Shown: one piece after another, positions 1 to 64,000 of the stretch
Layout of the letters: every line of letters starts with the position of its first letter
Numbering within the stretch: the stretch's first letter is position 1
Assembly: GCF_040869035.1 (NCBI RefSeq)
Contig: NZ_CP162100.1
Coordinates: forward strand, 62,001 to 126,000
DNA length: 64,000 nucleotides
Direction: 5' to 3'
Origin: Vibrio sp. NTOU-M3
Lineage (GTDB): Bacteria; Pseudomonadota; Gammaproteobacteria; Enterobacterales; Vibrionaceae
Made by a program: the position numbers and the translations under genes
The notes under the pieces: generated by a model
Seen by the model: only the letters and a program-made list of their open reading frames with translations
Told to the model about the DNA's origin: nothing
Databases searched by the model: none

Positions 1-1338
1 ACCCAATCATCGGCATAGACCTGATTTGGATTCGAGGGAAGGCGCTCATCTTCTTTGTAACGCTGCTGATATTCTGGTTGCGATTGAATGCCCAATCCTA
101 TCGCCGCTTCGCTGGCCTCTGCATATGTCGAATACAAAGACCGCTTCTCTTTATCCAGAAAAATAAACCAATCAACCCAGTCATCGGCATAAACCTGATT
201 TGGACTCGAGGGAAGACGCTTATCTTCTTTGTAGCGCTGTTTATATTCCGGTTGCGATTGAATGCCCAATACTATCGCCGCTTCGCTGGCCTCTGCATAT
301 GTCGAATACAAAGACCGCTTCTCTTTATCCAGAAAAATAAACCAATCAACCCAGTCATCGGCATAGACCTGATTTGGACTCGAGGGAAGGCGCTCATCTT
401 GTTTGTAACGCTGCTGATATTCCGGTTGCGACTGAATGCCCAATCCTATCGCCGCTTCGCTGGCCTCTGCATATGTTGAATACAAAGACCGCTTCTTTCT
501 ATCCAGAAAACTAAACCAATCAACCCAGTCATCGGCATAAACCTGATTTGGACTCGAGGGAAGACGCTTATCTTGTTTGTAACGTTGTTGATATTCCGGT
601 TGCGATTGAATGCCCAATCCTATTGCCGCTTCGCTGGCCTCTGCATATGTCGAATACAAAGACCGCTTCTCTTTATCCAGAAAACTAAACCAATCAACCC
701 AGTTATCGGCATAAAGTTGATTTGGGCTCGAGGGAAGACGCTCATCTTCTTTGTAGCGCTGTTTATATTCCGGCTGCGATTGAATGCCCAATCCTATTGC
801 CACTTCGCTGGCCTCTGCATATGTCGGATACCAAGGCCGCTTCTCTTTATCCAGAAAACTAAACCAATCAAACCAATCATCGGTATAAACCCGGTCTGGG
901 TGCGAGGGAAGACGCTCATCTTCTTTGTAGCGCTGTCTATATTCCGGCTGCGATTGAATGCCCAATCCTATCGCCGCTTCGCTGGCCTCTGCATATGTCG
1001 AATACAAAGACCGCTTCTCTTTATCCAGAAAACTAAACCAATCAACCCAGTCATCGGCATAAAACCGATTTGGACTCGAGGGAAGACGCTCATCTTCTTT
1101 GTAGCGCTGTTTATATTCCGGCTGCGATTGAATGCCCAATCCTATCGCCGCTTCGCTGGCCTCTGCATATGTCAGATACCAAGGCCGCTTCTCTTTACCC
1201 AGAAAACTAAACCAATCAACCCAGTCATCGGTATAAACCCGGTCTGGGTGCGAGGGAAGACGCTTATCTTCTTTGTAGCACTGTCTATATTCCGACTGCG
1301 ACTTAATGCCCAACCTTATCGCCGTTTCGCTTGCTTGG
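1..1338. repeat. 174-bp tandem repeat array (58 codons per unit)
   Basis: The marker GCTGGCCTCT recurs at 111, 285, 459, 633, 807, 981 and 1155, exactly 174 bp apart, with a diverged first unit near 1329. The period is 58 codons, so the array preserves the minus-strand frame. Units differ by scattered substitutions only and no indels were noticed. Confidence 0.95.
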
Positions 1339-1364
1339 CTTAGAGTTTCGTAAAATTGTCTCAT
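1..1364 (-). CDS. 58-residue tandem-repeat protein, C-terminus beyond window edge
   Basis: The reading frame is open from the ATG at 1364-1362 to the left edge, about 454 codons without a stop. It begins MRQFYETLSQAS and then repeats a 58-residue unit with fixed landmarks: TYAEASEAAIGLGIQSQPEY, then YKEDERLPS, then YADDWVDWFSFL. The Trp/Tyr/Asp-rich Y-x-D-D-W-x-x-W-x-x-F-L block resembles the repeat units found near phage-type integrases. The start overlaps the stop of the upstream recombinase by one base (TAATG), so the two are probably translationally coupled. The repeats are nearly identical in DNA, which implies recent expansion. From its coupling to a tyrosine recombinase I infer a DNA-binding or recombination accessory role; no catalytic motif is visible in the part seen. 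The plus-strand open frames over this stretch are mirror images of the repeats. Confidence 0.8.
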   Translation of the reverse strand, partial: MRQFYETLSQASETAIRLGIKSQSEYRQCYKEDKRLPSHPDRVYTDDWVDWFSFLGKEKRPWYLTYAEASEAAIGLGIQSQPEYKQRYKEDERLPSSPNRFYADDWVDWFSFLDKEKRSLYSTYAEASEAAIGLGIQSQPEYRQRYKEDERLPSHPDRVYTDDWFDWFSFLDKEKRPWYPTYAEASEVAIGLGIQSQPEYKQRYKEDERLPSSPNQLYADNWVDWFSFLDKEKRSLYSTYAEASEAAIGLGIQSQPEYQQRYKQDKRLPSSPNQVYADDWVDWFSFLDRKKRSLYSTYAEASEAAIGLGIQSQPEYQQRYKQDERLPSSPNQVYADDWVDWFIFLDKEKRSLYSTYAEASEAAIVLGIQSQPEYKQRYKEDKRLPSSPNQVYADDWVDWFIFLDKEKRSLYSTYAEASEAAIGLGIQSQPEYQQRYKEDERLPSNPNQVYADDW

Positions 1365-2659
1365 TAGCAAATATTCCTCATCCGAGCACGCACTTCGTCG
1401 CCTGAAGGTTTTAAATAGACGAAACAACTATCAGGGCTTTTATGATGCATCGCTTTTTGAATTTCTAGCTGAGAAAAACCTCCTTGGCTTAATCTATAGC
1501 CGTAAGAATGGCGATGTGCATGCGGGGTTGTCCCCAATGGCTTGGAAGGTTCGAGTCCAATTCGTTGAATTGATCTATTATGCTTTTGGTTGAAATTTTT
1601 TTTATTCTCGGGATTACCTTTTGAGTTAACAAAAAGGAACGGAGATTCTGAAGTGGGTTTAGTCGAAAGATACTTTTGTAGTAACAGAGTAAACTCAACG
1701 GCTTTACTTGCTGGATAAAACATGACATCAAAAGACAGATTGCTATTTGTAAGCAAAGGTCCTTTCCAGCCCGCGTAGAGTCTATGACTTCTCGGATACT
1801 CATTCCTTGGGTTCAGTCGGTATTTATGTGCCAGGTATGTTCTTCGTTTACTGAAGCGTTCGTCAGGAGACTTTCCGTCACTTGGGTGGTAAACAGATAT
1901 AAGAGCAGAGCCTGATTTGGGGTCTATTGATATATCATCGGTATATATGTGGAAACACTCTGACAGTCGCAACCCACCGAAATGCATTAACATCACGATC
2001 AACTGACTAGCATAATCCGGCTCTCCTGAAGCAGAAACAAAACCATGTAGAAGTAGGTCTTCAATTCGGTCCTCAGGAAAGCGATATACTTCTTCAACAT
2101 CAACAAGATGCCTCTCAGGTCCGCGAACTACTCGTGCAAGCGAAAATTGTTGGGTAGATGGTTTAGTCAAATGATTCAGAAAGCTACGACTATGCCTCCG
2201 ATAGTAAGCACACCATTGCAAACGCTCTTCTGCATGAGTCGCTTTCCTCAAGGGATTTAGTTTGGGCAAGTCAGTGCCATGAATAGTGTCGAGGTAGTCG
2301 CAATAATCCGTAATGTGCCGAAGAAGAACATTTACGTCTTCATTTCTTCGAGGACTCCAGAACAAACCAGAATCATCTTGCCCATCTTGAATAGTTCCGA
2401 ACTGTAATGCTTCAACAAAAGCTCTGAGTAAATCTGTTGCCGATAAGAAGCTTGATACTTGTCGCTCTATGAACTTTAAGAGAAGCTCTACAGCAAATGT
2501 ATTACGCTCCATCCACGATTGGGACTTGTAGCGATTCTCATGCAAAAATCTCAAATGAGAAATCAGCAAACCACTTTCAGTAAAAAGCGCTGGAAAGCGA
2601 AAAGGAGGCTGGCCTGTATCAGGTTTGTAGTTCACTGATCGCTTGATTACGAAGCTCAT
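1364..2659 (-). CDS. Tyrosine recombinase / integrase
   Basis: This 431-residue protein has the tyrosine recombinase signature in its C-terminal half: Arg231 in GGLRLSE, the H-x-x-R box His380-Arg383 in TPHAHRHSYGYRL, a following His405/406 in MHHKS, and a candidate nucleophile Tyr415 in CFVYLK. Residues 1-190 would be the DNA-binding core-binding part. It starts with an ATGA overlap after the 61-aa gene and ends in a TAATG overlap with the repeat protein, so the three genes form one coupled operon. It lies about 0.35 kb from the point where greB is broken and would be the enzyme that integrated this element. The arrangement recalls the Gamma-Mobile-Trio islands of marine gammaproteobacteria, but I cannot confirm family membership. 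Confidence 0.85.
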   Translation of the reverse strand: MSFVIKRSVNYKPDTGQPPFRFPALFTESGLLISHLRFLHENRYKSQSWMERNTFAVELLLKFIERQVSSFLSATDLLRAFVEALQFGTIQDGQDDSGLFWSPRRNEDVNVLLRHITDYCDYLDTIHGTDLPKLNPLRKATHAEERLQWCAYYRRHSRSFLNHLTKPSTQQFSLARVVRGPERHLVDVEEVYRFPEDRIEDLLLHGFVSASGEPDYASQLIVMLMHFGGLRLSECFHIYTDDISIDPKSGSALISVYHPSDGKSPDERFSKRRTYLAHKYRLNPRNEYPRSHRLYAGWKGPLLTNSNLSFDVMFYPASKAVEFTLLLQKYLSTKPTSESPFLFVNSKGNPENKKNFNQKHNRSIQRIGLEPSKPLGTTPHAHRHSYGYRLSQGGFSQLEIQKAMHHKSPDSCFVYLKPSGDEVRARMRNIC

Positions 2660-2841
2660 TTCTTTGTTTGTTTGAAGTAGTCACACCATCCAAACCAGTT
2701 TTTGGTGTAATAAAGGGTCATATTAATAGGAACATGTTTAAACTGCTGTGCATTTTTACATTCCTGCCCATCACTATCAGGGGATCGACTACTGTTCTCT
2801 AATAACTCACCCCAACCCGTCCATCGCTTGTCATAGTTCAT
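2656..2841 (-). CDS. Small protein with two aromatic repeat-like blocks
   Basis: This 61-residue protein opens the element's operon. It carries YDKRWTGWGELL near the N-terminus and YYTKNWFGWCDYFK near the C-terminus. Both match the Y-x-x-x-W-x-x-W-x-x-(F/L) block in the 58-residue repeats of the third gene, so the first and third genes probably share a fold or binding partner. A GAGG ribosome-binding site lies 8-9 bases before the ATG. The stop overlaps the recombinase start (ATGA). No family is recognised; the function is unknown, perhaps an accessory or excisionase-like factor. Confidence 0.6.
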   Translation of the reverse strand: MNYDKRWTGWGELLENSSRSPDSDGQECKNAQQFKHVPINMTLYYTKNWFGWCDYFKQTKK

Positions 2842-3003
2842 AGATTACCTCAAATACTAAGGAATTCTTAATATACTACTTAGTATATAGTTGATGGTTC
2901 TCACTAATTCAAATGACTCAACGATAAAAGCTGGCCAGCTTTTAATATCAGATATTTAGAGATAGTATTGCAGCTATTAGTACGTTCTTAAGAGTAGAAC
3001 TAA
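2842..3003. promoter_or_regulatory. Non-coding end of the element, with operator-like inverted repeat
   Basis: These 162 bases separate the element's first gene from the greB remnant and hold no convincing ORF. At 2871-2888 is an inverted repeat with perfect 8-bp arms, ATATACTA-CT-TAGTATAT. A looser AT-rich palindrome around TAAGGAATTCTTA (2858-2870) lies beside it. They sit 17-47 bp upstream of the minus-strand start codon, where an autorepressor operator or a recombinase arm site would be expected. The terminal end of the element should lie at about 3004. Confidence 0.45.
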
Positions 3004-3342
3004 TACCAATATAACAAAAAACGTCTGCGTGAAATTGACCGTCGGGTTCGTTATCTGCGTAAGCGTTTGGAGCAAGTTAAAGTAGTCGATTATTCATCGC
3101 AGCAAGAAGGCAAAGTCTTTTTTGGTGCATGGGTGGAAATTGAGAATGAAGCCGGTGAAACTAAACAGTTTCGTATTGTTGGCCCCGATGAAATTTATGG
3201 CGATGCGAAAGGATATATCTCAATTGATTCGCCAATGGCTCGAGCATTGCTGAAAAAAGAAGTCGATGAAGAATTTGTCGTCCGCACCCCAGAAGGTGAA
3301 AAAGAGTGGTTTGTAAATAGCATTCGCTATCACGCTGACTAG
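3004..3342 (+). pseudogene. greB: greB, 5'-truncated by mobile element
   Basis: GreB rescues backtracked RNA polymerase by stimulating transcript cleavage. The frame here reads YQYNKKRLREIDRRVRYLRK and continues to the stop at 3340-3342, matching GreB from about residue 49 onward. The N-terminal coiled-coil tip with the acidic catalytic residues (about 48 residues) is absent, and an in-frame TAA lies at 3001-3003. The C-terminal FKBP-like domain (FFGAWVEIENEAGE, SPMARALLKK) is intact. A TTG at 3067 could open a shorter frame but would not give a functional factor. The missing 5' part should be on the far side of the inserted element, outside the window. Confidence 0.88.
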
Positions 3343-3363
3343 AAATCCTACCGATTTGTCCCC

Positions 3364-3420
3364 ATATACCCAAATAACCTCGCCCAGCGGGAGCTCATTT
3401 CGAGGTCACTTTGGGTATAT
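3364..3420. repeat. Intergenic inverted repeat, Vibrio-type hairpin
   Basis: Arms ATATACCCAAA (3364-3374) and TTTGGGTATAT (3410-3420) are perfect complements, and an inner pair AACCTCG / CGAGGT extends the stem. There is no T-run, so this looks like a dispersed intergenic repeat rather than a strong intrinsic terminator. It separates greB from tex. Confidence 0.55.
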
Positions 3421-3458
3421 AGACATGTAAAAAATCAAACAACAAAGAGATCCCACGG

Positions 3459-5768
3459 ATGAGCCAAGCTATCTGTAATTTGATTGCGCAAGAGCTGAAT
3501 GTACGCCCTGAGCAAGTTAACGCTGCTGTGACCCTGATTGATGATGGTAATACGGTGCCATTTATTGCCCGTTACCGTAAAGAAGTCACGGGGGGGCTGG
3601 ATGATACCCAACTGCGTAACCTCGATAGTCGCTTGTCCTATCTACGTGAGTTGGATGAACGTCGTCAAACGATTCTTAAATCCATCCAAGATCAGGGCAA
3701 ACTGAGCCCAGAACTTGAGGCAGAGATCCACTCTGCTGACAGCAAAACCCGCTTAGAAGATTTATATCTACCTTACAAACCAAAGCGACGTACCAAAGGC
3801 CAAATAGCGATTGAAGCGGGTTTGGAGCCTTTAGCTGACAAATTGTGGAATGAACCACAAACTGAGCCAGAAAGCGAAGCGGAAAAATACATTGATGGTG
3901 ATAAAGGTATCGCAGATAGCAAGGCCGCACTGGATGGGGCTCGTGCCATTATCATGGAGCGTATTGCTGAAGACGCTAACTTGCTTGAGAAAATTCGTCA
4001 TCATTTGAATCGTAATGCTGAATTGGTTTCGCGTGTCGTGGATGGCAAAGAGCGTGAAGGCGAAAAATTCAAAGATTACTTTGAACATAATGAAGCGTTA
4101 AGCAAAGTCCCGTCGCACCGCGCACTTGCGATGCTACGTGGTCGTAACGAAGGTTTTCTGACGTTGGCGATGAATGCTGATCCTGCGCAAGAAGAGAGTG
4201 TTCGTCAGTCGTACTGCGAAACCATTATTGCCGATCACTATGGTGTGACGCTTAGCAGTGCCCCTGCGGATGCTTGGCGTAAGCAGGTGATCAGTTGGGC
4301 ATGGCGCATCAAAGTTTCGATGCACATGGAAACCGAACTCATGGGGGCGATGAAAGAGCGCGCTGAAATTGAGGCGATTGAAGTTTTTGCCACCAACCTG
4401 AAAGACTTATTGATGGCCGCGCCAGCTGGCCCTCGTGCTACATTAGGTCTTGATCCTGGTTTACGTACAGGCTCAAAAATAGCGGTAGTGGACTCTACCG
4501 GTAAAGTGTTGGTGACCGAAACCATCTACCCACACCCGCCACAAAACCAATATGACAAAGCCGCACAAGTGGTGGACCAACTTGTGCGTAAGTTCAATGT
4601 GGATCTGATCGCGATTGGTAATGGCACGGCTTCACGCGAAACCGACAGTTTTGTTGCTGATCTGATCAAACGCGGCAACCTGAAGGTGCAAAAAATTATG
4701 GTCAGTGAAGCGGGGGCATCAGTGTATTCTGCCTCTGAGCTTGCAGCGAAAGAGTTCCCGAATATGGACGTGTCACTGCGTGGCGCGGTGTCTATTGCTC
4801 GCCGTTTGCAAGATCCACTGGCTGAGCTAGTGAAAATCGATCCGAAATCCATCGGTGTAGGCCAATATCAGCATGATGTTAGCCAATCAATGTTGGCTAA
4901 ACGTCTTGATGCGGTTGTGGAAGACTGTGTAAACGCCGTGGGTGTGGATGTGAATACCGCTTCGCCTGCGTTGCTAACACGTGTTGCAGGGCTGTCGAGT
5001 ACCATTGCACAAAACATTGTCGACTACCGTGATGAACACGGCCGATTTGAAGCGCGTACGACATTGAAAAAAGTCGCTCGCCTTGGCCCGAAAGCGTTTG
5101 AGCAGTGTGCGGGCTTCTTACGTATCATGGATGGCAAAAATCCTCTGGACGCTTCGTCTGTACACCCAGAAGCGTACCCAGTCGTCAAAGCGATTTCTGA
5201 AAAGAACAGCAAGGACATTAAATCGCTAATTGGTGACAGTGATTTCCTACGTCGTTTACATGCGGTTGATTACACCGATGAGACGTTTGGTGTTCCAACG
5301 GTTACTGACATCATCAAAGAGCTGGATAAGCCGGGACGCGACCCGCGCCCTGAATTTAAGACCGCTACCTTTGCTGATGGTGTGAATGAAGTCTCTGATC
5401 TTGAGCCCGGTATGGTACTCGAAGGCGTTGTGTCTAACGTTGCTAACTTTGGTGCGTTTGTTGACATTGGCGTTCACCAAGATGGCTTGGTGCACATTTC
5501 TGCACTGTCAGATCGCTTTGTTTCCGATCCACGTGAGGTCGTGAAAGCTGGTGATGTGGTGAAAGTGAAAGTGATGGAAGTGGATGTGCAGCGCAAACGG
5601 ATTGGTTTGTCGATGCGTTTAACTGATGAACCGGGCCAAGATAACCGAGCGCAACGCAGCTCTGCACCGCGTAGTCCGTCACGTAACCATAGTGGTGGTC
5701 AGCGTCGTCGCGAAGAGCCGCAACAGAGCAGCGTCATGGGCGGTGCATTTGCCAAAGCAAAACGTTAA
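3459..5768 (+). CDS. tex: Tex RNA-binding transcription accessory protein
   Basis: This 769-residue protein has the full Tex layout: an N-terminal helical region beginning [15 protein letters not shown], a YqgF/RNase H-like fold with [18 protein letters not shown] around residue 328, helix-hairpin-helix segments around 490-560 ([15 protein letters not shown]), and a C-terminal S1 RNA-binding domain at about 650-720 ([20 protein letters not shown]). The tail is basic and rich in R, S and Q. Tex binds nucleic acids non-specifically and acts on transcription. It follows greB on the same strand, as in related Vibrio, and ends at a strong terminator. Confidence 0.96.
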
Positions 5769-5792
5769 TAGACCTTTTGAAAAAGTAAAAAA

Positions 5793-5820
5793 ATACCCAC
5801 TTAGTTAAGTGGGTATTTTT
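5793..5820 (+). terminator. Intrinsic terminator after tex
   Basis: A perfect 11-bp stem, ATACCCACTTA (5793-5803) with TAAGTGGGTAT (5806-5816), is followed by a T-run to 5820. It lies 25 bases after the tex stop. An A-run on the left side lets it also act on the opposite strand. Confidence 0.9.
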
Positions 5821-5850
5821 ATTTTCGGCATACTCCGCAAACTGCGGAGA

Positions 5851-6348
5851 CTACAATACCGCTATTACCTCTGATGGAACGTTTGGGGCAACCGCATGGC
5901 CATAATGATATTTGATCACCGTTCGCCTGCGCGCCATTTTTCCCTCAGTTATCGCTGCATCGATTATGCGCCTGGGTAACCGAAAGCGCATCGCGTAGCC
6001 TTTCCCCTGATGTTTACTGTAACTGTCCAGTGCTAGCAGACTGAAGAGCCGTTCCAGTGCATCGGTTGGGTCTTCGTGATAAGCGTGACGGACTCCTGGG
6101 TCATGTTCCGTCTCGTAGCCGGGGTGCTCCGACGGATCCCATGAAGACTGTTTGCGCCGCTTATCGTCTGATTTTACCTTTCGTTCAGCGTTTGTTTTTG
6201 CCAATGCGACTGTCGGGGTGACAGGTTCGCGAACGCGATTGTCGCGTGCGGCCTGCTCCGTTTGCACATTAACCGATGGGGCGATAAGTGGCACACTAAC
6301 ATTCGTCGGTGACACGATCATCGTCGAGACCTCCTCAGTATCGCCCAT
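5851..6348 (-). CDS. Hypothetical protein, basic C-terminal region
   Basis: This 165-residue protein is not recognised. The first 60 residues are low in structure (Thr, Val, Pro rich: TMIVSPTNVSVPLIAP). A charged linker follows (KVKSDDKRRKQSS), then a denser C-terminal part around 95-165 with DALERLFSLLALDSYSKHQ and RLPRRIIDAAITEGKMARRR. No signal peptide or membrane segment is visible. It lies between tex and bioH on the bioH strand and ends near the tex terminator. It probably belongs to the backbone rather than to an insertion. Confidence 0.65.
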   Translation of the reverse strand: MGDTEEVSTMIVSPTNVSVPLIAPSVNVQTEQAARDNRVREPVTPTVALAKTNAERKVKSDDKRRKQSSWDPSEHPGYETEHDPGVRHAYHEDPTDALERLFSLLALDSYSKHQGKGYAMRFRLPRRIIDAAITEGKMARRRTVIKYHYGHAVAPNVPSEVIAVL

Positions 6349-6493
6349 GCCAGTTGAAAGCTGTTACACACTTCTGACTGGTTACCATCTCTATCGACTG
6401 TACTGGTCAAAAATTTAGCGATTATTATTAATAAAGTTTATTTTGCGTACGTCGTCTAGTTTTAACTGTATGAATAAAATCTGGTTTTTATCA

Positions 6494-7291
6494 TTAATTT
6501 TTTAATGCAAAAGCGACAATTTGCTGACAGAAATGTTCGGCTTCAGTCATGAAGGGAGCATGAGAAGATTCACTAAATACGTATTGTTCACTTTGAGGCA
6601 AATAATCGGTCAGATCAGATGCGACCTTAAGTGGAACGAGGCCGTCTAGGCGACCGTACATACGCAACACGGGAATGCGGATCTGTTGAAGCTGGTGGCG
6701 TAAATCGACATTAGCCAGAATGTGTAGCCCGGCTAACAGTGAATCAGGGTTGGGAGATGGGCGAGATAACACCGCTTGTTTTAGCTGTTTGACGTCTTTT
6801 CTGGCTGATGGACTGCCCATGGCCTGTAGCGCCATAAATCGCTCGATAGTCAGTTGGAAATCATCCACCAACTGTTCGGTAAAGGCACTCAAGACATTGG
6901 GTTGAATACCTTGCCATGGCCTATCTGCGGCAAATTTAGGTGAACTGGCGACGGTGATCAGTTTGTCAATTCGCTCTGGATGGTGCAAGGCAATATGGGT
7001 GGCAAGTAAGCCCCCTAAAGACCAGCCAAGCCAAATCGCGTGCTTCGGAGCTTCTGCTAGCACCTGTTCCGCCATCTCATGCAAATTGTCAGCATGAGTG
7101 TGATTGCTGTGACCATAACCGGGCAAGTCAACCACATGAACACGGAAATGAGCACTTAATGCTTCAGCGGTTTGATGCCAGACGGCGCCATTCATCCCCC
7201 AACCGTGGATCAACACCAAATCGGGACCATCACCCATTACATCCCAAAATAATGATGCGGCACTCTTCACGCTTTCTGTCACTTTAATCAT
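6494..7291 (-). CDS. bioH: Pimeloyl-ACP methyl ester carboxylesterase BioH
   Basis: BioH is an alpha/beta hydrolase that releases methanol from pimeloyl-ACP methyl ester, ending the disguised fatty-acid route to the biotin precursor. In the 265 residues the HGWGMNGAVW oxyanion loop is at 29-38, the nucleophile elbow GWSLGG places Ser91, and Asp216 (GRLDGLVP) and His244 (ESSHAPF) complete the triad. The spacing matches E. coli BioH with about nine extra N-terminal residues. It is transcribed divergently from the comF-type gene across 44 bases, as in other Vibrio. Confidence 0.93.
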   Translation of the reverse strand: MIKVTESVKSAASLFWDVMGDGPDLVLIHGWGMNGAVWHQTAEALSAHFRVHVVDLPGYGHSNHTHADNLHEMAEQVLAEAPKHAIWLGWSLGGLLATHIALHHPERIDKLITVASSPKFAADRPWQGIQPNVLSAFTEQLVDDFQLTIERFMALQAMGSPSARKDVKQLKQAVLSRPSPNPDSLLAGLHILANVDLRHQLQQIRIPVLRMYGRLDGLVPLKVASDLTDYLPQSEQYVFSESSHAPFMTEAEHFCQQIVAFALKN

Positions 7292-7335
7292 CCTTTGCTC
7301 ATCCTGGGGGCATCACAATAAAACATCGCCCATTT

Positions 7336-8049
7336 ATGAAGAGCCCCATGTTAACGGATTGGTTACGGAAAAACATCGTTTCACACTGGGTGAGAAGCTG
7401 TGATTTATGCCACCTCCCCGCGGAAGACAGTCAGCAAGCCTTTTGCTTACATTGCTCGCAATATATTGCGCCAATTCCGCGTTGTGACCGATGTGGCTTG
7501 CCGATGCCAGAATCGGTTGAGGCATGCGGGACATGTCTGGCGGAGCCTCCTCCTTGGCAGAGGCTTTATTGCGTATCTGATTATCGTCCACCGCTTTCTG
7601 GCTACATTCATAGACTGAAGTATCAAAAGCACTTTCACCAAGCAAAGCCACTCGCACAGTGGTTAGCTGGCCGAATTGAACAACCCGCGCCATTAATTAC
7701 CAGCGTGCCACTGCATTGGAAGCGACAGTGGTGGCGTGGTTACAATCAGAGTGAGCTGTTGGCAAAATCTCTGGCGGCAGAGTTAGCATTGAACTACCGA
7801 GTGCTGTTTCGTCGCATTGAGGAAACCAAGCCACAGCAAGGGATGGACAAAGCCGATCGCGTGCGAAATCTGCGTCATGCCTTTGTGTTAAATGGTTCTC
7901 CGTTAGCCAAACATATTGCGATTGTTGATGATGTGGTCACCACAGGCAGTACGGTGTATCAATTATCTCGATTACTGCTTGAAGCGGGCGTTGAAAGGGT
8001 TGATATTTACTGTATCTGCCGCACTCTTGCTCCATCGGATCTCGTTTAA
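7336..8049 (+). CDS. comF: ComF family phosphoribosyltransferase-like protein
   Basis: These 237 residues combine an N-terminal Cys-rich zinc region (Cys22, 25, 37, 40, 50, 53, 64, 67 as C-x2-C pairs) with a C-terminal phosphoribosyltransferase fold containing the PRPP loop IAIVDDVVTTGST near residue 195. ComF/GntX-type proteins take part in DNA uptake or use of external DNA. The gene lies between bioH and nfuA, the classic gntX position. Either ATG at 7336 or 7348 could be the start; both precede the first Cys pair. Confidence 0.9.
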   Translation: MKSPMLTDWLRKNIVSHWVRSCDLCHLPAEDSQQAFCLHCSQYIAPIPRCDRCGLPMPESVEACGTCLAEPPPWQRLYCVSDYRPPLSGYIHRLKYQKHFHQAKPLAQWLAGRIEQPAPLITSVPLHWKRQWWRGYNQSELLAKSLAAELALNYRVLFRRIEETKPQQGMDKADRVRNLRHAFVLNGSPLAKHIAIVDDVVTTGSTVYQLSRLLLEAGVERVDIYCICRTLAPSDLV

Positions 8050-8128
8050 TGTCAAAAAGGCTAGATCTCAGATTTCACAAGAGTAGAATGGTGAACAAAT
8101 AGCCTACAAATTCACTCAGGTATTGGTC

Positions 8129-8716
8129 GTGTCAAATATAATTACTATTTCAGAATCTGCCCAAGAGCACTTTGCTAACCTGCTGTCACAACAGCCAGAA
8201 GGGACTAACATCCGTGTATTCGTTGTGAATCCGGGAACTCAAAACGCAGAATGTGGTGTTTCCTACTGTCCACCAGAAGCCGTTGAAGCCACGGATACAG
8301 AGTTGGCATTTAGTGGTTTTTCTGCTTACGTTGATGAGCTTAGTCTTCCATTTTTAGAAGATGCAGAAATTGACTACGTGACAGATAAAATGGGTTCTCA
8401 GCTTACATTGAAAGCCCCAAATGCGAAGATGCGTAAAGTGGCGGATGATGCCCCATTAGTTGAGCGTGTTGAGTATGCGATTCAGACTCAAGTTAACCCA
8501 CAGCTTGCAGGTCATGGCGGTCACGTTAATCTGATGGAAATTACCGAAGACGGTGTTGCGATTGTGGCATTTGGTGGTGGCTGTAATGGCTGCTCGATGG
8601 TGGATGTGACGCTAAAAGAAGGGATTGAGAAAGAGTTACTGCAACAGTTTGAAGGTGAATTGACCGCAGTACGTGATGCAACTGAGCATGATCGCGGTGA
8701 GCACTCTTACTACTAA
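8129..8716 (+). CDS. nfuA: Fe-S biogenesis protein NfuA
   Basis: NfuA carries and delivers a [4Fe-4S] cluster to target enzymes. The 195-residue product has an N-terminal degenerate A-type scaffold domain ([20 protein letters not shown]) and a C-terminal Nfu domain with the cluster ligands in [15 protein letters not shown] (Cys152 and Cys155), ending DRGEHSYY as in E. coli. I place the start at the GTG at 8129 ([12 protein letters not shown]) because AGG lies 8 bases upstream and the homologous N-terminus begins there. The TTG two codons earlier adds nothing. Confidence 0.95.
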
Positions 8717-8725
8717 TCGTGATGA

Positions 8726-8756
8726 AAAGGTTGGCCAAGCGCCAACCTTTTTGTTT
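8726..8756 (+). terminator. Intrinsic terminator after nfuA
   Basis: A perfect 10-bp stem, AAAGGTTGGC (8726-8735) and GCCAACCTTT (8741-8750), with a five-base loop runs into a T-rich tract. Confidence 0.92.
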
Positions 8757-8869
8757 TCTCGATAACCACAATGGAAAAAATTCCGCTTCCAGACTGCATT
8801 CTTTTCTTTTCAACGTCCTCATCTTTCTCATATATTAGGAATCTTCCCCTCAAGCTTAGGAGTGAGCGC

Positions 8870-9415
8870 GTGAGCAAAAAAGCGTTACCAGCAATTCTGG
8901 CGAAACAAACTGTCGCTCAATCAAAACTGTTTGCTATTGAAGCGCTGGATTTGCAATTTAGTAATGGTGTTGAGCGCACTTACGAGCGAATGAAACCCAG
9001 TGGTCGCAATGCCGTCATGATGGTACCAGTCACAGCACAAGGTGATTTATTACTGGTTCGTGAATATGCCGCTGGAACGGAGCGCTATGAGCTGGGTTTT
9101 CCTAAAGGCTTAATTGATGAAGGGGAAAGTGCAGAACAAGCTGCCGATCGAGAGTTGAAAGAAGAGATTGGCTTTGGCAGTCGTAAGCTTACCCCACTCA
9201 AACAAGTGATTTTAGCGCCGTCTTATTTTTCCAGTAAAATGACCTTGTTCATTGCTGAAGAACTATACTCAGAACAGTTAGAGGGTGATGAGCCCGAACC
9301 ACTCGAAGTGATCCGCTGGCCTCTGGCTCAAGCAGAAGAATTACTCACCCACCTTGATTTTTGCGAAGCACGCAGTATCACTGCGTTATTATTGGCTCTG
9401 CGTACTTTAAAATAA
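8870..9415 (+). CDS. nudE: ADP compounds hydrolase NudE (Nudix)
   Basis: NudE hydrolyses ADP-ribose, NADH and diadenosine polyphosphates. The 181-residue product has a complete Nudix box starting at Gly80: GLIDEGE, then seven residues, then RELKEEIGF, with metal-binding Glu95, Glu98 and Glu99. Further family blocks are SNGVERTYERMKP and APSYFSSKM. I use the GTG at 8870 (VSKKALPAIL) because TAGGAG lies 8 bases before it; an upstream ATG at 8771 would add 33 residues unlike the family. cysQ follows 24 bases later, so the two are probably cotranscribed. Confidence 0.93.
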   Translation: MSKKALPAILAKQTVAQSKLFAIEALDLQFSNGVERTYERMKPSGRNAVMMVPVTAQGDLLLVREYAAGTERYELGFPKGLIDEGESAEQAADRELKEEIGFGSRKLTPLKQVILAPSYFSSKMTLFIAEELYSEQLEGDEPEPLEVIRWPLAQAEELLTHLDFCEARSITALLLALRTLK

Positions 9416-9439
9416 TAATTCCGGGCTAAGGATGTAACC

Positions 9440-10267
9440 ATGTCAACGACCCAAGATTTATCGCCTCTATTACCCGCAGTGATTGAAGTTGCTCGTTCTG
9501 CGGGACAGTTAATTCTCGATATTTATGAGAACAAGCAATACGAAGCTTATACCAAGAGTGATGAAACTCCTGTGACAAGTGCTGATATTGCAGCACACAA
9601 ATTGATTGTTGATCGACTGACAGAGCTGACACCAGAGATCCCGGTATTATCCGAGGAAGCCGCTGAGATCAGCTTAGCGCAGCGAGGGGAATGGGAACGT
9701 TACTGGTTAGTGGATCCATTGGATGGCACTCAGGAATTTATCGCTCGTAGTGGCGATTTTGCCACCATCATTGCGCTAATTGAACATAACCGTCCTGTGA
9801 TGGGCGTGGTGTATGCTCCGGTATCTGGTGTCACGTATTACGCTTATCACGGTAAAGGGGCGTGGAAAATTCCAGATATGAGTGAAAGCCTTGCCATTGA
9901 GACGCATAAACATGGTGGGGAAGGGAACCCGATTACAATTGCGATCAGTCGTCGCCAAGACATCAATAGTGTCACCAGTCGTATGAGCAGTGCGTGGAAC
10001 TATGATTTAGTGCCATTGGGTTCGGCGGCATTAAAAGCTTGTTTGGTGGCAGAAGGCGCGGTGGATTGTTATGTGCGCCTTGGTCCTACAGGGGAGTGGG
10101 ATACTGCTGCGACACAATGTATTGTGGAAGAAGCGGGTGGACGCATTTTGAGTACTCAGTTAGCACCGCTGTCGTACAATGAGCGAGAAACACTGGAAAA
10201 CCCCAACTTTATTGTCCTAGGGGATGAGCGCTTACCTTGGGATACAATCTTACAAGTGAAAGATTAA
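9440..10267 (+). CDS. cysQ: 3'(2'),5'-bisphosphate nucleotidase CysQ
   Basis: CysQ removes the 3'-phosphate from PAP, the by-product of sulfate assimilation, and is a Mg-dependent, lithium-sensitive phosphatase. In 275 residues the metal site is seen as Glu72/Glu73 (SEEAAE) and the D-P-L-D-G-T motif at 92-97 in WLVDPLDGTQEF, with the second motif GEWDTAATQCIVEEAGG around 211-227. It converges on recG with only 18 bases between the stops. Confidence 0.94.
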   Translation: MSTTQDLSPLLPAVIEVARSAGQLILDIYENKQYEAYTKSDETPVTSADIAAHKLIVDRLTELTPEIPVLSEEAAEISLAQRGEWERYWLVDPLDGTQEFIARSGDFATIIALIEHNRPVMGVVYAPVSGVTYYAYHGKGAWKIPDMSESLAIETHKHGGEGNPITIAISRRQDINSVTSRMSSAWNYDLVPLGSAALKACLVAEGAVDCYVRLGPTGEWDTAATQCIVEEAGGRILSTQLAPLSYNERETLENPNFIVLGDERLPWDTILQVKD

Positions 10268-10285
10268 TAGGAGCGAATGAGGCTC

Positions 10286-12364
10286 TTAAGCTTTCGAATA
10301 CACATCTCGGTTGCCTAACCAACGGTCAATGATCATCGTTGCGTTGGTTGGGTAATGATCATGAATATGGCGCGCAATGCGCTGAACTTCGGGAATTAAG
10401 CGCTGATCTCGAACTAAATCTGCGATTTTAAAATCAGCCATCCCCGTTTGCTTGGTACCCAATAATTCTCCGGGGCCTCGGATCTCTAAATCTTTTTGCG
10501 CAATTACAAAGCCATCATTGCTCTCTCGTAGCACGCTCAGGCGTTTTTGAGCGGTTTTCGATAGCGGAGCATGATAAAGCAAGACACAGTGGCTAGCGAC
10601 GCTGCCACGCCCAACACGCCCACGCAGTTGATGCAACTGTGCGAGGCCAAGACGCTCAGGATTTTCGATGATCATCAGGCTGGAATTAGGGACATCAACC
10701 CCCACTTCAATCACGGTTGTCGCTACTAAGAGATGTAGCTCATTGTCTTTGAATGCTTGCATCACCGCTTGTTTTTCTGCGGATTTCATCCGGCCGTGCA
10801 CCAAACCAATTTTGACATCTGGAAGCTTTCTTTGTAGCTCATCGGTGGTATCGGCTGCCGCCTGAGCTTCTAATACTTCAGATTCATCGATCAGTGTACA
10901 GACCCAATATGCTTGTTTGCCTTCGTTGAGACATGCGTGACGTATACGCTCAACAATATCATCACGCTTGGTATCGGGGATGGCCACGGTTTGAATTGGT
11001 GTTCTTCCCGGTGGAAGTTCATCAATGACAGAGGTTTCCAAGTCGGCGTAAGCGGTCATGGCTAAGGTTCGAGGAATTGGGGTTGCTGTCATGATCAATT
11101 GATGAGGGTAAGCACCTTGTTTCGCCCCTTTTTCACGCAATTCTAAGCGCTGGTGTACCCCAAAGCGGTGCTGCTCATCGATGATCACTAAGGCCAGATG
11201 GTGGAAATCCACATGTTCTTGGAAAAGCGCGTGCGTACCGACCACCATTTGTGCTTCACCAGAAGCAATGCGAGCCAGTTCGGCTTCTTTGGCTTTTCCT
11301 TTGAGTTTTCCTGCAAGCCAACCCACTTGTATACCCATGTTTTCAAACCATGCGGCAAAGTTAATCGCGTGTTGTTCTGCTAATAGCTCTGTCGGGGCCA
11401 TAAGAGCGACTTGGTAGCCGTGTTGTATTGCTCGCAGGGCAGCCATCGCCGCAACAAGTGTTTTTCCAGAGCCGACATCACCTTGCACCAGACGCATCAT
11501 TGGGTGCGGCTTTTCTAAATCAGCTTCAATTTCTTGCACAACGCGTGCTTGGGCATTGGTTGGGGAAAACGGAAGCTGCGCGAGTAATTGCTGCTTAAAA
11601 CTATCAACGGCGGCAAGTGGAAGTGCGTTATCTTGTTGTCCTTTGCTGCGAACAGCCAACATCGAAAGGTTTTGTGCAAGTAGCTCTTCCATGATCAAAC
11701 GAATTTGTGCTGGATGCTTACCTTCATCAAATGCTTCCAAATCAATCTCTGGTGAAGGTCGATGGATGATATGCAAAGCTTGCGATAATGTCAGCTGATG
11801 GGGATAAAGCCCGTCGGGCAGCAGCTCTTGTACCGCTGATTTATCCAGTAAGTCCAATGCCTGATCGGTTAAATTGCGCAGTGTAATTTGGCGCAAACCA
11901 TCGGTCGTAGGATAAACAGGAGTCAGGCTTTGTTCGACATCAGGCTTTTGCTGCGCAGCATAGAATTTGTAATCGGGGTGGATGATCTCAAGACCCATCC
12001 CTCCACGTTTAATTTCACCGTAAGCGTGAACTAACTTCCCTTGGGCAAAATTGTTCTTCATTGCTGCGGTAAAATTGAAAAAGCGTAGGGTAATTGTGCC
12101 ATTTCCATCACTGAGCTTGACCGTGAGCATTTTGCGCTTGCCAAAGAGGGTATCTACACTCATCACTTTGCCTTGGACCGCTGCCCAAAGACCAGCATGG
12201 AGTTTAGCAATTGGATAGATGCGAGTGCGATCTTCATATCGTAGTGGTAAGTGAAACAGAAGATCTTGAACCGTATTGAGCCCCACCTTTGCCAGCTTTT
12301 CCGCCACCTTGGCGCCAACACCAGAAAGTGAAGTCAGTGGGATCGCAGATAATAGCTGGGACAT
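10286..12364 (-). CDS. recG: ATP-dependent DNA helicase RecG
   Basis: RecG reverses stalled replication forks and branch-migrates Holliday junctions. The product has an N-terminal wedge/OB region (GVGAKVAEKLAKVG, then LRFFNFTAAMKN), Walker A QGDVGSGKT, the DEQHRFG box, helicase motif VATTVIEVGVDVP and the QLRGRVGRG block. I choose the ATG at 12364 (MSQLLSAIPLTSL), giving 693 residues, the E. coli length. The ATG at 12385 adds seven residues without homology. It lies downstream of trmH and spoT on the same strand. Confidence 0.96.
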   Translation of the reverse strand: MSQLLSAIPLTSLSGVGAKVAEKLAKVGLNTVQDLLFHLPLRYEDRTRIYPIAKLHAGLWAAVQGKVMSVDTLFGKRKMLTVKLSDGNGTITLRFFNFTAAMKNNFAQGKLVHAYGEIKRGGMGLEIIHPDYKFYAAQQKPDVEQSLTPVYPTTDGLRQITLRNLTDQALDLLDKSAVQELLPDGLYPHQLTLSQALHIIHRPSPEIDLEAFDEGKHPAQIRLIMEELLAQNLSMLAVRSKGQQDNALPLAAVDSFKQQLLAQLPFSPTNAQARVVQEIEADLEKPHPMMRLVQGDVGSGKTLVAAMAALRAIQHGYQVALMAPTELLAEQHAINFAAWFENMGIQVGWLAGKLKGKAKEAELARIASGEAQMVVGTHALFQEHVDFHHLALVIIDEQHRFGVHQRLELREKGAKQGAYPHQLIMTATPIPRTLAMTAYADLETSVIDELPPGRTPIQTVAIPDTKRDDIVERIRHACLNEGKQAYWVCTLIDESEVLEAQAAADTTDELQRKLPDVKIGLVHGRMKSAEKQAVMQAFKDNELHLLVATTVIEVGVDVPNSSLMIIENPERLGLAQLHQLRGRVGRGSVASHCVLLYHAPLSKTAQKRLSVLRESNDGFVIAQKDLEIRGPGELLGTKQTGMADFKIADLVRDQRLIPEVQRIARHIHDHYPTNATMIIDRWLGNRDVYSKA

Positions 12365-12501
12365 AAGAGGCTCGTTAGGTGACAAATGATGTCAGATAGT
12401 TAACCATCTGGCTGTGTTTTTGTACAGTAAAAAGTCGTGGGCTAAATGTAGGGAAATCGTGTTGAGGTGCCCAGTTTATCGCACTGGGTACAAAGGTGTG
12501 A

Positions 12502-13185
12502 TTAGGCTTTTTGCATCTCTTGCCACCACGCATCGTCAGCGACGATTTGCCCGTTTTCATCCAATGGTGGATAAGGCAAGCCTTTGCGTTTGGCAACTTT
12601 AGCCAGTACCGGATGACCACGTTCAAATAGAGTTCGATGGATCACCGCTTCAGGTAGTGCACTTTTTTCGCAATCATACATACCAGCAGCTTCGCGTTGG
12701 CGCTGTGCCTCATATAAGATCACTGCACTAGCTACCGAAACATTGAGGGATTGAACCATGCCAACCATTGGGATGATGATGTCTTGGTCGGCGAGTTTCT
12801 TCGCTTGTTCAGATGCGCCAATTTTTTCACTGCCAAGGATCACGGCAGTCGGCTTGGTGTAGTCGATTTGACGAAAGTCGACTGCGGTATCGGATAAATT
12901 AGTCACCAATACCTGCATCCCTTGTTCTTTTAGAGTGTGGATTGCGGTTTCAATGGTGTCATGGGTTTCAACTTCAACCCAATTGCGTGCACCCGCAGAC
13001 GTGTGGCTCAGAGTGCGCATTTCGTTCAGCCAGACGGCATGGACTTTGTGCAAACCAGTCGCATCTGCTGTGCGGATCACGGCTGAAACATTGTTTGGCT
13101 TGTGAACTTCTTCAAGGCACAGTGTTAAATCAGTTTGGCGTGTTTTCAACACCTGTTGAATACGGTTATAGCGTTCTAAATTCAT
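12502..13185 (-). CDS. trmH: tRNA (guanosine(18)-2'-O)-methyltransferase TrmH
   Basis: TrmH methylates the 2'-hydroxyl of G18 in the D-loop of tRNAs. The 227-residue protein begins MNLERYNRIQQVLKTRQTDL and has the SPOUT knot blocks: VHKPNNVSAVIRTADA (motif 1), AVILGSEKIGAS (motif 2) and QSLNVSVASAVILYE (motif 3). It sits between spoT and recG, the gammaproteobacterial order, and is separated from spoT by a terminator. Confidence 0.95.
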   Translation of the reverse strand: MNLERYNRIQQVLKTRQTDLTLCLEEVHKPNNVSAVIRTADATGLHKVHAVWLNEMRTLSHTSAGARNWVEVETHDTIETAIHTLKEQGMQVLVTNLSDTAVDFRQIDYTKPTAVILGSEKIGASEQAKKLADQDIIIPMVGMVQSLNVSVASAVILYEAQRQREAAGMYDCEKSALPEAVIHRTLFERGHPVLAKVAKRKGLPYPPLDENGQIVADDAWWQEMQKA

Positions 13186-13206
13186 AACAAATCGAATAAA
13201 ACAAAA

Positions 13207-13230
13207 TGCCCTTGATGGTTATCAAGGGCA
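13207..13230 (-). terminator. Intrinsic terminator between spoT and trmH
   Basis: The stem TGCCCTTGAT / ATCAAGGGCA (10 bp, four-base loop) lies after the spoT stop in the minus direction and is followed by TTTTGTTTT. Transcription of trmH may depend on read-through or its own promoter. Confidence 0.85.
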
Positions 13231-13248
13231 TGAATGAACATTGAATGG

Positions 13249-15369
13249 TTAGTTCTTACGACGTCGTACCCTCAGAGTCTGAGGCATCGCTTTGATCTTA
13301 CGGATGATACGAGCGAGATGGACGCGGTCTTTGGTCGTCAACAACACGGTTACCGTATACAAACGTCCGTCGCGTTCTTCGGTCGATAAACCATGAATGT
13401 TAGAGCCTGTTTTTGAGATCACATTGGTGAGCTCAGCCAGTGCCCCCTGACGATTTTGGACATCAATTTTAAGCTCAGTGATGAACTCTTGATCGTATTC
13501 GTCTGACCATTCTACCGCCATGTACTTGTCTGGTTCTTTTTGATAGCCACGGACATTTGGACAGGTTTCACGGTGAACCACTAACCCTCGGCCAGGAGAG
13601 ACATGCGCGATGATGTGATCATCTGGAATCGGATGACAACAGTTGGCAAAAGTCAGCAATATGCCTTCCGCACCACGGATTGGCAGCTTTTTCTTTGGCT
13701 TACTGTTATTAGAAACCACTTCGGTTAGCTCTTCGACATCGCCCAGTAAACGACGAGCAATCACGATGCTCATCAATTCGCCCAAGCCGATATCTGCGAG
13801 TAGATCATCGACACTGTCCACTTTCAACTCAGCCAGTACATGCTGAATGTTCTCTTCGCTAATATCTGACAGCGAGAGATCACCGAGTGCATGGTTGAGT
13901 AAGCGGCGGCCAAGCGTGGTCGATTCTTCGCGGCGCATCGTTTTTAGAACCTGACGGATCTTGGTACGGGCACGCGAGGTCACGACATAGTTCAGCCATG
14001 CTGCATTTGGTCTCGCGCCTGGTGCGCTGATAATTTCGATCGTCTGACCGTTTTTCAGTGCTTTACTCAATGGGTACGGATTGCGATCAACACGAGCGCC
14101 AACACAGGTACTACCTACGTCAGTGTGTACGGCATAGGCAAAATCTACGGCAGTCGCGCCAACGGGTAGCTCGACGATGCGGCCTTTTGGTGTGAAGACG
14201 TAAATCTCATCTGGGAACAGATCAGATTTTACGTTTTCGATAAACTCAAAAGAGTTACCAGCACTTTGCTGCAATTCCAACAGGCTCTGCATCCAGCGCT
14301 GAGCTTTCACTTGAGCGGTTGTGCCAGTGCGTTCACCGTTGCCTTTGTAAGACCAGTGAGCAGCCACCCCTTTATCCGCCATTTGATCCATGTCTTCGGT
14401 ACGAATTTGTACTTCGACAGGTACGCCGTGAGGGCCAACCATAGAGGTGTGAATCGATTGATAACCATTTGCTTTCGGTACCGCAATGTAGTCTTTCATG
14501 CGGCCCGGACGTGGTTTGTACAAGCTATGAACTTGACCAAGCACGCGATAGCAGGTGTCTGCATCTTCAACCACAACACGAAACGCATAGATGTCCATAA
14601 TGGTATGGAAACGCTGCTCTTTGGTTTTCATCTTGTTGTAGATGGAATACAGGTTTTTCTCACGACCAAATACACGTGCTTTCAGGCCAACTTCTTCTAA
14701 TCGGCCCTCGATTTCATCGTGAATACGCTGGATCATCTCTTTTCGGTTACCACGTGCGGCTCTAACAACCTCTTTTAGCACGCGATAGCGATTTGGATAC
14801 AGGGCTTCAAAACCAAGCTCTTCGAGCTCTGTTTTAATGTTGTGAATACCTAAGCGGTGTGCAAGTGGTGAGTAGATTTCCAGCGTTTCTCTGGCGATAC
14901 GACGTTTTTTGTCGGGGCGTAGTGCACCTAATGTGCGCATATTGTGCGTACGGTCAGCCAGTTTGATCAGGATAACGCGAATGTCTTGCACCATGGCAAG
15001 GACCATCTTGCGGAAGTTTTCTGCTTGGGCTTCTTTACGATCGCGGAACTTCAGTTTGTCCAGTTTGGAAACACCATCGACCAATTCAGCAACGGTAGAA
15101 CCAAATTGGTCTTCCAGCTCTTCTTTGGTGACTTCGGTATCTTCAATGACATCATGAAGTAGGGCGGCTTGTAGCGTTTCGATATCAAGGCGCATTTCGG
15201 CCAGAATTCGAGCGACGGCTACGGGATGGATAATATAGGGTTCACCACTAGAACGGGTTTGACCCTCGTGCGCGTTTTCCGCTACCACATAAGATTGACG
15301 CAGAGCCTCAATTTGAGGCTCTGTAAGGTATTCTTGGGCAACGTCTTTGAGACTATCGAATAGATACAA
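13249..15369 (-). CDS. spoT: Bifunctional (p)ppGpp synthetase/hydrolase SpoT
   Basis: SpoT makes and degrades the stringent alarmone (p)ppGpp. The 706-residue protein has the HD hydrolase domain with His48 (YIIHPVAVA) and His72-Asp73-(x2)-EDT (LLHDVIEDT), the synthetase domain around 230-340 (KEQRFHTIMDIYAFRVVV, NGYQSIHTSM), a TGS domain near 390 (VFTPKGRIVELP) and a C-terminal ACT domain from about 630 (ELKIDVQNRQGALAEL). It follows rpoZ in the gmk-rpoZ-spoT series. Confidence 0.97.
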   Translation of the reverse strand: MYLFDSLKDVAQEYLTEPQIEALRQSYVVAENAHEGQTRSSGEPYIIHPVAVARILAEMRLDIETLQAALLHDVIEDTEVTKEELEDQFGSTVAELVDGVSKLDKLKFRDRKEAQAENFRKMVLAMVQDIRVILIKLADRTHNMRTLGALRPDKKRRIARETLEIYSPLAHRLGIHNIKTELEELGFEALYPNRYRVLKEVVRAARGNRKEMIQRIHDEIEGRLEEVGLKARVFGREKNLYSIYNKMKTKEQRFHTIMDIYAFRVVVEDADTCYRVLGQVHSLYKPRPGRMKDYIAVPKANGYQSIHTSMVGPHGVPVEVQIRTEDMDQMADKGVAAHWSYKGNGERTGTTAQVKAQRWMQSLLELQQSAGNSFEFIENVKSDLFPDEIYVFTPKGRIVELPVGATAVDFAYAVHTDVGSTCVGARVDRNPYPLSKALKNGQTIEIISAPGARPNAAWLNYVVTSRARTKIRQVLKTMRREESTTLGRRLLNHALGDLSLSDISEENIQHVLAELKVDSVDDLLADIGLGELMSIVIARRLLGDVEELTEVVSNNSKPKKKLPIRGAEGILLTFANCCHPIPDDHIIAHVSPGRGLVVHRETCPNVRGYQKEPDKYMAVEWSDEYDQEFITELKIDVQNRQGALAELTNVISKTGSNIHGLSTEERDGRLYTVTVLLTTKDRVHLARIIRKIKAMPQTLRVRRRKN

Positions 15370-15399
15370 ATTATAGGCCCGGGAGTGTGTTGAATCGAA

Positions 15400-15675
15400 T
15401 TAACGATGGCCGCGTGCGATGCTGCTTACTGCAGCAAGCTCAGCCGCTTCTTGCTCTTGTTGCTCCTGGCGCTCACGAGCGTCTAGGATTTCTTTAGTGA
15501 TCAGACCTTCTTCGATCTCACGTAGAGCGATAACCGTTGCTTTATCGTTCTCTTCTGGCACCAGTGAATCTTTACCGCCAGTTTGCATTTGACGAGCGCG
15601 GCGTGCCGCAATTAGAACTAGGTCGAAACGGTTGCCAACTTTTTCAACAGCGTCTTGAACAGTTACGCGTGCCAT
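15400..15675 (-). CDS. rpoZ: RNA polymerase omega subunit
   Basis: This 91-residue omega subunit begins [20 protein letters not shown] and contains the conserved ARRARQMQ helix and [10 protein letters not shown]. It stabilises the beta' subunit and contributes to ppGpp binding. The gene lies between gmk and spoT, so alarmone metabolism, GTP supply and the polymerase subunit are clustered. Confidence 0.97.
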
Positions 15676-15780
15676 GAGGACTCCAAATTAGTTAACTAAA
15701 ATTTTGAATGACGAGAAAGTATACAGCCTAACGCCTTTATATTCTAGCGCTTAGGTGACTTCCAATTAGGTACTGTGTGC

Positions 15781-16763
<983 letters not shown>

Positions 16764-17120
16764 ATGCGTAAAAGTACATTCACAATTTATTTTCTGCTTA
16801 GTGCATTGATGGCCGTTGTGCTTTCAATGGGTATTGCTCGTGCAGAAAACCTACCAAACTCAAGCCATCTCACGACATCAGATGTTCATCATGCACTTAC
16901 CTTGGGCTCAATAGAAAAAAGTGAACCAGGTTGTTGCGAACCTGGCGGTAGTTGTTTTAAAAAACAATGCTGTTCTCATGGTCATGCTTCGAACACTGCG
17001 GTAATGGAATCCCGCCAACGCTCTTATGATGCGCCATACCGTTATGAGCACATTTCCTATCAAACCATTCTTTATGCCAGTGCAGATATGCACGTTCATT
17101 ATCGCCCTCCGATAGCCTAA
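16764..17120 (+). CDS. Exported Cys/His-rich small protein
   Basis: This 118-residue protein has a signal peptide (MRKSTFTIYFLLSALMAVVL, cleavage near ARA-EN). The mature part carries two cysteine clusters, GCCEPGGSCF and KQCCSHGH, followed by a His/Tyr-rich tail (HISYQTILYASADMHVHY). This suggests a periplasmic metal-binding protein, which is inference only. I place the start at the ATG at 16764 because AGAGG lies 9 bases upstream; the GTG at 16758 is too close to that site. No family is recognised. Confidence 0.65.
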   Translation: MRKSTFTIYFLLSALMAVVLSMGIARAENLPNSSHLTTSDVHHALTLGSIEKSEPGCCEPGGSCFKKQCCSHGHASNTAVMESRQRSYDAPYRYEHISYQTILYASADMHVHYRPPIA

Positions 17121-17235
17121 TTCCTATCTCGCAGCATTCTGCTGCTAACGACTTCATTGCACGAATGTTCGTGTGAGTTTGTTATGCGTGTAAATAACAG
17201 CGTTTATTTGCACCACCCTATGATGGGAATAAAAA

Positions 17236-17331
17236 ATGAAAATAAATTTAATTGCGCCTGCTGAGCATCTAACTCGCTATCGAAATCTCCATATGTTTAT
17301 CAAGTTGCGGGGAGGTTGTTATGATGTCTAA
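17236..17331 (+). CDS. Possible 31-aa leader ORF overlapping the DMT transporter start
   Basis: An ATG at 17236 with GGGA 8 bases upstream opens a 31-codon frame (MKINLIAPAEHLTRYRNLHM and on) ending at TAA 17329-17331, which overlaps the first codons of the transporter gene. Such an overlap would couple translation of the two. Nothing else supports it, so it may be chance. Confidence 0.3.
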   Translation: MKINLIAPAEHLTRYRNLHMFIKLRGGCYDV

Positions 17332-18259
17332 ACACCTACCTATCATGTTGTTTATCTCTGTATGCTTGATCTGGGGAACGACCTGGTTTGCCATGGAAGT
17401 TGCGGTGCAAACCATTCCTCCGATCTTTGCGACAGGGCTGCGTTTCCTGATTGCAGCACCATTGCTAATTCTGTTAGCAAAGTATTATCAACAGTCCCTG
17501 TTTTTCCCCAAAGGAAAAAGGCATTGGATGTTTATTGTGGCGATTTTCTATTTCGCCATTCCGTTTACATTAATGATTTTTGGTGAGCAGTATATTTCAT
17601 CAGGCTTGGCATCCATTATCTTTGCCAACATGCCGATAGCCGTCATGATCACATCCAGTTTTTTTCTCGGATTACGTTTACGTAAATCGCAAATTGCGGG
17701 CTTATTAGTCGCTGTACTGAGCTTAGTATTGATTCTGGCAAAAGAGATGAGCTTAGGCGGTGATGATTATTTAATTGGTTTCCTTGCGTTGGGGGGCGCC
17801 GTGGCGATTCATGCGGTGATGTATGTATTTGTGGAGAAGTTTTGCAAAGGCATTCCTGTGCTAACTTACAACGCTTTGCCAAATTTTTTCGCGGCGTTAA
17901 TGTTATTCATTACGTCATTGGTGTTCGAAAGAGCAGAGATCAGCCAGTTCTCGATTTATTCCGTGACTGCGGTGATCTATCTCGGTCTGTTTGCCAGTGT
18001 GGGTGGTATCGTGGCTTACTTTAAACTGGGTCAAGTCTCGACTCCGTTTACCGCATCGCTCTGTTTTCTTTTCTTTCCGTTAATTGCTTTAGGCCTCTCA
18101 ACATGGATCGCTGATAACCGTGTCTCATTGGTATCGGTCGCTTTGTTAGTGCCGCTTTTAGGGGGGATTTTTGTTACCAAAGCTGACCCTAAGCTTTGGC
18201 GGCGTTTTCGAGGGAAGAGATTTCATTCAAAGCGAAGACTAGGTGAATACGGCTCATAA
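17321..18259 (+). CDS. DMT-superfamily (EamA) transporter
   Basis: This 312-residue inner-membrane protein has about ten hydrophobic segments in two five-helix halves and opens with the EamA hallmark LIWGTTWFAMEVAVQTIPP. A strong GGGGAGG ribosome-binding site lies just before the ATGATG start. The substrate cannot be told; relatives export metabolites and amino acids. The C-terminus is basic (RRFRGKRFHSKRR), consistent with a cytoplasmic end. A terminator follows. Confidence 0.85.
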   Translation: MMSKHLPIMLFISVCLIWGTTWFAMEVAVQTIPPIFATGLRFLIAAPLLILLAKYYQQSLFFPKGKRHWMFIVAIFYFAIPFTLMIFGEQYISSGLASIIFANMPIAVMITSSFFLGLRLRKSQIAGLLVAVLSLVLILAKEMSLGGDDYLIGFLALGGAVAIHAVMYVFVEKFCKGIPVLTYNALPNFFAALMLFITSLVFERAEISQFSIYSVTAVIYLGLFASVGGIVAYFKLGQVSTPFTASLCFLFFPLIALGLSTWIADNRVSLVSVALLVPLLGGIFVTKADPKLWRRFRGKRFHSKRRLGEYGS

Positions 18260-18299
18260 AATGAAGGAAAACAGTTAAGAGCTGCAGTTAAAGCTGATA

Positions 18300-18328
18300 A
18301 GCCCCCATAGAGTGGGGGCTTTATTTTT
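18300..18328 (+). terminator. Intrinsic terminator after the DMT gene
   Basis: An 8-bp stem, AGCCCCCA (18300-18307) and TGGGGGCT (18313-18320), is followed by TTATTTTTAT. Confidence 0.88.
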
Positions 18329-18336
18329 ATGGCCGC

Positions 18337-18813
18337 TTATTTACCTTGTTCATTGCGAAGATAAATGATCGCTACCATATTAAAGCCAATGAACTGCCAT
18401 AAGTACTGGCCATCACTTGCGCCAGTGAGGGTTTGAGTAAAGGCCATACAACTGGTGACCAATAATGAGGCAAACGCTGAATAGAGCAGCCAAGGGCGTT
18501 CTTTGTTTGTCATAAACTCACCGGCTAACACCGAACGGATCGCGAGTAAAAATGGCAAACACTGCAAGACAATAAGAATCGGGAACATAAAATCAAAGGT
18601 TGGGCTTAATAAGGCGTGGCCTACTTGGCTTTTGTCCCATGTACCCACGATATAACCTTTCCACCCTGCCCAAGTATCTCCGGAATAGGCGGTATCGGGT
18701 GTGATGACGCCGAGTAATACCCCCATTACCTTATCGATAAAGCCGTTTTTGAACCAAAAAACGAATAGGAAGATCTGGATTGGAATGATCTGAAAAGCAA
18801 GCTTCTTCAACAT
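18337..18813 (-). CDS. Small multi-pass membrane protein
   Basis: This unrecognised 158-residue protein has about four hydrophobic segments (AFQIIPIQIFLFVFWF, FMFPILIVLQCLPFLLAI, LLYSAFASLLVTSCMAF, FIGFNMVAIIYL). I start it at the ATG at 18813 (MLKKLAFQIIPIQ). An ATG at 18930 would add 39 residues without membrane character that come from an intergenic repeat-like stretch. It is convergent with the DMT gene. Confidence 0.6.
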   Translation of the reverse strand: MLKKLAFQIIPIQIFLFVFWFKNGFIDKVMGVLLGVITPDTAYSGDTWAGWKGYIVGTWDKSQVGHALLSPTFDFMFPILIVLQCLPFLLAIRSVLAGEFMTNKERPWLLYSAFASLLVTSCMAFTQTLTGASDGQYLWQFIGFNMVAIIYLRNEQGK

Positions 18814-19002
18814 GTGTGTATCCCAAGTAATGAATGAATTGGATGCCGAGTATGTCGAAGCGAGGTTTTTTATCGGTTGATGCAAGGCAAGCGGCGCAGA
18901 GTCCAAACAAAAATCAAACATCAAAGGCATTGATAGATACGAGGTGGTTCGCGCTGGAGTATTGATGCTGGCTAAGCCGAACTCTAAAGACTGAATTTGA
19001 GG

Positions 19003-20421
19003 CTATTTATCGGTTTGGAATAGGTTTGATTTTTGTGAAGATTCAATAAGATCAAAGAGTTGCCCATTTTTCTCTTTATTCATCTCTATGTAGCGTTGGT
19101 AGTTATATTTGGAGCCTTTTGGATTGTCTGATTGTTGTTCGACAACACTGAGTAAGTAAAAGCTGATTGGGCTAGGGGTGCTTTCTGCTGCATAAAACAA
19201 GTAAGGAAAGGCTTGATTGGCTTGTTGATTGATCAGCAGCGCGAGCCCTAACGTTAAGTTAGCAATATCGCAACGCGGGTTCATCTCAAAAGCTTGCTTT
19301 GCTAATTGCAGAGCATGCTGGCGAGCTTGGTCATTGCGGTGATTTAGATAGCTGAGTGATTCAGAATAAGACAGCAGTGCATTGACCAGATAGTTACCTC
19401 GCCCTTGTTGTTGTATGTCGTCAAGCTGGAGTGTGATGTTAGAGAATGGTTGGCCGCCTTTGCCTTGATAAAACAGGGATATACCTTCAGAGATCACTTT
19501 CCAGTCGTCATAGTTATCAATAGCGGTGACTCGGTGGTTAGCCATTTCGTACTCTAAATCTACCGGTGCAATAATGGTTTTTATTTCCAAAATCACATCA
19601 CCAATGGCATCAAAGAATTCCTCTTGGCTGAACGTCTTCTCTACTTTTTGACTTGGCTGATGATTATTTTGGATTAATACGTTAAGTACATAGCCTTCAT
19701 CATTCTGTTTTAACCAACTTTTGATTTCTACCCCATGATCAGAGATAGATTGTTTTTCATCGGCTGTTAACTGAGAAAAGTGATAGCCAGACAGATTCTT
19801 AGCAGAGTTCAAACCGTAGAACAGATAGTTGTAAATGCTTTCCGCCATCTCATAATCTTTGTTGGAGTCGAGTGTAATATCATGAATATAAACGGGAATG
19901 ATAGCGCTTTGGCTATTGGTTTGGACCGTTGTGTTATCAACTGCATCATCGCTTTGCCAAATTGAGCTAGTGAGCAAGCCAACAGTTAGTATAGCGATGA
20001 CAGCAAAGGCGATAGATTGTTTACGGGCGTTGAAAATAGAAAGCGGCGTGATATGCGCTATTTCTTCATTGGCTGGTTTAACTTCAATACTGGACTGGGT
20101 GACTTCAAGATCGAATAAGTAGCCTTGTTTGGGAATGGTTTGAATGATGCGATATGGGCGTGATTTGTCTTGGAGTTGGCTACGTAACAAGCTGATGACT
20201 TGTCTGACTAAGTTATCGGAAACCAAACGACGTTGCCACACATCAGCCGCGATCTGTTGCGTCTTAACCACCTTGCCTCGATTTTCAATAAAGTAGTGCA
20301 GCAATCGTGCTTGTAGAGGCTCTAGGTGTATCTCTTCACCATGCAGTTCTATCTGATTTTTATCGGGATAAAAGGTGATGGGAGCATCATGTTGCAACAC
20401 ATAGCAATGTGAACTGGCCAT
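19003..20421 (-). CDS. ToxR/CadC-like membrane-anchored transcription regulator
   Basis: This 472-residue protein has an N-terminal OmpR-type winged helix (about 15-110, with LEPLQARLLHYFIENRGKVV and RQVISLLRSQLQD, ending IPKQGYLF), one transmembrane segment at 136-154 (SIAFAVIAILTVGLLTSSIW) and a periplasmic domain of about 310 residues. The C-terminal part has helical repeats reminiscent of TPRs (ALQLAKQAFEMNPRCDIANL). By analogy with CadC/ToxR it would sense an envelope signal and bind DNA while membrane-bound. Targets are unknown. It is the last backbone gene before the island boundary. Confidence 0.85.
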   Translation of the reverse strand: MASSHCYVLQHDAPITFYPDKNQIELHGEEIHLEPLQARLLHYFIENRGKVVKTQQIAADVWQRRLVSDNLVRQVISLLRSQLQDKSRPYRIIQTIPKQGYLFDLEVTQSSIEVKPANEEIAHITPLSIFNARKQSIAFAVIAILTVGLLTSSIWQSDDAVDNTTVQTNSQSAIIPVYIHDITLDSNKDYEMAESIYNYLFYGLNSAKNLSGYHFSQLTADEKQSISDHGVEIKSWLKQNDEGYVLNVLIQNNHQPSQKVEKTFSQEEFFDAIGDVILEIKTIIAPVDLEYEMANHRVTAIDNYDDWKVISEGISLFYQGKGGQPFSNITLQLDDIQQQGRGNYLVNALLSYSESLSYLNHRNDQARQHALQLAKQAFEMNPRCDIANLTLGLALLINQQANQAFPYLFYAAESTPSPISFYLLSVVEQQSDNPKGSKYNYQRYIEMNKEKNGQLFDLIESSQKSNLFQTDK

Positions 20422-20497
20422 AGCAAATCAGACGGTTAGAAATAACCCCACAAGCCTATTGGTTTTACAAATAGGAAGCAAGTTCCGTTACCGGAAA

Positions 20498-20520
20498 TAA
20501 AAAGCCCTGCATTGCAGGGC
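20498..20520 (-). terminator. Terminator of yicC (minus strand)
   Basis: The stem GCCCTGC (20504-20510) / GCAGGGC (20514-20520), read on the minus strand, is followed by TTTTTATTT. It lies 25-47 bases after a minus-strand stop codon at 20545-20547 that I assign to yicC. It has no other nearby gene to serve. Confidence 0.8.
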
Positions 20521-20544
20521 GTTAGCATAGAAGTTGATTGTGGC

Positions 20545-20568
20545 TTATTCGATATTCTGAATTTGTTC
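20545..20568 (-). other. attachment-site end: last codons of yicC
   Basis: On the minus strand these 24 bases encode E-Q-I-Q-N-I-E-stop, the invariant C-terminus of YicC, followed by its terminator. Immediately upstream the frame no longer reads as YicC (SLLFLKDKNSML), so only the attachment core remains here. The rest of yicC should lie at the other end of the island, beyond 64 kb, with a copy of these bases as its restored 3' end. The yicC 3' end is an established integration site for mobilizable genomic islands in Vibrio. Confidence 0.75.
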
Positions 20569-20967
20569 GTTGAGCATTGAGTTTTTATCCTTTAAAAACA
20601 GTAGGCTAGTGATTTTATTTTGTCTGTTTTACGATCTTACTACCCAATATACTACCCAATATACTACCCAGTTGGTTTAAGTCGCTGTGTTTCTTAAATT
20701 GACAATAGTTCTGTTTTTGATGAGATAGTCTTCACTCATTCACTTTAGGTTGCGACATTATCATGTGACTCAACCTTTGAATAATATGTCGTTAGAATTT
20801 TTCACAAAGCCTAGTGATAATCATTTTCATTGGAAAGCCCGACATTTTGACCAGCCGAAGCATTAAGCTGTGAGAGTTAAATTTGTTTACTAAGAAACAT
20901 ATAGTGTCATGTAATTCTGCCGTAAACAACCGTGTCTTTATTTTAGGTTGTTGCTTCATCAGAATGC
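20569..20967. other. Island left margin, non-coding, with 12-bp direct repeats
   Basis: This AT-rich stretch has no supported gene. At 20639-20670 the 12-mer ACTACCCAATAT occurs twice in tandem plus a partial third copy (ACTACCCA). Such iterated sites close to an att core could bind an integrase or excisionase. Confidence 0.5.
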
Positions 20968-21855
20968 CTAGAGCAGTGTTCGATAGGCGTGAACTTTAAT
21001 CACTTCCTCCACCTCTGGCTGGCTTACTAAGTTCAAGAGTTTCACTTTAAGAGTGTATATTTGATTTTGATACCAGAAGAAGCCTTCCTTACCATGCAGA
21101 TAATAATCTGGTTTCTGAGTGTCTAAGTTTTTCTCTATGTCATCATACATGCTTTCTTTATCGGCAATGCTTTTTATGAAGTTGTCATAATCTTGTTCAG
21201 GGGTAGTCTGAATCTTAGGTGTATCTGCTCCTGGCTCTTCTTTTGGTATTGTTTTCCCTTTTCTAAATAGAGACGTAAATTTCAGTACAAATGTGCTGGT
21301 AGGTTCAATAAAACAAGGAAGAGTCACCTTGTCGATATCAGCCCGCCTTTGGTGAAAAACGATTAATCCCATTTCTTCGAGTGATTTGATACTGACGGTT
21401 ATCTTACGGCTGTTAGTTCCAAGTCTAGTGGCTAGCATTTTTATCCCCATTGGGATCCCGCCTAGTTTCTCATCATAATTTTTTGCTAGCAACATACACA
21501 AACAAATGAGAGTAGATTTTGGCTGTTGCCTGATGTTCTTTTCTTCGAAATAACGATAGATGTTTTGATACTCAACGAATTCATCAGCTATGGGTTTATT
21601 TCGAAATCTTGATTCGCTTAACGGGCTGAATGGCATCAGGTAAACATCATCAAAAGGGGTGAACCCCGGCAATATTGACTCTAGTTGTTCCCAGCTTTCT
21701 ATTCCCAAATAACGTGTGGGAGAGTGACGATTTATATCAATAACTAGCGTCTTTGAATGCCCTTCTGAAAACAAAATGTAACTGCCTTGCCTATCAAACG
21801 GGTTGATGAAATTGTAGAGCTGGTAGGTTGTATCTGTTATCTGATTTGGGGTCAT
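20968..21855 (-). CDS. Hypothetical protein with winged-helix-like segment
   Basis: This 295-residue protein is not recognised. Around residues 140-185 it reads GGIPMGIKMLATRLGTNSRKITVSIKSLEEMGLIVFHQRR, given here as a region with the landmarks LATRLGTNSRKI and LEEMGLIVFH: a helix-turn-helix pattern typical of replication-initiator or GntR-like winged helices. It lies next to the island's att end, oriented toward it. A role in island replication or control is inference only. Its codon use is AT-rich compared with the backbone genes to the left. Confidence 0.6.
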   Translation of the reverse strand: MTPNQITDTTYQLYNFINPFDRQGSYILFSEGHSKTLVIDINRHSPTRYLGIESWEQLESILPGFTPFDDVYLMPFSPLSESRFRNKPIADEFVEYQNIYRYFEEKNIRQQPKSTLICLCMLLAKNYDEKLGGIPMGIKMLATRLGTNSRKITVSIKSLEEMGLIVFHQRRADIDKVTLPCFIEPTSTFVLKFTSLFRKGKTIPKEEPGADTPKIQTTPEQDYDNFIKSIADKESMYDDIEKNLDTQKPDYYLHGKEGFFWYQNQIYTLKVKLLNLVSQPEVEEVIKVHAYRTLL

Positions 21856-22171
21856 AATGATCTACTATTGGTAGCTGTTTTTCGTTGACTCTCTATGTTT
21901 ATATAGTGTAGTCCGATTGATTTATATAAATAAATTATTTTTGGAATTGTCACTTTTTATGTGAGTAAATTCCAGAAGTAAAAATGCATGAACCATGATT
22001 TTTGATAAAAAATGAAGGTTGCTGGATAGATTTAGCTGATGTGAAGGCTCAATAATCATTGAAAAATAGGGGGTGAGTAAATCGAGGTGGATCGGTAATT
22101 AATAATATATACATACCCATCTACTAACCTAATCCCACACCTCAACCAACTACCTCATCACTCGATATCTT

Positions 22172-22194
22172 GGTAGGGGAATCCATCCCCTACC
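22172..22194. other. Perfect 8-bp hairpin upstream of the Gp2 genes
   Basis: GGTAGGGG (22172-22179) and CCCCTACC (22187-22194) flank a 7-base loop AATCCAT. No T-run follows, so a terminator is unlikely. It stands 68 bp before a gene for a possible HUH-type protein and could be a nick-site hairpin or an RNA regulatory stem. Confidence 0.5.
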
Positions 22195-22229
22195 CAAAGA
22201 GAGACTTAGAAAATAACGTCACTCTCAGT

Positions 22230-22255
22230 ACCTATGTCATTAACAAAACATAGGT
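22230..22255 (+). promoter_or_regulatory. SD-sequestering hairpin before Gp2 paralogue 1
   Basis: ACCTATG (22230-22236) pairs with CATAGGT (22249-22255) around a 12-base loop. The AGG in the 3' arm (22252-22254) is the ribosome-binding site, 8 bases before the ATG at 22263. Folding would hide it. Confidence 0.6.
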
Positions 22256-22262
22256 CTCTATC

Positions 22263-22907
22263 ATGTCTAAGAATCTAACCATCCCACACGAATCCACTTT
22301 CAACGGAAACCAAGTATACATCGACAAGGAGGGTTTGGTCGTTGAATACCTAGAAGGGATAGACTCAGTCCTTGAGAAAGCTCTAGAGCAATACGCGAGA
22401 CTTTTTATCGTTCGAGTGGACCTTAACTTACCAACAGACTTTAGAGGGGATGATTCAGTAGTGATGACTCGTTTCTTCCGATCTCTGAAATCTCAGATAG
22501 CGGCATATCGAAGACGTAGTGCTCGGTTAAATGGCAAACCCTATCGTGAAACCACCATTCGATATGTCTGGGCGAAAGAGTGTAATACCTCAACAAGCAG
22601 CCACTACCATGTTGCACTTATCTTTGACAGAAACGTCTTTCGTTATCTAGGGGACTTTGGTGAGCATCAGCAAAGTTTGGCTAACCGTATCCGTAATGCT
22701 TGGAAGCGCTCTGTGGATGCCATCTACTCAGGTAAAGAGAAACCCGCGATACATTTCTCCAAACAAGGCCAGTATCACTTGCTACGTAACTCTGAGGAGT
22801 TTGAGGAGGTGTTTCAGTCCGTCTTTTATCGACTAAGCTACCTAGCGAAGAGAAGAACGAAGCATTTTGGAAAACGAATGAACAACTTCGACCATAGCCG
22901 TAAATAG
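22263..22907 (+). CDS. Inovirus Gp2-type (YagK/YfjJ-like) protein, paralogue 1
   Basis: This 214-residue protein matches the inovirus Gp2 / YagK_YfjJ type: an N-terminal FNGNQVYIDKEGL block, LFIVRVDLNLP near residue 47, RYVWAKE near 100, and SSHYHVALIFD with a His-hydrophobic-His motif at 114-116. The H-Y-H triad at the end of a beta strand is what HUH replication or relaxase domains show, so a Rep-like role is possible but inferred. It is the best-preserved of three tandem paralogues and the first of their series. A hairpin precedes it. Confidence 0.75.
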   Translation: MSKNLTIPHESTFNGNQVYIDKEGLVVEYLEGIDSVLEKALEQYARLFIVRVDLNLPTDFRGDDSVVMTRFFRSLKSQIAAYRRRSARLNGKPYRETTIRYVWAKECNTSTSSHYHVALIFDRNVFRYLGDFGEHQQSLANRIRNAWKRSVDAIYSGKEKPAIHFSKQGQYHLLRNSEEFEEVFQSVFYRLSYLAKRRTKHFGKRMNNFDHSRK

Positions 22908-22928
22908 CTTAAAAATTACGGCAGTCAC

Positions 22929-22963
22929 AGTTCCTTTGAGAATGACAGTAAATCACAGGAACT
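22929..22963 (+). promoter_or_regulatory. SD-sequestering hairpin before Gp2 paralogue 2
   Basis: AGTTCCT (22929-22935) pairs with AGGAACT (22957-22963) around 21 bases. AGGA (22957-22960) is the ribosome-binding site, 7 bases before the ATG at 22968. Confidence 0.6.
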
Positions 22964-22967
22964 CATT

Positions 22968-23651
22968 ATGCCAAATCACATCAACGTTGCTCACAATCGC
23001 TTAGAAGCGTCTAACCACCTCACCATCACCTATGACAAAACGTTTAATGGGAAGCCGCTCTACTACCACAAGGATGGTCTTATTCTTGAGCATTTGGAGG
23101 AAATTGATCGAGTGCTGGCTGAAGCGCTCGGCCAATACCCTAAACTTTGTGTTGCTCACTTTACTGTACGTCTACCGAGTGATTTCGATGGAGACTATTC
23201 TGAGGTATTCCGTCATTTCTTTTGTGCCTTGGAGTTGGAAACCAATGAGTTGTGCCTAATGAAGTACAGGCGTAGGCCTCATCAGTATCATCAAACGGTC
23301 ATTCGCCATGTTTGGTTCAAGGCGTGTGAGTCCACCAGCCAGTACCATATTGTCTTATTCTTTGATAAGCGGCTGTATCTTTGTTTAGGCAAAAGTGGGG
23401 ACGGGAGGAGTCGCTACCTATCCAGAGTCAGAAAAGCATGGGATAGAGCGGTCGAAACCGACTGCGGTAGAAGATGCTTAGGGCTGGCCTATTCTCCTGC
23501 TGATGACATGTATGAACTTCTAAAAGGGGATGAAGCGTTTCCATTGCAGTTTAATGAGCTCTTCTATCGGATGAGTCGTCTAGCGAAGCCCGTCCCCCTA
23601 AACGACGATAATCGCAGCATGAGTTTTGGTTGCAGTCACGACTCACCTTAA
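22968..23651 (+). CDS. Inovirus Gp2-type protein, paralogue 2
   Basis: These 227 residues align with paralogue 1 along their length: KTFNGKPLYYHKDGLILEHL, LCVAHFTVRLPSDFDGD, VIRHVWFKA, then STSQYHIVLFFDKR. The H-Y-H of paralogue 1 is Q-Y-H here (125-127), so one of the two metal-ligand candidates is lost. The C-terminal YRMSRLAKP block is shared by all three. It lies 60 bases after paralogue 1, behind its own hairpin. It may be a regulator derived from the catalytic copy. Confidence 0.7.
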   Translation: MPNHINVAHNRLEASNHLTITYDKTFNGKPLYYHKDGLILEHLEEIDRVLAEALGQYPKLCVAHFTVRLPSDFDGDYSEVFRHFFCALELETNELCLMKYRRRPHQYHQTVIRHVWFKACESTSQYHIVLFFDKRLYLCLGKSGDGRSRYLSRVRKAWDRAVETDCGRRCLGLAYSPADDMYELLKGDEAFPLQFNELFYRMSRLAKPVPLNDDNRSMSFGCSHDSP

Positions 23652-23667
23652 AAAATACAGCGTGAGC

Positions 23668-23700
23668 AATACCTATGTCATTCACAGACTCAGAGGTATT
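23668..23700 (+). promoter_or_regulatory. SD-sequestering hairpin before Gp2 paralogue 3
   Basis: AATACCT (23668-23674) pairs with AGGTATT (23694-23700) around 19 bases. GAGG at 23693-23696 is the ribosome-binding site, 8 bases before the ATG at 23705. The 5' arm would be inside the gene if an upstream ATG at 23675 were used, which argues for 23705. Confidence 0.6.
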
Positions 23701-23704
23701 ACTC

Positions 23705-24304
23705 ATGTCTAACAATACTTACCTTCCCAACATTACCCATTCGAAAACGTTCAACGACTACCCCGTGTTTTTCAGTGATAAGGGGTTATACGAATCGGCC
23801 TTAACCTCCATGACGGAAGTCTTTGAACAAGCAATGGAGGAGTTTGACGCAACTTTGGCTACGCGCTTGGATTTGTTTCTGCCAGAAGACCATCAAGATA
23901 CCGACCTCAGCATCATTAACGATTACTTTAAGCTGCTTAAAGAAAAGCTCGATACGGATTCAGTGTTCTATGTATGGCGCAAGCGAGAGGACAAGGTGCC
24001 GTCACACAACTATCGCGTGATGCTGTTTACTGACTACAGCCAGTATTTTGGTGATGCTATTTGCTGGGAAAAACGCAACGAATTGGTTGAGCACCTTAAA
24101 GAGGCTTGGCAAGAAGCGATAGAAAAGCACTACAACGGCAAAGCGCGCTCATTGGTGTTTCTCAATAACCGAGGTAACTATGGTTTGGGGACACGCTGTA
24201 GAAATAAAGACATGAACATCAAACGGACTGTCTTTCATCGCATGAGCAGTCTTGCTGAAGCATGGAATGAGCAGCGTTACTTCTTTGGCTCTAGTTCAGA
24301 GTGA
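23705..24304 (+). CDS. Inovirus Gp2-type protein, paralogue 3 (degenerate motif)
   Basis: This 199-residue protein is the most divergent of the trio. Shared landmarks are HSKTFNDYPVFFSDKGLYE, LATRLDLFLPEDHQDTD, VFYVWRKRED and HRMSSLAEA. Where paralogue 1 has SSHYHVALIF it reads PSHNYRVMLF (around 100-108), so neither position of the H-x-H pair is kept. I choose the ATG at 23705 (MSNNTYLPNITH) because it aligns with the paralogues' N-termini and has GAGG at 8 bases. It ends just before the AlpA-type gene. Confidence 0.68.
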   Translation: MSNNTYLPNITHSKTFNDYPVFFSDKGLYESALTSMTEVFEQAMEEFDATLATRLDLFLPEDHQDTDLSIINDYFKLLKEKLDTDSVFYVWRKREDKVPSHNYRVMLFTDYSQYFGDAICWEKRNELVEHLKEAWQEAIEKHYNGKARSLVFLNNRGNYGLGTRCRNKDMNIKRTVFHRMSSLAEAWNEQRYFFGSSSE

Positions 24305-24370
24305 ACGACTGCATTTTTTTACAGTGGCGGCTTATCTCATGGGTATATACAACACAGGAGACGATTCCCA

Positions 24371-24571
24371 ATGAGGTTCCTAAGACTACAAGAAGTGATG
24401 TCGCTAACGGCGCTAGGCCGCTCAACTATCTACAAATACATGGCAGATGACACCGACTTCCCTAAGAGTGTACCACTCGGCGGACGAAGGGTGGCTTGGG
24501 TCGAAAGTGAAATAGAGGAATGGATGGAGCAACGTCTAGCACTGCGAGACAACCAAGAATCCTTTCAGTAA
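24371..24571 (+). CDS. AlpA-family DNA-binding regulator
   Basis: This 66-residue protein has the AlpA/MerR-like winged helix-turn-helix signature: FLRLQEVMSLTALGRSTIYK, then DTDFPKSVPLGGRRVAWVES and EIEEWMEQRL. AlpA-type proteins activate integrase or excisionase genes of cryptic prophages and satellites. ACAGGAG lies before the start. It lies 66 bp after the Gp2 trio and is plausibly the switch of this small phage-like module. Confidence 0.9.
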   Translation: MRFLRLQEVMSLTALGRSTIYKYMADDTDFPKSVPLGGRRVAWVESEIEEWMEQRLALRDNQESFQ

Positions 24572-24651
24572 CACAAACAGCAAATCACATCATCAACGGG
24601 GCGCTGGCTAAGCAAAGTCATGCGCCCTTTTTCAATTAGAGAGAGATAAAA

Positions 24652-25092
24652 ATGAGCTATTCAATTTACGTAGACGGCGCAGCACCAAACAATCAACACG
24701 GCTGCAAACGAGGTGGTATTGGGCTGGTGGTCATGGATGAAGACAATGAGATTGTTCATGAAGAGAGCTTCACTATCAATCGAAAGACTGACAATGCTGA
24801 GCTTGAGCTACTGGCCTTAATTGAAGCATTGGAATACGCAGAAGACGGGGATGTTATCTATTCGGATAGCGATTACTGTGTGAAAGGTTTCAACATCTGG
24901 ATGGACGATTGGAAAGACCGAGGTTGGCGCCGCGCGGATAAGAAACCCGTCAAAAATCGCCAACTTTGGCAACAAGTGGACGAGTTGAGTTCTAGGAAGT
25001 ATGTCGAGGTATTTAAGGTCAAAGCACACTCTGGCATAGAAGGAAATGAGAGAGCTGACCTGTTAGCGGTTGAAGCAGCAGAAGCCGACTAA
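24652..25092 (+). CDS. Ribonuclease HI-type protein
   Basis: This 146-residue protein has all RNase HI active-site positions: Asp8 (IYVDGAA), Glu50 (TDNAELELLAL), Asp72 (YSDSDY), His126 (KAHSGIEGNERAD) and Asp136. It would cut RNA in RNA-DNA hybrids. The backbone rnhA normally lies elsewhere in Vibrio, so this is an extra, island-borne copy next to phage-like genes, perhaps for primer removal during element replication. Two decayed relatives of its C-terminal half lie at 28.16 and 44.75 kb. Confidence 0.88.
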   Translation: MSYSIYVDGAAPNNQHGCKRGGIGLVVMDEDNEIVHEESFTINRKTDNAELELLALIEALEYAEDGDVIYSDSDYCVKGFNIWMDDWKDRGWRRADKKPVKNRQLWQQVDELSSRKYVEVFKVKAHSGIEGNERADLLAVEAAEAD

Positions 25093-25301
25093 TACAAGAG
25101 TTCATGGTTTGAGAGGGTAACATCTCTCAAGCTATGTCCTATTTTTTGTTTGGGACAAGTTGGCTAATGATTAAGTCATTATCAATAGGTCTAGATTCGG
25201 TGGGTGAAAATCACAACGCCTGAAATTTTTACACCGAATCCATGGTTATAAATGCTGCAATTCTCATCGGTTAGGTAGAATACACCCATTGAATGTAGTG
25301 G
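25093..25301. other. Intergenic region before the toxin gene
   Basis: These 209 bases have no gene. I looked for a LexA box (CTGT-N8-ACAG), usual for colicin-type genes, and saw none. Confidence 0.4.
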
Positions 25302-27803
25302 ATGGATTTGACTGTGGGTTATCGAGTGGTACGGCTAACCGAACTGATGACATATGAGTTTGGACAGGTTGAAGGTGATATCGAAAGGCTAGACGAGAGA
25401 GCGTTGGGTTCTGCGTTGCCTCAGGGAATGAGCTATTCCCGTTTTGTGGACAAGCTGAAAAGTGGTGAGTTAGCTTTGTTGTCCGACTCTCCCTCTAAGC
25501 CTGTGATGCTCAGAGATGGAATGAGCAAATCGTGGAGTTTGTCGACGGAAGGGCAGGAGGCATTATCGCCAGAAGCGAAGAATGCCTACCTGTCTAGGAC
25601 AAGAATGTCTGGCGGTGCGGCGGGCGGTGCTGCACCAAGTCGAAACTCTGCTGGTTATATTCCCAACATTGAAGATACTTATGTTCCAGAGCCCGTAAAA
25701 CCTGATACCTCTGATGTTCCCCCTAAGCTCAAATACGAATATTGCTTTGAGGTTGCTTGTTCAGAAGAGACGTTTAGAAAAAGCGTAGGTTGTGCGTTTC
25801 AACTGGGCAAGACAAAACAAGAAGCCATGATTGGCCGCTGGCAGACGGAGCTCACTGAACACGGTACTAAATATACTGCTCACACTGCCTTTGATGAGCC
25901 GAAGAAACTGTTTGCGAAAGTGGCGGACAGCTCAATGGGTATCAGCGTACCTGACAGTGTGCAGGTCAAGCCGATAGGCTCAGGTGTCGTACGAGAGGCT
26001 TTTATACCAGTCATTCCATCTGTGCAGCTAGGAGAGCGTTTAGGGCTGCCGACTGAAGGTTATTACTACCACTTTTATAATGACCGCTTAGTTCAAGAGT
26101 ACAAGCTGCTTGGAAATGGTAAATGGGCATTCTACGCGACACGTTCAACCCACGAGCAGCTCAATGATGAGCAAGGCTACAACGTCTATCAAAGTGCCAT
26201 TCTAGTTTACTGGAAGCTCGAAGGTAAAGACGTTGAAAACCAACATCTGATTTATCTTGAACAGCCAATAACGCGAGAAGAGCTCGATAACCTCAATGAT
26301 AACTGGTTGGCTCAACATGGTATCAAAGTTGATATCAGCGAATTGCTTTCTGCACCAAAACAGCCTGTTGTAGAAAGACAAACCATTCAACCAGCGGAAA
26401 CGGAGAAAGCAGAGAGCAAACCAGAAACGCATACCGTTGGGGCGGACTCCAAAACCAACCAACGGGAATCATGGGGAGCCATTGCGGGGCAATATGGTTT
26501 GTCGGCGAAACAGTTACTTGATTTGAACCCTCAGTATGATGCTGATCCGATGACATTGAAGGTTGGTGATTCACTTATTGTTCAACGAGTGGAGCAAGCT
26601 CAGGATTCTCCAGAAAAAGAAACGTCGTTACCTCCGATCTCTCCTTGCACTTATAGTTGTTTAGTGAATACTCATTATACTTATTCGGAATCGCTCATAG
26701 CAGGAACGCCGTTTAAGGCAATAAACAGTGAGAGTCTATTCGCGAAAGAATTGCCTGTTGCAAACTTAACCACCATCACAACCGACTCTAAAGCAACGGA
26801 TTTTGGTAAGGCGGCTTTATTTGCGATTCCAGCGTATACAGCGACGACGAATCTTGGCATTCTCAGCTCTAGTACGACCAATACTATCGGAACGTGGTCG
26901 ATTTCAGGAGAAGCGTTGGCGGGCTTTGCTCGAATAGGCGGCTTTCTAGTTGCGGCCTTATGGCCCTCTCAGCTTAGTGATGGGACCTTAGAGGGCAATT
27001 CTAATGTATCTACTAGTGACACCACAACGATGCGCGTACGTTTCAATATGTACTTAGATGAGAATGGCAAGCAACAAGTGGTGGGTATCAAAACGGGTGA
27101 AGGCAGTGCATACGGTGATCGCGTTGCGAAACGTGAGGCGCTGCAACAAGGACAAAACTTTGTTGCGGAGCTAGACAGCGGCATTACTATAACGTGGACG
27201 CCCGATGGTTCAGCAGATGTGCTGACACCCGATACGGTGTTGCCTGAAAATGACCAGCTTGATGTTCACAATATCTGGGTTCGTCCTATCGAAGAGCATC
27301 AACAAGAGATCGGCACAGTTCTCTATCCAGAGGAAGATCTTGCCGAATATATTGTCACCTTCCCTGTTGATGCGGGACTGTCTCCTCTCTATCTGGTATT
27401 CAGGAAAACTGCGCGTGATGAATCTGGGGTAGTAACGGGTAATGGTGAAGATGTTACAGGTATATGGCTAGAGAGAGCTAGTGAAGGGTTAGGCTCTCCA
27501 GTTCCATCGCAAATTGCTGACAAGTTGAGAGAAAAGGAGTTCAGTAGTTTTGATGCGTTTAGGATGGCTTTTTGGATAGAGGTATCTGAAGACCCAATAT
27601 TAGCTCAACAATTTATTCCTTCGAATATAAAACGGATGAAAGATGGTAAGGCTCCCCGAGCAAGATTCAAAGATACGGTGGGTGGACGCCGTTCATTTGA
27701 ATTGCATCACCTCAAAGAAATTCAACATGGTGGGGATGTCTACAATGTTGATAACATAAGAGTTAATACACCTAAAAACCATATAAACATTCATAAGGGT
27801 TAG
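25302..27803 (+). CDS. LysM / pyocin-S / colicin-type HNH DNase toxin
   Basis: The 833-residue protein is modular. Residues 1-370 are an unassigned delivery region (GLPTEGYYYHFYNDR). Residues 385-430 form a LysM-like unit (WGAIAGQYGLSAKQLLDLNP, then LKVGDSLIV). About 500-715 is a pyocin-S type domain (NIWVRPIEEHQQEIGTVLYP, VTFPVDAGLSPLYLVF). The last 105 residues are a colicin E9/E7-type DNase starting GLGSPVPSQIADKLREKEF, with the HNH residues in SFELHH and TPKNHINIHKG. No signal peptide or TonB box is obvious, so delivery by type VI secretion is as likely as release as a bacteriocin. The partner immunity gene follows after 2 bases. Confidence 0.9.
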   Translation: MDLTVGYRVVRLTELMTYEFGQVEGDIERLDERALGSALPQGMSYSRFVDKLKSGELALLSDSPSKPVMLRDGMSKSWSLSTEGQEALSPEAKNAYLSRTRMSGGAAGGAAPSRNSAGYIPNIEDTYVPEPVKPDTSDVPPKLKYEYCFEVACSEETFRKSVGCAFQLGKTKQEAMIGRWQTELTEHGTKYTAHTAFDEPKKLFAKVADSSMGISVPDSVQVKPIGSGVVREAFIPVIPSVQLGERLGLPTEGYYYHFYNDRLVQEYKLLGNGKWAFYATRSTHEQLNDEQGYNVYQSAILVYWKLEGKDVENQHLIYLEQPITREELDNLNDNWLAQHGIKVDISELLSAPKQPVVERQTIQPAETEKAESKPETHTVGADSKTNQRESWGAIAGQYGLSAKQLLDLNPQYDADPMTLKVGDSLIVQRVEQAQDSPEKETSLPPISPCTYSCLVNTHYTYSESLIAGTPFKAINSESLFAKELPVANLTTITTDSKATDFGKAALFAIPAYTATTNLGILSSSTTNTIGTWSISGEALAGFARIGGFLVAALWPSQLSDGTLEGNSNVSTSDTTTMRVRFNMYLDENGKQQVVGIKTGEGSAYGDRVAKREALQQGQNFVAELDSGITITWTPDGSADVLTPDTVLPENDQLDVHNIWVRPIEEHQQEIGTVLYPEEDLAEYIVTFPVDAGLSPLYLVFRKTARDESGVVTGNGEDVTGIWLERASEGLGSPVPSQIADKLREKEFSSFDAFRMAFWIEVSEDPILAQQFIPSNIKRMKDGKAPRARFKDTVGGRRSFELHHLKEIQHGGDVYNVDNIRVNTPKNHINIHKG

Positions 27804-27805
27804 CG

Positions 27806-28060
27806 ATGAGATTACATGATAGGTTAGAAGACTATACCGAGTTAGAGTTTTTGGAATTACTGAACACTATTATCAGCGCAGAAGGTTCTGATGAATATCA
27901 AGATGAATTACTTGAAAACTTTATCGCGACAACAGAGTATCCAGATGGCTCAGATCTAATTTACTACCCTGAGAACCCTGAAGCTGGAACACCAGATAAT
28001 ATTGTTAGGATTGTCAAAGAATGGCGCTTGTCGCAGGGCTTGCCTTGCTTTAAGAGTTAA
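27806..28060 (+). CDS. Colicin DNase immunity protein (Im9/Im7-like)
   Basis: This 84-residue acidic protein has the Im fold landmarks: YTELEFLELLNTI in helix 1, TTEYPDGSDLIYYPENPEAG containing the paired tyrosines that contact the DNase, and IVKEWRLSQGLPCFK at the end. It binds next to the HNH site and blocks DNA access. Its start lies 2 bases after the toxin stop, so the pair is cotranscribed and made in a fixed ratio. Confidence 0.94.
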   Translation: MRLHDRLEDYTELEFLELLNTIISAEGSDEYQDELLENFIATTEYPDGSDLIYYPENPEAGTPDNIVRIVKEWRLSQGLPCFKS

Positions 28061-28074
28061 GCCGCTACGACTTT

Positions 28075-28475
28075 CAAATTGGTATTTTTTACCGCTGCTG
28101 GTGGCATTACTTTTTCTTCGATGGTTTCACAGCCTCTAGGCATTGTGATGGTTGTAAGAAGAAAGGTTGACGTAGAGCAGATAAAAAACAGATTAAGAAT
28201 CGACGTCTGTGGCAACAAGTAGATGAGCTGAATTCTAGGAAGTATGTCGAAGTCGAAAAGGTCAAAGCACACTCTGGCATTGAAGGAAATGAAAGAGCGG
28301 ATTCGTTGGCAACTGATGCAGCGAGAAGTGATATCTACTGACGCAATAATGCGGCTTGTAGGGGAATAACTACAAGCCGCTATTACCTGTTATTTGCGTT
28401 TTTCTAGATAACATATACCTGAAGGCGGATACGATGCAGACTAAGTATAGCTCCCAATGAGCTGATAGCGCGCGA
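28075..28475. repeat. Diverged copy of a remnant cassette (partner at 44.69-45.09 kb)
   Basis: This stretch aligns along its length with 44690-45085: TTTTTACCGCTGCTGGTGG against TTTTTACTGCTGCTGGTGG, then an RNase H tail, then a conserved hairpin and TATTACCTGTTATTTGCG. The first 70 bases encode, on the minus strand, the end of a protein like the small secreted one at 53.7 kb (ITIPRGCETIEEK against ITVPAGCEAIKEK). The hairpin GCGGCTTGTAG / CTACAAGCCGC at 28351-28380 is perfect. Confidence 0.7.
28160..28341 (+). pseudogene. RNase HI C-terminal fragment
   Basis: From about 28210 the frame reads RRLWQQVDELNSRKYVEVEK and continues KVKAHSGIEGNERAD to a TGA at 28339-28341, nearly identical to residues 103-142 of the intact RNase HI at 24.65 kb. 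The upstream half and start are lost, and the region before 28205 is out of frame. It is a relic from duplication. Confidence 0.85.
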
Positions 28476-28477
28476 AT

Positions 28478-29372
28478 TATATTTGTGATTCATAGAAATC
28501 CAACAAAGACTACAGCGGGTAAATATGTATGAAAAATGTATTGATGCAGGTCTCGTATGTCGATGCTGTGGTATTTCTAGACCAATATTACGTAAATGGT
28601 AGAATAGATATAGGCAGTGTGGAATCTCTGGATTCAAAAGCCAGAGTAAATGCCCTCATTCTTCTCCAGATGCCAAAATTACTAACGAACTATGAGCATT
28701 GATCCTTACGATGCGTGAGAAACGCAATGTAGGGGCTCGGCGTTTACAAACAGAATTAATCTGACTTCACCAAGTATACCTAAGCACCGCGACACTCCAT
28801 AAAGTTTTATCCGAAGCATCAGTCGACCCCATCGTAACTTACCGACGCAAAAAAAGATTTCCAAAGATATGAGCGTCCAATTCCTGGTGATAGAGTCCAG
28901 ATGGACACCTGTAAAATAGCGTCTGGAATTTACCAGTATACCGCTATCGATGACTGCTCTCGCTATCGGGTTCTAAGGTGCTACTCTCGGCGCACAGCAG
29001 CCAATACCAACGATTTTATCGTGGAAGATGATGCCATTTCATATCCAGCGTATTCAGACGGACAGAGGGCGTGAATTCTTTGCTGAGAAAGTCCAAAAAC
29101 AATTCATGATTTATGGGATCAAGTTTCGCCCAAATAAGCCTGGCTCACAACACTTGAATGGCAAAGTGGAACGCTCGCAGAAAACAGATAAAAGTGAGTT
29201 CTATCCGACCATAGATGCCTCTGTGGAGCAGGAAGAACTGGACCTGCTACTAGCTGAATGGCAACACGACTACAACGGGGAACGGCCCCACAGCTCGTTA
29301 AATGAGCTAACGCCGATAGACAGGATTACAAGCTCGATCTTCAGTTGGCTTTGTTGCGTAAATCGATGGAAC
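28478..29372 (+). pseudogene. IS481-family transposase remnant
   Basis: Fragments in shifting frames read, in order, GLVCRCCGISRPILRKW (HTH), REKRNVGARRLQTELI, VDPIVTYRRKKRF, PGDRVQMDTCKIASGIYQYT (first catalytic Asp region), AIDDCSRYRVLRCYSRRTAA, IQTDRGREFFAEKVQKQF (second Asp) and HLNGKVERSQKTDKSEFYPT (catalytic Glu), ending QHDYNGERPHSSLNELTP. This is a whole IS481-type DDE transposase. Several frameshifts and stops break it. No clear terminal inverted repeats were identified. Confidence 0.85.
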
Positions 29373-29424
29373 TAAATCCAAAGCTTACGATCTGATCGGC
29401 TACATTCATTTACTCTGTAGCCTC

Positions 29425-29577
29425 ATGCCTAAACCACGTTACAAAACAAGCGTGGAGAACTCGTGTTTTCAGTGACTTAGCCATCACAACGGCTCTGATG
29501 GTAAACCGTATCTTTTCCATGCCACTGCGTGCTTCGCAAGGCTTTATGGATCCCGTTTTTCAGCTTGCTCAGCTTCC
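29425..29577 (+). pseudogene. IS5-family transposase fragment
   Basis: An ATG at 29425 begins MPKPRYKT, the typical IS5 N-terminus. After an internal deletion the sequence reads [20 protein letters not shown] and [19 protein letters not shown], again IS5-type, and then runs directly into rpe coding sequence. It is about a quarter of a transposase and dead. Confidence 0.8.
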
Positions 29578-30186
29578 ATTTTGTCTGCTGATCTTGCTGG
29601 TTTAGGCGAAGATGTTGAAAATGTCATTGCAGCAGGTGCCGATGTGATTCACTTCGACGTAATGGATAATCATTATGTACCGAACTTAACCTTTGGTGCT
29701 CCGGTGCTTAAGGCTCTGCGTGATTACGGTATCACTGCTCCCATTGATGTCCACTTAATGGCAAAACCCGTTGATTTAATGATCCAGGGGCAAGTATGAT
29801 TACTTTCCATGTTGAGGCGTCCGAACACGTTGATGATCAAGGAGTGTGGTTGCCAAGCGGGTGTAGTGCTGAACCCTGCAACACCATTAAGCCATTTAGA
29901 TTACATCATGGATAAAGTGGATCTTATCTTGGTGATGTCTGTGAATCCTGGCTTTGGAGGTCAATCGTTTATTCCAGTGACGCTAGATAAACTGCGTGAA
30001 ATCAGACGACGTATTAACCAATCGGGGCGTGCAATTCGTTTGGAAGTCGATGGTGGAGTGAAAGTAAATAACATAAAAGAGATTTCTGATGTCGGTGCTG
30101 ACATGTTTGTAGCTGGGTCGGCGATTTTTGATAGCGAAGACTATCAGCAGACGATTGATGCGATGAGAGCGGAATTGTCTAAGTAG
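29575..30186 (+). pseudogene. rpe: rpe, ribulose-phosphate 3-epimerase, truncated and frameshifted
   Basis: Rpe interconverts ribulose-5-P and xylulose-5-P. The frame [20 protein letters not shown] begins without a start codon at the IS5 junction and runs to about 29797 ([13 protein letters not shown]). Small deletions then shift the frame twice before [19 protein letters not shown], after which the C-terminus is intact ([30 protein letters not shown]). This would be a second, island copy that once belonged to the sugar-acid pathway next door and is now inactive. Confidence 0.88.
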
Positions 30187-30211
30187 CGCCAACAAAGCTC
30201 TACAAGTAAAG

Positions 30212-30252
30212 GCTTGGTTTCCCTTTATTTTAAGGTGGCTCCAAGCTTTTTT
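30212..30252 (+). terminator. Probable terminator after the rpe remnant
   Basis: GCTTGG (30212-30217) pairs with CCAAGC (30241-30246), followed by six T. The loop is long (23 bases), so it is a weak candidate. Confidence 0.5.
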
Positions 30253-30428
30253 GTATCTCTCAATCTAGAATGAAGATTGCCTAGAAGAACCTTGAGATGT
30301 CGTTGGCTTCTTTTTTCTGTTACCAAACTAACGATTTGCTATTGTGTAATAAAACTACAGAAATTATTGACTTTAATCACATTTAGGAGGAAAATTAGCC
30401 ATAAATCACACAACAGTGAGAACGAACA

Positions 30429-30566
30429 ATGAATGCTACAGTAATCACAAACGAAAGCAGCAAAACATTAGTAAAACCTTCTGTAATGAATGAAGTTCTT
30501 TTCTTTGCAAAGTCTACGGCAATCATGGGTGCAATGATCCTACTTGTTGCTTCTGCTTGGGTTTAA
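30429..30566 (+). CDS. Possible 45-aa single-pass membrane protein
   Basis: The ATG at 30429 opens a 45-codon frame (MNATVITNESSKTLVKPSVM, then FFAKSTAIMGAMILLVASAW, stop) with one hydrophobic C-terminal helix. The ribosome-binding site is weak (GAG at about -12). It lies in a 540-bp gap otherwise empty of genes. Small size and lack of homology knowledge keep confidence low. Confidence 0.35.
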   Translation: MNATVITNESSKTLVKPSVMNEVLFFAKSTAIMGAMILLVASAWV

Positions 30567-30724
30567 TCTCAACAGATAAACACTAGCTAAGTGTGATCAG
30601 GGGTTATTCAATATCACCTACTGATACAACTTAGCTCAAGCTCAATTCAACCTCTCTTCACTTTCCTTGTACTTTCTTCAGTAGTCATGCTGATCTTTAT
30701 CTCTTCGTTATATTTAAACGCTAT

Positions 30725-31804
30725 TTAAGCGATTGATTTAGCTTGGTGCTTCACCACCGACCAATACAATACGACCATGCCGATATAAGCCAAAGCTGGT
30801 GCAACATAGCTCATACTCAGCGTAAATGTGTCAATTAAGCTCGCTTGTACAAAAGGCAATACAATTCCACCAATAGAACACATGATCAGAATCGCGGCTC
30901 CTTGTGAATTTTGTTTGCCAACAGCTTGAAGCGCTTGAGCATAAATGATCGGATATAATGTCGAATAACAAAGATCGACGACCAGCAGTCAATATCCTGT
31001 CCAAAGGTGATCAAATAGTAATGTAATGATACTGATAGCAATAGCAACCAAGCATGAACACAAAAAAGTGTGTGAGTTCAGGCGTTGGCCAAACTTGACA
31101 AACAACAAACGGCCAATAAACATAAAGAACCAATATGCAGCAATGATCTGGGTGGTCGAGATAAGCCCTAAATCGCCATATTTTACGTTTGTCAAGTAGG
31201 TGATAGTGAAAGTACCAAAGCTCACTTCAACATCAATGTAGAACAGAAGAACCAGAGCCAATTTTAAGAAAGGACGATTTTTCAATAACGTAAGCAACCC
31301 ACGCCAGAAACCAGTTAGCTGCTTAGGCTTAATATCAGGTATATCAATGCGCTAAAAAATACGAGTAAACCAAGGAAAAAGAGCGCGATCAGGAGAAAGA
31401 GAATGGAGACTTGCTCTGCATAATCACGCTTTTATCGGGTGCTGAAAGCAGAGACACATAAGGTGAGCGGACGACTTGAATTGTAGATAGCACCGATGCC
31501 ATTAATGAAATACCAAGCAAGGTGAGTGTTAAATCTTGTAAGCGGACTAAATAAGCTAGCACCAAACAGGTATTTAATATGCGGCGATAGCCGATTTTTG
31601 CCATTATGAATGACGTTGGAAGCGAGCGGTCACTCGAGTGATAAAAAACGCCATCGGAAACAGCAGTGCCATTTTATAGTCGAGAGCAAAAGCTTCTTTG
31701 TAGTAAGGAATGAGTGAGTTACTCGAGATGGTGATCAGTCCCCAGATAAAAAATATCAGAGACAGTAAAACCAGAGAGGCATCTTTTAACGGGAATACTT
31801 TCAT
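30725..31804 (-). pseudogene. MFS sugar transporter (FucP-like), frameshifted
   Basis: Starting at the ATG at 31804 the pieces read SLIFFIWGLITISSNSLIPY, then KIGYRRILNTCLVLAYLVRL after a shift, then LKNRPFLKLALVLLFYIDVE, and finally SIGGIVLPFVQASLIDTFTL to a stop at 30725-30727. The order and the A-K-I-G-Y-R loop fit an FucP-type sugar:proton symporter. About 360 codons remain of a usual 400-430, with at least two frameshifts. The TRAP transporter upstream would be the working uptake system for this operon. Confidence 0.82.
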
Positions 31805-31874
31805 AGTGATTCCTTGTGAATAGCGATAAAAAAGCAGAAGATCATCTTCTGCTTTTGAATAAAGGTGCTAGGAA

Positions 31875-32198
31875 TTAGTCACGCACAAAATTAATGTGGT
31901 GAACATGAATATTGTATTTTTCAATGATTACCTTAGTGGCGTGCATGCTTTTAATGCGAGCGTCAGAGTCGAGTGCTTCTGCCATTGCGGACTTACTCTC
32001 ATAGCTGTGCTGCATCATAAGTAGCAGGTTTTTATGGCTTTCTGCTTCAATCGCTTCAGGTTTATTAAGCGTTAAACCCTGATTATTCGGAAAAGTACGA
32101 ATGATCGGTGCGACTTCATTTTCCATGTATTGGTAGAAGTCTTGTTTTTGCTCTTCGGTTAAATCAGCTTCGAAAAATGCGGTGCGAAAAATAGTCAT
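31875..32198 (-). CDS. Small alpha/beta-barrel (ABM/EthD-like) hypothetical protein
   Basis: This 107-residue protein looks like a dimeric ferredoxin-fold monooxygenase or mutarotase-type domain: MTIFRTAFFEADLTEEQKQD at the start, a Met/His-rich middle (LLLMMQHSYESKSAMAEALD) and IHVHHINFVRD at the end. It lies 9 bases downstream of the epimerase gene in the diketogulonate operon. The role is unknown; a sugar mutarotase-like or protective function is only a guess. Confidence 0.65.
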   Translation of the reverse strand: MTIFRTAFFEADLTEEQKQDFYQYMENEVAPIIRTFPNNQGLTLNKPEAIEAESHKNLLLMMQHSYESKSAMAEALDSDARIKSMHATKVIIEKYNIHVHHINFVRD

Positions 32199-32207
32199 GG
32201 TCGCTCC

Positions 32208-33077
32208 TTATAGCTCAAAGCCAGATTGGCTCGCGATTGACTTCAAGGTTGCTTTCGCTTGTTTGATGTCTTCTAACCAGTTGTCATTTTGAGCCCACAT
32301 CTCGATCACTAGTGGTGCGCTGTAATCAATGTCTGCCAAGGTTTTGAAAATCGCAGGGAAGTCGACTTGGCCTTCACCAATCACAAGGTCTCGGAACTGA
32401 CCTTTACAGGTTTCAGAAACGCGCAGTGTGTCTTTTAAGTGCACTTGCACTAGGTGGTCACGGCTCAGCTTCAGCTCAGTACACACATCGTAATTCCAAC
32501 CAGAGATATTGCCGACATCTGGGTAGGCCATGAAGTAAGGAGATGGGATCTCACGTTTTAGTACTTCAAACTTGCTTAGCGAGTTGAGGTAAGGCGTATC
32601 CATGATCTCAACGCCCAGCATAATGCCAGCGCGCTCTGCCATTTTCGTTGCTTTCTTCATACCATCGATAAAGCGTGCATGTGTTTCAGCTGATTGCGGC
32701 TCGTAATACACGTCGTAGCCCGCCATTTGAATACAGCGGATGCCCAGTTTGTATGCAAGAGAAATCGCTTTCTCCATGATGATGAAAGACTCTGTGCGAA
32801 TCGCTTCATCCATAGAACCGAATGGGAATTTACGGTGTGCGCTTAGACACATTGATTGGAAAGGCATTTTATGCTTTTCACATAGGCGGCGAAGCTCGTA
32901 AATTTCTTCGTCTGACCAATCGAGACGTGCACGACGCTCGTCGGTCTCATCGACAGAGATTTCGACAAAGTCGAAACCAGCGTCTTTAGCATAAATAAAA
33001 CGTTCTTCCCAAGTGAGAGAAGCCGGCATTGCTTTCTCGTAAATACCCAATCTGAATTTGTTTTTAGAATCAAACAT
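32208..33077 (-). CDS. sgbU: L-ribulose-5-phosphate 3-epimerase (UlaE/SgbU)
   Basis: UlaE/SgbU converts L-xylulose-5-P to L-ribulose-5-P. The 289-residue TIM-barrel protein contains the family blocks LGIYEKAMPASLTWEERF, GFDFVEISVDETDERRARLDW, MCLSAHRKFPFGS, IQMAGYDVYYE and GVEIMDTPYLNS, with metal-site candidates Glu and Asp in EIMD and DVGN and His in VHLKDT. It lies between the IclR-type regulator and the 107-aa gene in the operon. Confidence 0.93.
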   Translation of the reverse strand: MFDSKNKFRLGIYEKAMPASLTWEERFIYAKDAGFDFVEISVDETDERRARLDWSDEEIYELRRLCEKHKMPFQSMCLSAHRKFPFGSMDEAIRTESFIIMEKAISLAYKLGIRCIQMAGYDVYYEPQSAETHARFIDGMKKATKMAERAGIMLGVEIMDTPYLNSLSKFEVLKREIPSPYFMAYPDVGNISGWNYDVCTELKLSRDHLVQVHLKDTLRVSETCKGQFRDLVIGEGQVDFPAIFKTLADIDYSAPLVIEMWAQNDNWLEDIKQAKATLKSIASQSGFEL

Positions 33078-33086
33078 TCTTTTTCC

Positions 33087-33845
33087 TTAAAAGAGTTGTT
33101 GTTCTATACGCGCCGTGATGTCTTGGATTTTGTTGGCAATTTCTTCATAGCCTAACGCTTTCATTTTTGGCGTTAGTGAAGAGACACTTACCGCGTATAC
33201 AGGGGATTTGTTCTTGTCGAAAATAGGGACAGCAACACAAGAAATGCCCGCTTCGTTCTCTTCATCATCGAGCGCATAACCGCGCGCTTTGATCTTGTCG
33301 AGAACATCGAAGAACTGAGATTTATCGAGAATCGTATTCTCAGTTAATGGCTTCATGGTGCTGACATTACGCTGCCAGTAGGTTTCGCGCACAGCGTCAG
33401 AGCTGAACGCTAGGTAGCATTTACCAGCAGCGGAGCAGTACATAGGAGAGTGCAAACCGACGTATGTGCGAGTACGAAACGCGGAATTTACCGGCTCAAA
33501 CTTATCTTTGAAGATGATGTTGTCAGCGTCAAAAGAGAGAAAGTTCACCGTCTCATTCACATCGTCGAGCAGCTCAGAGAGGTAAGGCTTAACAGTGCCA
33601 GTCACATCAGAGTTGATGGCTGCGTGACCTAGCTGAACTAGCTTCATTGTTAAGCGATACTCTTTGCCCGAGCACATTTGAGCAACATAACCAGAGGCTT
33701 CAAAGGTTGCCAAAATTCGGTGGACAGAAGACTTATTGAAGCCTGTCCCTTCAGATACTTTCTGTAGTGAAACGCCATTAGGATAATTCCCAAGGAATTC
33801 CAGAACAGTCAGTGCTTTAGACAACGATTTAATTTGCTCACTCAT
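33087..33845 (-). CDS. IclR-family regulator (YiaJ-like)
   Basis: This 252-residue protein has an N-terminal winged helix (ALTVLEFLGNYPNGVSLQKV, TGFNKSSVHRILATFEASGY) and an IclR effector domain (SAAGKCYLAF, DDEENEAGISCVAVPIFD). YiaJ represses the yiaK-S genes in E. coli and the same gene set surrounds this one, so it most likely controls this operon, though here it lies inside it rather than divergent from it. A candidate operator precedes the first gene at 41.96 kb. Confidence 0.9.
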   Translation of the reverse strand: MSEQIKSLSKALTVLEFLGNYPNGVSLQKVSEGTGFNKSSVHRILATFEASGYVAQMCSGKEYRLTMKLVQLGHAAINSDVTGTVKPYLSELLDDVNETVNFLSFDADNIIFKDKFEPVNSAFRTRTYVGLHSPMYCSAAGKCYLAFSSDAVRETYWQRNVSTMKPLTENTILDKSQFFDVLDKIKARGYALDDEENEAGISCVAVPIFDKNKSPVYAVSVSSLTPKMKALGYEEIANKIQDITARIEQQLF

Positions 33846-33852
33846 ATATGTG

Positions 33853-34518
33853 CTACCAGTGTTTACCTATTTCAGTGTGGAAATTTTCCGCAATATCACA
33901 CCCATTGCTTCCGGCTAAAGCGCGGCCAGCAATAAATGACTTTGCAGACAGATTCTTAAACAAATGCAGATCGTCTGGCACAATACCACCAGTTATGGAT
34001 AGTTCAATTCCTATATCCGATAATTTCTGCATTTTTATCAAATCTTCTTCGGTCCAGCTCACACCAGCCAGTTCAGCATCGCGTGAACGATGATAAATTG
34101 CTTGCGTAATACCCATATCGACCCAAGCGCGTGCGTCATCCATCGTCCAGTGGCCGTACAGTTCGATTTGTACTTCGCCGTTAAATTCATCGGTGACTTT
34201 CCTCGCTGAACGGATAGTTTCAATGTGAGCGGCTGCACTCACGGTTACCCAGTTGGCACCGGCTTCCATTGCTAGACGGGTCAAAATTGCGCTCGCATCG
34301 GTGATTTTCATATCACACACGATAGTGTGGTTTGGGTACTTTTCTCTCAGGATTCTTACGCTGTCTACACCGTTAGCAAAGGCCAGAATCGTCCCGATCT
34401 CAATCACATCGAGCTTGTCGGCGACGTGCTCAATAGATGCGAGTGCGGTATCAATATCCGTTGCATCAAGCGCCATTTGTAACAAAGGCTTAGATGGTTT
34501 TAGTAAGGACTTAGACAT
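33853..34518 (-). CDS. sgbH: 3-keto-L-gulonate-6-phosphate decarboxylase (UlaD/SgbH)
   Basis: This enzyme decarboxylates 3-keto-L-gulonate-6-P to L-xylulose-5-P. The 221-residue product shows the orotidine decarboxylase-like barrel motifs LQMALDATD, DVIEIGTILAFANG, TIVCDMKITDAS (catalytic Asp/Lys cluster) and ELYGHWTMDDA, ending SFIAGRALAGS. I start it at the ATG at 34518 (MSKSLLKPSKP), which overlaps the kinase stop by 8 bases. The ATG at 34614 would add 32 residues read from within the kinase gene. Confidence 0.92.
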   Translation of the reverse strand: MSKSLLKPSKPLLQMALDATDIDTALASIEHVADKLDVIEIGTILAFANGVDSVRILREKYPNHTIVCDMKITDASAILTRLAMEAGANWVTVSAAAHIETIRSARKVTDEFNGEVQIELYGHWTMDDARAWVDMGITQAIYHRSRDAELAGVSWTEEDLIKMQKLSDIGIELSITGGIVPDDLHLFKNLSAKSFIAGRALAGSNGCDIAENFHTEIGKHW

Positions 34519-36004
34519 CCATTTCTTCCTCAAATTGTTTAAACAACTGAACCAGTCGTTGGTAGTGCTTGTATTTTTTCTGATATTTTTCGTAGTTTGC
34601 TGGGTTCGGCTCAACGCGAGAGGCTGAGTGAGTAACGCTTTGCATACACTCTGCTAAAGAAGCAAATTCAGCAGCGCCAACCATAGCCATCATGGCTGCG
34701 CCAAGTGACCCTGTTTCATCTACGTCGGAGACTTCAACCGTCATTCCGGTAAGGTCTGCCAGCATTTGCATCCAAACCGGGCTAGAGGCAGGGCCGCCAG
34801 TCACTTTCAGCACATCCGCTTTCGGGAAACGTTGACGCATACGTTCAAGATGAAGGTTGTGACAGAATAGAATGCCTTCCCAAATCGCTTGAATTAGGTG
34901 GCCTTTGGTGTGGTGAGACTGTAATCCGTAGAAGCCAGATTTAAGTCCTAAGCCTTGGTTTGAACCATAAAGGAATGGCACGAAGTAGACCGAGCTAGAT
35001 GCCGGGTCTAATGCATCGACTAAGGCTTGATTTTGAGCATGGTCGAGCTTGCCATCTTCACCAAGGTAGTCGACAAACCACTCATAGTTACCTGCTGAGG
35101 TTGGGCTTGCTTCATGAATGATGTATTCCCCATCGACCGCGTAGTGGCCATAGACAAAGTTGTGCGTCTCTTGAGTGACTTGCTTGGAAATACCTGAGGT
35201 GACCGCCCAAGTGCCCATCACATAATTCAAGGTGTCTTCTGATGAATTGATACCAGAGCAGATGGCTGTTGAAACCACATCAAATAGACCACCAAAGACT
35301 GGAGTGCTTAGTGCAAGGCCTGTTTCTTCAGCGATAGCGGCTGTAATTTTGCCCGCTTGCTGCTGAGGTTTTACTACCGGTGGCAGCGCATCCCAGATCT
35401 CTTCAATACCAAAGGTTTTCAGCAATGCTTTGTCGTATTCGCCAGTAATGGAGTTGAAGACATTGCTTTCTGAGATGTTGGTCAGTTCAGCGGCAACTTC
35501 ACCTGTTAAGCGATAACGTAGGTAATCGTGCGACATCATGACCGCTCCGATTTGGTCGTAGCGCTGACGGTCGTTCTCTTTGATCCAGCGAATGATCGAT
35601 ACTGGGTGACCGGTCCAAAGAGTTTGCAATGTGGTTGGGTAGATCTCTTGTACTTTGCCTTGCTCTAACCACTCTTTAACGATAGGTAGCGAGCGAGAGT
35701 CTGACGACATGATGCCGTGGCCCAAATTTTTACCCTGCTTGTCTAGCAAGTAGATGCCTTTACCTTGCGCTGAAATACTTAAGCCTTTGATGGCTGTTGG
35801 CTCAACCTGTGTGGTTTCAAGTAGCTGTTTAATCACGGCTACAGCGTTGCCCCACAGCGCGTCTAGGTCGCGTTCTACCCAACCTTGCTTTTGGTTAATG
35901 ACGCTCGCTGAGACACGTGCCAAGCCTTGCTGTTCGCCTTTGGCATTGAACAGAGCGGCTTTCATAAAGGTACCGCCAGAATCAATTCCGATGTAGTAAT
36001 TCAT
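34511..36004 (-). CDS. lyxK: FGGY carbohydrate kinase (L-xylulose / 3-keto-L-gulonate kinase, LyxK)
   Basis: The 497-residue FGGY kinase begins MNYYIGIDSGGTFMKAALFN (ATP phosphate loop 1) and has the sugar-binding WVERDLDALW, the GLFDVVSTAICSG block and the signature KVTGGPASSPVWMQMLADLT with the adenosine loop GSLGAAMMA. In the yia pathway LyxK phosphorylates 3-keto-L-gulonate (and L-xylulose). Its ATG overlaps the stop of the YhcH/YiaL-type gene by one base and its own end overlaps the decarboxylase, so expression is tightly coupled. Confidence 0.92.
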   Translation of the reverse strand: MNYYIGIDSGGTFMKAALFNAKGEQQGLARVSASVINQKQGWVERDLDALWGNAVAVIKQLLETTQVEPTAIKGLSISAQGKGIYLLDKQGKNLGHGIMSSDSRSLPIVKEWLEQGKVQEIYPTTLQTLWTGHPVSIIRWIKENDRQRYDQIGAVMMSHDYLRYRLTGEVAAELTNISESNVFNSITGEYDKALLKTFGIEEIWDALPPVVKPQQQAGKITAAIAEETGLALSTPVFGGLFDVVSTAICSGINSSEDTLNYVMGTWAVTSGISKQVTQETHNFVYGHYAVDGEYIIHEASPTSAGNYEWFVDYLGEDGKLDHAQNQALVDALDPASSSVYFVPFLYGSNQGLGLKSGFYGLQSHHTKGHLIQAIWEGILFCHNLHLERMRQRFPKADVLKVTGGPASSPVWMQMLADLTGMTVEVSDVDETGSLGAAMMAMVGAAEFASLAECMQSVTHSASRVEPNPANYEKYQKKYKHYQRLVQLFKQFEEEMDV

Positions 36005-36492
36005 TATTTGGCATCCAGTAAGTCATTGTGAATTTTTACTACCAACTTTCTAACAATCGAGCTGTCGTCATTTTCAATGTTGGTGATATGAACGGTATCC
36101 GGTGTGAATAGATAGAACTGCTGCGGTTTGGCATGAATAAAGTTCAGTTCAACGCCTTCGAATTCATAAAACTGCAGATCTCTCTGTTCGTTGTAAGGTT
36201 CTGCGAGCTTGTGGTCGCCAGTGTCTTTAGACCAAGCCATGATCTCTGAACCTTTAAGTACAATTTGCAGATCTGAGTAGTGCTTGTGTACTTCTGGTTT
36301 AAAGCTGGTGAGTGGTTCTTTTTTGTATTCCAGTACAACGAACCAAGCTTGGTCTGCATCAAAACCAGGTAAGGTATGACGGCCAATAGCTAGAGCATCA
36401 GTATCTAAGCTATTGATATGCTCCAGCACATTTTGAACAGCGACTGGGTAGCTTCGGGTAAATTTAGTAGGTTGAGTATTTCCGACTAGCAT
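36004..36492 (-). CDS. yiaL: YhcH/YjgK/YiaL family protein
   Basis: This 162-residue cupin-like protein carries the family blocks GRHTLPGFDADQAWFVVLEY, FKPEVHKHYSDLQIVLKGSE with conserved His/Glu metal ligands, and FYLFTPDTVHIT. YiaL belongs to the E. coli yiaK-S operon; the exact reaction is not established, and sugar isomerase or mutarotase activity is suspected. It sits between the HAD phosphatase and the kinase. Confidence 0.9.
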   Translation of the reverse strand: MLVGNTQPTKFTRSYPVAVQNVLEHINSLDTDALAIGRHTLPGFDADQAWFVVLEYKKEPLTSFKPEVHKHYSDLQIVLKGSEIMAWSKDTGDHKLAEPYNEQRDLQFYEFEGVELNFIHAKPQQFYLFTPDTVHITNIENDDSSIVRKLVVKIHNDLLDAK

Positions 36493-36500
36493 AAAATTCT

Positions 36501-37343
36501 CTATTTAAATAAGCGGCTTAAAAGCTCTGCGAGCCCTGTCTTGTCATTGTTATTTTTGTCTGTGACAAGGTCTGCGGTGTTTTTAACGGTGTCATCGGCA
36601 TTGTGCATGGCGATACCGAGACCTGCGGCTTGCAGCATTGAGATGTCATTGTGGTTATCACCGACAGCGACACACTCTTCAAGGCGGATGCCTAGTGGCT
36701 CGATGTAACGAGTAAGAGCGTTGCCTTTGCTGTTTCCTTTCGCTGCGAAATCGACGCGATCAATCCAAGATCGCTCACCATTAAAGTGGTCTTGGACAAA
36801 TGGAAGTTTGGCGAATTGGTCGACTTCTCCCTCGACGACAAACTTCCAAACGTACTCAGACGCAGCTGCTTCATCATCGAAATTGTCTACTTTCTGTATG
36901 TTCGGACGTTTTGCTGGTGGAAATGTTTTTGACCATTCAAGTAGTGCTTCCATGTATTCGATAGGGCGACTTTTTGAGTAGAGCATGGCGTCACGCACAT
37001 ACATCACCATCTTGAGATCATACGCTTGAGAGAGCGTGATAAACTCAGCAGCAATCTGTTTGTCGATGGCATTTTTTTCGAGAACGGCATTGTTTTGGTA
37101 ATCAAAGATATAAGTACCGTTACAGCAAATGATCGGCGTCGATAAACCTAACTGGTCGTAGTAAGGTTTAGCTGCAACATGGTGACGACCTGTCACTATC
37201 ACCACATGTGTGTCTTTCGCGATGCTCTTGATTGTGTCGATTAACTCTTGGCTGATAGTGTGCTGAGAGTTGAGCACTGTTCCATCCAGATCGAGAGCTA
37301 GAAGCTTATGTTTACAAGACTTGTGCGGTGATGACTTATGCAT
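36501..37343 (-). CDS. Cof-type HAD phosphatase (YbhA-like)
   Basis: The product (280 residues from the ATG at 37343) has HAD motif I LLALDLDGTVLNS, motif II VIVTGRHHVA, the cap block ICCNGTYIFDYQ, motif III Lys in AKGNSKGNALTRY and motif IV VAVGDNHNDISML. The VTGRHHVA and CCNGTY blocks resemble YbhA, a pyridoxal phosphate phosphatase, but the substrate in this operon may be a sugar phosphate. A start at 37409 is also open but overlaps the epimerase gene by 56 bases. AAGG lies before the chosen ATG. E. coli yia has no such gene, so this is an addition. Confidence 0.85.
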   Translation of the reverse strand: MHKSSPHKSCKHKLLALDLDGTVLNSQHTISQELIDTIKSIAKDTHVVIVTGRHHVAAKPYYDQLGLSTPIICCNGTYIFDYQNNAVLEKNAIDKQIAAEFITLSQAYDLKMVMYVRDAMLYSKSRPIEYMEALLEWSKTFPPAKRPNIQKVDNFDDEAAASEYVWKFVVEGEVDQFAKLPFVQDHFNGERSWIDRVDFAAKGNSKGNALTRYIEPLGIRLEECVAVGDNHNDISMLQAAGLGIAMHNADDTVKNTADLVTDKNNNDKTGLAELLSRLFK

Positions 37344-37353
37344 GTGCGAGGCC

Positions 37354-38046
37354 TTATTTTTGTCCGTAGTATGAGTTCTTTCCGTGTTTACGGTTGTAGT
37401 GTTTATCAAGCAGTTCAGGTTGAATCGCCACCTCGGGGTTGATTGAGCGAGTTGCGGTTGCCATCGCTGCGATTTCTTCCATCACAACAGCGTTGTGGAC
37501 AGCATCTGAACCATCTTTACCCCAAGTAAATGGTGCGTGACCAGCAATGATCGCACCTGGCATTGCTTGCGGATCAATATCGCGTTGGTTGAACTCTTCG
37601 ACGATCACAAGACCAGTGTTTTTCTCGTAATCAGATTCTATTTCTGCTTTGGTAAGAAGTCGGGTACAAGGTACATCGCCGTAGAAGTAGTCGGCATGTG
37701 TGGTGCCTAGTGCAGGAATATCTAGGCCTGCTTGCGCCCAAATCGTCGCGTTACGAGAGTGCGTATGAACAATGCCGCCAATTGATGGAAACGCTTTGTA
37801 GAGTTCAATGTGTGTCGCGGTATCACTAGATGGGTTCATTGTTCCTTCAATACGATTGCCTTCAAGGTCGACAATTACAATGTCGTCTGCCGTCATTACA
37901 TCGTATTCAATGCCAGAAGGTTTAATCGCAATGACACCATGTTCGCGGTCGATTTCAGAGACGTTACCCCAAGTGAAAGTAACAAGTCCGTATTTAGGAA
38001 GTTGTAAGTTAGCTGCGAGAACGCGAGCTTTTAATTCTTGGTACAT
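37354..38046 (-). CDS. sgbE: L-ribulose-5-phosphate 4-epimerase (SgbE/UlaF/AraD)
   Basis: This class II aldolase-fold epimerase turns L-ribulose-5-P into D-xylulose-5-P, the exit of the pathway. In 230 residues the landmarks are [50 protein letters not shown] (Asp at the usual catalytic position), the zinc pair in [10 protein letters not shown], and [13 protein letters not shown]. It lies between the TRAP binding protein and the HAD gene. Confidence 0.94.
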
Positions 38047-38148
38047 AGTGATTTTCCAATGTTCAATAAGTAGAAGTAAGAAGGATGGAAATTAAGGCTG
38101 CCTCAGTGGATTGGCTGAACAGCCTTCATCGGTTGATGTGCTTGAGGT

Positions 38149-39123
38149 CTACTTAGCAGCAACCTTGATCTTGTTGATCATCACATCACCGTTTTTCTCG
38201 ATGTAAGCGTTCCATACAGGTTGAATGGCTTCTTGGAAGGCTTTGCCATCCACGTCGCGGTTAACTTGCATGCCATTAGCCTCAAGCTGAGCAATCATCT
38301 CCTCTTCTTTATCCATAGCTAACTTACGTTGCATCGCGACTGCTTCCGCCGATACCTCTTTGATGATTCTCTGTTCTTCATCACTTAGTTTGTTGAACTT
38401 ACGTAGGTTCATTGTAAGAACCAGCGGTGAGTAAGCGTGTTGTGTCAGGCTTAGGTACTTTTGGACTTCGTCGAATTTGAACGATAGCGTTACAGGGATA
38501 GGGTGATCTTGTGAATCAACGACACCTGTTTCAAGCGCGGTATATAGTTCAGACACTGGCAACTGCTGTGGGTTAGCGCCTAGCTCGTTGAACATATCGT
38601 TCAGCGCTTTAGAGCCGTTTACACGCATTTGCAAACCTTTAACGTCAGAAGGAACACGGATAGGTTTTTTGTTGTTGGTCATGTTGCGGTAGCCATTCTC
38701 TGGGAAGCCAAGACCTTTTAAGCCAAACTTCTCAAATTTGGTTAGCACTTCTTGACCCGGCTCTCCATCTAATACTTTGTATGCAGTTTGGCGATCGGGG
38801 AACATGAACGGTAGCGTAAATGCCGCAGATTCAGGCATTAAGCCGTTGTAGTTGTTTAAACCAACCATCGTCAAATCAACGATGCCAGCACGCGCACCAT
38901 CGATCATCTGCTTATCACTGCCTAGTTGACCTTGAGGGTATACGTTGACTTTGATTTCTCCATTTGAACGAGCTTCTACTTCTTTCTTAAAGAAAAGAGA
39001 TAGGTCTTGTTGCAGGTCAGACTCAGGTGCCGCGTGTGCAAGCTTTAGAGTCGTTGCAGCAAACGTGTTAGCGCTCATCGCGATGGTTGAAGCGAGTAGA
39101 GTCATTTTTAGTAGGGTTTTCAT
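38149..39123 (-). CDS. yiaO: TRAP transporter solute-binding protein (YiaO/DctP)
   Basis: This 324-residue periplasmic protein starts with a signal peptide (MKTLLKMTLLASTIAMSANTFAA), followed by TTLKLAHAAPESDLQQDL, the DctP signature region PIRVPSDVKGLQMRV with the substrate-anchoring arginine, and SELYTALETGVVDSQDHPI. It should bind 2,3-diketo-L-gulonate. The ATG at 39123 is chosen because it begins the signal peptide; the frame extends upstream to 39243 into the permease gene. Confidence 0.93.
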   Translation of the reverse strand: MKTLLKMTLLASTIAMSANTFAATTLKLAHAAPESDLQQDLSLFFKKEVEARSNGEIKVNVYPQGQLGSDKQMIDGARAGIVDLTMVGLNNYNGLMPESAAFTLPFMFPDRQTAYKVLDGEPGQEVLTKFEKFGLKGLGFPENGYRNMTNNKKPIRVPSDVKGLQMRVNGSKALNDMFNELGANPQQLPVSELYTALETGVVDSQDHPIPVTLSFKFDEVQKYLSLTQHAYSPLVLTMNLRKFNKLSDEEQRIIKEVSAEAVAMQRKLAMDKEEEMIAQLEANGMQVNRDVDGKAFQEAIQPVWNAYIEKNGDVMINKIKVAAK

Positions 39124-39145
39124 TATTGTTTTCTCCGTCCGAGGA

Positions 39146-40426
39146 TTAACCAATGACATACGACATTGGCACAGTGATAATGCTTGGAAATATGACAAAC
39201 AGTGTGAGCAGGGCCATGTAAGCAGCAATGAAGGGCAAGACACCTTTCACAGCAGTAGACATTGGCACTCTAGCTACACCACACACAACGTTTAGTACGG
39301 TGCCTACAGGAGGCGTTATTAGGCCAATTGAACAGTTAATAACAAACAGCAAGCCAAAATAAGTTGGGTCGATTCCTGCCATTTTGATAACAGGCATTAA
39401 TAGGGGTACAAGGATTAGAATGGTTGGGCTTAAGTCCATCACCATACCGACACACAGAACAAGTAGCATGATGACTGCCATTAGAAGTCGAGGACTGTCG
39501 ACCAATGGGCCTAACATTTCTGCAAGTTGCTGAGGCAATTGAGCAACGGTGATTAACCACGCTGCGACCATGGCACAACCCACTAAGAACATCACCATCG
39601 CTGTAGAGCGACCAGCATTAAGCACAATGTGGTAGAACTTTTTAATCGTGAGCTCTTTATAAACAAAGGTAGAGATGAAGATTGCGTAAGCTGCTGCGAC
39701 AACCGCCGCTTCTGTTGGGGTAAAGATACCGAAGCGGATACCCACAATGATGATGACAGGTAAGCACAGAGCCCAGATACCATCTTTCAATGCGGCGCGT
39801 TTTTCTGCTTTGGTTGCGCGCTCAGAGGTTGCTAAGTTCTCTTTGCGAACCGTCATGCGCCACACAAACATCAATGTCATACCCATCAATAAGCCAGGAA
39901 CAATACCGCCTAGGAAAAGGTTTTTAATTGAAATACCTCCTGCAACACCGACTAAGATAAGTGGAATTGAAGGTGGGATAACCGGGGCGATGATGCCGCC
40001 TGAAGCGAGCAGACCCATTGATGGTGCTTCTGGGTATTTAGCTGCTTTCATCATTGGGTAAAGGATACTCACCAATGCTGCTGCATCTGCTACCGCTGAA
40101 CCTGAAAGACCGGCAAGTAGAACCGAAGTCATGATGGCTACGTAACCTAAGCCTCCTTGGCGGTGACCAACATACGTAGTAGCTAGTCGAACAATGCGTT
40201 GTGACAAGCCACCCGACGCCATTACTTCACCAGCAATTAGGAAGAATGGGATTGCAAGTAGCGTAAAGCTGTCGACACCATTAATTAAAGACTGCGCAAG
40301 AATGTCCGCACTAAAGAAATCCATGTGCAGCATCAGTGCCATTGAAGATAATAGCAGTGCAAACGCAACAGGAAGACCAAGCAAGATTGAGACAATCAAT
40401 ACCGATAAGAAAATGGCTAACGTCAT
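39146..40426 (-). CDS. yiaN: TRAP transporter large permease (YiaN/DctM)
   Basis: The 426-residue DctM-type protein has 11-12 membrane segments. Landmarks are LLAIPFFLIAGEVMASGGLS, GLSGSAVADAAALVSILYPM, ASGGIIAPVIPPSIPLILVG and CSIGLITPPVGTVLNVVCGV. It forms the sodium-driven channel with the small subunit; the two genes overlap by one base (TAATG). Confidence 0.95.
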   Translation of the reverse strand: MTLAIFLSVLIVSILLGLPVAFALLLSSMALMLHMDFFSADILAQSLINGVDSFTLLAIPFFLIAGEVMASGGLSQRIVRLATTYVGHRQGGLGYVAIMTSVLLAGLSGSAVADAAALVSILYPMMKAAKYPEAPSMGLLASGGIIAPVIPPSIPLILVGVAGGISIKNLFLGGIVPGLLMGMTLMFVWRMTVRKENLATSERATKAEKRAALKDGIWALCLPVIIIVGIRFGIFTPTEAAVVAAAYAIFISTFVYKELTIKKFYHIVLNAGRSTAMVMFLVGCAMVAAWLITVAQLPQQLAEMLGPLVDSPRLLMAVIMLLVLCVGMVMDLSPTILILVPLLMPVIKMAGIDPTYFGLLFVINCSIGLITPPVGTVLNVVCGVARVPMSTAVKGVLPFIAAYMALLTLFVIFPSIITVPMSYVIG

Positions 40427-40914
40427 TATTCTTTCTCCTCTTCTAAGCTATCTAGTTGCCAGTCAGGGTTGAAGATTCGAACAAACGCAATCACAGACAT
40501 TAACACGCCTGACACCACGCCAGCTAAATAAAATAATGCCGAAGGAAGCCCTGTAAGTTGAGAAATATCTGACCAGTTGGACATCATTTGACGGTATGAA
40601 CCGATGTAAAGCATGCCGACTGAAACCAGAACTACCACCCAACAAATTCGTCTTAGTACGGGCACTGCTTTAGGGAAAAGTCGTTCAGAAAATTCTGCAA
40701 CAGCGAGGTGCTCACCTCGGCGCAGCACAACGGTTGCACCGAGCATCACAATCCATACAAGACCAAGGCGAGATAGTTCTACAGAGGGACGAAGACCGGA
40801 GGAAAAGCCGTAACGTAGCACCACGTTTGTGAAGACCAGTACAATCATACAAGTCAGAATAACGGCCATAATGACGTCGATACTTTTCCAAATACTCTTA
40901 AATACACTTTGCAT
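40426..40914 (-). CDS. yiaM: TRAP transporter small permease (YiaM/DctQ)
   Basis: The 162-residue DctQ-type subunit has four membrane segments with VILTCMIVLVFTNVVLRYGF and the family block RRGEHLAVAEFSERLF. I start it at the ATG at 40914 (MQSVFKSIWKSID), where GAGGTGGG stands upstream. The ATG at 40962 would overlap the dlgD gene. Together with the large permease and binding protein it makes a complete TRAP system. Confidence 0.92.
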   Translation of the reverse strand: MQSVFKSIWKSIDVIMAVILTCMIVLVFTNVVLRYGFSSGLRPSVELSRLGLVWIVMLGATVVLRRGEHLAVAEFSERLFPKAVPVLRRICWVVVLVSVGMLYIGSYRQMMSNWSDISQLTGLPSALFYLAGVVSGVLMSVIAFVRIFNPDWQLDSLEEEKE

Positions 40915-40937
40915 AAAGCTTGCCCACCTCAGGCTAA

Positions 40938-41939
40938 TTACAGAGACGTAATTTGGTCCCAAATACTGTCATTAATCTCAATGCCACCAGCAGCTTCATG
41001 TCTGTTGATGAAGTTCTGAATTTCAGAACCTGCAATCATTACTGAACCTGTTTCTGCTGGCTCTGATGCCAGTACGTAGTCACGGATACGCTTCATTTCT
41101 TGAGCGTATTGACCTTCACCCATTGTTTTGCTTAGGTCAATTGCGATAAGGAATTGTGAAACGCCGAACTCGCCACCCATGTCTTCTGTCAGAGCTGGAA
41201 CTGAGTTACCACCAGTGATAGCGGTTAGCATCATGTCTAGTACGATAGCCATTGAAGAACCTTTCCAGAACCCCATTGGTAGTAGGCGTTTGTTTTCCCA
41301 AAGTACGTGAGGGTCTTGGGTTAGGTTGCCTTCGTTGTCGAAGCCACCCACAACAGGGAGTTCTTTGTCTGCAAGTACGAAGTTTTGAAGTTGGCCGTAC
41401 GAGAATTGTGTCATTGAGCAGTCAACCACGACCGGTGGATCGCCTGCGATAGCCATGATCAGAGGATTAGAACCAACGCGGTGATCTTTACCACCCCAAG
41501 CTGGCATTACTGCGATAGAGTTTGTTGATGCTATACCTGCAAAACCTTCACGAGCCATTTTCAGAACGTATGCACCACCACGCATCCAGTGGTTCGAGTT
41601 ACGCATACCCACCATGCCGATGCCGTAGTCACGAGCCAATTCCATTGCACGTTCAGCACAGATAAGACCGTTCAGTACGCCAGGACCAAAATTACAATCC
41701 CATTGCTCAAGTGCACCCATGCTGTTCACACATTCAGGCTCTGCGTTAAGCTTGATTTGACCTTTGTCTACTTGGTCAATGAACACTGGGAAACGGTTGA
41801 TGCCGTGCGAATAAGTACCTTCATTAGCCATCTCAACAAAACCCGCGGCAAGCTTGGTTGCCATCTCTGGTTTCATGTGTCGAGCTAGTAGGATTCGTTC
41901 ATATTCTTGTTGTAGTTTTTCAGTGGATACTAAAGGCAT
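40938..41939 (-). CDS. dlgD: 2,3-diketo-L-gulonate reductase (YiaK/DlgD)
   Basis: DlgD reduces 2,3-diketo-L-gulonate to 3-keto-L-gulonate with NAD(P)H. The 333-residue malate/lactate dehydrogenase-2-type enzyme shows ANEGTYSHGINRFPVFIDQV with the catalytic His, MVGMRNSNHWMRGGAYVLKM, VGSNPLIMAIAGDPPVVVDC and PMGFWKGSSMAIVLDMM. It is the first gene of the operon on the minus strand, behind an IclR-type operator candidate. Confidence 0.94.
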   Translation of the reverse strand: MPLVSTEKLQQEYERILLARHMKPEMATKLAAGFVEMANEGTYSHGINRFPVFIDQVDKGQIKLNAEPECVNSMGALEQWDCNFGPGVLNGLICAERAMELARDYGIGMVGMRNSNHWMRGGAYVLKMAREGFAGIASTNSIAVMPAWGGKDHRVGSNPLIMAIAGDPPVVVDCSMTQFSYGQLQNFVLADKELPVVGGFDNEGNLTQDPHVLWENKRLLPMGFWKGSSMAIVLDMMLTAITGGNSVPALTEDMGGEFGVSQFLIAIDLSKTMGEGQYAQEMKRIRDYVLASEPAETGSVMIAGSEIQNFINRHEAAGGIEINDSIWDQITSL

Positions 41940-41961
41940 CTCTGTTCTCCGATAATGTAAG

Positions 41962-41976
41962 TTCCATAATGCGGAA
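41962..41976. promoter_or_regulatory. Candidate IclR-type operator upstream of dlgD
   Basis: TTCC-ATAATGC-GGAA is an inverted repeat 22-37 bases before the dlgD start, and a further GTTCC half-site follows at about 41992. IclR-family operators often have such GGAA/TTCC symmetry, and the regulator gene is in this operon. Confidence 0.45.
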
Positions 41977-42222
41977 TTAATTATTGTTTATGTTCCAAAT
42001 TAATACCGTGAGCAAAGTGGCGAAAAATTACCTTATTAAGTTTTTCTCTAATAACTGCTAATCGGTTAAAAAAAAGAACAAAAAGACTTTGAAATTCCGT
42101 AATACGAAACAATTAACATGATCTAGATCTACGTTATGCAGTTTATTCTGATGAAAATGAGAAGCCTGTTTGAGAGATTGATGAGCTGCATGGTTTTGGT
42201 GGTAGAAAGTCGGCTTTGGTTA
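41977..42222. other. Operon promoter region and island filler
   Basis: These 246 bases are AT-rich with no gene. They include the probable dlgD promoter (minus direction) and end at an IS630 remnant. Confidence 0.4.
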
Positions 42223-42404
42223 CCTACCGTTTTCAGGCTTCAACTTCTCTGACTGAAAATAATCGTTGATATGACGAACAACCGTCGTTTCATGAATACG
42301 AAGTGCCTGAGAAATCATTGCGTTGTCCAGCCTTCGGAAGTAAGCAGAACTGATTTGCACCTTCGATATTAGACACTTCACTAAGCGACTTTCCCATACT
42401 TAAA
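42223..42404 (-). pseudogene. IS630-family transposase N-terminal fragment
   Basis: The minus strand reads AYFRRLDNAMISQALRIHET, then TTVVRHINDYFQSEKLKPEN-G-R-stop, the helix-turn-helix start of IS630-type transposases, with a shifted frame before it and the DDE domain missing. A similar end sequence (TTTTCCCTACTAAAACTTAT at about 45130) suggests a second decayed copy on the other side of the intron. Confidence 0.7.
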
Positions 42405-42745
42405 ATTATCCGCATTTTCCTAATTTAACTGATTATTCTAAGTAAATTTTGTCTGTGCGACCTGAAGTCGTATGAAGCGTTGTTCATCGCTTTATGAATG
42501 AACCATCTGTATCACCAGATGAACCTACGAGCCTGAATAAAGCAGCGGCTCGGACAATGTAATGAAGAGCTATTTTAAATTGCTCGGGATCGAAATCGTG
42601 AGAGGCAGATCCTCCTGATAACCACATGAATCGGGTGAGTGCTAGGTAGTCAGTATGATGAACGTAAGTGAATCCATGAAAGGTGCGTTATGTGACGAAA
42701 CAGCGGAAGTGGTTAATACGCTGTAGCCAAAGGCAATGAGAGTCG

Positions 42746-42770
42746 GAAAGAGGTTGGACAATACTCTTTC
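42746..42770 (+). other. EBS1 hairpin of the group II intron
   Basis: GAAAGAG and CTCTTTC form a perfect 7-bp stem with the 11-base loop GTTGGACAATA. GGACAA in the loop (42756-42761) can pair with TTGTCT, the six bases just upstream of the intron (one G-U pair). This is the expected EBS1-IBS1 contact about 300 nt into the intron. Confidence 0.7.
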
Positions 42771-43034
42771 GTGATCGCAGTGCTCTCCGCCCTATAGTGG
42801 ACATCTAAGCTGATATTTTACGCGACATACGGAACAGGGTAAGCCCGTATTACTCCCTATGGGAAAGCCTTTGTGGCCGATAGTGATGCGGGTAAAGGAG
42901 GTCGGAAAAAGCGAAAGCTGCATTGTAATGATGCAGATACAGGTTAATGCCTGATCATCACGAAAGTGAGCCCACTTCCGACTGGTCTCCCATTGCGAGA
43001 GAATTTGAAGAACTTCATTTAAGGAGAAAAGCAA

Positions 43035-44506
43035 ATGATGGTCTCGAAAGAGATTAGTGCATCTTCTGACAGTGCTCAGTGGCAGTCTATTGACTGGAGA
43101 TCCGCTGAAGCTCACGTATTAAAGCTTCAAATGCGTATCGCAAAAGCACAAGAGAAAAGAAATACGGTAAGGTGAAATCCTTACAGCGGCTCTTAACTCA
43201 TTCTCGCTCAGCAAAACTTCTTGCTGTCAGGCGAGTCTCACAAAACAAAGGCAGCAAAACGCCCGGAATGGATGGCGTTATCTGGAACACGGATGCACGC
43301 CGTATGAAAGCGGTTAATCAACTGAGTCGCAAGACTTACAAAGCAAAACCACTTAAACGTATCTACATCCCCAAAAAGAATGGCAAACTCAGACCTCTAG
43401 GTATCCCGTGCATGATAGATAGACCGCAACAAGCGCTCCACCTGCTTGCATTAGAGCCTGTTTCTGAAACATTAGCCGACCTCAATAGCTATGGATTCAG
43501 ACCAAACCGTAGCACTGCCGATGCTATCGCGCAGTGCTTTAAGTGCTTGGCTATGAAGAGATCAGCAAAATGGGTTCTTGAGGGCGATATCAAAGCTTGC
43601 TTCGATAAAATCGGGCATCAATGGCTTATGGATAATATCACCGTAGATAAACGTATGTTAGAGCAATGGCTGAAATCTGGTTTTGTGGATAAAGGCCGGT
43701 TCTATGACACTGATGAAGGTACGCCACAAGGAGGGAGCATCTCTCCAACTTTGATGCTAACGACCCTCGCTGGGATAGAACAACGCATAAAATCCACAGC
43801 ACTCAGAAAAGGAGCTAGAGCTAACTTCATTGGTTATGCTGATGATTTCGTGGTCACTTGTTCTTCAAAGGAAGTGCTAGTGAGCGATATCAAACCGTTG
43901 ATTGCTGACTTTTTGGCTGAAAGAGGGTTAACCCTATCCGAAGAGAAAACGAAGGTTACTCATATTGATGATGGTTTTGACTTTCTGGGCTTCAACCATA
44001 GGAAGTACAAAGGGAAATTGCTCATTAAACCAAGCAAGTCCAACACGCTGTTATTTTTGAGGAACCTACGTGAACTTATCAAAAAGCACGTAACTATCCC
44101 AGTTAATGATCTTATCAAACTGATAAATCCAAAACTCAGAGGATGGGCGAATTACTACCGCCACTGCGTTGCTAAACAAGTATTCGGGTATGTAGGTCAC
44201 AAACTATTCCAAGCGCTATGGCACTGGGCAGTTAGGCGCCATCCAACCAAGTCTAAAGACTGAGTCGTTCATAATTATTTTCTCAATCGAAAAGGCCAAT
44301 GGCAATTTCATGGTTGGCAGAAAATTATGAACATGGATTGTCACTTCAATTTGTTCCAAATATCAAAAGTGCCAATAGAACGACATGTGAAAATCCAAAG
44401 TGCTGCGACTCCTTACGACCCCGACTATCAAGACTACTTGGTCAAGCGGAAGTCAAAGAGACAAGCACGTAACTCGTGGGTTGAACCTGTTCCAACTGCT
44501 CTATGA
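43035..44506 (+). pseudogene. ltrA: Group II intron reverse transcriptase/maturase, frameshifted and with nonsense codon
   Basis: A start at 43035 (MMVSKEISASSDSAQWQSID) has AAGGAG 8 bases upstream. That frame stops at TGA 43173 after reading IAKAQEKRN where IAKA-TREKKYGKVKSLQRLL is expected, a single-base loss. The long open part (from 43172) has RT blocks PLGIPCMIDRPQQALHLLAL, SYGFRPNRSTADAI, GTPQGGSISP and the catalytic FIGYADDFVV, then the maturase region KLINPKLRGWANYYRH. A TGA at 44261-44263 replaces the expected Trp, and the same frame continues VPIERHVKIQSAATPYDPDY to a stop at 44504-44506. The enzyme is thus broken at both ends. Confidence 0.88.
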
Positions 44507-44542
44507 GTTGCTGGGTATCAAATGATGCCTTAGTGGAGGCTT

Positions 44543-44576
44543 GAGCCTAGTGCAGTGAAAGTTGCACGCTGGGTTT
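44543..44576 (+). other. Domain V of the group II intron
   Basis: GAGCC-TAG-TGCA-GTGAAAGT-TGCA-CGCT-GGGTTT folds as the short conserved domain V hairpin with a GAAA-type tip and a two-base bulge. Domain VI follows as GACGGCACTTG / CAAGTGTCGTC around 44584-44610. Confidence 0.75.
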
Positions 44577-44617
44577 TTAGGGAGACGGCACTTGGTAACA
44601 AGTGTCGTCCACCCGAC

Positions 44618-45085
44618 AATTGTGTTTTGGATTCGAAGCTTAGGTACAGAAGCAAAAAAATGAATGGGGAGCAATTACGTTCCCTGTTGTCGCTTTTTAC
44701 TGCTGCTGGTGGTATTAGCTGATGGCTTCACTGCCTTCAGATATTAAGAAGAAAAGCTGGCGTAGAGCTGATAAAGCACATTTCAAGAATCAATGCCTGT
44801 GGCAGGCAATCGCTGAGCTCCACTCTGACAAGTAAAGTATGTCCAAGCCCAAAAGGTTAGGGCGCATTCTGGTGTCAGAGGAAATGAAATAGCGAATTCG
44901 TTAGCAGTTGATGTCGCTAGAAGTGGTATCGACTGATGTAACAATGCGGCTTGTAGGGTTTATACCTGCAAGCCGCTATTACCTGTTATTTGCGTTTTCT
45001 AGGTAACATATATCTGAAGGCGGGTACGATGCAAGATCGGGAACAGATACGGACTCAATCCAACTGATAGCACGCTTTTGTTCCT
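44618..45085. repeat. Remnant cassette: terminator relic, small-protein tail, RNase H fragment, hairpin
   Basis: The first 80 bases match 53622-53700 (GATTCGAAGCTTAGGTAC and a decayed GGGGAGC terminator). From 44690 it matches 28075-28475, including an RNase HI relic (WRRADKAHFKNQCLWQAIAE, with a TAA and a frameshift, ending about 44936) and the hairpin GCGGCTTGTAGG / CCTGCAAGCCGC at 44946-44976. It has no working gene. Confidence 0.7.
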
Positions 45086-45311
45086 TTTTCAGTTAGTGCT
45101 TTTACTCATTCACATCCTGTTCATGGGCTTTTCCCTACTAAAACTTATCCGAATTCAGTACATCAACAATTTACGAGTTAGTTAGCTGCTGAACCGCCAA
45201 ATACAGCGGTTAGCCTGTAACAATAAGCCCTTTCAAGGGTATAAAGACTATTAAAGTTTTGTACAACTTTAATGATCAATGTGGTACGACTTTTTCGGGG
45301 TAATAATTCGG
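45086..45311. other. Intergenic relic DNA
   Basis: These 226 bases have no gene. A short IS630-end-like sequence lies near 45130 and a weak inverted pair AAAGTTTTGTACAACTTT at 45254-45271 lies shortly before the aldolase stop, possibly a terminator relic. Confidence 0.35.
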
Positions 45312-45962
45312 CTATTTTTTTATTAGTTGGCCATAGGTTTTAAATTTCTCTGCCATAATTGCCATTTCGTCATCACTTAAGATTGCTGGTTTACCGAAGT
45401 TCGCTGCAATGCAGTGAATTTTAGCGCAGTGTTCAATTTGTTCTGCAATGTTGAATGCGGTGTCTAAATCTTCGGCACCCGTTAACAAGCCATGGTTAGC
45501 AAGCAAAACTGCTCGACGATCGACCATCGACTCAAAGACCGATTCTGCCAGCTCTTGTGTACCAAAGGTTTGATATTCTGCACAACGAACGTCTTTACCT
45601 GAAAATGCCACTAAATAGTTGGATGCTGGGAGTGACTGTCGTAGTGTAGCAATTGCCGTACAATACGTTGAATGAGTATGGACAATGGCATTCAAATCAT
45701 TGCGGCGATCATAAAAAATTTTGTGCATATTCCATTCACTGGATGGTTTACGAACAGAGTCAACACACTTGCCTTGCATGTCCATAATGACGATGTCTTT
45801 TGGTTCTGCATCAAAATAATCTATGCCACTTGGGCTCATGGCAATCAGTTGTTGCTCGCGATTAAAAATTGAGACGTTACCTCCAGTGCCTACAGTCAGT
45901 CCATGAGTGACGAGTTTTTTGCAAGTTTCTACAATTTCAATGCGTTCTTTTTCTAATAACAT
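45312..45962 (-). CDS. Class II aldolase (L-fuculose-phosphate aldolase-like)
   Basis: This 216-residue zinc aldolase has GLTVGTGGNVSIFNREQQLI at the phosphate site, catalytic Glu76 (KPSSEWNMH), zinc ligands His95 and His97 (AIVHTHSTY) and His157 (LLANHGLLTG). FucA-type enzymes split a ketose-1-phosphate into DHAP and an aldehyde. Here it follows mtnA and deoD on the same strand, so its likely substrate is 5-deoxyribulose-1-P or ribulose-1-P, giving DHAP plus acetaldehyde or glycolaldehyde. That assignment is by context; an Ald2-type DHAP-shunt aldolase is the closest known idea. Confidence 0.85.
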   Translation of the reverse strand: MLLEKERIEIVETCKKLVTHGLTVGTGGNVSIFNREQQLIAMSPSGIDYFDAEPKDIVIMDMQGKCVDSVRKPSSEWNMHKIFYDRRNDLNAIVHTHSTYCTAIATLRQSLPASNYLVAFSGKDVRCAEYQTFGTQELAESVFESMVDRRAVLLANHGLLTGAEDLDTAFNIAEQIEHCAKIHCIAANFGKPAILSDDEMAIMAEKFKTYGQLIKK

Positions 45963-46040
45963 GATTAAATCTCATTAATAAGCCTCACCAGTCGTGATTA
46001 CCTATATTTCTATTCTCAAGTGGTAAGGCTTGAAAAATAG

Positions 46041-47138
46041 TTAAGCGTTCATAATCTCTGGAAAAAGAGCTTCCAGGCCAGCATTGGTAGACTCGCACAC
46101 GCCTTTTTCAGTAATCAAACCAGTAACATATTCAGAAGGTGTAACATCAAATGCATAGTTTCCACACGTAGTACCTGCTGGTACGGTGTTTACAAAGTTG
46201 CGTTTGCCGTTGGTGTCGATACCTTGCACATGTGATTGCTCGGCGCCATCACGCTGTTCAATTGGAATATCGGTAACGCCGTTCCATACGGTTGGATCGA
46301 TAGTTGGCGAAGGTAGCGCAACGTAAAACGGTACGTTGTTAGCGTGAGCGGCAAGCGCTTTTAGGTAGGTGCCTATTTTGTTGCAGACGTCTCCACGGGC
46401 AGTAATTCGGTCGGTGCCTACAATTACCATATCTACTTCACCTTTTTGCATTAGGTGTCCACCTGCGTTATCAGCAATAAGAGTGTGAGGAATACCATGA
46501 CCACCTAACTCGAACGACGTCAGGGCACCTTGATTACGTGGGCGAGTTTCATCAACCCAAACATGAATTTTTATACCTTCGTTGTGTGCTAGGTACATCG
46601 GCGCTGTTGCAGTGCCCCAATCTACCGTCGCTAACCAACCAGCGTTACAATGGGTCAAGATATTTACTACCTCATCTTCTTTTTTTGTGCTGGCAATTTT
46701 ACGGATGATTTCAAGGCCGTGCATACCAATACTGTGGTTAATCTCAGCGTCTTCATCACAGATGATACCAGCTTCAATGTAAGCAGAAATAGCGCGTTTG
46801 TGTGCTGGTGTGCTTTCTAATAGTTTGCGAATGCGGTCTAATGCCCACTGTAAGTTAATTGCTGTAGGACGAGTACTAACAAGGGTATTGTATGCAGATT
46901 CAATTGCTTGATCGCTATTATCTGCCATCATTGCGAAAGCCATACCGTAAGCACCTACACAACCAATTAGAGGTGCACCTCGTACTTTCATCGAAACAAT
47001 TGCTTCAGCCACTTGTTCCATAGTTGTTAACGTTAAGATCTCAAACTCGTATGGAAGCTTTTCTTGATTGAAAATGTGGATACCTTGTTTGTCTTTTGTA
47101 GTCCAGATTGAGCGATAACTCGTGCCGTTGATTTTCAT
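46041..47138 (-). CDS. mtnA: MtnA-type (deoxy)ribose-1-phosphate isomerase
   Basis: The 365-residue protein has the MtnA motifs [39 protein letters not shown] with catalytic Cys164, and [20 protein letters not shown] with Asp243, plus the [13 protein letters not shown] block. MtnA isomerises 5-methylthioribose-1-P to the ribulose form. No mtnB, C, D or K genes are near, so the classical methionine salvage pathway is not encoded here. Adjacent deoD and aldolase genes point to use on 5-deoxyribose-1-P or ribose-1-P. The mtnA-aldolase gap is 78 bases. Confidence 0.9.
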
Positions 47139-47172
47139 ATAAATTCCTGCGTAGTAGAGGGTGATTGTTGGG

Positions 47173-47880
47173 TTACAACTCGATTGCAGTTTCGAGCGCT
47201 AATTCAATCATTTGGTGTAATGAGAGTTCACGTTGCTCTATCGTCAACTTACCGCCGTTTTTGATATGGTCGGTGGTTGTTAGAATGCCTAAAGCCTTGG
47301 CTCCAAGTTCTGCTGCGACTGCATAAAGGCCCGCAACTTCCATATCAACGCCAACAATGCCATACTGTTCCAACACATCGAAAAGCTCTGGATCTGGGCC
47401 GTAGAACAAGTCACATGTGAATAAGTTACCTACTTTGATATTTAGCTCTTTTTCTCGCGCTTTATTTACTGCTGTTTCCAGTAGTGTGTAATCAGCAATT
47501 GCTGCAAAATCGTGCCCTTTGAATCGGTCACGGTTAGTCTTTGAGTCGGTACTCGCTCCCATTGCGACTACAATATCCATCAGTTCAATATCATTACGCA
47601 CTGAGCCACAAGAACCTATTCGAATAAGGTTTTTAACGCCAAATTCATTAATTAGTTCATAGGCATACATGGAAATGGAAGGGATCCCCATACCATGGGC
47701 CATCACAGAAAGACGTTTACCTTTGTAGCTCCCGGTATAACCGAGCATGTTACGTACGTTATTCACTTCAACAGCGTTTTCTAAATATTTTTCAGCAATA
47801 TATTTTGCTCTTAATGGATCGCCCGGCATGATGACGGTTTCAGCAAAATCACCCGGGTTAGATCGAATAGCAAGTGCCAT
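47173..47880 (-). CDS. deoD: Purine-nucleoside phosphorylase, DeoD type
   Basis: DeoD cleaves purine nucleosides with phosphate to base and ribose-1-P. The 235-residue product begins [20 protein letters not shown] with the [20 protein letters not shown] block, then [40 protein letters not shown] and [10 protein letters not shown] with the catalytic Asp. I start it at the ATG at 47880 with AGGAG upstream; the frame is open to 47952. It is an extra island copy, first gene of the minus-strand arm of the nucleoside cluster. Confidence 0.93.
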
Positions 47881-48089
47881 GGTTATTCTCCTATGGATTC
47901 GGTAGATGTCATTTTGAAAGTTCATCAGAGCAACGAGTGAGATCGGGATCACGTTAGTTATTTCATGAAGTGTGAAAAATGAACTTGTTATCTATATAAG
48001 TTGATATTGAATTTAAACTTATAAAACTATTAGCAATGGAGATTTGTAGGGATAATAGGCTTTATTTGATATGTTTATTAGTAACAAAC

Positions 48090-48105
48090 TGTGTTCAAAG
48101 TCACG
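48090..48105. promoter_or_regulatory. Candidate CRP site in the divergent promoter
   Basis: TGTGTTCAAAGTCACG fits the CRP consensus TGTGA-N6-TCACA at eight of ten fixed positions. It lies 68 bp before nupC and 210 bp before deoD, where control of both arms by carbon status is plausible. Confidence 0.45.
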
Positions 48106-48172
48106 AAGTTCCCTAAAAGCTGTATGAGATGATCCTTGACAATCAATTGCAAATATTAAATAGGAACCCGCG

Positions 48173-49441
48173 ATGTTTTCATTCGTAAGTATATTAGGAA
48201 TAGTTGCTCTTCTTGGCGTAGCGTATTTTTTATCAGAAAACAGAAAAGCAATAAGTTTTAGGACCGTCGGGCTTTCGTTCGCTATTCAGTTTTTTATAGG
48301 TGGACTGATACTTTCTTCTTCTATAGGTCAAAATATCATTCTCGTAATGGCGAATGCTATGTCATCTATTATTTCGTACAGTAACGATGGTATCCGTTTT
48401 CTTTTTGGTGGCTTAGTAAGCGATAAGATGTTCGAGTTGTTTGGCGGGGATGGATTCGTTATCGCTTTTAGAGTTTTGCCCATTATCGTCTTTTTCTCTG
48501 CCTTGTCTGCTGTGCTTTACCATCTAGGTATCATGCAGTTTGTTGTTAAATGGCTTGGGGGCGCGTTGCAAAAACTGCTTGGCACCAGTAAAGCGGAGTC
48601 CATGTCAGCAATCGCAAACGTGTTTCTCGGTGTTACTGAAGCTCCTCTTTTAGTTAAACCATATATGAACAGTATGACGCGTTCAGAATTGTTTGCTGTG
48701 ATGTGTGGCGGTTTGGCCTCTATTGCTGGCACTATGCTACTAAGTTACGCCCAATTAGGTGTGAAGATGGAGTATCTATTAGCTGCATCTTTCATGGCTG
48801 CTCCAGGGGGGCTTTTGTTTGCCAAAATCATGATTCCGGAAACAGACCCCGTATTGGATGCCAATTTAGGTGAATCGGCTACTAGTCAAAACGCGAACAT
48901 CATCGATGCGGCAGCAACTGGTGCCTCAAATGGTGTGGCACTTGCGATTAATGTCGGTGGTATGCTTCTCGCGTTTGTGGGCTTAGTTGCAATGCTTAAC
49001 GGTATGTTGGGAGGCATTGGCGGCTGGATTGGTATTGAGGCATTAAGCTTACAAATGATCCTTGGCTACTTATTTGCTCCAATCGCATGGTTAATGGGGG
49101 TACCTTGGTCTGAAGCGACGCTTGCTGGTTCATTTATTGGCCAGAAGGTAGTCATTAACGAATTTTTTGCTTACATCAACTTAGCTCAATATTTAAGTGG
49201 TGATGCTGTAGTTGCGACTACTGGTCTGCCTATGTCCGAAAAAACTCAGGTTATAGTCTCATTCGCTCTGTGTGGATTTGCTAACTTTGGCACGGTGGCG
49301 ATTGCCATTGGTGGTATCGGCGGCATGGTTAAAGACCGACGTAAAGAAATAGCGGCGCTAGGGTTTAAAGCTTTGATTGCTGGCATTTTATCTAACCTGA
49401 TGGCTGCAACTATTGCTGGTTTGTTTATCGGCTTTGCTTAA
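48173..49441 (+). CDS. nupC: NupC-type concentrative nucleoside transporter
   Basis: This 422-residue CNT-family symporter has SIIGQ-like early segments, the nucleoside gate VTEAPLLVKPYMNSMTRSEL, MCGGLASIAGTMLLSYAQLG, GASNGVALAINVGGMLLAFV and FALCGFANFGTVAIAIGGIG. It takes up nucleosides with protons or sodium. It opens the plus-strand arm of the cluster and would supply the substrate to the deaminase and phosphorylase. Confidence 0.95.
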   Translation: MFSFVSILGIVALLGVAYFLSENRKAISFRTVGLSFAIQFFIGGLILSSSIGQNIILVMANAMSSIISYSNDGIRFLFGGLVSDKMFELFGGDGFVIAFRVLPIIVFFSALSAVLYHLGIMQFVVKWLGGALQKLLGTSKAESMSAIANVFLGVTEAPLLVKPYMNSMTRSELFAVMCGGLASIAGTMLLSYAQLGVKMEYLLAASFMAAPGGLLFAKIMIPETDPVLDANLGESATSQNANIIDAAATGASNGVALAINVGGMLLAFVGLVAMLNGMLGGIGGWIGIEALSLQMILGYLFAPIAWLMGVPWSEATLAGSFIGQKVVINEFFAYINLAQYLSGDAVVATTGLPMSEKTQVIVSFALCGFANFGTVAIAIGGIGGMVKDRRKEIAALGFKALIAGILSNLMAATIAGLFIGFA

Positions 49442-49476
49442 TCGGGAAACTTTCATTGAGTATTTGGAGAACAACA

Positions 49477-50631
49477 ATGACTACCAACGTATTACCGAAA
49501 GTTATTTTGCACGAACATATTGAAGGATCAGTAACGCCAAAGATTGCTAAATTGTTAGCTGCGACTCATAACATTACACTGCCAGAAGATTTCTTTTATT
49601 CGCCTGGTTCGTATGATGAGACTGACTTCCCAAATGGTCGTTATCTATATGATGAAAGCGACTTTGGTGCGTTTATTACTACATACGATAAAGTCGCCAA
49701 CTTGGTTCGCGAGCCTTTAGATTATTATTTGGTGGTGAAAGATTATCTATCACGTAATGCTCAGCAAGGCATGATCTACTGTGAAATTATCACGTCAGCA
49801 TTTCACCTATGTTTGGATACTGATGGTCAGTTAAACGCTGAAAAATACCATGCGATTATGGATAAAGTAGAGCAAGCGATTAAGGAAGTTTATGAAGAGT
49901 TTGGCACCGTGACTCGGTTACAAGCTTGCGCAGTGCGCCATTTAAGTGCTGATGAACTCGCGATGAGCATGCAGTTTATGGAACAGAACCCTAGGGAGAT
50001 TATCACGGGTTTTAATATCGCGGGTAATGAGATGGCTGGGCAGTTTGCGGATTTTACCAACATCCATGAAAGTGCTGACAGGATGGGCTTACACAAGTCC
50101 TATCACGCGGGTGAAATCTGTGGCCCAGAGAGCATCACCGAGGCATTAAAACATGGTGCGAAACGCATTGGCCATGGTATTCGTGCGATTGATGATGAGA
50201 CCGTCATCGCCGAACTTATCAATAACAACATCACGCTTGAAGTTTCTCCAACTAGCAACCGGATTTTGGTGCCACAAATGGAACAGTCTCTGGTTAACCA
50301 CCCGTTAAGAAAGTTATACGACAAAGGTGTTCGCCTTTCGGTAAACACAGACGACGCTGGTTTATTTGGTACTGATGTGGACAAAGAGTATCAAGTTGCT
50401 GAAATGCAATTTGGTTTTAATCGAATAGAGTTGTTAGATGTGACGTTATGTGCCCTTGAAGCTGCATTTGTTGAAGAGGTTTCTAAACAAGCATTAATTA
50501 ACAGTGTGTATGAGCAGTTTACCTCAGAAGACGGTAAGCAGCTTGCTCAGTATTGTGAGCGATTGGCTGAAGGAGCATTGAAGTCCCGATTAACAGAGCG
50601 ACTGCAACGTATAACGAAGGAGCGCCAATGA
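49477..50631 (+). CDS. Adenosine deaminase-family enzyme
   Basis: The 384-residue metallo-amidohydrolase has HEHIEGSVTP (His12, His14 metal pair), a central KSYHAGEICGPESI (His and catalytic Glu), RIGHGIRAIDD, the SPTSN loop and SVNTDDAGLFGTD (Asp ligand). The HEHIEG spelling departs from the usual H-x-H-L-D/E-G of Add, so a changed substrate is possible; 5'-deoxyadenosine deaminases are within the wider family. I start it at the ATG at 49477 rather than the TTG at 49456. It overlaps the xapX start by four bases. Confidence 0.87.
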   Translation: MTTNVLPKVILHEHIEGSVTPKIAKLLAATHNITLPEDFFYSPGSYDETDFPNGRYLYDESDFGAFITTYDKVANLVREPLDYYLVVKDYLSRNAQQGMIYCEIITSAFHLCLDTDGQLNAEKYHAIMDKVEQAIKEVYEEFGTVTRLQACAVRHLSADELAMSMQFMEQNPREIITGFNIAGNEMAGQFADFTNIHESADRMGLHKSYHAGEICGPESITEALKHGAKRIGHGIRAIDDETVIAELINNNITLEVSPTSNRILVPQMEQSLVNHPLRKLYDKGVRLSVNTDDAGLFGTDVDKEYQVAEMQFGFNRIELLDVTLCALEAAFVEEVSKQALINSVYEQFTSEDGKQLAQYCERLAEGALKSRLTERLQRITKERQ

Positions 50632-50807
50632 ACGAAGTAATATTAGCGCTGTTTTCTGGTCTCATTGTCGGAGTGGTTTTTACGGCAATAAAATTACCTA
50701 TACCTGCTCCCCCGGTTATGTCTGGAGTGGTCGGTATTATTGGTGTCTACTTAGGTTCAGTTGTGTATACGAACTTTATTAGTAATATAGTACAAAGGCT
50801 ATTTTAG
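50628..50807 (+). CDS. xapX: XapX-domain membrane protein
   Basis: This 59-residue protein (MNEVILALFSGLIVGVVFTA, then IKLPIPAPPVMSGVVGIIGV, then YLGSVVYTNFISN) is two membrane helices joined by the XapX hallmark PIPAPP-x-x-x-G-x-x-G-x-x-G-x-x-LG. The domain is named from the xanthosine phosphorylase locus and often sits with nucleoside or amino acid genes; its function is unknown. It starts within the deaminase stop (ATGA) and a terminator follows. It is easily missed because of its length. Confidence 0.85.
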   Translation: MNEVILALFSGLIVGVVFTAIKLPIPAPPVMSGVVGIIGVYLGSVVYTNFISNIVQRLF

Positions 50808-50831
50808 TCTCAGTAACTAAGATAAAATAAG

Positions 50832-50859
50832 AGACCAACAGTAAGTGTTGGTCTTTTTT
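50832..50859 (+). terminator. Intrinsic terminator of the nupC-add-xapX operon
   Basis: AGACCAACA (50832-50840) and TGTTGGTCT (50846-50854) form a 9-bp stem with a five-base loop, followed by six T. Confidence 0.92.
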
Positions 50860-50871
50860 ATTGGGAGTACT

Positions 50872-52329
50872 ATGGCAAATAATTTCCCTATTTTTGATGA
50901 ACCATACAAAGGTATGCAAGTTAACTATTGCGTTTCTGCGGAATGCGAAAACTTTGGCATCAGCGATCCCGCGCTATATCAAGATGTAAAAAATGATCAG
51001 AACCTGAATATTTACTTTTGCCCCAAGTGTGGCTCTTATCCACAGAAGATTGACAATAAAGCTATTTATCAATCAGTTCAGTACCAGAAACAGCATCATG
51101 GGCTAAAGATAATCTCTTGCCCGCATGAACAATGTGGCTCACACGGTTTTTCTGTTCATACTCATATGAACAAATATCGCTCATTTGGAAAAACTAATAC
51201 ATTAAAGCAACGGTATCAGTGTCGCGAGTGCAAGTGCGTTTTCACTGATCGTTTCTCTGGTATCAATACTCACCTTGAACTGCAGAGCGCACTATTTTAT
51301 GGTATGAAATACAATCAAGGCGTGAGGAATCTTTGCGCGTTGGAAGGAATTACGCCAAAAGCTTTTTACACGCATCAAAGAGATATGGTCGATAGACTTA
51401 AATATCTCGCTCATGTCGAAGAGTATCAATTCTTTAATACTGCGGACGAATGTCATCTTGTGACGGGTTATCGATATATTAATAAAGCGAGTCGGGCGAT
51501 TATTGTTGCGAGCGTACATAACCAGAGTGGTTATGTTTTGGGGTTTGATACCAATATATCAAAAAACATTGATAAAAGTTGCTTGCTTGACAAACCTAAA
51601 TCAAAGCGTCGTGTTCGTATTTCGCCCATTGAAGAGAAAGGTGATTTGATGTCCCAAATTCTAGCGGGGTATGACGAGATCATGTCAAGAACGAACTATC
51701 TCGATCCTGCAAGTAATGGTACGGTTGTGGATCGAAAGTCACCTGAGCTTACTCAGCCCTATCTATGCAGCTTTGCACATGCACTCGTAATGCACCGTAA
51801 GCTAAAGTGTAAATCGCAACTATATTACTTTGTTGAACAAGAGACAATGCTACGAAATGCGTTCATTAACGCCTCTTTGGATGAGTTAAAAACGCAAGGT
51901 GCTCAGTTGTTCTATTACAAAGAGAGCTTAGAAAAAATGGAATGGTTCGATAAAGATAGATTGCACGTGAAAAACGTTGGTTGGTGGCAAGATAAGTGGG
52001 GTTTTGTCGCAATGCCTGATCGAACAAAAGGCGCATGTCACATCAAAGGCAATGGCTTAACACTTGAGAAATGGAAAGCTCTGACTGTGGAAACCTCCCT
52101 CAACGATGTGATGCGTTATTTAGACTTATCGTCAAGTTTTTTAAGAACGTTGGTTAACACAGTGAATCACCAGTCAATCAATGACTGGTTACATATCTTC
52201 ACAGCCTATTACAACTATTGTATTCCGAAAAAAAACGGTAAAACACCTGCTCAATTGATGGGGTTTACAGATAGAACGATGGGGTTGAGCGAACTTCTTA
52301 GTGGCGGATATGCCATAAGGGCTCGATGA
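50872..52329 (+). CDS. Zinc-ribbon, transposase-like protein
   Basis: This 485-residue protein has three Cys pairs reading like zinc ribbons near the N-terminus: CVSAECENFG with FCPKCGSYPQK, SCPHEQCGSHGF, and YQCRECKCVFTDRFSG, the last resembling IS1 InsA-type transposase fingers. The remainder (HLELQSALFYGMKYNQGVRN, and a C-terminal HIFTAYYNYCIPKKNGKTPA) has the integrase-like tail 'YYNYxxPKKNGKTPAxL' seen in transposases that end with a DDE core. I start it at the ATG at 50872 because the earlier ATG lies inside the terminator. It is intact and no inverted repeats were seen, so it may be a domesticated transposase. Function unproven. Confidence 0.6.
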   Translation: MANNFPIFDEPYKGMQVNYCVSAECENFGISDPALYQDVKNDQNLNIYFCPKCGSYPQKIDNKAIYQSVQYQKQHHGLKIISCPHEQCGSHGFSVHTHMNKYRSFGKTNTLKQRYQCRECKCVFTDRFSGINTHLELQSALFYGMKYNQGVRNLCALEGITPKAFYTHQRDMVDRLKYLAHVEEYQFFNTADECHLVTGYRYINKASRAIIVASVHNQSGYVLGFDTNISKNIDKSCLLDKPKSKRRVRISPIEEKGDLMSQILAGYDEIMSRTNYLDPASNGTVVDRKSPELTQPYLCSFAHALVMHRKLKCKSQLYYFVEQETMLRNAFINASLDELKTQGAQLFYYKESLEKMEWFDKDRLHVKNVGWWQDKWGFVAMPDRTKGACHIKGNGLTLEKWKALTVETSLNDVMRYLDLSSSFLRTLVNTVNHQSINDWLHIFTAYYNYCIPKKNGKTPAQLMGFTDRTMGLSELLSGGYAIRAR

Positions 52330-52372
52330 TACGAGCCCTTTGTAAATGCAGTTGTAGCGGTATATCGTTTGA

Positions 52373-53377
52373 TTATTTGTAATCACCTTGCATGTAGCGA
52401 TAGAACGACGGGTTAACCCATACTTTACGTGATTTAACGTCGTATGAATTTGCTGCCGCTTGGATTTTCTTTGCTTGAGATTCTGCTTTTTCAGGTAATG
52501 ACATTAAATCTGCTTGATACTGGCCAATTTTAACTTGGTTTTCGATTAGTACTTTGTAGTTTTCCATTGGGGTGTATGAACGGTAGAACGGTTGCCACCA
52601 AGATTTAACAATCAATCCTTTTTCATCGGCAGAGTCTTTTTTCGCATATTGGTTGATAAGATTCATGAAGTCATTTTTCGCCTCAGTCGTTTGGAATTCA
52701 AAATCCAAGTTATATTCCTTCACTACCGCAACCATCCTACCACTTTCTAATGTGTAAACAGGATAGCTTGGTTCGCCCCATTCAGGTAGATAGACAAATG
52801 CTGAAGACTTCGGAGTCAACTGAACTTTAGGGTTAAATCCTTCGCTCTTCATCAAATATATTAATTGAATAGCATGGGTAATATCACTGTGACCATAGCG
52901 GATCATAAGCTTAGGATTGAAGTTGGACATCTGTTTAACATCAACGAGGTTATAACCCGTCGTGAAATCTTGATCAATGAAGGAGTTTAGTGTGTTTATG
53001 ACTGCTTTATCTTGTACATTTTCAGATGTTGGCCACTTTCTTTGAATACGTTCAGCAATATTTTTGTCTGATAGATTACCGATGTAATTCTCTGATAAAT
53101 CTAATTGGTCTTTGACAAAAGCATCCAACTTTTCTGATTTTACTTTGCTGTTACTCAAGTCTGCAGTTGAGATTGCACCAATATCAATAAGTAGTGCATC
53201 GAATCTAGACGTTTTGTCTGATTGAGTTGCGGTGATGATCTTTTTTACAGAGTAGGTTTGTGCAAGCTCTTGAAGTTTCAATTCACTAACGGCTTGTTCC
53301 GAAGTTAAACCTGAAGCAAATGAAGTTACAGGTAGCAGAGATAGAGCAAATATCGAGATTAGAATCGTTCTTTTCAT
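52373..53377 (-). CDS. Secreted or periplasmic protein of unknown family
   Basis: This 334-residue protein starts with a clear signal peptide (MKRTILISIFALSLLPVTSF, cleavage at FAS-GL). The mature protein is rich in Lys, Asp and Ser and has no repeats or Cys. Landmarks are LMIRYGHSDITHAIQLIYLM, YLPEWGEPSYPVYTLESGRM and KSWWQPFYRSYTPMENYKVL. I do not recognise the family. It is convergent with the zinc-ribbon gene, 43 bases apart. Confidence 0.7.
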   Translation of the reverse strand: MKRTILISIFALSLLPVTSFASGLTSEQAVSELKLQELAQTYSVKKIITATQSDKTSRFDALLIDIGAISTADLSNSKVKSEKLDAFVKDQLDLSENYIGNLSDKNIAERIQRKWPTSENVQDKAVINTLNSFIDQDFTTGYNLVDVKQMSNFNPKLMIRYGHSDITHAIQLIYLMKSEGFNPKVQLTPKSSAFVYLPEWGEPSYPVYTLESGRMVAVVKEYNLDFEFQTTEAKNDFMNLINQYAKKDSADEKGLIVKSWWQPFYRSYTPMENYKVLIENQVKIGQYQADLMSLPEKAESQAKKIQAAANSYDVKSRKVWVNPSFYRYMQGDYK

Positions 53378-53389
53378 GGTATGAATCAC

Positions 53390-53657
53390 TTCTTTTAAGT
53401 TAGTCGAGGCAGAACAATATTGAAGTTGATAGTGAATTCAAAATGTGACCGAGAAACCAAAACACTATATTTGAAAATGTAAGATTTAAAGTGTTATCTT
53501 CAAACTCCATGTTGTTTGAATTATTTAACTTCTGATGCATGAATCTACATAGATAGATAACGCTAATTTTCCTATGTCTGGAATTATTGACTTTAGGAAA
53601 ACCACTGACACACTGTTGTCTAATTGTGTTTTAGATTCGAAGCTTAGGTACAAAAGC
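53390..53657. other. Intergenic region with intron-free group II target relative
   Basis: No gene is seen. At 53616-53622 the sequence TTGTCT-A reproduces the junction that flanks the group II intron (TTGTCT before 42455, AATTGTG after 44617), and the following 80 bases match the intron's right flank. Confidence 0.6.
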
Positions 53658-53690
53658 AAAAAAAAAGAATGGGGAGCGTAATTGCTCCCC
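53658..53690 (-). terminator. Intrinsic terminator of the small secreted-protein genes
   Basis: GGGGAGC (53671-53677) and GCTCCCC (53684-53690) form a 7-bp stem. In the minus direction it is followed by ATTC and nine T (A-run 53658-53666). A decayed copy stands at about 44665. Confidence 0.85.
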
Positions 53691-53719
53691 ATTGTCATTT
53701 TTACCATTGCAGGTAGGTA

Positions 53720-53957
53720 TTACTTTTCTTTGATTGCTTCACAGCCAGCAGGAACGGTTATAGTCGATGTATCCTTACCTGCCTGTTGCGCTGATTTCAC
53801 ATCCATTTTGTATTGAATGCACTTGCCCACACTGACGTTGACGGCACCTGTTTCTATAGATGGGTTACCTCCTAGTGCTCCCCCCTCCCTGAGCGAAAAC
53901 AAAAGGCGTGATTATGGTTGCAAGTAGAACGAGAAGGTTCGTTTTGGTGTGACTCAT
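53720..53957 (-). pseudogene. Small secreted protein with a frameshift in a G-run
   Basis: From the ATG at 53957 the frame reads MSHTKTNLLVLLATIITPFV-F-A-Q, a signal peptide, and then stops soon after a run of six G. Removing one G joins it to ALGGNPSIETGAVNVSVGKC and onward, ending ITVPAGCEAIKEK at 53720. The span is 238 bases, one more than a multiple of three. The mature part has two Cys and resembles the neighbouring 86-aa protein around ALGGxP. Either a mutation, a phase-variable tract or a read error. Confidence 0.7.
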
Positions 53958-53984
53958 GGTGTTTCTCTCCTAGTGATTTTCAGA

Positions 53985-54245
53985 TTAATCAGAGGTTGAC
54001 TTGGTTTTAGGCTGGCATTGAGTGACATCAGAGACTTGTCCGTTCAACTTGCCACATACATCGGCAGTCCAGTGAAGCAATACACCAGCAACGAGGGTGG
54101 ATTGTGGGCCTTGTTTACCATTCCACTGCTTTTCTAAGTATTCCTTCGAGACGTTAGGTGCACCGCCGAGTGCTGCGGTGGCTATCGATGAAGTAGCCAT
54201 TGAGGCAGCGACTAGAGCTGCAAAAAGAAGTCGGTTTAGATTCAT
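53985..54245 (-). CDS. Small secreted protein
   Basis: This 86-residue protein has a signal peptide (MNLNRLLFAALVAASMATSS, cleavage near ATA-AL) and a mature part ALGGAPNVSKEYLEKQWNGK with two later Cys (DVCGKLNGQVSDVTQCQ), which could form one disulfide. The mature N-terminus resembles that of the frameshifted gene just downstream. No family is known to me. Confidence 0.65.
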   Translation of the reverse strand: MNLNRLLFAALVAASMATSSIATAALGGAPNVSKEYLEKQWNGKQGPQSTLVAGVLLHWTADVCGKLNGQVSDVTQCQPKTKSTSD

Positions 54246-54300
54246 GGTGTTTCCTTATCAAGTAGAAAATTATGGGTTGTTAAAGTTGACTTACCGAGAG

Positions 54301-54660
54301 TTAGAAGCTGTAGACAAAGGTGCCAGCACTGGAAGTGACTTCGATTTCTTTCACGCTGTCTACGGTGCAGTTGTTGCTGTATCCGGTGTAGGTTTCACCG
54401 AATTTCAATGAAACGTTTCTCGATAGCTCTGAGGTTGTACCAGCGGGTAGGCGGCAGTTGCCTCGATTGACAATCACATTGCTTATTACTGTGCTGTCAG
54501 CGATAGCTTGAATATCAAAGGTCAATGTTCCCCAATGTGGGTTGGTGGATATCGACACTTCAATATCGGCGGTGACGGTTTGTGTTTCTTCTTGTTCGTT
54601 GCAAGCGGTGACTCCGAGTAACAGCATGCTCATCATGATGGTTCGAATGAGGGTGTTCAT
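54301..54660 (-). CDS. Putative lipoprotein
   Basis: This 119-residue protein has a lipoprotein signal (MNTLIRTIMMSMLLLGVTAC, lipobox LGVTAC with Cys20). The mature part is beta-rich with two Cys (GNCRLPAG, NNCTVDS), suggesting a small disulfide-linked beta sandwich. It is upstream of the two small secreted proteins on the same strand. Function unknown. Confidence 0.7.
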   Translation of the reverse strand: MNTLIRTIMMSMLLLGVTACNEQEETQTVTADIEVSISTNPHWGTLTFDIQAIADSTVISNVIVNRGNCRLPAGTTSELSRNVSLKFGETYTGYSNNCTVDSVKEIEVTSSAGTFVYSF

Positions 54661-54683
54661 AGGTATCTCTCCGTAGTGGTGAG

Positions 54684-55424
54684 TTAAACTTGGGATGCAC
54701 GGATTTCAGCGTGTTCACGCATGAACTGCTCTAAGTTGAAATCGGTGGGATAGGTAAAAGAAAACGTCGATACACTGACCTCATCAATCAGAGGTAGGGC
54801 TAGGGTGCGTATCGTGGGTTGACCGGATAATCGAAAAAGCAGCAAGAGCGCGTCACATTGAACCGAGAGTCCCAGTGGCTCGATGAGCGCTTTCTCTTGC
54901 TGCAAAACTTGACTCGATATCTTGAGCAGACGGTTGTTGAGTAATGCCGTTTTTACCGCGTTCAATACTTGCCGCTGCTCATGACTCCACTCACGAATAT
55001 TGGGCAGTGCTACATGGATTTTGGCTAACCATGCTTGCTCTTTTGAATACGCTGAACCCTTGTGGAGTAAAGGTTTGTCTCTCTCCGAGGAGCGACCTTG
55101 CCCATAATTCAGTGCATCGGGAACAAGCGGCAGTAAGTACTTATTCGTCAGTTGCCAATAAAGCATTTCCTGCTTGTTGAGCTTCAGTAATTGCTCTGAA
55201 GTTTTCCGATAAACATGAGGCATGCTCATCGAATCACACTCCACGTTAAACACCTCTACAATAACTTCATCAAGGTAGCGTTTAATGCTGCGAGTAGTGC
55301 GGTGGATATCGAGTTGGGCTAACTGTTGCTGCAACTCCCTAACGGTAATCCAACGATGTTGAGGAATAAGCATCAGCGTGTGCAGCAAAGCGGATAACCC
55401 TTCAATGCTGGTTTTATTGCTCAT
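54684..55424 (-). CDS. WYL-domain regulator
   Basis: This 246-residue protein has an N-terminal winged helix (SALLHTLMLIPQHRWITVRE, HRTTRSIKRYLDEV) and a C-terminal WYL-like domain (LIEPLGLSVQCDALLLLFRL, TLALPLIDEVSVSTFSFTYP, FNLEQFM). Such proteins are transcription regulators common beside phage-defence genes. It precedes the lipoprotein gene by 23 bases and may control the small secreted-protein genes downstream or the defence region to the right. Confidence 0.75.
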   Translation of the reverse strand: MSNKTSIEGLSALLHTLMLIPQHRWITVRELQQQLAQLDIHRTTRSIKRYLDEVIVEVFNVECDSMSMPHVYRKTSEQLLKLNKQEMLYWQLTNKYLLPLVPDALNYGQGRSSERDKPLLHKGSAYSKEQAWLAKIHVALPNIREWSHEQRQVLNAVKTALLNNRLLKISSQVLQQEKALIEPLGLSVQCDALLLLFRLSGQPTIRTLALPLIDEVSVSTFSFTYPTDFNLEQFMREHAEIRASQV

Positions 55425-55563
55425 GACTACGCTCTCAATACATCAAAGCTCCAAGACCGGAGGTGGACATTTAATGTCGAGAGAGTAGAGGTGAGTCAGA
55501 CACATAATGTCCAACGGTGAAAATGCCATCAATCGGCAACACGAAAGCGTGAGCCGATTAACA

Positions 55564-55740
55564 TTAACGAGGCTTATGCTTATCACTGAACTCTGCAATC
55601 GCTGCCAATAATCCAATCAGCAGTACCACCAGAAAACCTAACGTCGTTAGAGTTCCGATAGCGCCAAAGAAGGGAGATAGGGTAAACAAGGTCATAAGAG
55701 CGGTGACAAGCTTAATGGTGTTAAGGAGAAGGGAAGTCAT
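55564..55740 (-). CDS. Small hydrophobic protein, 58 aa
   Basis: The ATG at 55740 lies three bases after the DUF2787 stop and opens MTSLLLNTIKLVTALMTLFT, then LSPFFGAIGTLTTLGFLVVL and LIGLLAAIAEFSDKHKPR-stop. Two hydrophobic helices are joined by a Ser-Pro-Phe turn. The tight spacing supports translation. The function is unknown. Confidence 0.55.
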   Translation of the reverse strand: MTSLLLNTIKLVTALMTLFTLSPFFGAIGTLTTLGFLVVLLIGLLAAIAEFSDKHKPR

Positions 55741-55743
55741 GAG

Positions 55744-56196
55744 CTATTGTGGGGTGACAGTTATCTCGTTATAAGCATCCGTATCGACATAAGCAAGAAA
55801 GTTACATTCCCACAATCGATAGAGCTCTTTGGCATCAGGGCTACCTTGTATTGGTAGCCAACCACGATAGGCCACAAAGAACTGTCCAACCCGAAAATCA
55901 AAATCCAAGTTGCGCTCTAGCTCCGGGTAATGGTTCCCCATATAAGCAAAGTCGGTGATGTACTCAATACTCCATTCTCCTGTTGAGGAGTGGCAAATTG
56001 CAATCTCAACCGGATGAAAACCGCCTTCATCCGCGTTGTAACTTTTATCGCGAAAGTTAAACACCAGATAACGGCTGGTGGTCAGAGCTTCATTACTCAG
56101 CAAATGAGTGGTTAACTGCGCGCTTAGCAGTTTATGCAGTTTATGCAGTTTCTTTGACACAGGTAGTAATGATGTTGTGAAGTTTAATTTGGACAT
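55744..56196 (-). CDS. DUF2787 family protein, copy 1
   Basis: This 150-residue protein has DUF2787 landmarks: YLVFNFRDKSYNADEGGFHP with VEIAICHSSTGEWSIEYITD, FAYMGNHYPELERNLDFDF and YRLWECNFLAYVD. DUF2787 genes are frequent in Vibrio and SXT-type mobile elements; the role is unknown. A second copy lies directly upstream. Confidence 0.85.
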   Translation of the reverse strand: MSKLNFTTSLLPVSKKLHKLHKLLSAQLTTHLLSNEALTTSRYLVFNFRDKSYNADEGGFHPVEIAICHSSTGEWSIEYITDFAYMGNHYPELERNLDFDFRVGQFFVAYRGWLPIQGSPDAKELYRLWECNFLAYVDTDAYNEITVTPQ

Positions 56197-56246
56197 AGTG
56201 AGTCCTCCTTGTTTCAGGATTCAAATAAGAAATGAGATATTAGGAT

Positions 56247-56690
56247 TTAGTGAAACGTACCGACCATCGCCAGTTGCACATCATCAAAGACGTTTCTGGA
56301 TAGATGGCGAGTAAAGGCTTTCATCCATACCGAGAGCAGCTCTTGGACTTCTGGGTGGGATAAATCTGTGCTCCCCACATCGGGTTGATAGCACCAGCGA
56401 TTAGTAAGGTGAAAGTACAACTCAGGTTCAACAGATGCACTTTTATCATCGGGGTAAGAGAAGTTAGCAAAGAAGACCACCAGCCAAGGGCTTGATACAG
56501 ATTCTCGTTTTAGCTGCACTTCAATGGGGTGCAAGCCTTGTCGATGTCGGTAGTAACTCATTTGGCGGCAGTTCAATACGAGTCGTTCGGCGTTTTCTGG
56601 GATAGTGCGCCGATTAATAAGTGCTTCCAGTGACGCATGTAAAACGTCATCAATACACAGTTCACCATAATGTTGTTCAATCATAACCAC
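56247..56690 (-). CDS. DUF2787 family protein, copy 2
   Basis: This 147-residue protein shares the plan of copy 1: [23 protein letters not shown], then [23 protein letters not shown] and [12 protein letters not shown]. The first codons overlap the end of radC by 10 bases. Identity between the two copies is low, so the duplication is old. Confidence 0.82.
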
Positions 56691-57154
56691 CCCCTTTCAG
56701 CAAATGAGGTACAGGTATTACCTGTCACGATATGGTCGAGAACGCGGACATCCACCAGCGCTAAAGCGTCCTTGAGCCTTTCGGTTATGCGTCTATCGGC
56801 TTGAGACGGCGTTGAGTCACCGGATGGATGATTATGGGCAAATATCACCGCTGCGGCATTGACTTCTAACACCGCTTTCACGATTTCACGTGGATAGACG
56901 CTGGCCGCATCGACTGTTCCTTGAAACAGCTCTTTAAATTCAATCAGTCGGTTTTGGTTATCCAGCAGCAATAAGGCAAACACTTCACGCTCATGGCTGC
57001 CTAGCTTACAGCGCACATACTCTTTGGTGGCATCAGGATTGGTTAGCGCATCACCACGCACGTAGCGCGTAGCCAGTATTTCTGCGGCATGCTCTAGGAT
57101 TTCATTTTCCTGATAGCGTTGCTGCTTTTGGTAATCGGAAGTTTTGGGATTCAT
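56681..57154 (-). CDS. RadC-like JAB-domain protein
   Basis: This 157-residue protein carries the RadC/JAMM motif: [20 protein letters not shown], then [19 protein letters not shown] (His-x-His and Asp metal ligands), [20 protein letters not shown] and HIVTG. Short RadC copies of this type are standard cargo of mobile elements. It is the first gene of a minus-strand run with the two DUF2787 genes. Confidence 0.92.
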
Positions 57155-57427
57155 TTCAGGCTCCTGTCAGAATCAATGATGGGGTTTCACATTGATGACA
57201 TATGCCTGAAGATTTTTTGATTGAGGTGTATCGTGCTAAGGAAAATGCTTGCAACTGAAAAGGAGTACCTCTGTTAGCGTGTTACTAGATCTTTCATAAA
57301 GTAGGTTAACTTGTTACCTATTGCGCAGTAGTTGACGAAATTTTACTAAGGTATTGATTTATTATTTTTTTGTGTCTGTTTTTTGACGTTTTTTAAGAAG
57401 AGTCTACTACGACAAAAATATGATATA

Positions 57428-57443
57428 CTGTCTATATATACAG
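57428..57443. promoter_or_regulatory. LexA (SOS) box upstream of sspB
   Basis: CTGT-CTATATAT-ACAG is a perfect LexA consensus (CTGT-N8-ACAG) with the flanking TA and AT-rich core of strong boxes. It overlaps an extended -10 candidate TGATATACT (57421-57429). It lies 105 bp before the sspB ATG and 274 bp from the divergent radC start. Confidence 0.7.
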
Positions 57444-57467
57444 GTTAAATTCGTTGCTATTAAAGGT

Positions 57468-57542
57468 ATGATAGAGGGTCATCTTCTACTAGCTGGACAA
57501 AGAGCTAAAGAGATGGTCGCAGTTTTACTCGTGGGTTATTAG
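57468..57542 (+). CDS. Possible 24-aa ORF between the LexA box and sspB
   Basis: The ATG at 57468 opens 24 codons (MIEGHLLLAGQRAKEMVAVL and four more) ending TAG at 57540-57542, six bases before the sspB ATG. AAAGG stands very close to the ATG. It may be a leader peptide or chance. Confidence 0.25.
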   Translation: MIEGHLLLAGQRAKEMVAVLLVGY

Positions 57543-57548
57543 GTCATT

Positions 57549-58466
57549 ATGAAATTAAGCAAAAAAGATAGTGCGTTTGGTCGTCATGAAACATTTCCGT
57601 TGCGATATAGTTGGTTACCTAAAGGCTTTCAAGAATTTCAAAAGAACAAAAAAATATTTGAAAGTGATGAGTCAACAGTAAGGCTTGGTGTTGGTAAAAA
57701 TATGGTTTCATCTATCAAATATTGGATGAAGGCAACTCAGTTACTAGATAATCAAAATGAACTGACACCACTTGCACATTTTTTGCTGGATGAAGATTTT
57801 GGGGTGGATCCTTATTTGGAAGATGAATCTACTATTTGGTTGCTGCATTGGCTTTTATCCACGAACAGTAGGCAGTCTACCACTTGGTTTTGGTTTTTTA
57901 ATAAATATGTATCTACAGAGTTTGATGTTTCCATGATGCAGGTGGCTTTGGAAAGCTTCATTGCTGATCAGTTAGAAATAAAACCCCCATCTAAAGTCAC
58001 ACTGAAAAATGACTGTGGAGTTTTGACTAGGATGTATTCTCAAGAAGTAGGAAGCTCCAGTCTCCATTCAGATGATACTTTGGACTCTCCTATGTCTTTG
58101 CTAGGTCTTGTCAGAAAAGTAGACAACAAACGATTCAGTGCAGAGCTAAGTAGCCGGCCAGACCTGCCGATAGGTATTTTTGGATTTGCTTTAGCGCAGT
58201 GTATCAATGAATATACACATGACAGTAGTCGTTCAACAATGCCAATTAAAGATCTGGTTTATAGTATTGAAGGGTCGCCTTCTGCGGCTGCGGTTTTTCG
58301 TCTCACAGAAGCAGACTTCATGACTAAAATTGAATTGTTGCAGCATAAATATTCCAACATTTTTACGATTCGTGAAACTGCAGGCGTTTCACAGATATAT
58401 CTGGAGCAGAATAGCCCTATTGATTGCATGAGTTTCCTAGCTGCTCATTATCGTGGGGAGCTGTAG
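57549..58466 (+). CDS. sspB: SspB-like DUF4007 protein of a phosphorothioation system
   Basis: This 305-residue protein has the DUF4007 pattern: DSAFGRHETFPLRYSWLPKG at the N-terminus, VRLGVGKNMVSSIKYWMKAT and LLDEDFGVDPYLEDESTIWL, ending QIYLEQNSPIDCMSFLAAHY. In the known SspABCD system SspB is a DUF4007 nickase needed for single-strand phosphorothioation. The gene is followed after two bases by a large ATPase, then a PAPS reductase-like gene and a DUF262 gene, in the Ssp order. The LexA box above suggests DNA-damage control. Confidence 0.8.
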   Translation: MKLSKKDSAFGRHETFPLRYSWLPKGFQEFQKNKKIFESDESTVRLGVGKNMVSSIKYWMKATQLLDNQNELTPLAHFLLDEDFGVDPYLEDESTIWLLHWLLSTNSRQSTTWFWFFNKYVSTEFDVSMMQVALESFIADQLEIKPPSKVTLKNDCGVLTRMYSQEVGSSSLHSDDTLDSPMSLLGLVRKVDNKRFSAELSSRPDLPIGIFGFALAQCINEYTHDSSRSTMPIKDLVYSIEGSPSAAAVFRLTEADFMTKIELLQHKYSNIFTIRETAGVSQIYLEQNSPIDCMSFLAAHYRGEL

Positions 58467-58468
58467 TT

Positions 58469-61400
58469 ATGAGCTTAGAAAACACAATCAGTATTCGTGC
58501 TTCATACACACGCTCTATTAACGTAGAGAAACACAAATCATCTACTGATAGTATTATTGGCTACGTACCAACATCTCGTGCTTTAAGTACCTTAGAAAGA
58601 GTTGTAGGGACATTAAACAATAAAGAAGTTCCTCGTTCTTGGTCTTTGGTTGGGCCTTATGGGGCAGGTAAGTCTGCTTTTGCGGTTTTTCTTAGTGCAT
58701 TACTATCTGATCCTAAAGGGGATTTGTTTAAATTCTCACACGCGAATCTCGGCAATGAAAACGCAAAGCTTACAAGTGAAATTAGTAAGGATGTTGAGGC
58801 TACACAAGGATATATTCGTGTCTTAATTTGTGGTTCAGCAGAACCTTTGAGCATTCGAATAGTAAAGTCGTTGAAGGAAAGTTGTGAGGAAGTATGGAGT
58901 GGTACTTCAGGTAAGAAGCCCGAAGTATTTAAGCAGTTAGAAGATGTTATTGCTAGAAATAGTGTGACAGCATCAGGCTTAGTTGACTTGATTTCTAACG
59001 TTCAAAGTGCAATTGATAAAAGTAAATCAATTAATGCCAAAGGCATCGTATTTATTATCGATGAGCTGGGTAAGTTTTTGGAGTATGCGGCACGACATAA
59101 AGAAAGCAATGAGCTATTCGTTTTACAAGCTATAGCTGAACATGCCCAGCAGCCCCATAGCGTGCGAATACTGCAGTTTGTGATGTTACACAAGTCTTTC
59201 GAGCAGTATGCTCAGGGGCTGACAGAAAATGCTAGAAATCAATGGTCAGCTGTTCAAGGACGGTTTGAAGAAGTTCCTTTTATTGAGAATAATGAGCAGG
59301 TTTTAAGAGTTGTTTCACGAGCGATTAAACAAACGCAGGAAATTAAGCAAAACTCAAAGCTGGAAGCAGTAGTTAATTCCCACACTAGAGTATTGCTCGC
59401 AGAGGCTGCAACCCCGTCAACACTGAAACAAAGTGAAGCTTCTCAGCTGTTTCTAGATTGCTACCCCTTACACCCAGTAAGTGCACTATTGTTACCTCTA
59501 TTGTGTCAGCAAGTTGCTCAGAATGAGCGTACCTTGTTTAGTTATCTTGGTAGCTCAGAGCAGTTCGGTTTCCAACAAAAAATCAACACACTACAGAGCG
59601 TTGGTGATTTTGTTTTTCCCGTAGATATTTATGACTATTTTATCTCCAATCAAACCTCTGTATTAGGTGACTTACAAACGAGCCGACGTTGGGCAGAGGT
59701 TGTAACTGCAGTAGAAAGGCTTGGGGATGCGAACAGTCAAACTACAATTGATCTTCTTAAAACAATAGGGATATTAAATATTGTAGGTGCTAGAGGTGGC
59801 TTTAAGCCGTCACGACAAATTTTAGAAACATGTTTCAATCAGCAAGAGTTAGATAAAGCTCTTGATGAACTTTTAGATAAGTCAATAATTACTTTACGAA
59901 AATTCAACAACGAATACCGCGTTTGGCAAGGTAGTGATTTCGACCTGTATTCTTCTGTTGCAGAAGAGATCCAAAAAATTAAGGTATCGAATAGCTCATT
60001 GGCAGATGACCTTCAGGCATCAAGCCCGATGCCTCCCGTTGTTGCCAGAAAGTATAGCATTACAACAGGCGCTCTCCGTTATTTTTCTCCAGTATATGCA
60101 GATGCTCTTACGATAACTTCAATAGCAACTAGTTCGTCTTGCTCTAAGATAATCTTCTACTTGTTAGCTGAGGGTGAACCTCCAGTTTCTAAAGATGTAC
60201 TTTCTAGTATAGGTGCAGGAAATATTTTATGCGAAGTTTCCAATAGCGCTCAACTCTCTTCAGTTACTAGGGAGATTAATGCATATAAGAGGGTTTCGAA
60301 CAAGAGAGAAATTCATGAAGATCCTGTTGCAAAAAAGGAACTAGAAGCTAATTTGTCCAAGTTATTGGTAACCCAAAAACAACTTTTGAATGAACTGATT
60401 AGTTTACCCGAACAATCAACGTGGTATCACGATGGTAAAGTAAAAAATGTAGCTGCAAAACGGGATATGCAAAGATTGCTGTCGGATGTAATGGAACAGA
60501 AGTATCATTCGACTCCTAGGGTTTTTAATGAATTAATAAACAAGGATAAGCCTTCATCTCAGGCCGCTTCAGGTCGTTCTAAGTTAATGAAGGCAATGCT
60601 TTCAAACCCTAATATCGATCAGTTGGGAATAGAAAAATTCCCTCCTGAAAAAGCCATGTATATGGCAATTCTCAAAGATTTGAAGTTACATGTGTGCCAC
60701 AAGGGGCATTTTGAGTTCTCTCCACCAGTAGAAAATTCATATTTGGGGGTTTGGCATGAGATTTCGAAACACTTAGATTCCACAGAGGAAGAAGCAAAGT
60801 CTTTTTCTGAGTTAGATTCGCTACTCACAAATTCTCCTTTTGGGGTTAAAAAAGGTTTGCTACCGATCTATTACTTGCACGCTTACCTTGTATATAAAGA
60901 GGATGTGGCTGTTTATGAAGATGGGAAATATCAACCGGACATAACAGAGGAACATGTTGAAAGATTTATAAAACGTCCGGATAGCTTTACATTTCAATTG
61001 TATAAATTAGAAGGTCTAAACGCATCTATTTTTGATGCATATAGCCAAGCATTGTATAACGGAAAATTAAACAGCAATAAAGTTGTCAAGATCGCTCAAC
61101 CTTTAGCCAGATTCTTTAATGATCTGCCAGAGTTTACTCGCTCTACCAGAGAGTCAAGTTTATTATCTAAACAGGCAATAGATGTTCGTGAAGCTATTAA
61201 AATGTCTAAGTCACCAGAAAGACTTGTATTTTCAGATATTCCCAAAGCTATTGGTCTGAAAGAACTCACAGATAATACTGACATAGACTCTAAGAAATTT
61301 GGTGAGATATTAGTAGAGTCATTACGTGAGTTGAAAAGCGCATATCCAAGACTCCTAAAGAGCTTGGCTCATATGCTTGCTGAACAATTATATGATGGAA

Positions 61401-61909
61401 ACGATCACTCCTTCTCTGAGCTTAGAAGTGTTCTTGCTGGGCAAGCTTTGCCCATTGAGCATATGGCATCAGGAGGAGTAAGAAGTTTTATTAAAAGCCT
61501 ACTAGATGATAAGAGTGCATCAGAAGATCTTTGGTTAGAGAACATTTTTGTTAGTTTAAGCAGAAAACATCCTAGTAACTGGAAGGATGAAGATTTAGCA
61601 AAAGCTGAAGCAAAACTAGCTGATTTAAGTCGTCGCTTTAGAGAACTGCAAGCTATCGCTCACGATGAAAACTATAAAAAGGCCGTAAAACATGACAGTA
61701 ACTTTGAAGTCATAATGCTACGTTCAATTAAGCAAACTACAACACCAAAGCAAAGTGTTATAACAATCAACAATAGTGAGCGTAAATCGATAGATGATCA
61801 GGTAGCTAAAGTACGAGAAGTTTTGACTGACCTGAATGAACATACACGTATGGCAGTATTAGCTCAATTGGTAGAGCTGGAGTTGCCAGAAGGAAATGAA
61901 AATGAGTAA
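58469..61909 (+). CDS. sspC: SspC-like P-loop ATPase
   Basis: This 1146-residue protein has a Walker A at 62-69 (GPYGAGKS) and a Walker B at 193-199 (IVFIIDEL with Asp198 and Glu199), followed by a long helical region of about 900 residues. I start it at the ATG at 58469 (MSLENTISIRASYT), three bases after the sspB stop. The frame is open to 58424 but those residues come from sspB. In the Ssp system SspC is the ATPase subunit of the DNA-modifying complex. It overlaps the next gene. Confidence 0.8.
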   Translation: MSLENTISIRASYTRSINVEKHKSSTDSIIGYVPTSRALSTLERVVGTLNNKEVPRSWSLVGPYGAGKSAFAVFLSALLSDPKGDLFKFSHANLGNENAKLTSEISKDVEATQGYIRVLICGSAEPLSIRIVKSLKESCEEVWSGTSGKKPEVFKQLEDVIARNSVTASGLVDLISNVQSAIDKSKSINAKGIVFIIDELGKFLEYAARHKESNELFVLQAIAEHAQQPHSVRILQFVMLHKSFEQYAQGLTENARNQWSAVQGRFEEVPFIENNEQVLRVVSRAIKQTQEIKQNSKLEAVVNSHTRVLLAEAATPSTLKQSEASQLFLDCYPLHPVSALLLPLLCQQVAQNERTLFSYLGSSEQFGFQQKINTLQSVGDFVFPVDIYDYFISNQTSVLGDLQTSRRWAEVVTAVERLGDANSQTTIDLLKTIGILNIVGARGGFKPSRQILETCFNQQELDKALDELLDKSIITLRKFNNEYRVWQGSDFDLYSSVAEEIQKIKVSNSSLADDLQASSPMPPVVARKYSITTGALRYFSPVYADALTITSIATSSSCSKIIFYLLAEGEPPVSKDVLSSIGAGNILCEVSNSAQLSSVTREINAYKRVSNKREIHEDPVAKKELEANLSKLLVTQKQLLNELISLPEQSTWYHDGKVKNVAAKRDMQRLLSDVMEQKYHSTPRVFNELINKDKPSSQAASGRSKLMKAMLSNPNIDQLGIEKFPPEKAMYMAILKDLKLHVCHKGHFEFSPPVENSYLGVWHEISKHLDSTEEEAKSFSELDSLLTNSPFGVKKGLLPIYYLHAYLVYKEDVAVYEDGKYQPDITEEHVERFIKRPDSFTFQLYKLEGLNASIFDAYSQALYNGKLNSNKVVKIAQPLARFFNDLPEFTRSTRESSLLSKQAIDVREAIKMSKSPERLVFSDIPKAIGLKELTDNTDIDSKKFGEILVESLRELKSAYPRLLKSLAHMLAEQLYDGNDHSFSELRSVLAGQALPIEHMASGGVRSFIKSLLDDKSASEDLWLENIFVSLSRKHPSNWKDEDLAKAEAKLADLSRRFRELQAIAHDENYKKAVKHDSNFEVIMLRSIKQTTTPKQSVITINNSERKSIDDQVAKVREVLTDLNEHTRMAVLAQLVELELPEGNENE

Positions 61910-62729
61910 AAAAATATCTATTGATGAAGCCAGAAAGCGACCAAACGCTCGTCATGTTATTGGTATTTCTGGTGGAAAAGACAGTGCTGCTTTAGCTATT
62001 CACATACGAAATAATTACCCCGAAATACATGAGAAAGTTGAGTACTTCTTTACAGATACAGGTGCGGAATTAGAAGAGGTCCTTGATTTTATAGATAATC
62101 TCCAGTCATACCTAGGTAAACCGATTGCTAGGCTGTCAAGCGATAGACCATTTGAACACTGGTTAAAGTTACATAATGACTACTTACCTTCCCCTAGACA
62201 GAGGTGGTGTACGGTTAAGCTTAAGTTAAAGCCATTCGAAGAATTTGTAGGGGATGATGAAGTAATAAGTTATGTAGGTATTCGTGCTGATGAAAATCGT
62301 GAAGGATACGTCAGCCAAAAAGACAACATTAGCGCAGTCTTCCCTTTTATCGAGGATGGTTTAGTTCGGGATGACATATTTCAGATACTTAAAGATACAG
62401 TTGGGATTCCAGAGTACTATAAATGGCGGAGCCGGTCTGGTTGTTTTTTCTGCTTCTTTCAACGGCAAGATGAATGGTTAGGTTTAAAACGCAATCATCC
62501 GGTTCTATTTGAAAAGGCTAAAGCCATAGAACAGAAAGCAGGAAATGGCTATACATGGGTACAAGGAAAAAGTCTGGATGAAGTGGTAGCTCATGCAGAG
62601 GAAAAAGAAAAAGAAAAAGGCATTATCTTCAAAACAAATTCGACATCAGAAGAAAAATGGCAAACCATACTTGCGAATATGGAAGAAGATGATGCAGACG
62701 ATCAGGCATGTATAATTTGTAGTTTATAG
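61902..62729 (+). CDS. sspD: SspD-like PAPS reductase/ATP pyrophosphatase
   Basis: This 275-residue protein has the N-type ATP-pyrophosphatase loop GISGGKDSAALA (SGGKDS at 23-28), FTDTGAELEEVLDF, SPRQRWCTVKLKLKPFEEFV and a Cys pair in SGCFFCFFQRQDEW, as in DndC/SspD enzymes that activate DNA for sulfur insertion and may hold an Fe-S cluster. I prefer the ATG at 61902, with AAGGA 8 bases upstream; the ATG at 61896 is too close to that site. It overlaps the sspC stop by eight bases, showing coupling. Confidence 0.85.
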   Translation: MSKKISIDEARKRPNARHVIGISGGKDSAALAIHIRNNYPEIHEKVEYFFTDTGAELEEVLDFIDNLQSYLGKPIARLSSDRPFEHWLKLHNDYLPSPRQRWCTVKLKLKPFEEFVGDDEVISYVGIRADENREGYVSQKDNISAVFPFIEDGLVRDDIFQILKDTVGIPEYYKWRSRSGCFFCFFQRQDEWLGLKRNHPVLFEKAKAIEQKAGNGYTWVQGKSLDEVVAHAEEKEKEKGIIFKTNSTSEEKWQTILANMEEDDADDQACIICSL

Positions 62730-62736
62730 GTGAATA

Positions 62737-64000
62737 ATGGCTAGTCAGTTGGAAAAGGTCTTCTCTGCAGACCCTAAAAGTGTGCATGAACTTTTTTTGT
62801 CAAAAGGGACTGCCGGGTTTTATATCCCAGCGTACCAAAGGCACTACTCATGGGATGATTCTAATATTCAAAGATTGATTGAAGATATGTGTAGTGGAAT
62901 ATCCACCTTCTTGGATCATGATGATGCTATAACTTTTATAGGGACAGTCATATCAATTTCCGATACTGACTTTAAAACCATAAAACCTTATGTTGTTGGG
63001 GAGCTGCCTTCTGAAGTCATGAGTATAATTGATGGGCAGCAGAGGGTCACCACTCTTTCACTCCTGTCTACTGTTCTATACCAAGAAATGTCTATAATGC
63101 TCTTGAAATGTAAACACTTAGACCCCTTGGAACAGAACTGGTTTACAAATACTTTTAGTCCTATTTTAAATCGTTTGAAGATGATTTTTGAGGTCGACAA
63201 ATGGTCGACAGATCCAAATTATAGGTATTATCCAAAAGTAGCAAGAGCTTACTTAGATCAATGGGCTACAACAGAAGATAAAGCGTTTTACAATTCTCCA
63301 GTAGCATCATTTATATTTGGATATATCAAATATATTCATTCATTTGAAGGAGATTTACCTAACAAAAAGTATGTTCATAGCATAGATGAGTCAATATCAG
63401 AGGAACAGTTCCCTAAACATAAAAGAGTCACAGACAATGTTGCATCTATTACTAACTACCTAAACAAAATCCTGAAAGGGGATGACTCTTTCCAGTTTCC
63501 TGATATACATTTTTTTTCCACAAATCAGGACTCTCAACGAAGACTAATTGGTAATAATATTCCCGAAACAATAGTTGCTATGCTTGAGCAAGAGTTAGAG
63601 GGAGATAAAATCAAATTTAGCGTTGCTAGAGCTTTAAGGTTGCTCATCCTAACAAACTTTTACCTTGATAGAGTCGCAGTTACAAGTGTAGTCGCAACTA
63701 ATGAAACGTATGCTTTCGATATGTTTGAAGCACTTAATACTACCGGAGAGCCATTAACTGCTTTTGAAACATTTAAACCAAAAGTTGTTGATTTTGAGGG
63801 TGTTGAAAACTACGAAGCATCAATATCTCGGAAGTATATTGATGTCGTGGACGATGTTCTGGATAAGTATAAAAAAGCAGAAGAGAAACAAAAGGCGACA
63901 ACGAGATTACTTATTCCATTTAGGTTAGCTTTTGAAGGTGAGCCTCTAACCAAGCACCTAAGTGAGCAAAGGCGCTTCATAAATAGGGCTTTCGATGACT
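62737..64000 (+). CDS. sspE: SspE-like DUF262 restriction protein, cut by window edge
   Basis: The frame opens at the ATG at 62737 with AGGTGA just before it and runs open to the window end (421 codons). The first part is a DUF262 domain: IPAYQRHYSWDDSNIQRLIE (Tyr33-Gln34-Arg35) and SIIDGQQRVTTLSLLSTVLY with the DGQQR NTPase motif at 100-104; then FDMFEALNTTGEPLTAFETF. The family normally ends in a DUF1524 HNH nickase domain that must lie outside. SspE senses phosphorothioate and nicks DNA that lacks it. It lies eight bases after sspD. Confidence 0.82.
   Translation, partial: MASQLEKVFSADPKSVHELFLSKGTAGFYIPAYQRHYSWDDSNIQRLIEDMCSGISTFLDHDDAITFIGTVISISDTDFKTIKPYVVGELPSEVMSIIDGQQRVTTLSLLSTVLYQEMSIMLLKCKHLDPLEQNWFTNTFSPILNRLKMIFEVDKWSTDPNYRYYPKVARAYLDQWATTEDKAFYNSPVASFIFGYIKYIHSFEGDLPNKKYVHSIDESISEEQFPKHKRVTDNVASITNYLNKILKGDDSFQFPDIHFFSTNQDSQRRLIGNNIPETIVAMLEQELEGDKIKFSVARALRLLILTNFYLDRVAVTSVVATNETYAFDMFEALNTTGEPLTAFETFKPKVVDFEGVENYEASISRKYIDVVDDVLDKYKKAEEKQKATTRLLIPFRLAFEGEPLTKHLSEQRRFINRAFDD

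Follow-up and report, generated by a model that had tools for sequence, protein, structure and literature searches.

Introduction

SAM chemistry widely gives rise to 5′-deoxyadenosine and 5′-methylthioadenosine, by-products that were once seen as waste (PMC12632272). The DHAP shunt, encoded by mtnK or mtnP with mtnA and ald2, or by drdK-drdI-drdA, has an MtnA-type isomerase and a DHAP-yielding class II aldolase; DrdA cleaves 5-deoxyribulose-1-phosphate, and the same paper draws a way into the pathway through a phosphorylase (PMC6079011, the parts available). Deamination-first routes have been described for methylthioadenosine in P. aeruginosa and for 5′-deoxyadenosine in M. jannaschii (PMC6302742, available in part), and the haloarchaeal non-carboxylating pentose bisphosphate pathway begins with a nucleoside phosphorylase and ends with a FucA-type aldolase and DHAP (PMC9700705, also in part).

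Here we describe a six-gene cluster in Vibrio sp. NTOU-M3 and propose, with a probability of about 60%, that it is a kinase-free, nucleoside-entry DHAP shunt, most likely for 5′-deoxy purine nucleosides. We rate it as a new arrangement or variant of the DHAP-shunt kind of pathway. A preliminary description had suggested that the combination may be undescribed; the arrangement does appear new, but the deamination-first route and the phosphorylase entry were already known. DeoD and a nucleoside transporter also occur together in the deo operon of nucleoside catabolism. In contrast to that operon, the cluster has no deoB or deoC, and its sugar phosphate would be isomerised between C1 and C2 and cleaved to DHAP.

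Layout of the cluster and comparison with known systems

Reading frames and NCBIfam profile scoring confirmed six genes at 45312-50807 of the window (the whole stretch of DNA analysed, 64,000 nucleotides). They form two divergent arms, aldolase-MtnA-DeoD on the minus strand and NupC-deaminase-XapX on the plus strand.

45312..45962, minus strand: class II aldolase of the PRK06833 group (FucA/DrdA type); PRK06833 341.5 bits, cut-off 264
46041..47138, minus strand: MtnA-type sugar-1-phosphate isomerase; TIGR00512 402.5 bits, cut-off 279
47173..47880, minus strand, ATG at 47880: DeoD-type purine nucleoside phosphorylase with Ala for His4; PRK13374 375.3 bits, cut-off 338
47881..48172, no strand: divergent intergenic region with two CRP-like sites, by consensus-base match
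48173..49441, plus strand: NupC/CNT nucleoside transporter, a vcCNT relative; TIGR00804 448.3 bits, cut-off 442
49477..50631, plus strand, ATG at 49477: adenosine deaminase family protein with HEHIEG; PF00962, TIGR01430 219.3 bits, cut-off 216.55
50628..50807, plus strand: XapX small protein; TIGR03510 58.1 bits, cut-off 27.8

All six families lie over their NCBIfam cut-offs, which bears out the two arms as the preliminary description had drawn them, and its claim that mtnB, mtnC, mtnD and mtnK are missing also holds, as neither reading frames nor profiles revealed any of them within the cluster.

The cluster shares with the DHAP shunt its type of isomerase, a class II aldolase that by its sequence would yield DHAP, and a transporter in the cluster. 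It differs in having a His4-less DeoD-type phosphorylase instead of MtnK, for which a genome-wide search, run without a positive control, gave no match; in a second, divergent arm made up of NupC, the deaminase and XapX; and in an aldolase of the DrdA/FucA group. The MtnA-type isomerase and, on sequence, the class II aldolase of the shunt were thus found, whereas no MtnK came up and the linked phosphorylase is of the DeoD rather than the MtnP type. The cluster probably works like a DHAP shunt, yet we do not file it as a canonical one. In the whole host genome there is a single MtnA, and two MtnN/Pfs-type matches exceed the cut-off (335 and 85 bits). Canonical methionine salvage was rejected because no MtnB exceeds the cut-off genome-wide (one of three sub-cut-off matches is the cluster's own aldolase). 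MtnC and MtnD are absent from the cluster.

Like the routes of P. aeruginosa and M. jannaschii, the cluster would combine a deaminase with a phosphorylase for 5′-methylthio or 5′-deoxy purine nucleosides; unlike them, it would use an aldolase on the sugar phosphate, and a nucleoside transporter is linked. Compared with the haloarchaeal pathway, it has MtnA rather than an R15P isomerase, and neither a kinase for ribose-1-phosphate nor a bisphosphate phosphatase is linked to it. That pathway was discarded on the wrong type of isomerase, the cluster's enzyme scoring 153.9 bits against TIGR00511 (ribose-1,5-bisphosphate isomerase), below the cut-off of 314.1.

Isomerase and aldolase

The cluster MtnA resembles the enzyme of the E. 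coli DHAP shunt (compare PMC10986504, available in part): it shares 61% identity with the MtnA from an E. coli operon of kinase, isomerase and aldolase, in which kinase and aldolase are labelled from gene order and by eye. Thirteen MtnA columns that split 5 cluster-type from 9 kinase-type rows yielded no usable specificity mark. The aldolase shares 38% identity with its E. coli counterpart, 55.4% with B. thuringiensis DrdA (6btd) and 57.8% with S. pneumoniae FucA (4c24), and it keeps the Glu at DrdA position 76; against the haloarchaeal ribulose-1-phosphate aldolase model it scores 182.8 bits, below the cut-off of 300. We propose that it is a 5-deoxyribulose-1-phosphate aldolase. Its equal closeness to the fuculose enzyme is evidence against the 5-deoxy reading.

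A phosphorylase without His4

By family score the cluster's DeoD is a DeoD-type PNP, but it lacks the His4 from the neighbouring subunit. The residue is lost in all 20 DeoDs of the cluster clade (Ala in 18, Thr in 1 and Ser in 1) and kept in the next 100 among the matches listed, and a single origin of the loss was not rejected (p 0.169). Arg24, Arg43, Arg87, Glu181, Asp204 and Arg217 of DeoD-type PNP are kept in 20/20 clade members. Ser203 is replaced by Thr in 19/20, which suggests that the active site is altered on the base side too. In Vibrio sp. 99-8-1, a variant cluster encodes a DeoD with Ser at the His4 position, and a uridine-phosphorylase-like protein of this variant cluster has lost the counterpart His, which the other 119 of 120 proteins among the matches listed have kept.

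In a hexameric PNP, the sugar hydroxyls are bonded by His4 (PMC3434127, available in part). The equivalent His7 of PfPNP lies 3 Å from the 5′-OH in the structure and also borders the methylthio group; the inosine/methylthioinosine ratio, 1.6 in the unchanged enzyme, is 0.1 with His7Ser, and for His7Ala it is printed as 2.2, that is, no shift, although the value calculated from the kcat and Km in the paper is about 0.2 (PMC3885546, the parts available). His7Ala is the PfPNP change nearest to the cluster DeoDs. Since PfPNP accepts methylthioinosine with His7 in place (same excerpt), loss of the His is unneeded for 5′-modified substrates. Its loss in both the DeoD clade and the uridine-phosphorylase-like enzyme, the strongest of the new evidence, nevertheless points to 5′-deoxy- or 5′-methylthio-nucleosides, and to DeoD as a putative stand-in for MtnK/MtnP. 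If this is true, loss of the His would be a simple sequence mark for 5′-deoxynucleoside-preferring phosphorylases among proteins annotated merely as DeoD.

Transporter, deaminase and the choice of substrate

The cluster NupC retains Glu332, Asn368 and Phe366 of vcCNT, Glu332 and Asn368 being ribose-binding, and vcCNT requires the 5′-OH for binding, with a KD above 2800 µM for 5′-deoxyuridine versus 36 µM for uridine (PMC4139061). Conservation of the ribose contacts of a poor 5′-deoxyuridine binder is evidence against the 5′-deoxy reading. All five copies of the cluster NupC carry Val for Gln154 and Thr for Ser371, a hint at a changed substrate; among the three host NupC paralogs, none has the Val and one has the Thr.

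The deaminase is just over the TIGR01430 cut-off and falls below the own cut-offs of the PRK09358 deaminase models. PDB profile scores do not separate the types: two chains that bear the name adenosine deaminase reach 142 and 141 bits, and 3rys, called adenosine deaminase 1 but presumably an adenine deaminase, reaches 137. The HxHxEG motif, found in 120/120 homologs among the matches listed, is typical of adenine deaminases in the superfamily, and an NTDD motif near the C-terminus is an adenosine deaminase feature. That the enzyme takes free adenine once phosphorolysis has released it, with deamination as the last step, is in line with HxHxEG and with the unseparated profile scores; the TIGR01430 match and NTDD speak against it, and we hold it to be quite unlikely. 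It concerns the deaminase only and would fit either substrate. Relatives of the deaminase in other genera adjoin a ribose-type ABC operon (L088) or, in nine Gilliamella-type loci, belong to a nucleoside operon whose DeoD has His4 (labels mostly by eye), so that the enzyme may serve plain adenosine. The HEHxEG change as a mark of 5′-deoxy substrates was dropped, since relatives that share it are found in operons of ordinary appearance.

These observations bear on a route for plain ribonucleosides, in which imported adenosine would pass through inosine and ribose-1-phosphate, be converted directly by MtnA to ribulose-1-phosphate and be cleaved to DHAP and glycolaldehyde. The retained NupC contacts and the company of the deaminase relatives fit such a route; moreover, glycolaldehyde can be used by FucA-type enzymes and a homolog of FucA serves haloarchaea as ribulose-1-phosphate aldolase (PMC9700705, in the part available), and the iron alcohol dehydrogenase encoded in the variant cluster could reduce either aldehyde. 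We nevertheless consider it unlikely: the 5′-OH-contacting His is gone throughout the DeoD clade and also from a phosphorylase that belongs to a different family, the host already has two other DeoD copies, both with His4, and the literature, mostly at the level of titles and abstract openings, gave no MtnA acting on ribose-1-phosphate. This route would be the bisphosphate-free counterpart of the haloarchaeal pathway. Of the two substrate options in the preliminary description, the 5′-deoxy one thus gains from the lost His and the ribose one is weakened by it.

Proposed pathway

From the gene families observed, their layout and conservation, and the changes in active sites we infer all substrates and reactions of the preferred 5′-deoxy reading, with 5′-deoxyadenosine, 5′-methylthioadenosine and their inosine forms as candidate substrates. 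NupC would import the nucleoside, and the deaminase would convert its adenine form to the one with hypoxanthine, either ahead of phosphorolysis or alongside it. DeoD with its remodelled 5′ site would release the base and, with no need for ATP, yield 5-deoxyribose-1-phosphate (or its 5-methylthio equivalent), MtnA would convert this sugar-1-phosphate to the ribulose-1-phosphate form, and the DrdA/FucA-type aldolase would give DHAP and acetaldehyde (or methylthioacetaldehyde). If true, some marine bacteria would feed on 5′-deoxyadenosine and methylthioadenosine through a transporter-linked, kinase-free route. For XapX, none of the papers listed in a literature search dealt, by title, with its function.

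A phosphorylase-isomerase-aldolase route without MtnK, as first suggested, gains from the gene families, their conservation and a replacement aldolase (below). The deaminase-first order proposed with it stays conjectural, as 6-amino purine nucleosides are usually also substrates of DeoD-type enzymes and relatives of the deaminase occur in other operons or, in Vibrio, in genomes without an MtnA match.

Distribution among relatives

The divergent order is common to four other Vibrionaceae genomes, so that both arms are neighbours in 5/5 genomes read; the association of the genes is thus more than chance, and the co-conservation on which the preliminary description had staked its reading is present. 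One of the four related clusters, that of V. sinensis, has a different aldolase and no XapX, which adjoins the cluster in 4/5 genomes. The replacement is also a class II aldolase but falls in the rhamnulose-1-phosphate group, which fits retained aldol cleavage.

The two arms might also work separately, DeoD-MtnA-aldolase clearing internal 5′-deoxyadenosine or methylthioadenosine and NupC-deaminase-XapX scavenging adenosine, as neighbours by shared regulation only. Four Vibrio genomes with the deaminase but no MtnA match agree with this, as do the 5′-OH requirement of vcCNT and the Vibrio sp. 99-8-1 locus, where no NupC or deaminase match lies near DeoD, MtnA and the aldolase. Set against the constant divergent neighbourhood and the NupC substitutions, such a division of labour seems improbable to us.

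MtnA is rare in the genus (9/227 genomes, E 1e-100). The four other cluster-bearing genomes each have a second MtnA (64-66%) in a kinase-type locus, so that the two loci are not simple substitutes. It is conceivable, though short of an even chance, that the cluster is dedicated to using environmental 5′-deoxynucleosides whole, by import, deamination and ATP-free phosphorolysis by His-less phosphorylases of two families, feeding a DHAP shunt, with most carriers also having a kinase-type shunt for free 5-deoxy sugars.

The host was the only match both among 369 genomes in a class-wide aldolase search (E 1e-60) and among 295 genomes in an order-wide DeoD search (E 1e-107), samples that miss carriers, as the genus and family searches reveal. 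In a plasmid collection, 147 records match partially and none covers 80% of the cluster. No operator common to both cluster types was found in two genomes (G684 and G675), whose longest shared words, of 9 and 10 bases, are different. The CRP-like sites of the host cluster, at 47938-47953 and 48090-48105, count in favour of the preferred reading; they match 8/10 consensus bases each, and the former aligns with sites that match 9/10 in four relatives.

Gene content and organization of the cluster

The genome carrying the window comprises 4.86 Mb in two contigs, and the nearest named relatives of its proteins come from Vibrio. The preliminary description had proposed a six-gene divergent cluster at 45312-50807, and all six genes were found at those positions, with a 292-base region between the two diverging arms. 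The best account of the cluster is a DHAP-shunt-like pathway entered through nucleoside phosphorolysis, probably acting on 5'-deoxy purine nucleosides.

Genes of the cluster (window positions, strand, product)
45312-45962, minus, aldolase
46041-47138, minus, MtnA
47173-47880, minus, DeoD
48173-49441, plus, NupC
49477-50631, plus, deaminase
50628-50807, plus, XapX

Immediately left of the cluster lies a group II intron (42503-44617; Rfam matches 42503-42642 and 44541-44617) with its maturase at 43172-44263. A 494-residue ORF at 50845-52329 gives a weak IS1-like match under the cut-off. Since a protein with a similar start, judged by eye, flanks the cluster in three relatives' loci (L002, L041 and L105), this ORF may be a stably maintained gene and not a mobile element.

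The two arms are conserved together in relatives

MtnA, a sugar-1-phosphate isomerase, is rare both in the family (8 of 296 genomes drawn, E 1e-20) and in the genus (9 of 227 genomes, E 1e-100), and the MtnA loci read show two layouts. Layout B, that of the window, places DeoD-MtnA-aldolase opposite NupC-deaminase. Co-conservation of the two arms had been named beforehand as a test, and layout B was indeed seen in five genomes: the window's own, an Aliivibrio MAG (L002), V. sinensis (L003/L104), G237 and G684. XapX adjoins it in four of the five, none being found beside layout B in V. sinensis. Further support for linkage of the arms comes from the DeoD clade lacking His4 (see below), in which 11 of the 19 proteins other than the window's have an apparent genome mate among the listed deaminase homologs and 8 do not (by eye); a missing pairing says little because the proteins were clustered at 90%.

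Layout A, seen at nine Vibrionaceae loci (L044-L050, L103 and L106), resembles the E. coli DHAP shunt arrangement and combines a kinase, MtnA and an aldolase (37-42%), mostly with an ABC transporter. The kinase was labelled by BLAST in L103 and L106 and by eye in the remaining loci, and no aldolase was seen in L048. All four layout-B genomes other than the window's carry a further MtnA (64-66%) at a layout-A locus; no such copy was found in the window's genome.

A variant cluster in Vibrio sp. 99-8-1 (L004) encodes DeoD, MtnA and aldolase with 52%, 72% and 82% identity to those of the window, together with a TsgA-like carrier, an iron alcohol dehydrogenase, two CRP/YeiL-like proteins and a uridine-phosphorylase-like protein under the cut-off (212 bits versus 280). 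No NupC or deaminase match was seen in this 21 kb locus; the same genome additionally carries a layout-A MtnA (L046). Four Pelagibacteraceae contigs (L016-L019) carry an MtnA of 55% identity with a class II aldolase of 35-39% nearby, pointing to a possible DHAP shunt in SAR11, and L015 has MtnA with no aldolase match.

In the divergent intergenic region, a CRP-like site (47938-47953 in the window) aligned across five genomes matches 9 of 10 consensus bases in the four relatives and 8 of 10 in the window, where a second site (48090-48105) also matches 8 of 10. Among 1000 mononucleotide shuffles, 4 to 14 were as good for the four relatives and 118 for the window. The site fits a function in catabolism, as for the shunt of E. 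coli, but is weak in the window itself.

DeoD has lost a histidine near the ribose 5'-OH

In E. coli PNP, His4 and Arg43 are supplied by the neighbouring subunit (PMC6193948), His4 of B. subtilis PNP bonds the sugar hydroxyls (PMC3434127), and in a PfPNP triple-mutant structure the 5'-OH lies 3 Å from the equivalent residue, His7 (PMC3885546). The window DeoD has Ala at this position. Among the best 120 of 4039 homologs, the 20 nearest (72-100% identity) carry Ala (18), Thr (1) or Ser (1), and the next 100 all carry His, which is also present in both other DeoD copies of the window's genome. Arg24, Arg43, Arg87, Glu181, Asp204 and Arg217 are kept in all 20, and Ser203 is replaced by Thr in 19. 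In a tree of 52 rows, including 21 of the next 100 His4-bearing homologs, the 20 His4-less proteins form one clade (SH-aLRT 100). The L004 DeoD has Ser at the His4 site, and in the uridine-phosphorylase-like protein of that locus Ser takes the place of a His found in 119 of the 120 listed proteins (best 120 of 2089). The tree requires three changes; because a shared origin of the two DeoD losses could not be rejected (p 0.169), only two independent losses can be counted firmly.

In PfPNP, the inosine/methylthioinosine ratio falls from 1.6 to 0.1 in His7Ser and to 0.3 in His7Phe (PMC3885546). The ratio printed for His7Ala is 2.2, whereas its own kcat of 0.29 per s and Km of 2.6 μM would give about 0.2; in that row of Table 1 of PMC3885546, the methylthioinosine kcat/Km is off tenfold relative to its kcat and Km. 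The methylthio group, too, lies next to His7, and methylthioinosine is a substrate of the wild-type enzyme (PMC3885546). These mutants agree in part with our reading of the lost histidine.

Isomerase and aldolase

The window MtnA is 61% identical to the MtnA of an E. coli kinase-isomerase-aldolase operon, and the two have in common a 13-residue segment and a gap of one residue following QG(A/G). Shunt-bearing E. coli strains can grow on 5'-deoxynucleosides (PMC12632272; PMC10986504). The aldolase shows 55.4% identity to the row for DrdA, the 5-deoxyribulose-1-phosphate aldolase, and 57.8% to that for pneumococcal FucA, a fuculose-phosphate aldolase; with identities so nearly equal, the sequence does not tell whether acetaldehyde or another aldehyde is involved, and DrdA itself accepts several (PMC6079011). 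In V. sinensis, a rhamnulose-1-phosphate aldolase-group protein (L003 9195-9998) takes the place of the DrdA/FucA-type enzyme, scoring 247 bits (cut-off 170) and, with a stricter model, 219 bits (cut-off 401).

Deaminase and transporter

The motif HxHxEG occurs in all 120 listed deaminase homologs (of 261 found), and the other deaminase of the window's genome has HRHLDG in its place. As a mark of 5'-deoxy substrates the motif was ruled out, because its bearers also sit in other operons: in L088, from another family, a relative (59%) adjoins an apparent ribose-type ABC operon, and at nine loci of one genus of the same order (inferred to be Gilliamella) relatives lie near apparent deoB, nupG-type carrier, cdd and deoA genes (all by eye), beside a DeoD (59-62%) that keeps His4. 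Profile scores do not separate adenosine from adenine as the possible substrate of the deaminase. Four Vibrio genomes have the deaminase without an MtnA match.

NupC residues were mapped onto vcCNT, with a chain numbering shift of six deduced from aligned segments. In all five cluster NupCs, Gln154 (base contact) is replaced by Val and Ser371 (ribose contact) by Thr, with Glu332, Asn368 and Phe366 retained. Of three NupC paralogs in the window's genome, two carry Gln and Ser at the replaced positions and the third carries Met and Thr. vcCNT binds uridine at 36 μM and 5'-deoxyuridine at >2800 μM (PMC4139061). No other finding speaks as clearly against import of 5'-deoxynucleosides, provided that the altered residues do not relax the site. 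At another locus of the same genome (L053 12519-12677), a second XapX (64%) adjoins a NupC paralog (61%) about 5 kb from a canonical deoD, which suggests that XapX may be a general partner in nucleoside transport.

Proposed pathway and prior work

The reading as a DHAP-shunt-like pathway entered through nucleoside phosphorolysis, probably of 5'-deoxy purine nucleosides, explains the absence of a kinase, the kind of MtnA present, the aldolase as well as its replacement in V. sinensis, and the loss of the histidine. It has as yet no explanation for NupC or for the kinase-type shunt retained in relatives. One possibility is a division of labour, in which layout A would serve free 5-deoxy sugars, as its ABC carrier and an RbsD/FucU-like gene (by eye) suggest, and layout B whole nucleosides.

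Phosphorylase entry has already been drawn in the DrdA paper, together with clusters containing methylthioadenosine phosphorylase (PMC6079011), and an MtnP variation is named in PMC10986504. According to PMC6302742, P. aeruginosa is reported to deaminate before phosphorolysis, an order that the paper also discusses for M. jannaschii. In the accessible portions of the open-licence literature, we found no report of this gene combination.

Other features of the window

An operon at 32208-41939, encoding a TRAP transporter, a dehydrogenase, an FGGY kinase, 4- and 3-epimerases and an IclR-type regulator, resembles those for 2,3-diketo-L-gulonate / L-ribulose-5-phosphate use. The window also contains a gene for an S-type pyocin/colicin DNase-domain protein (25302-27803, Pfam) and the SspB, SspC and SspD genes of a phosphorothioate-type defence system (57549-62729, PADLOC).
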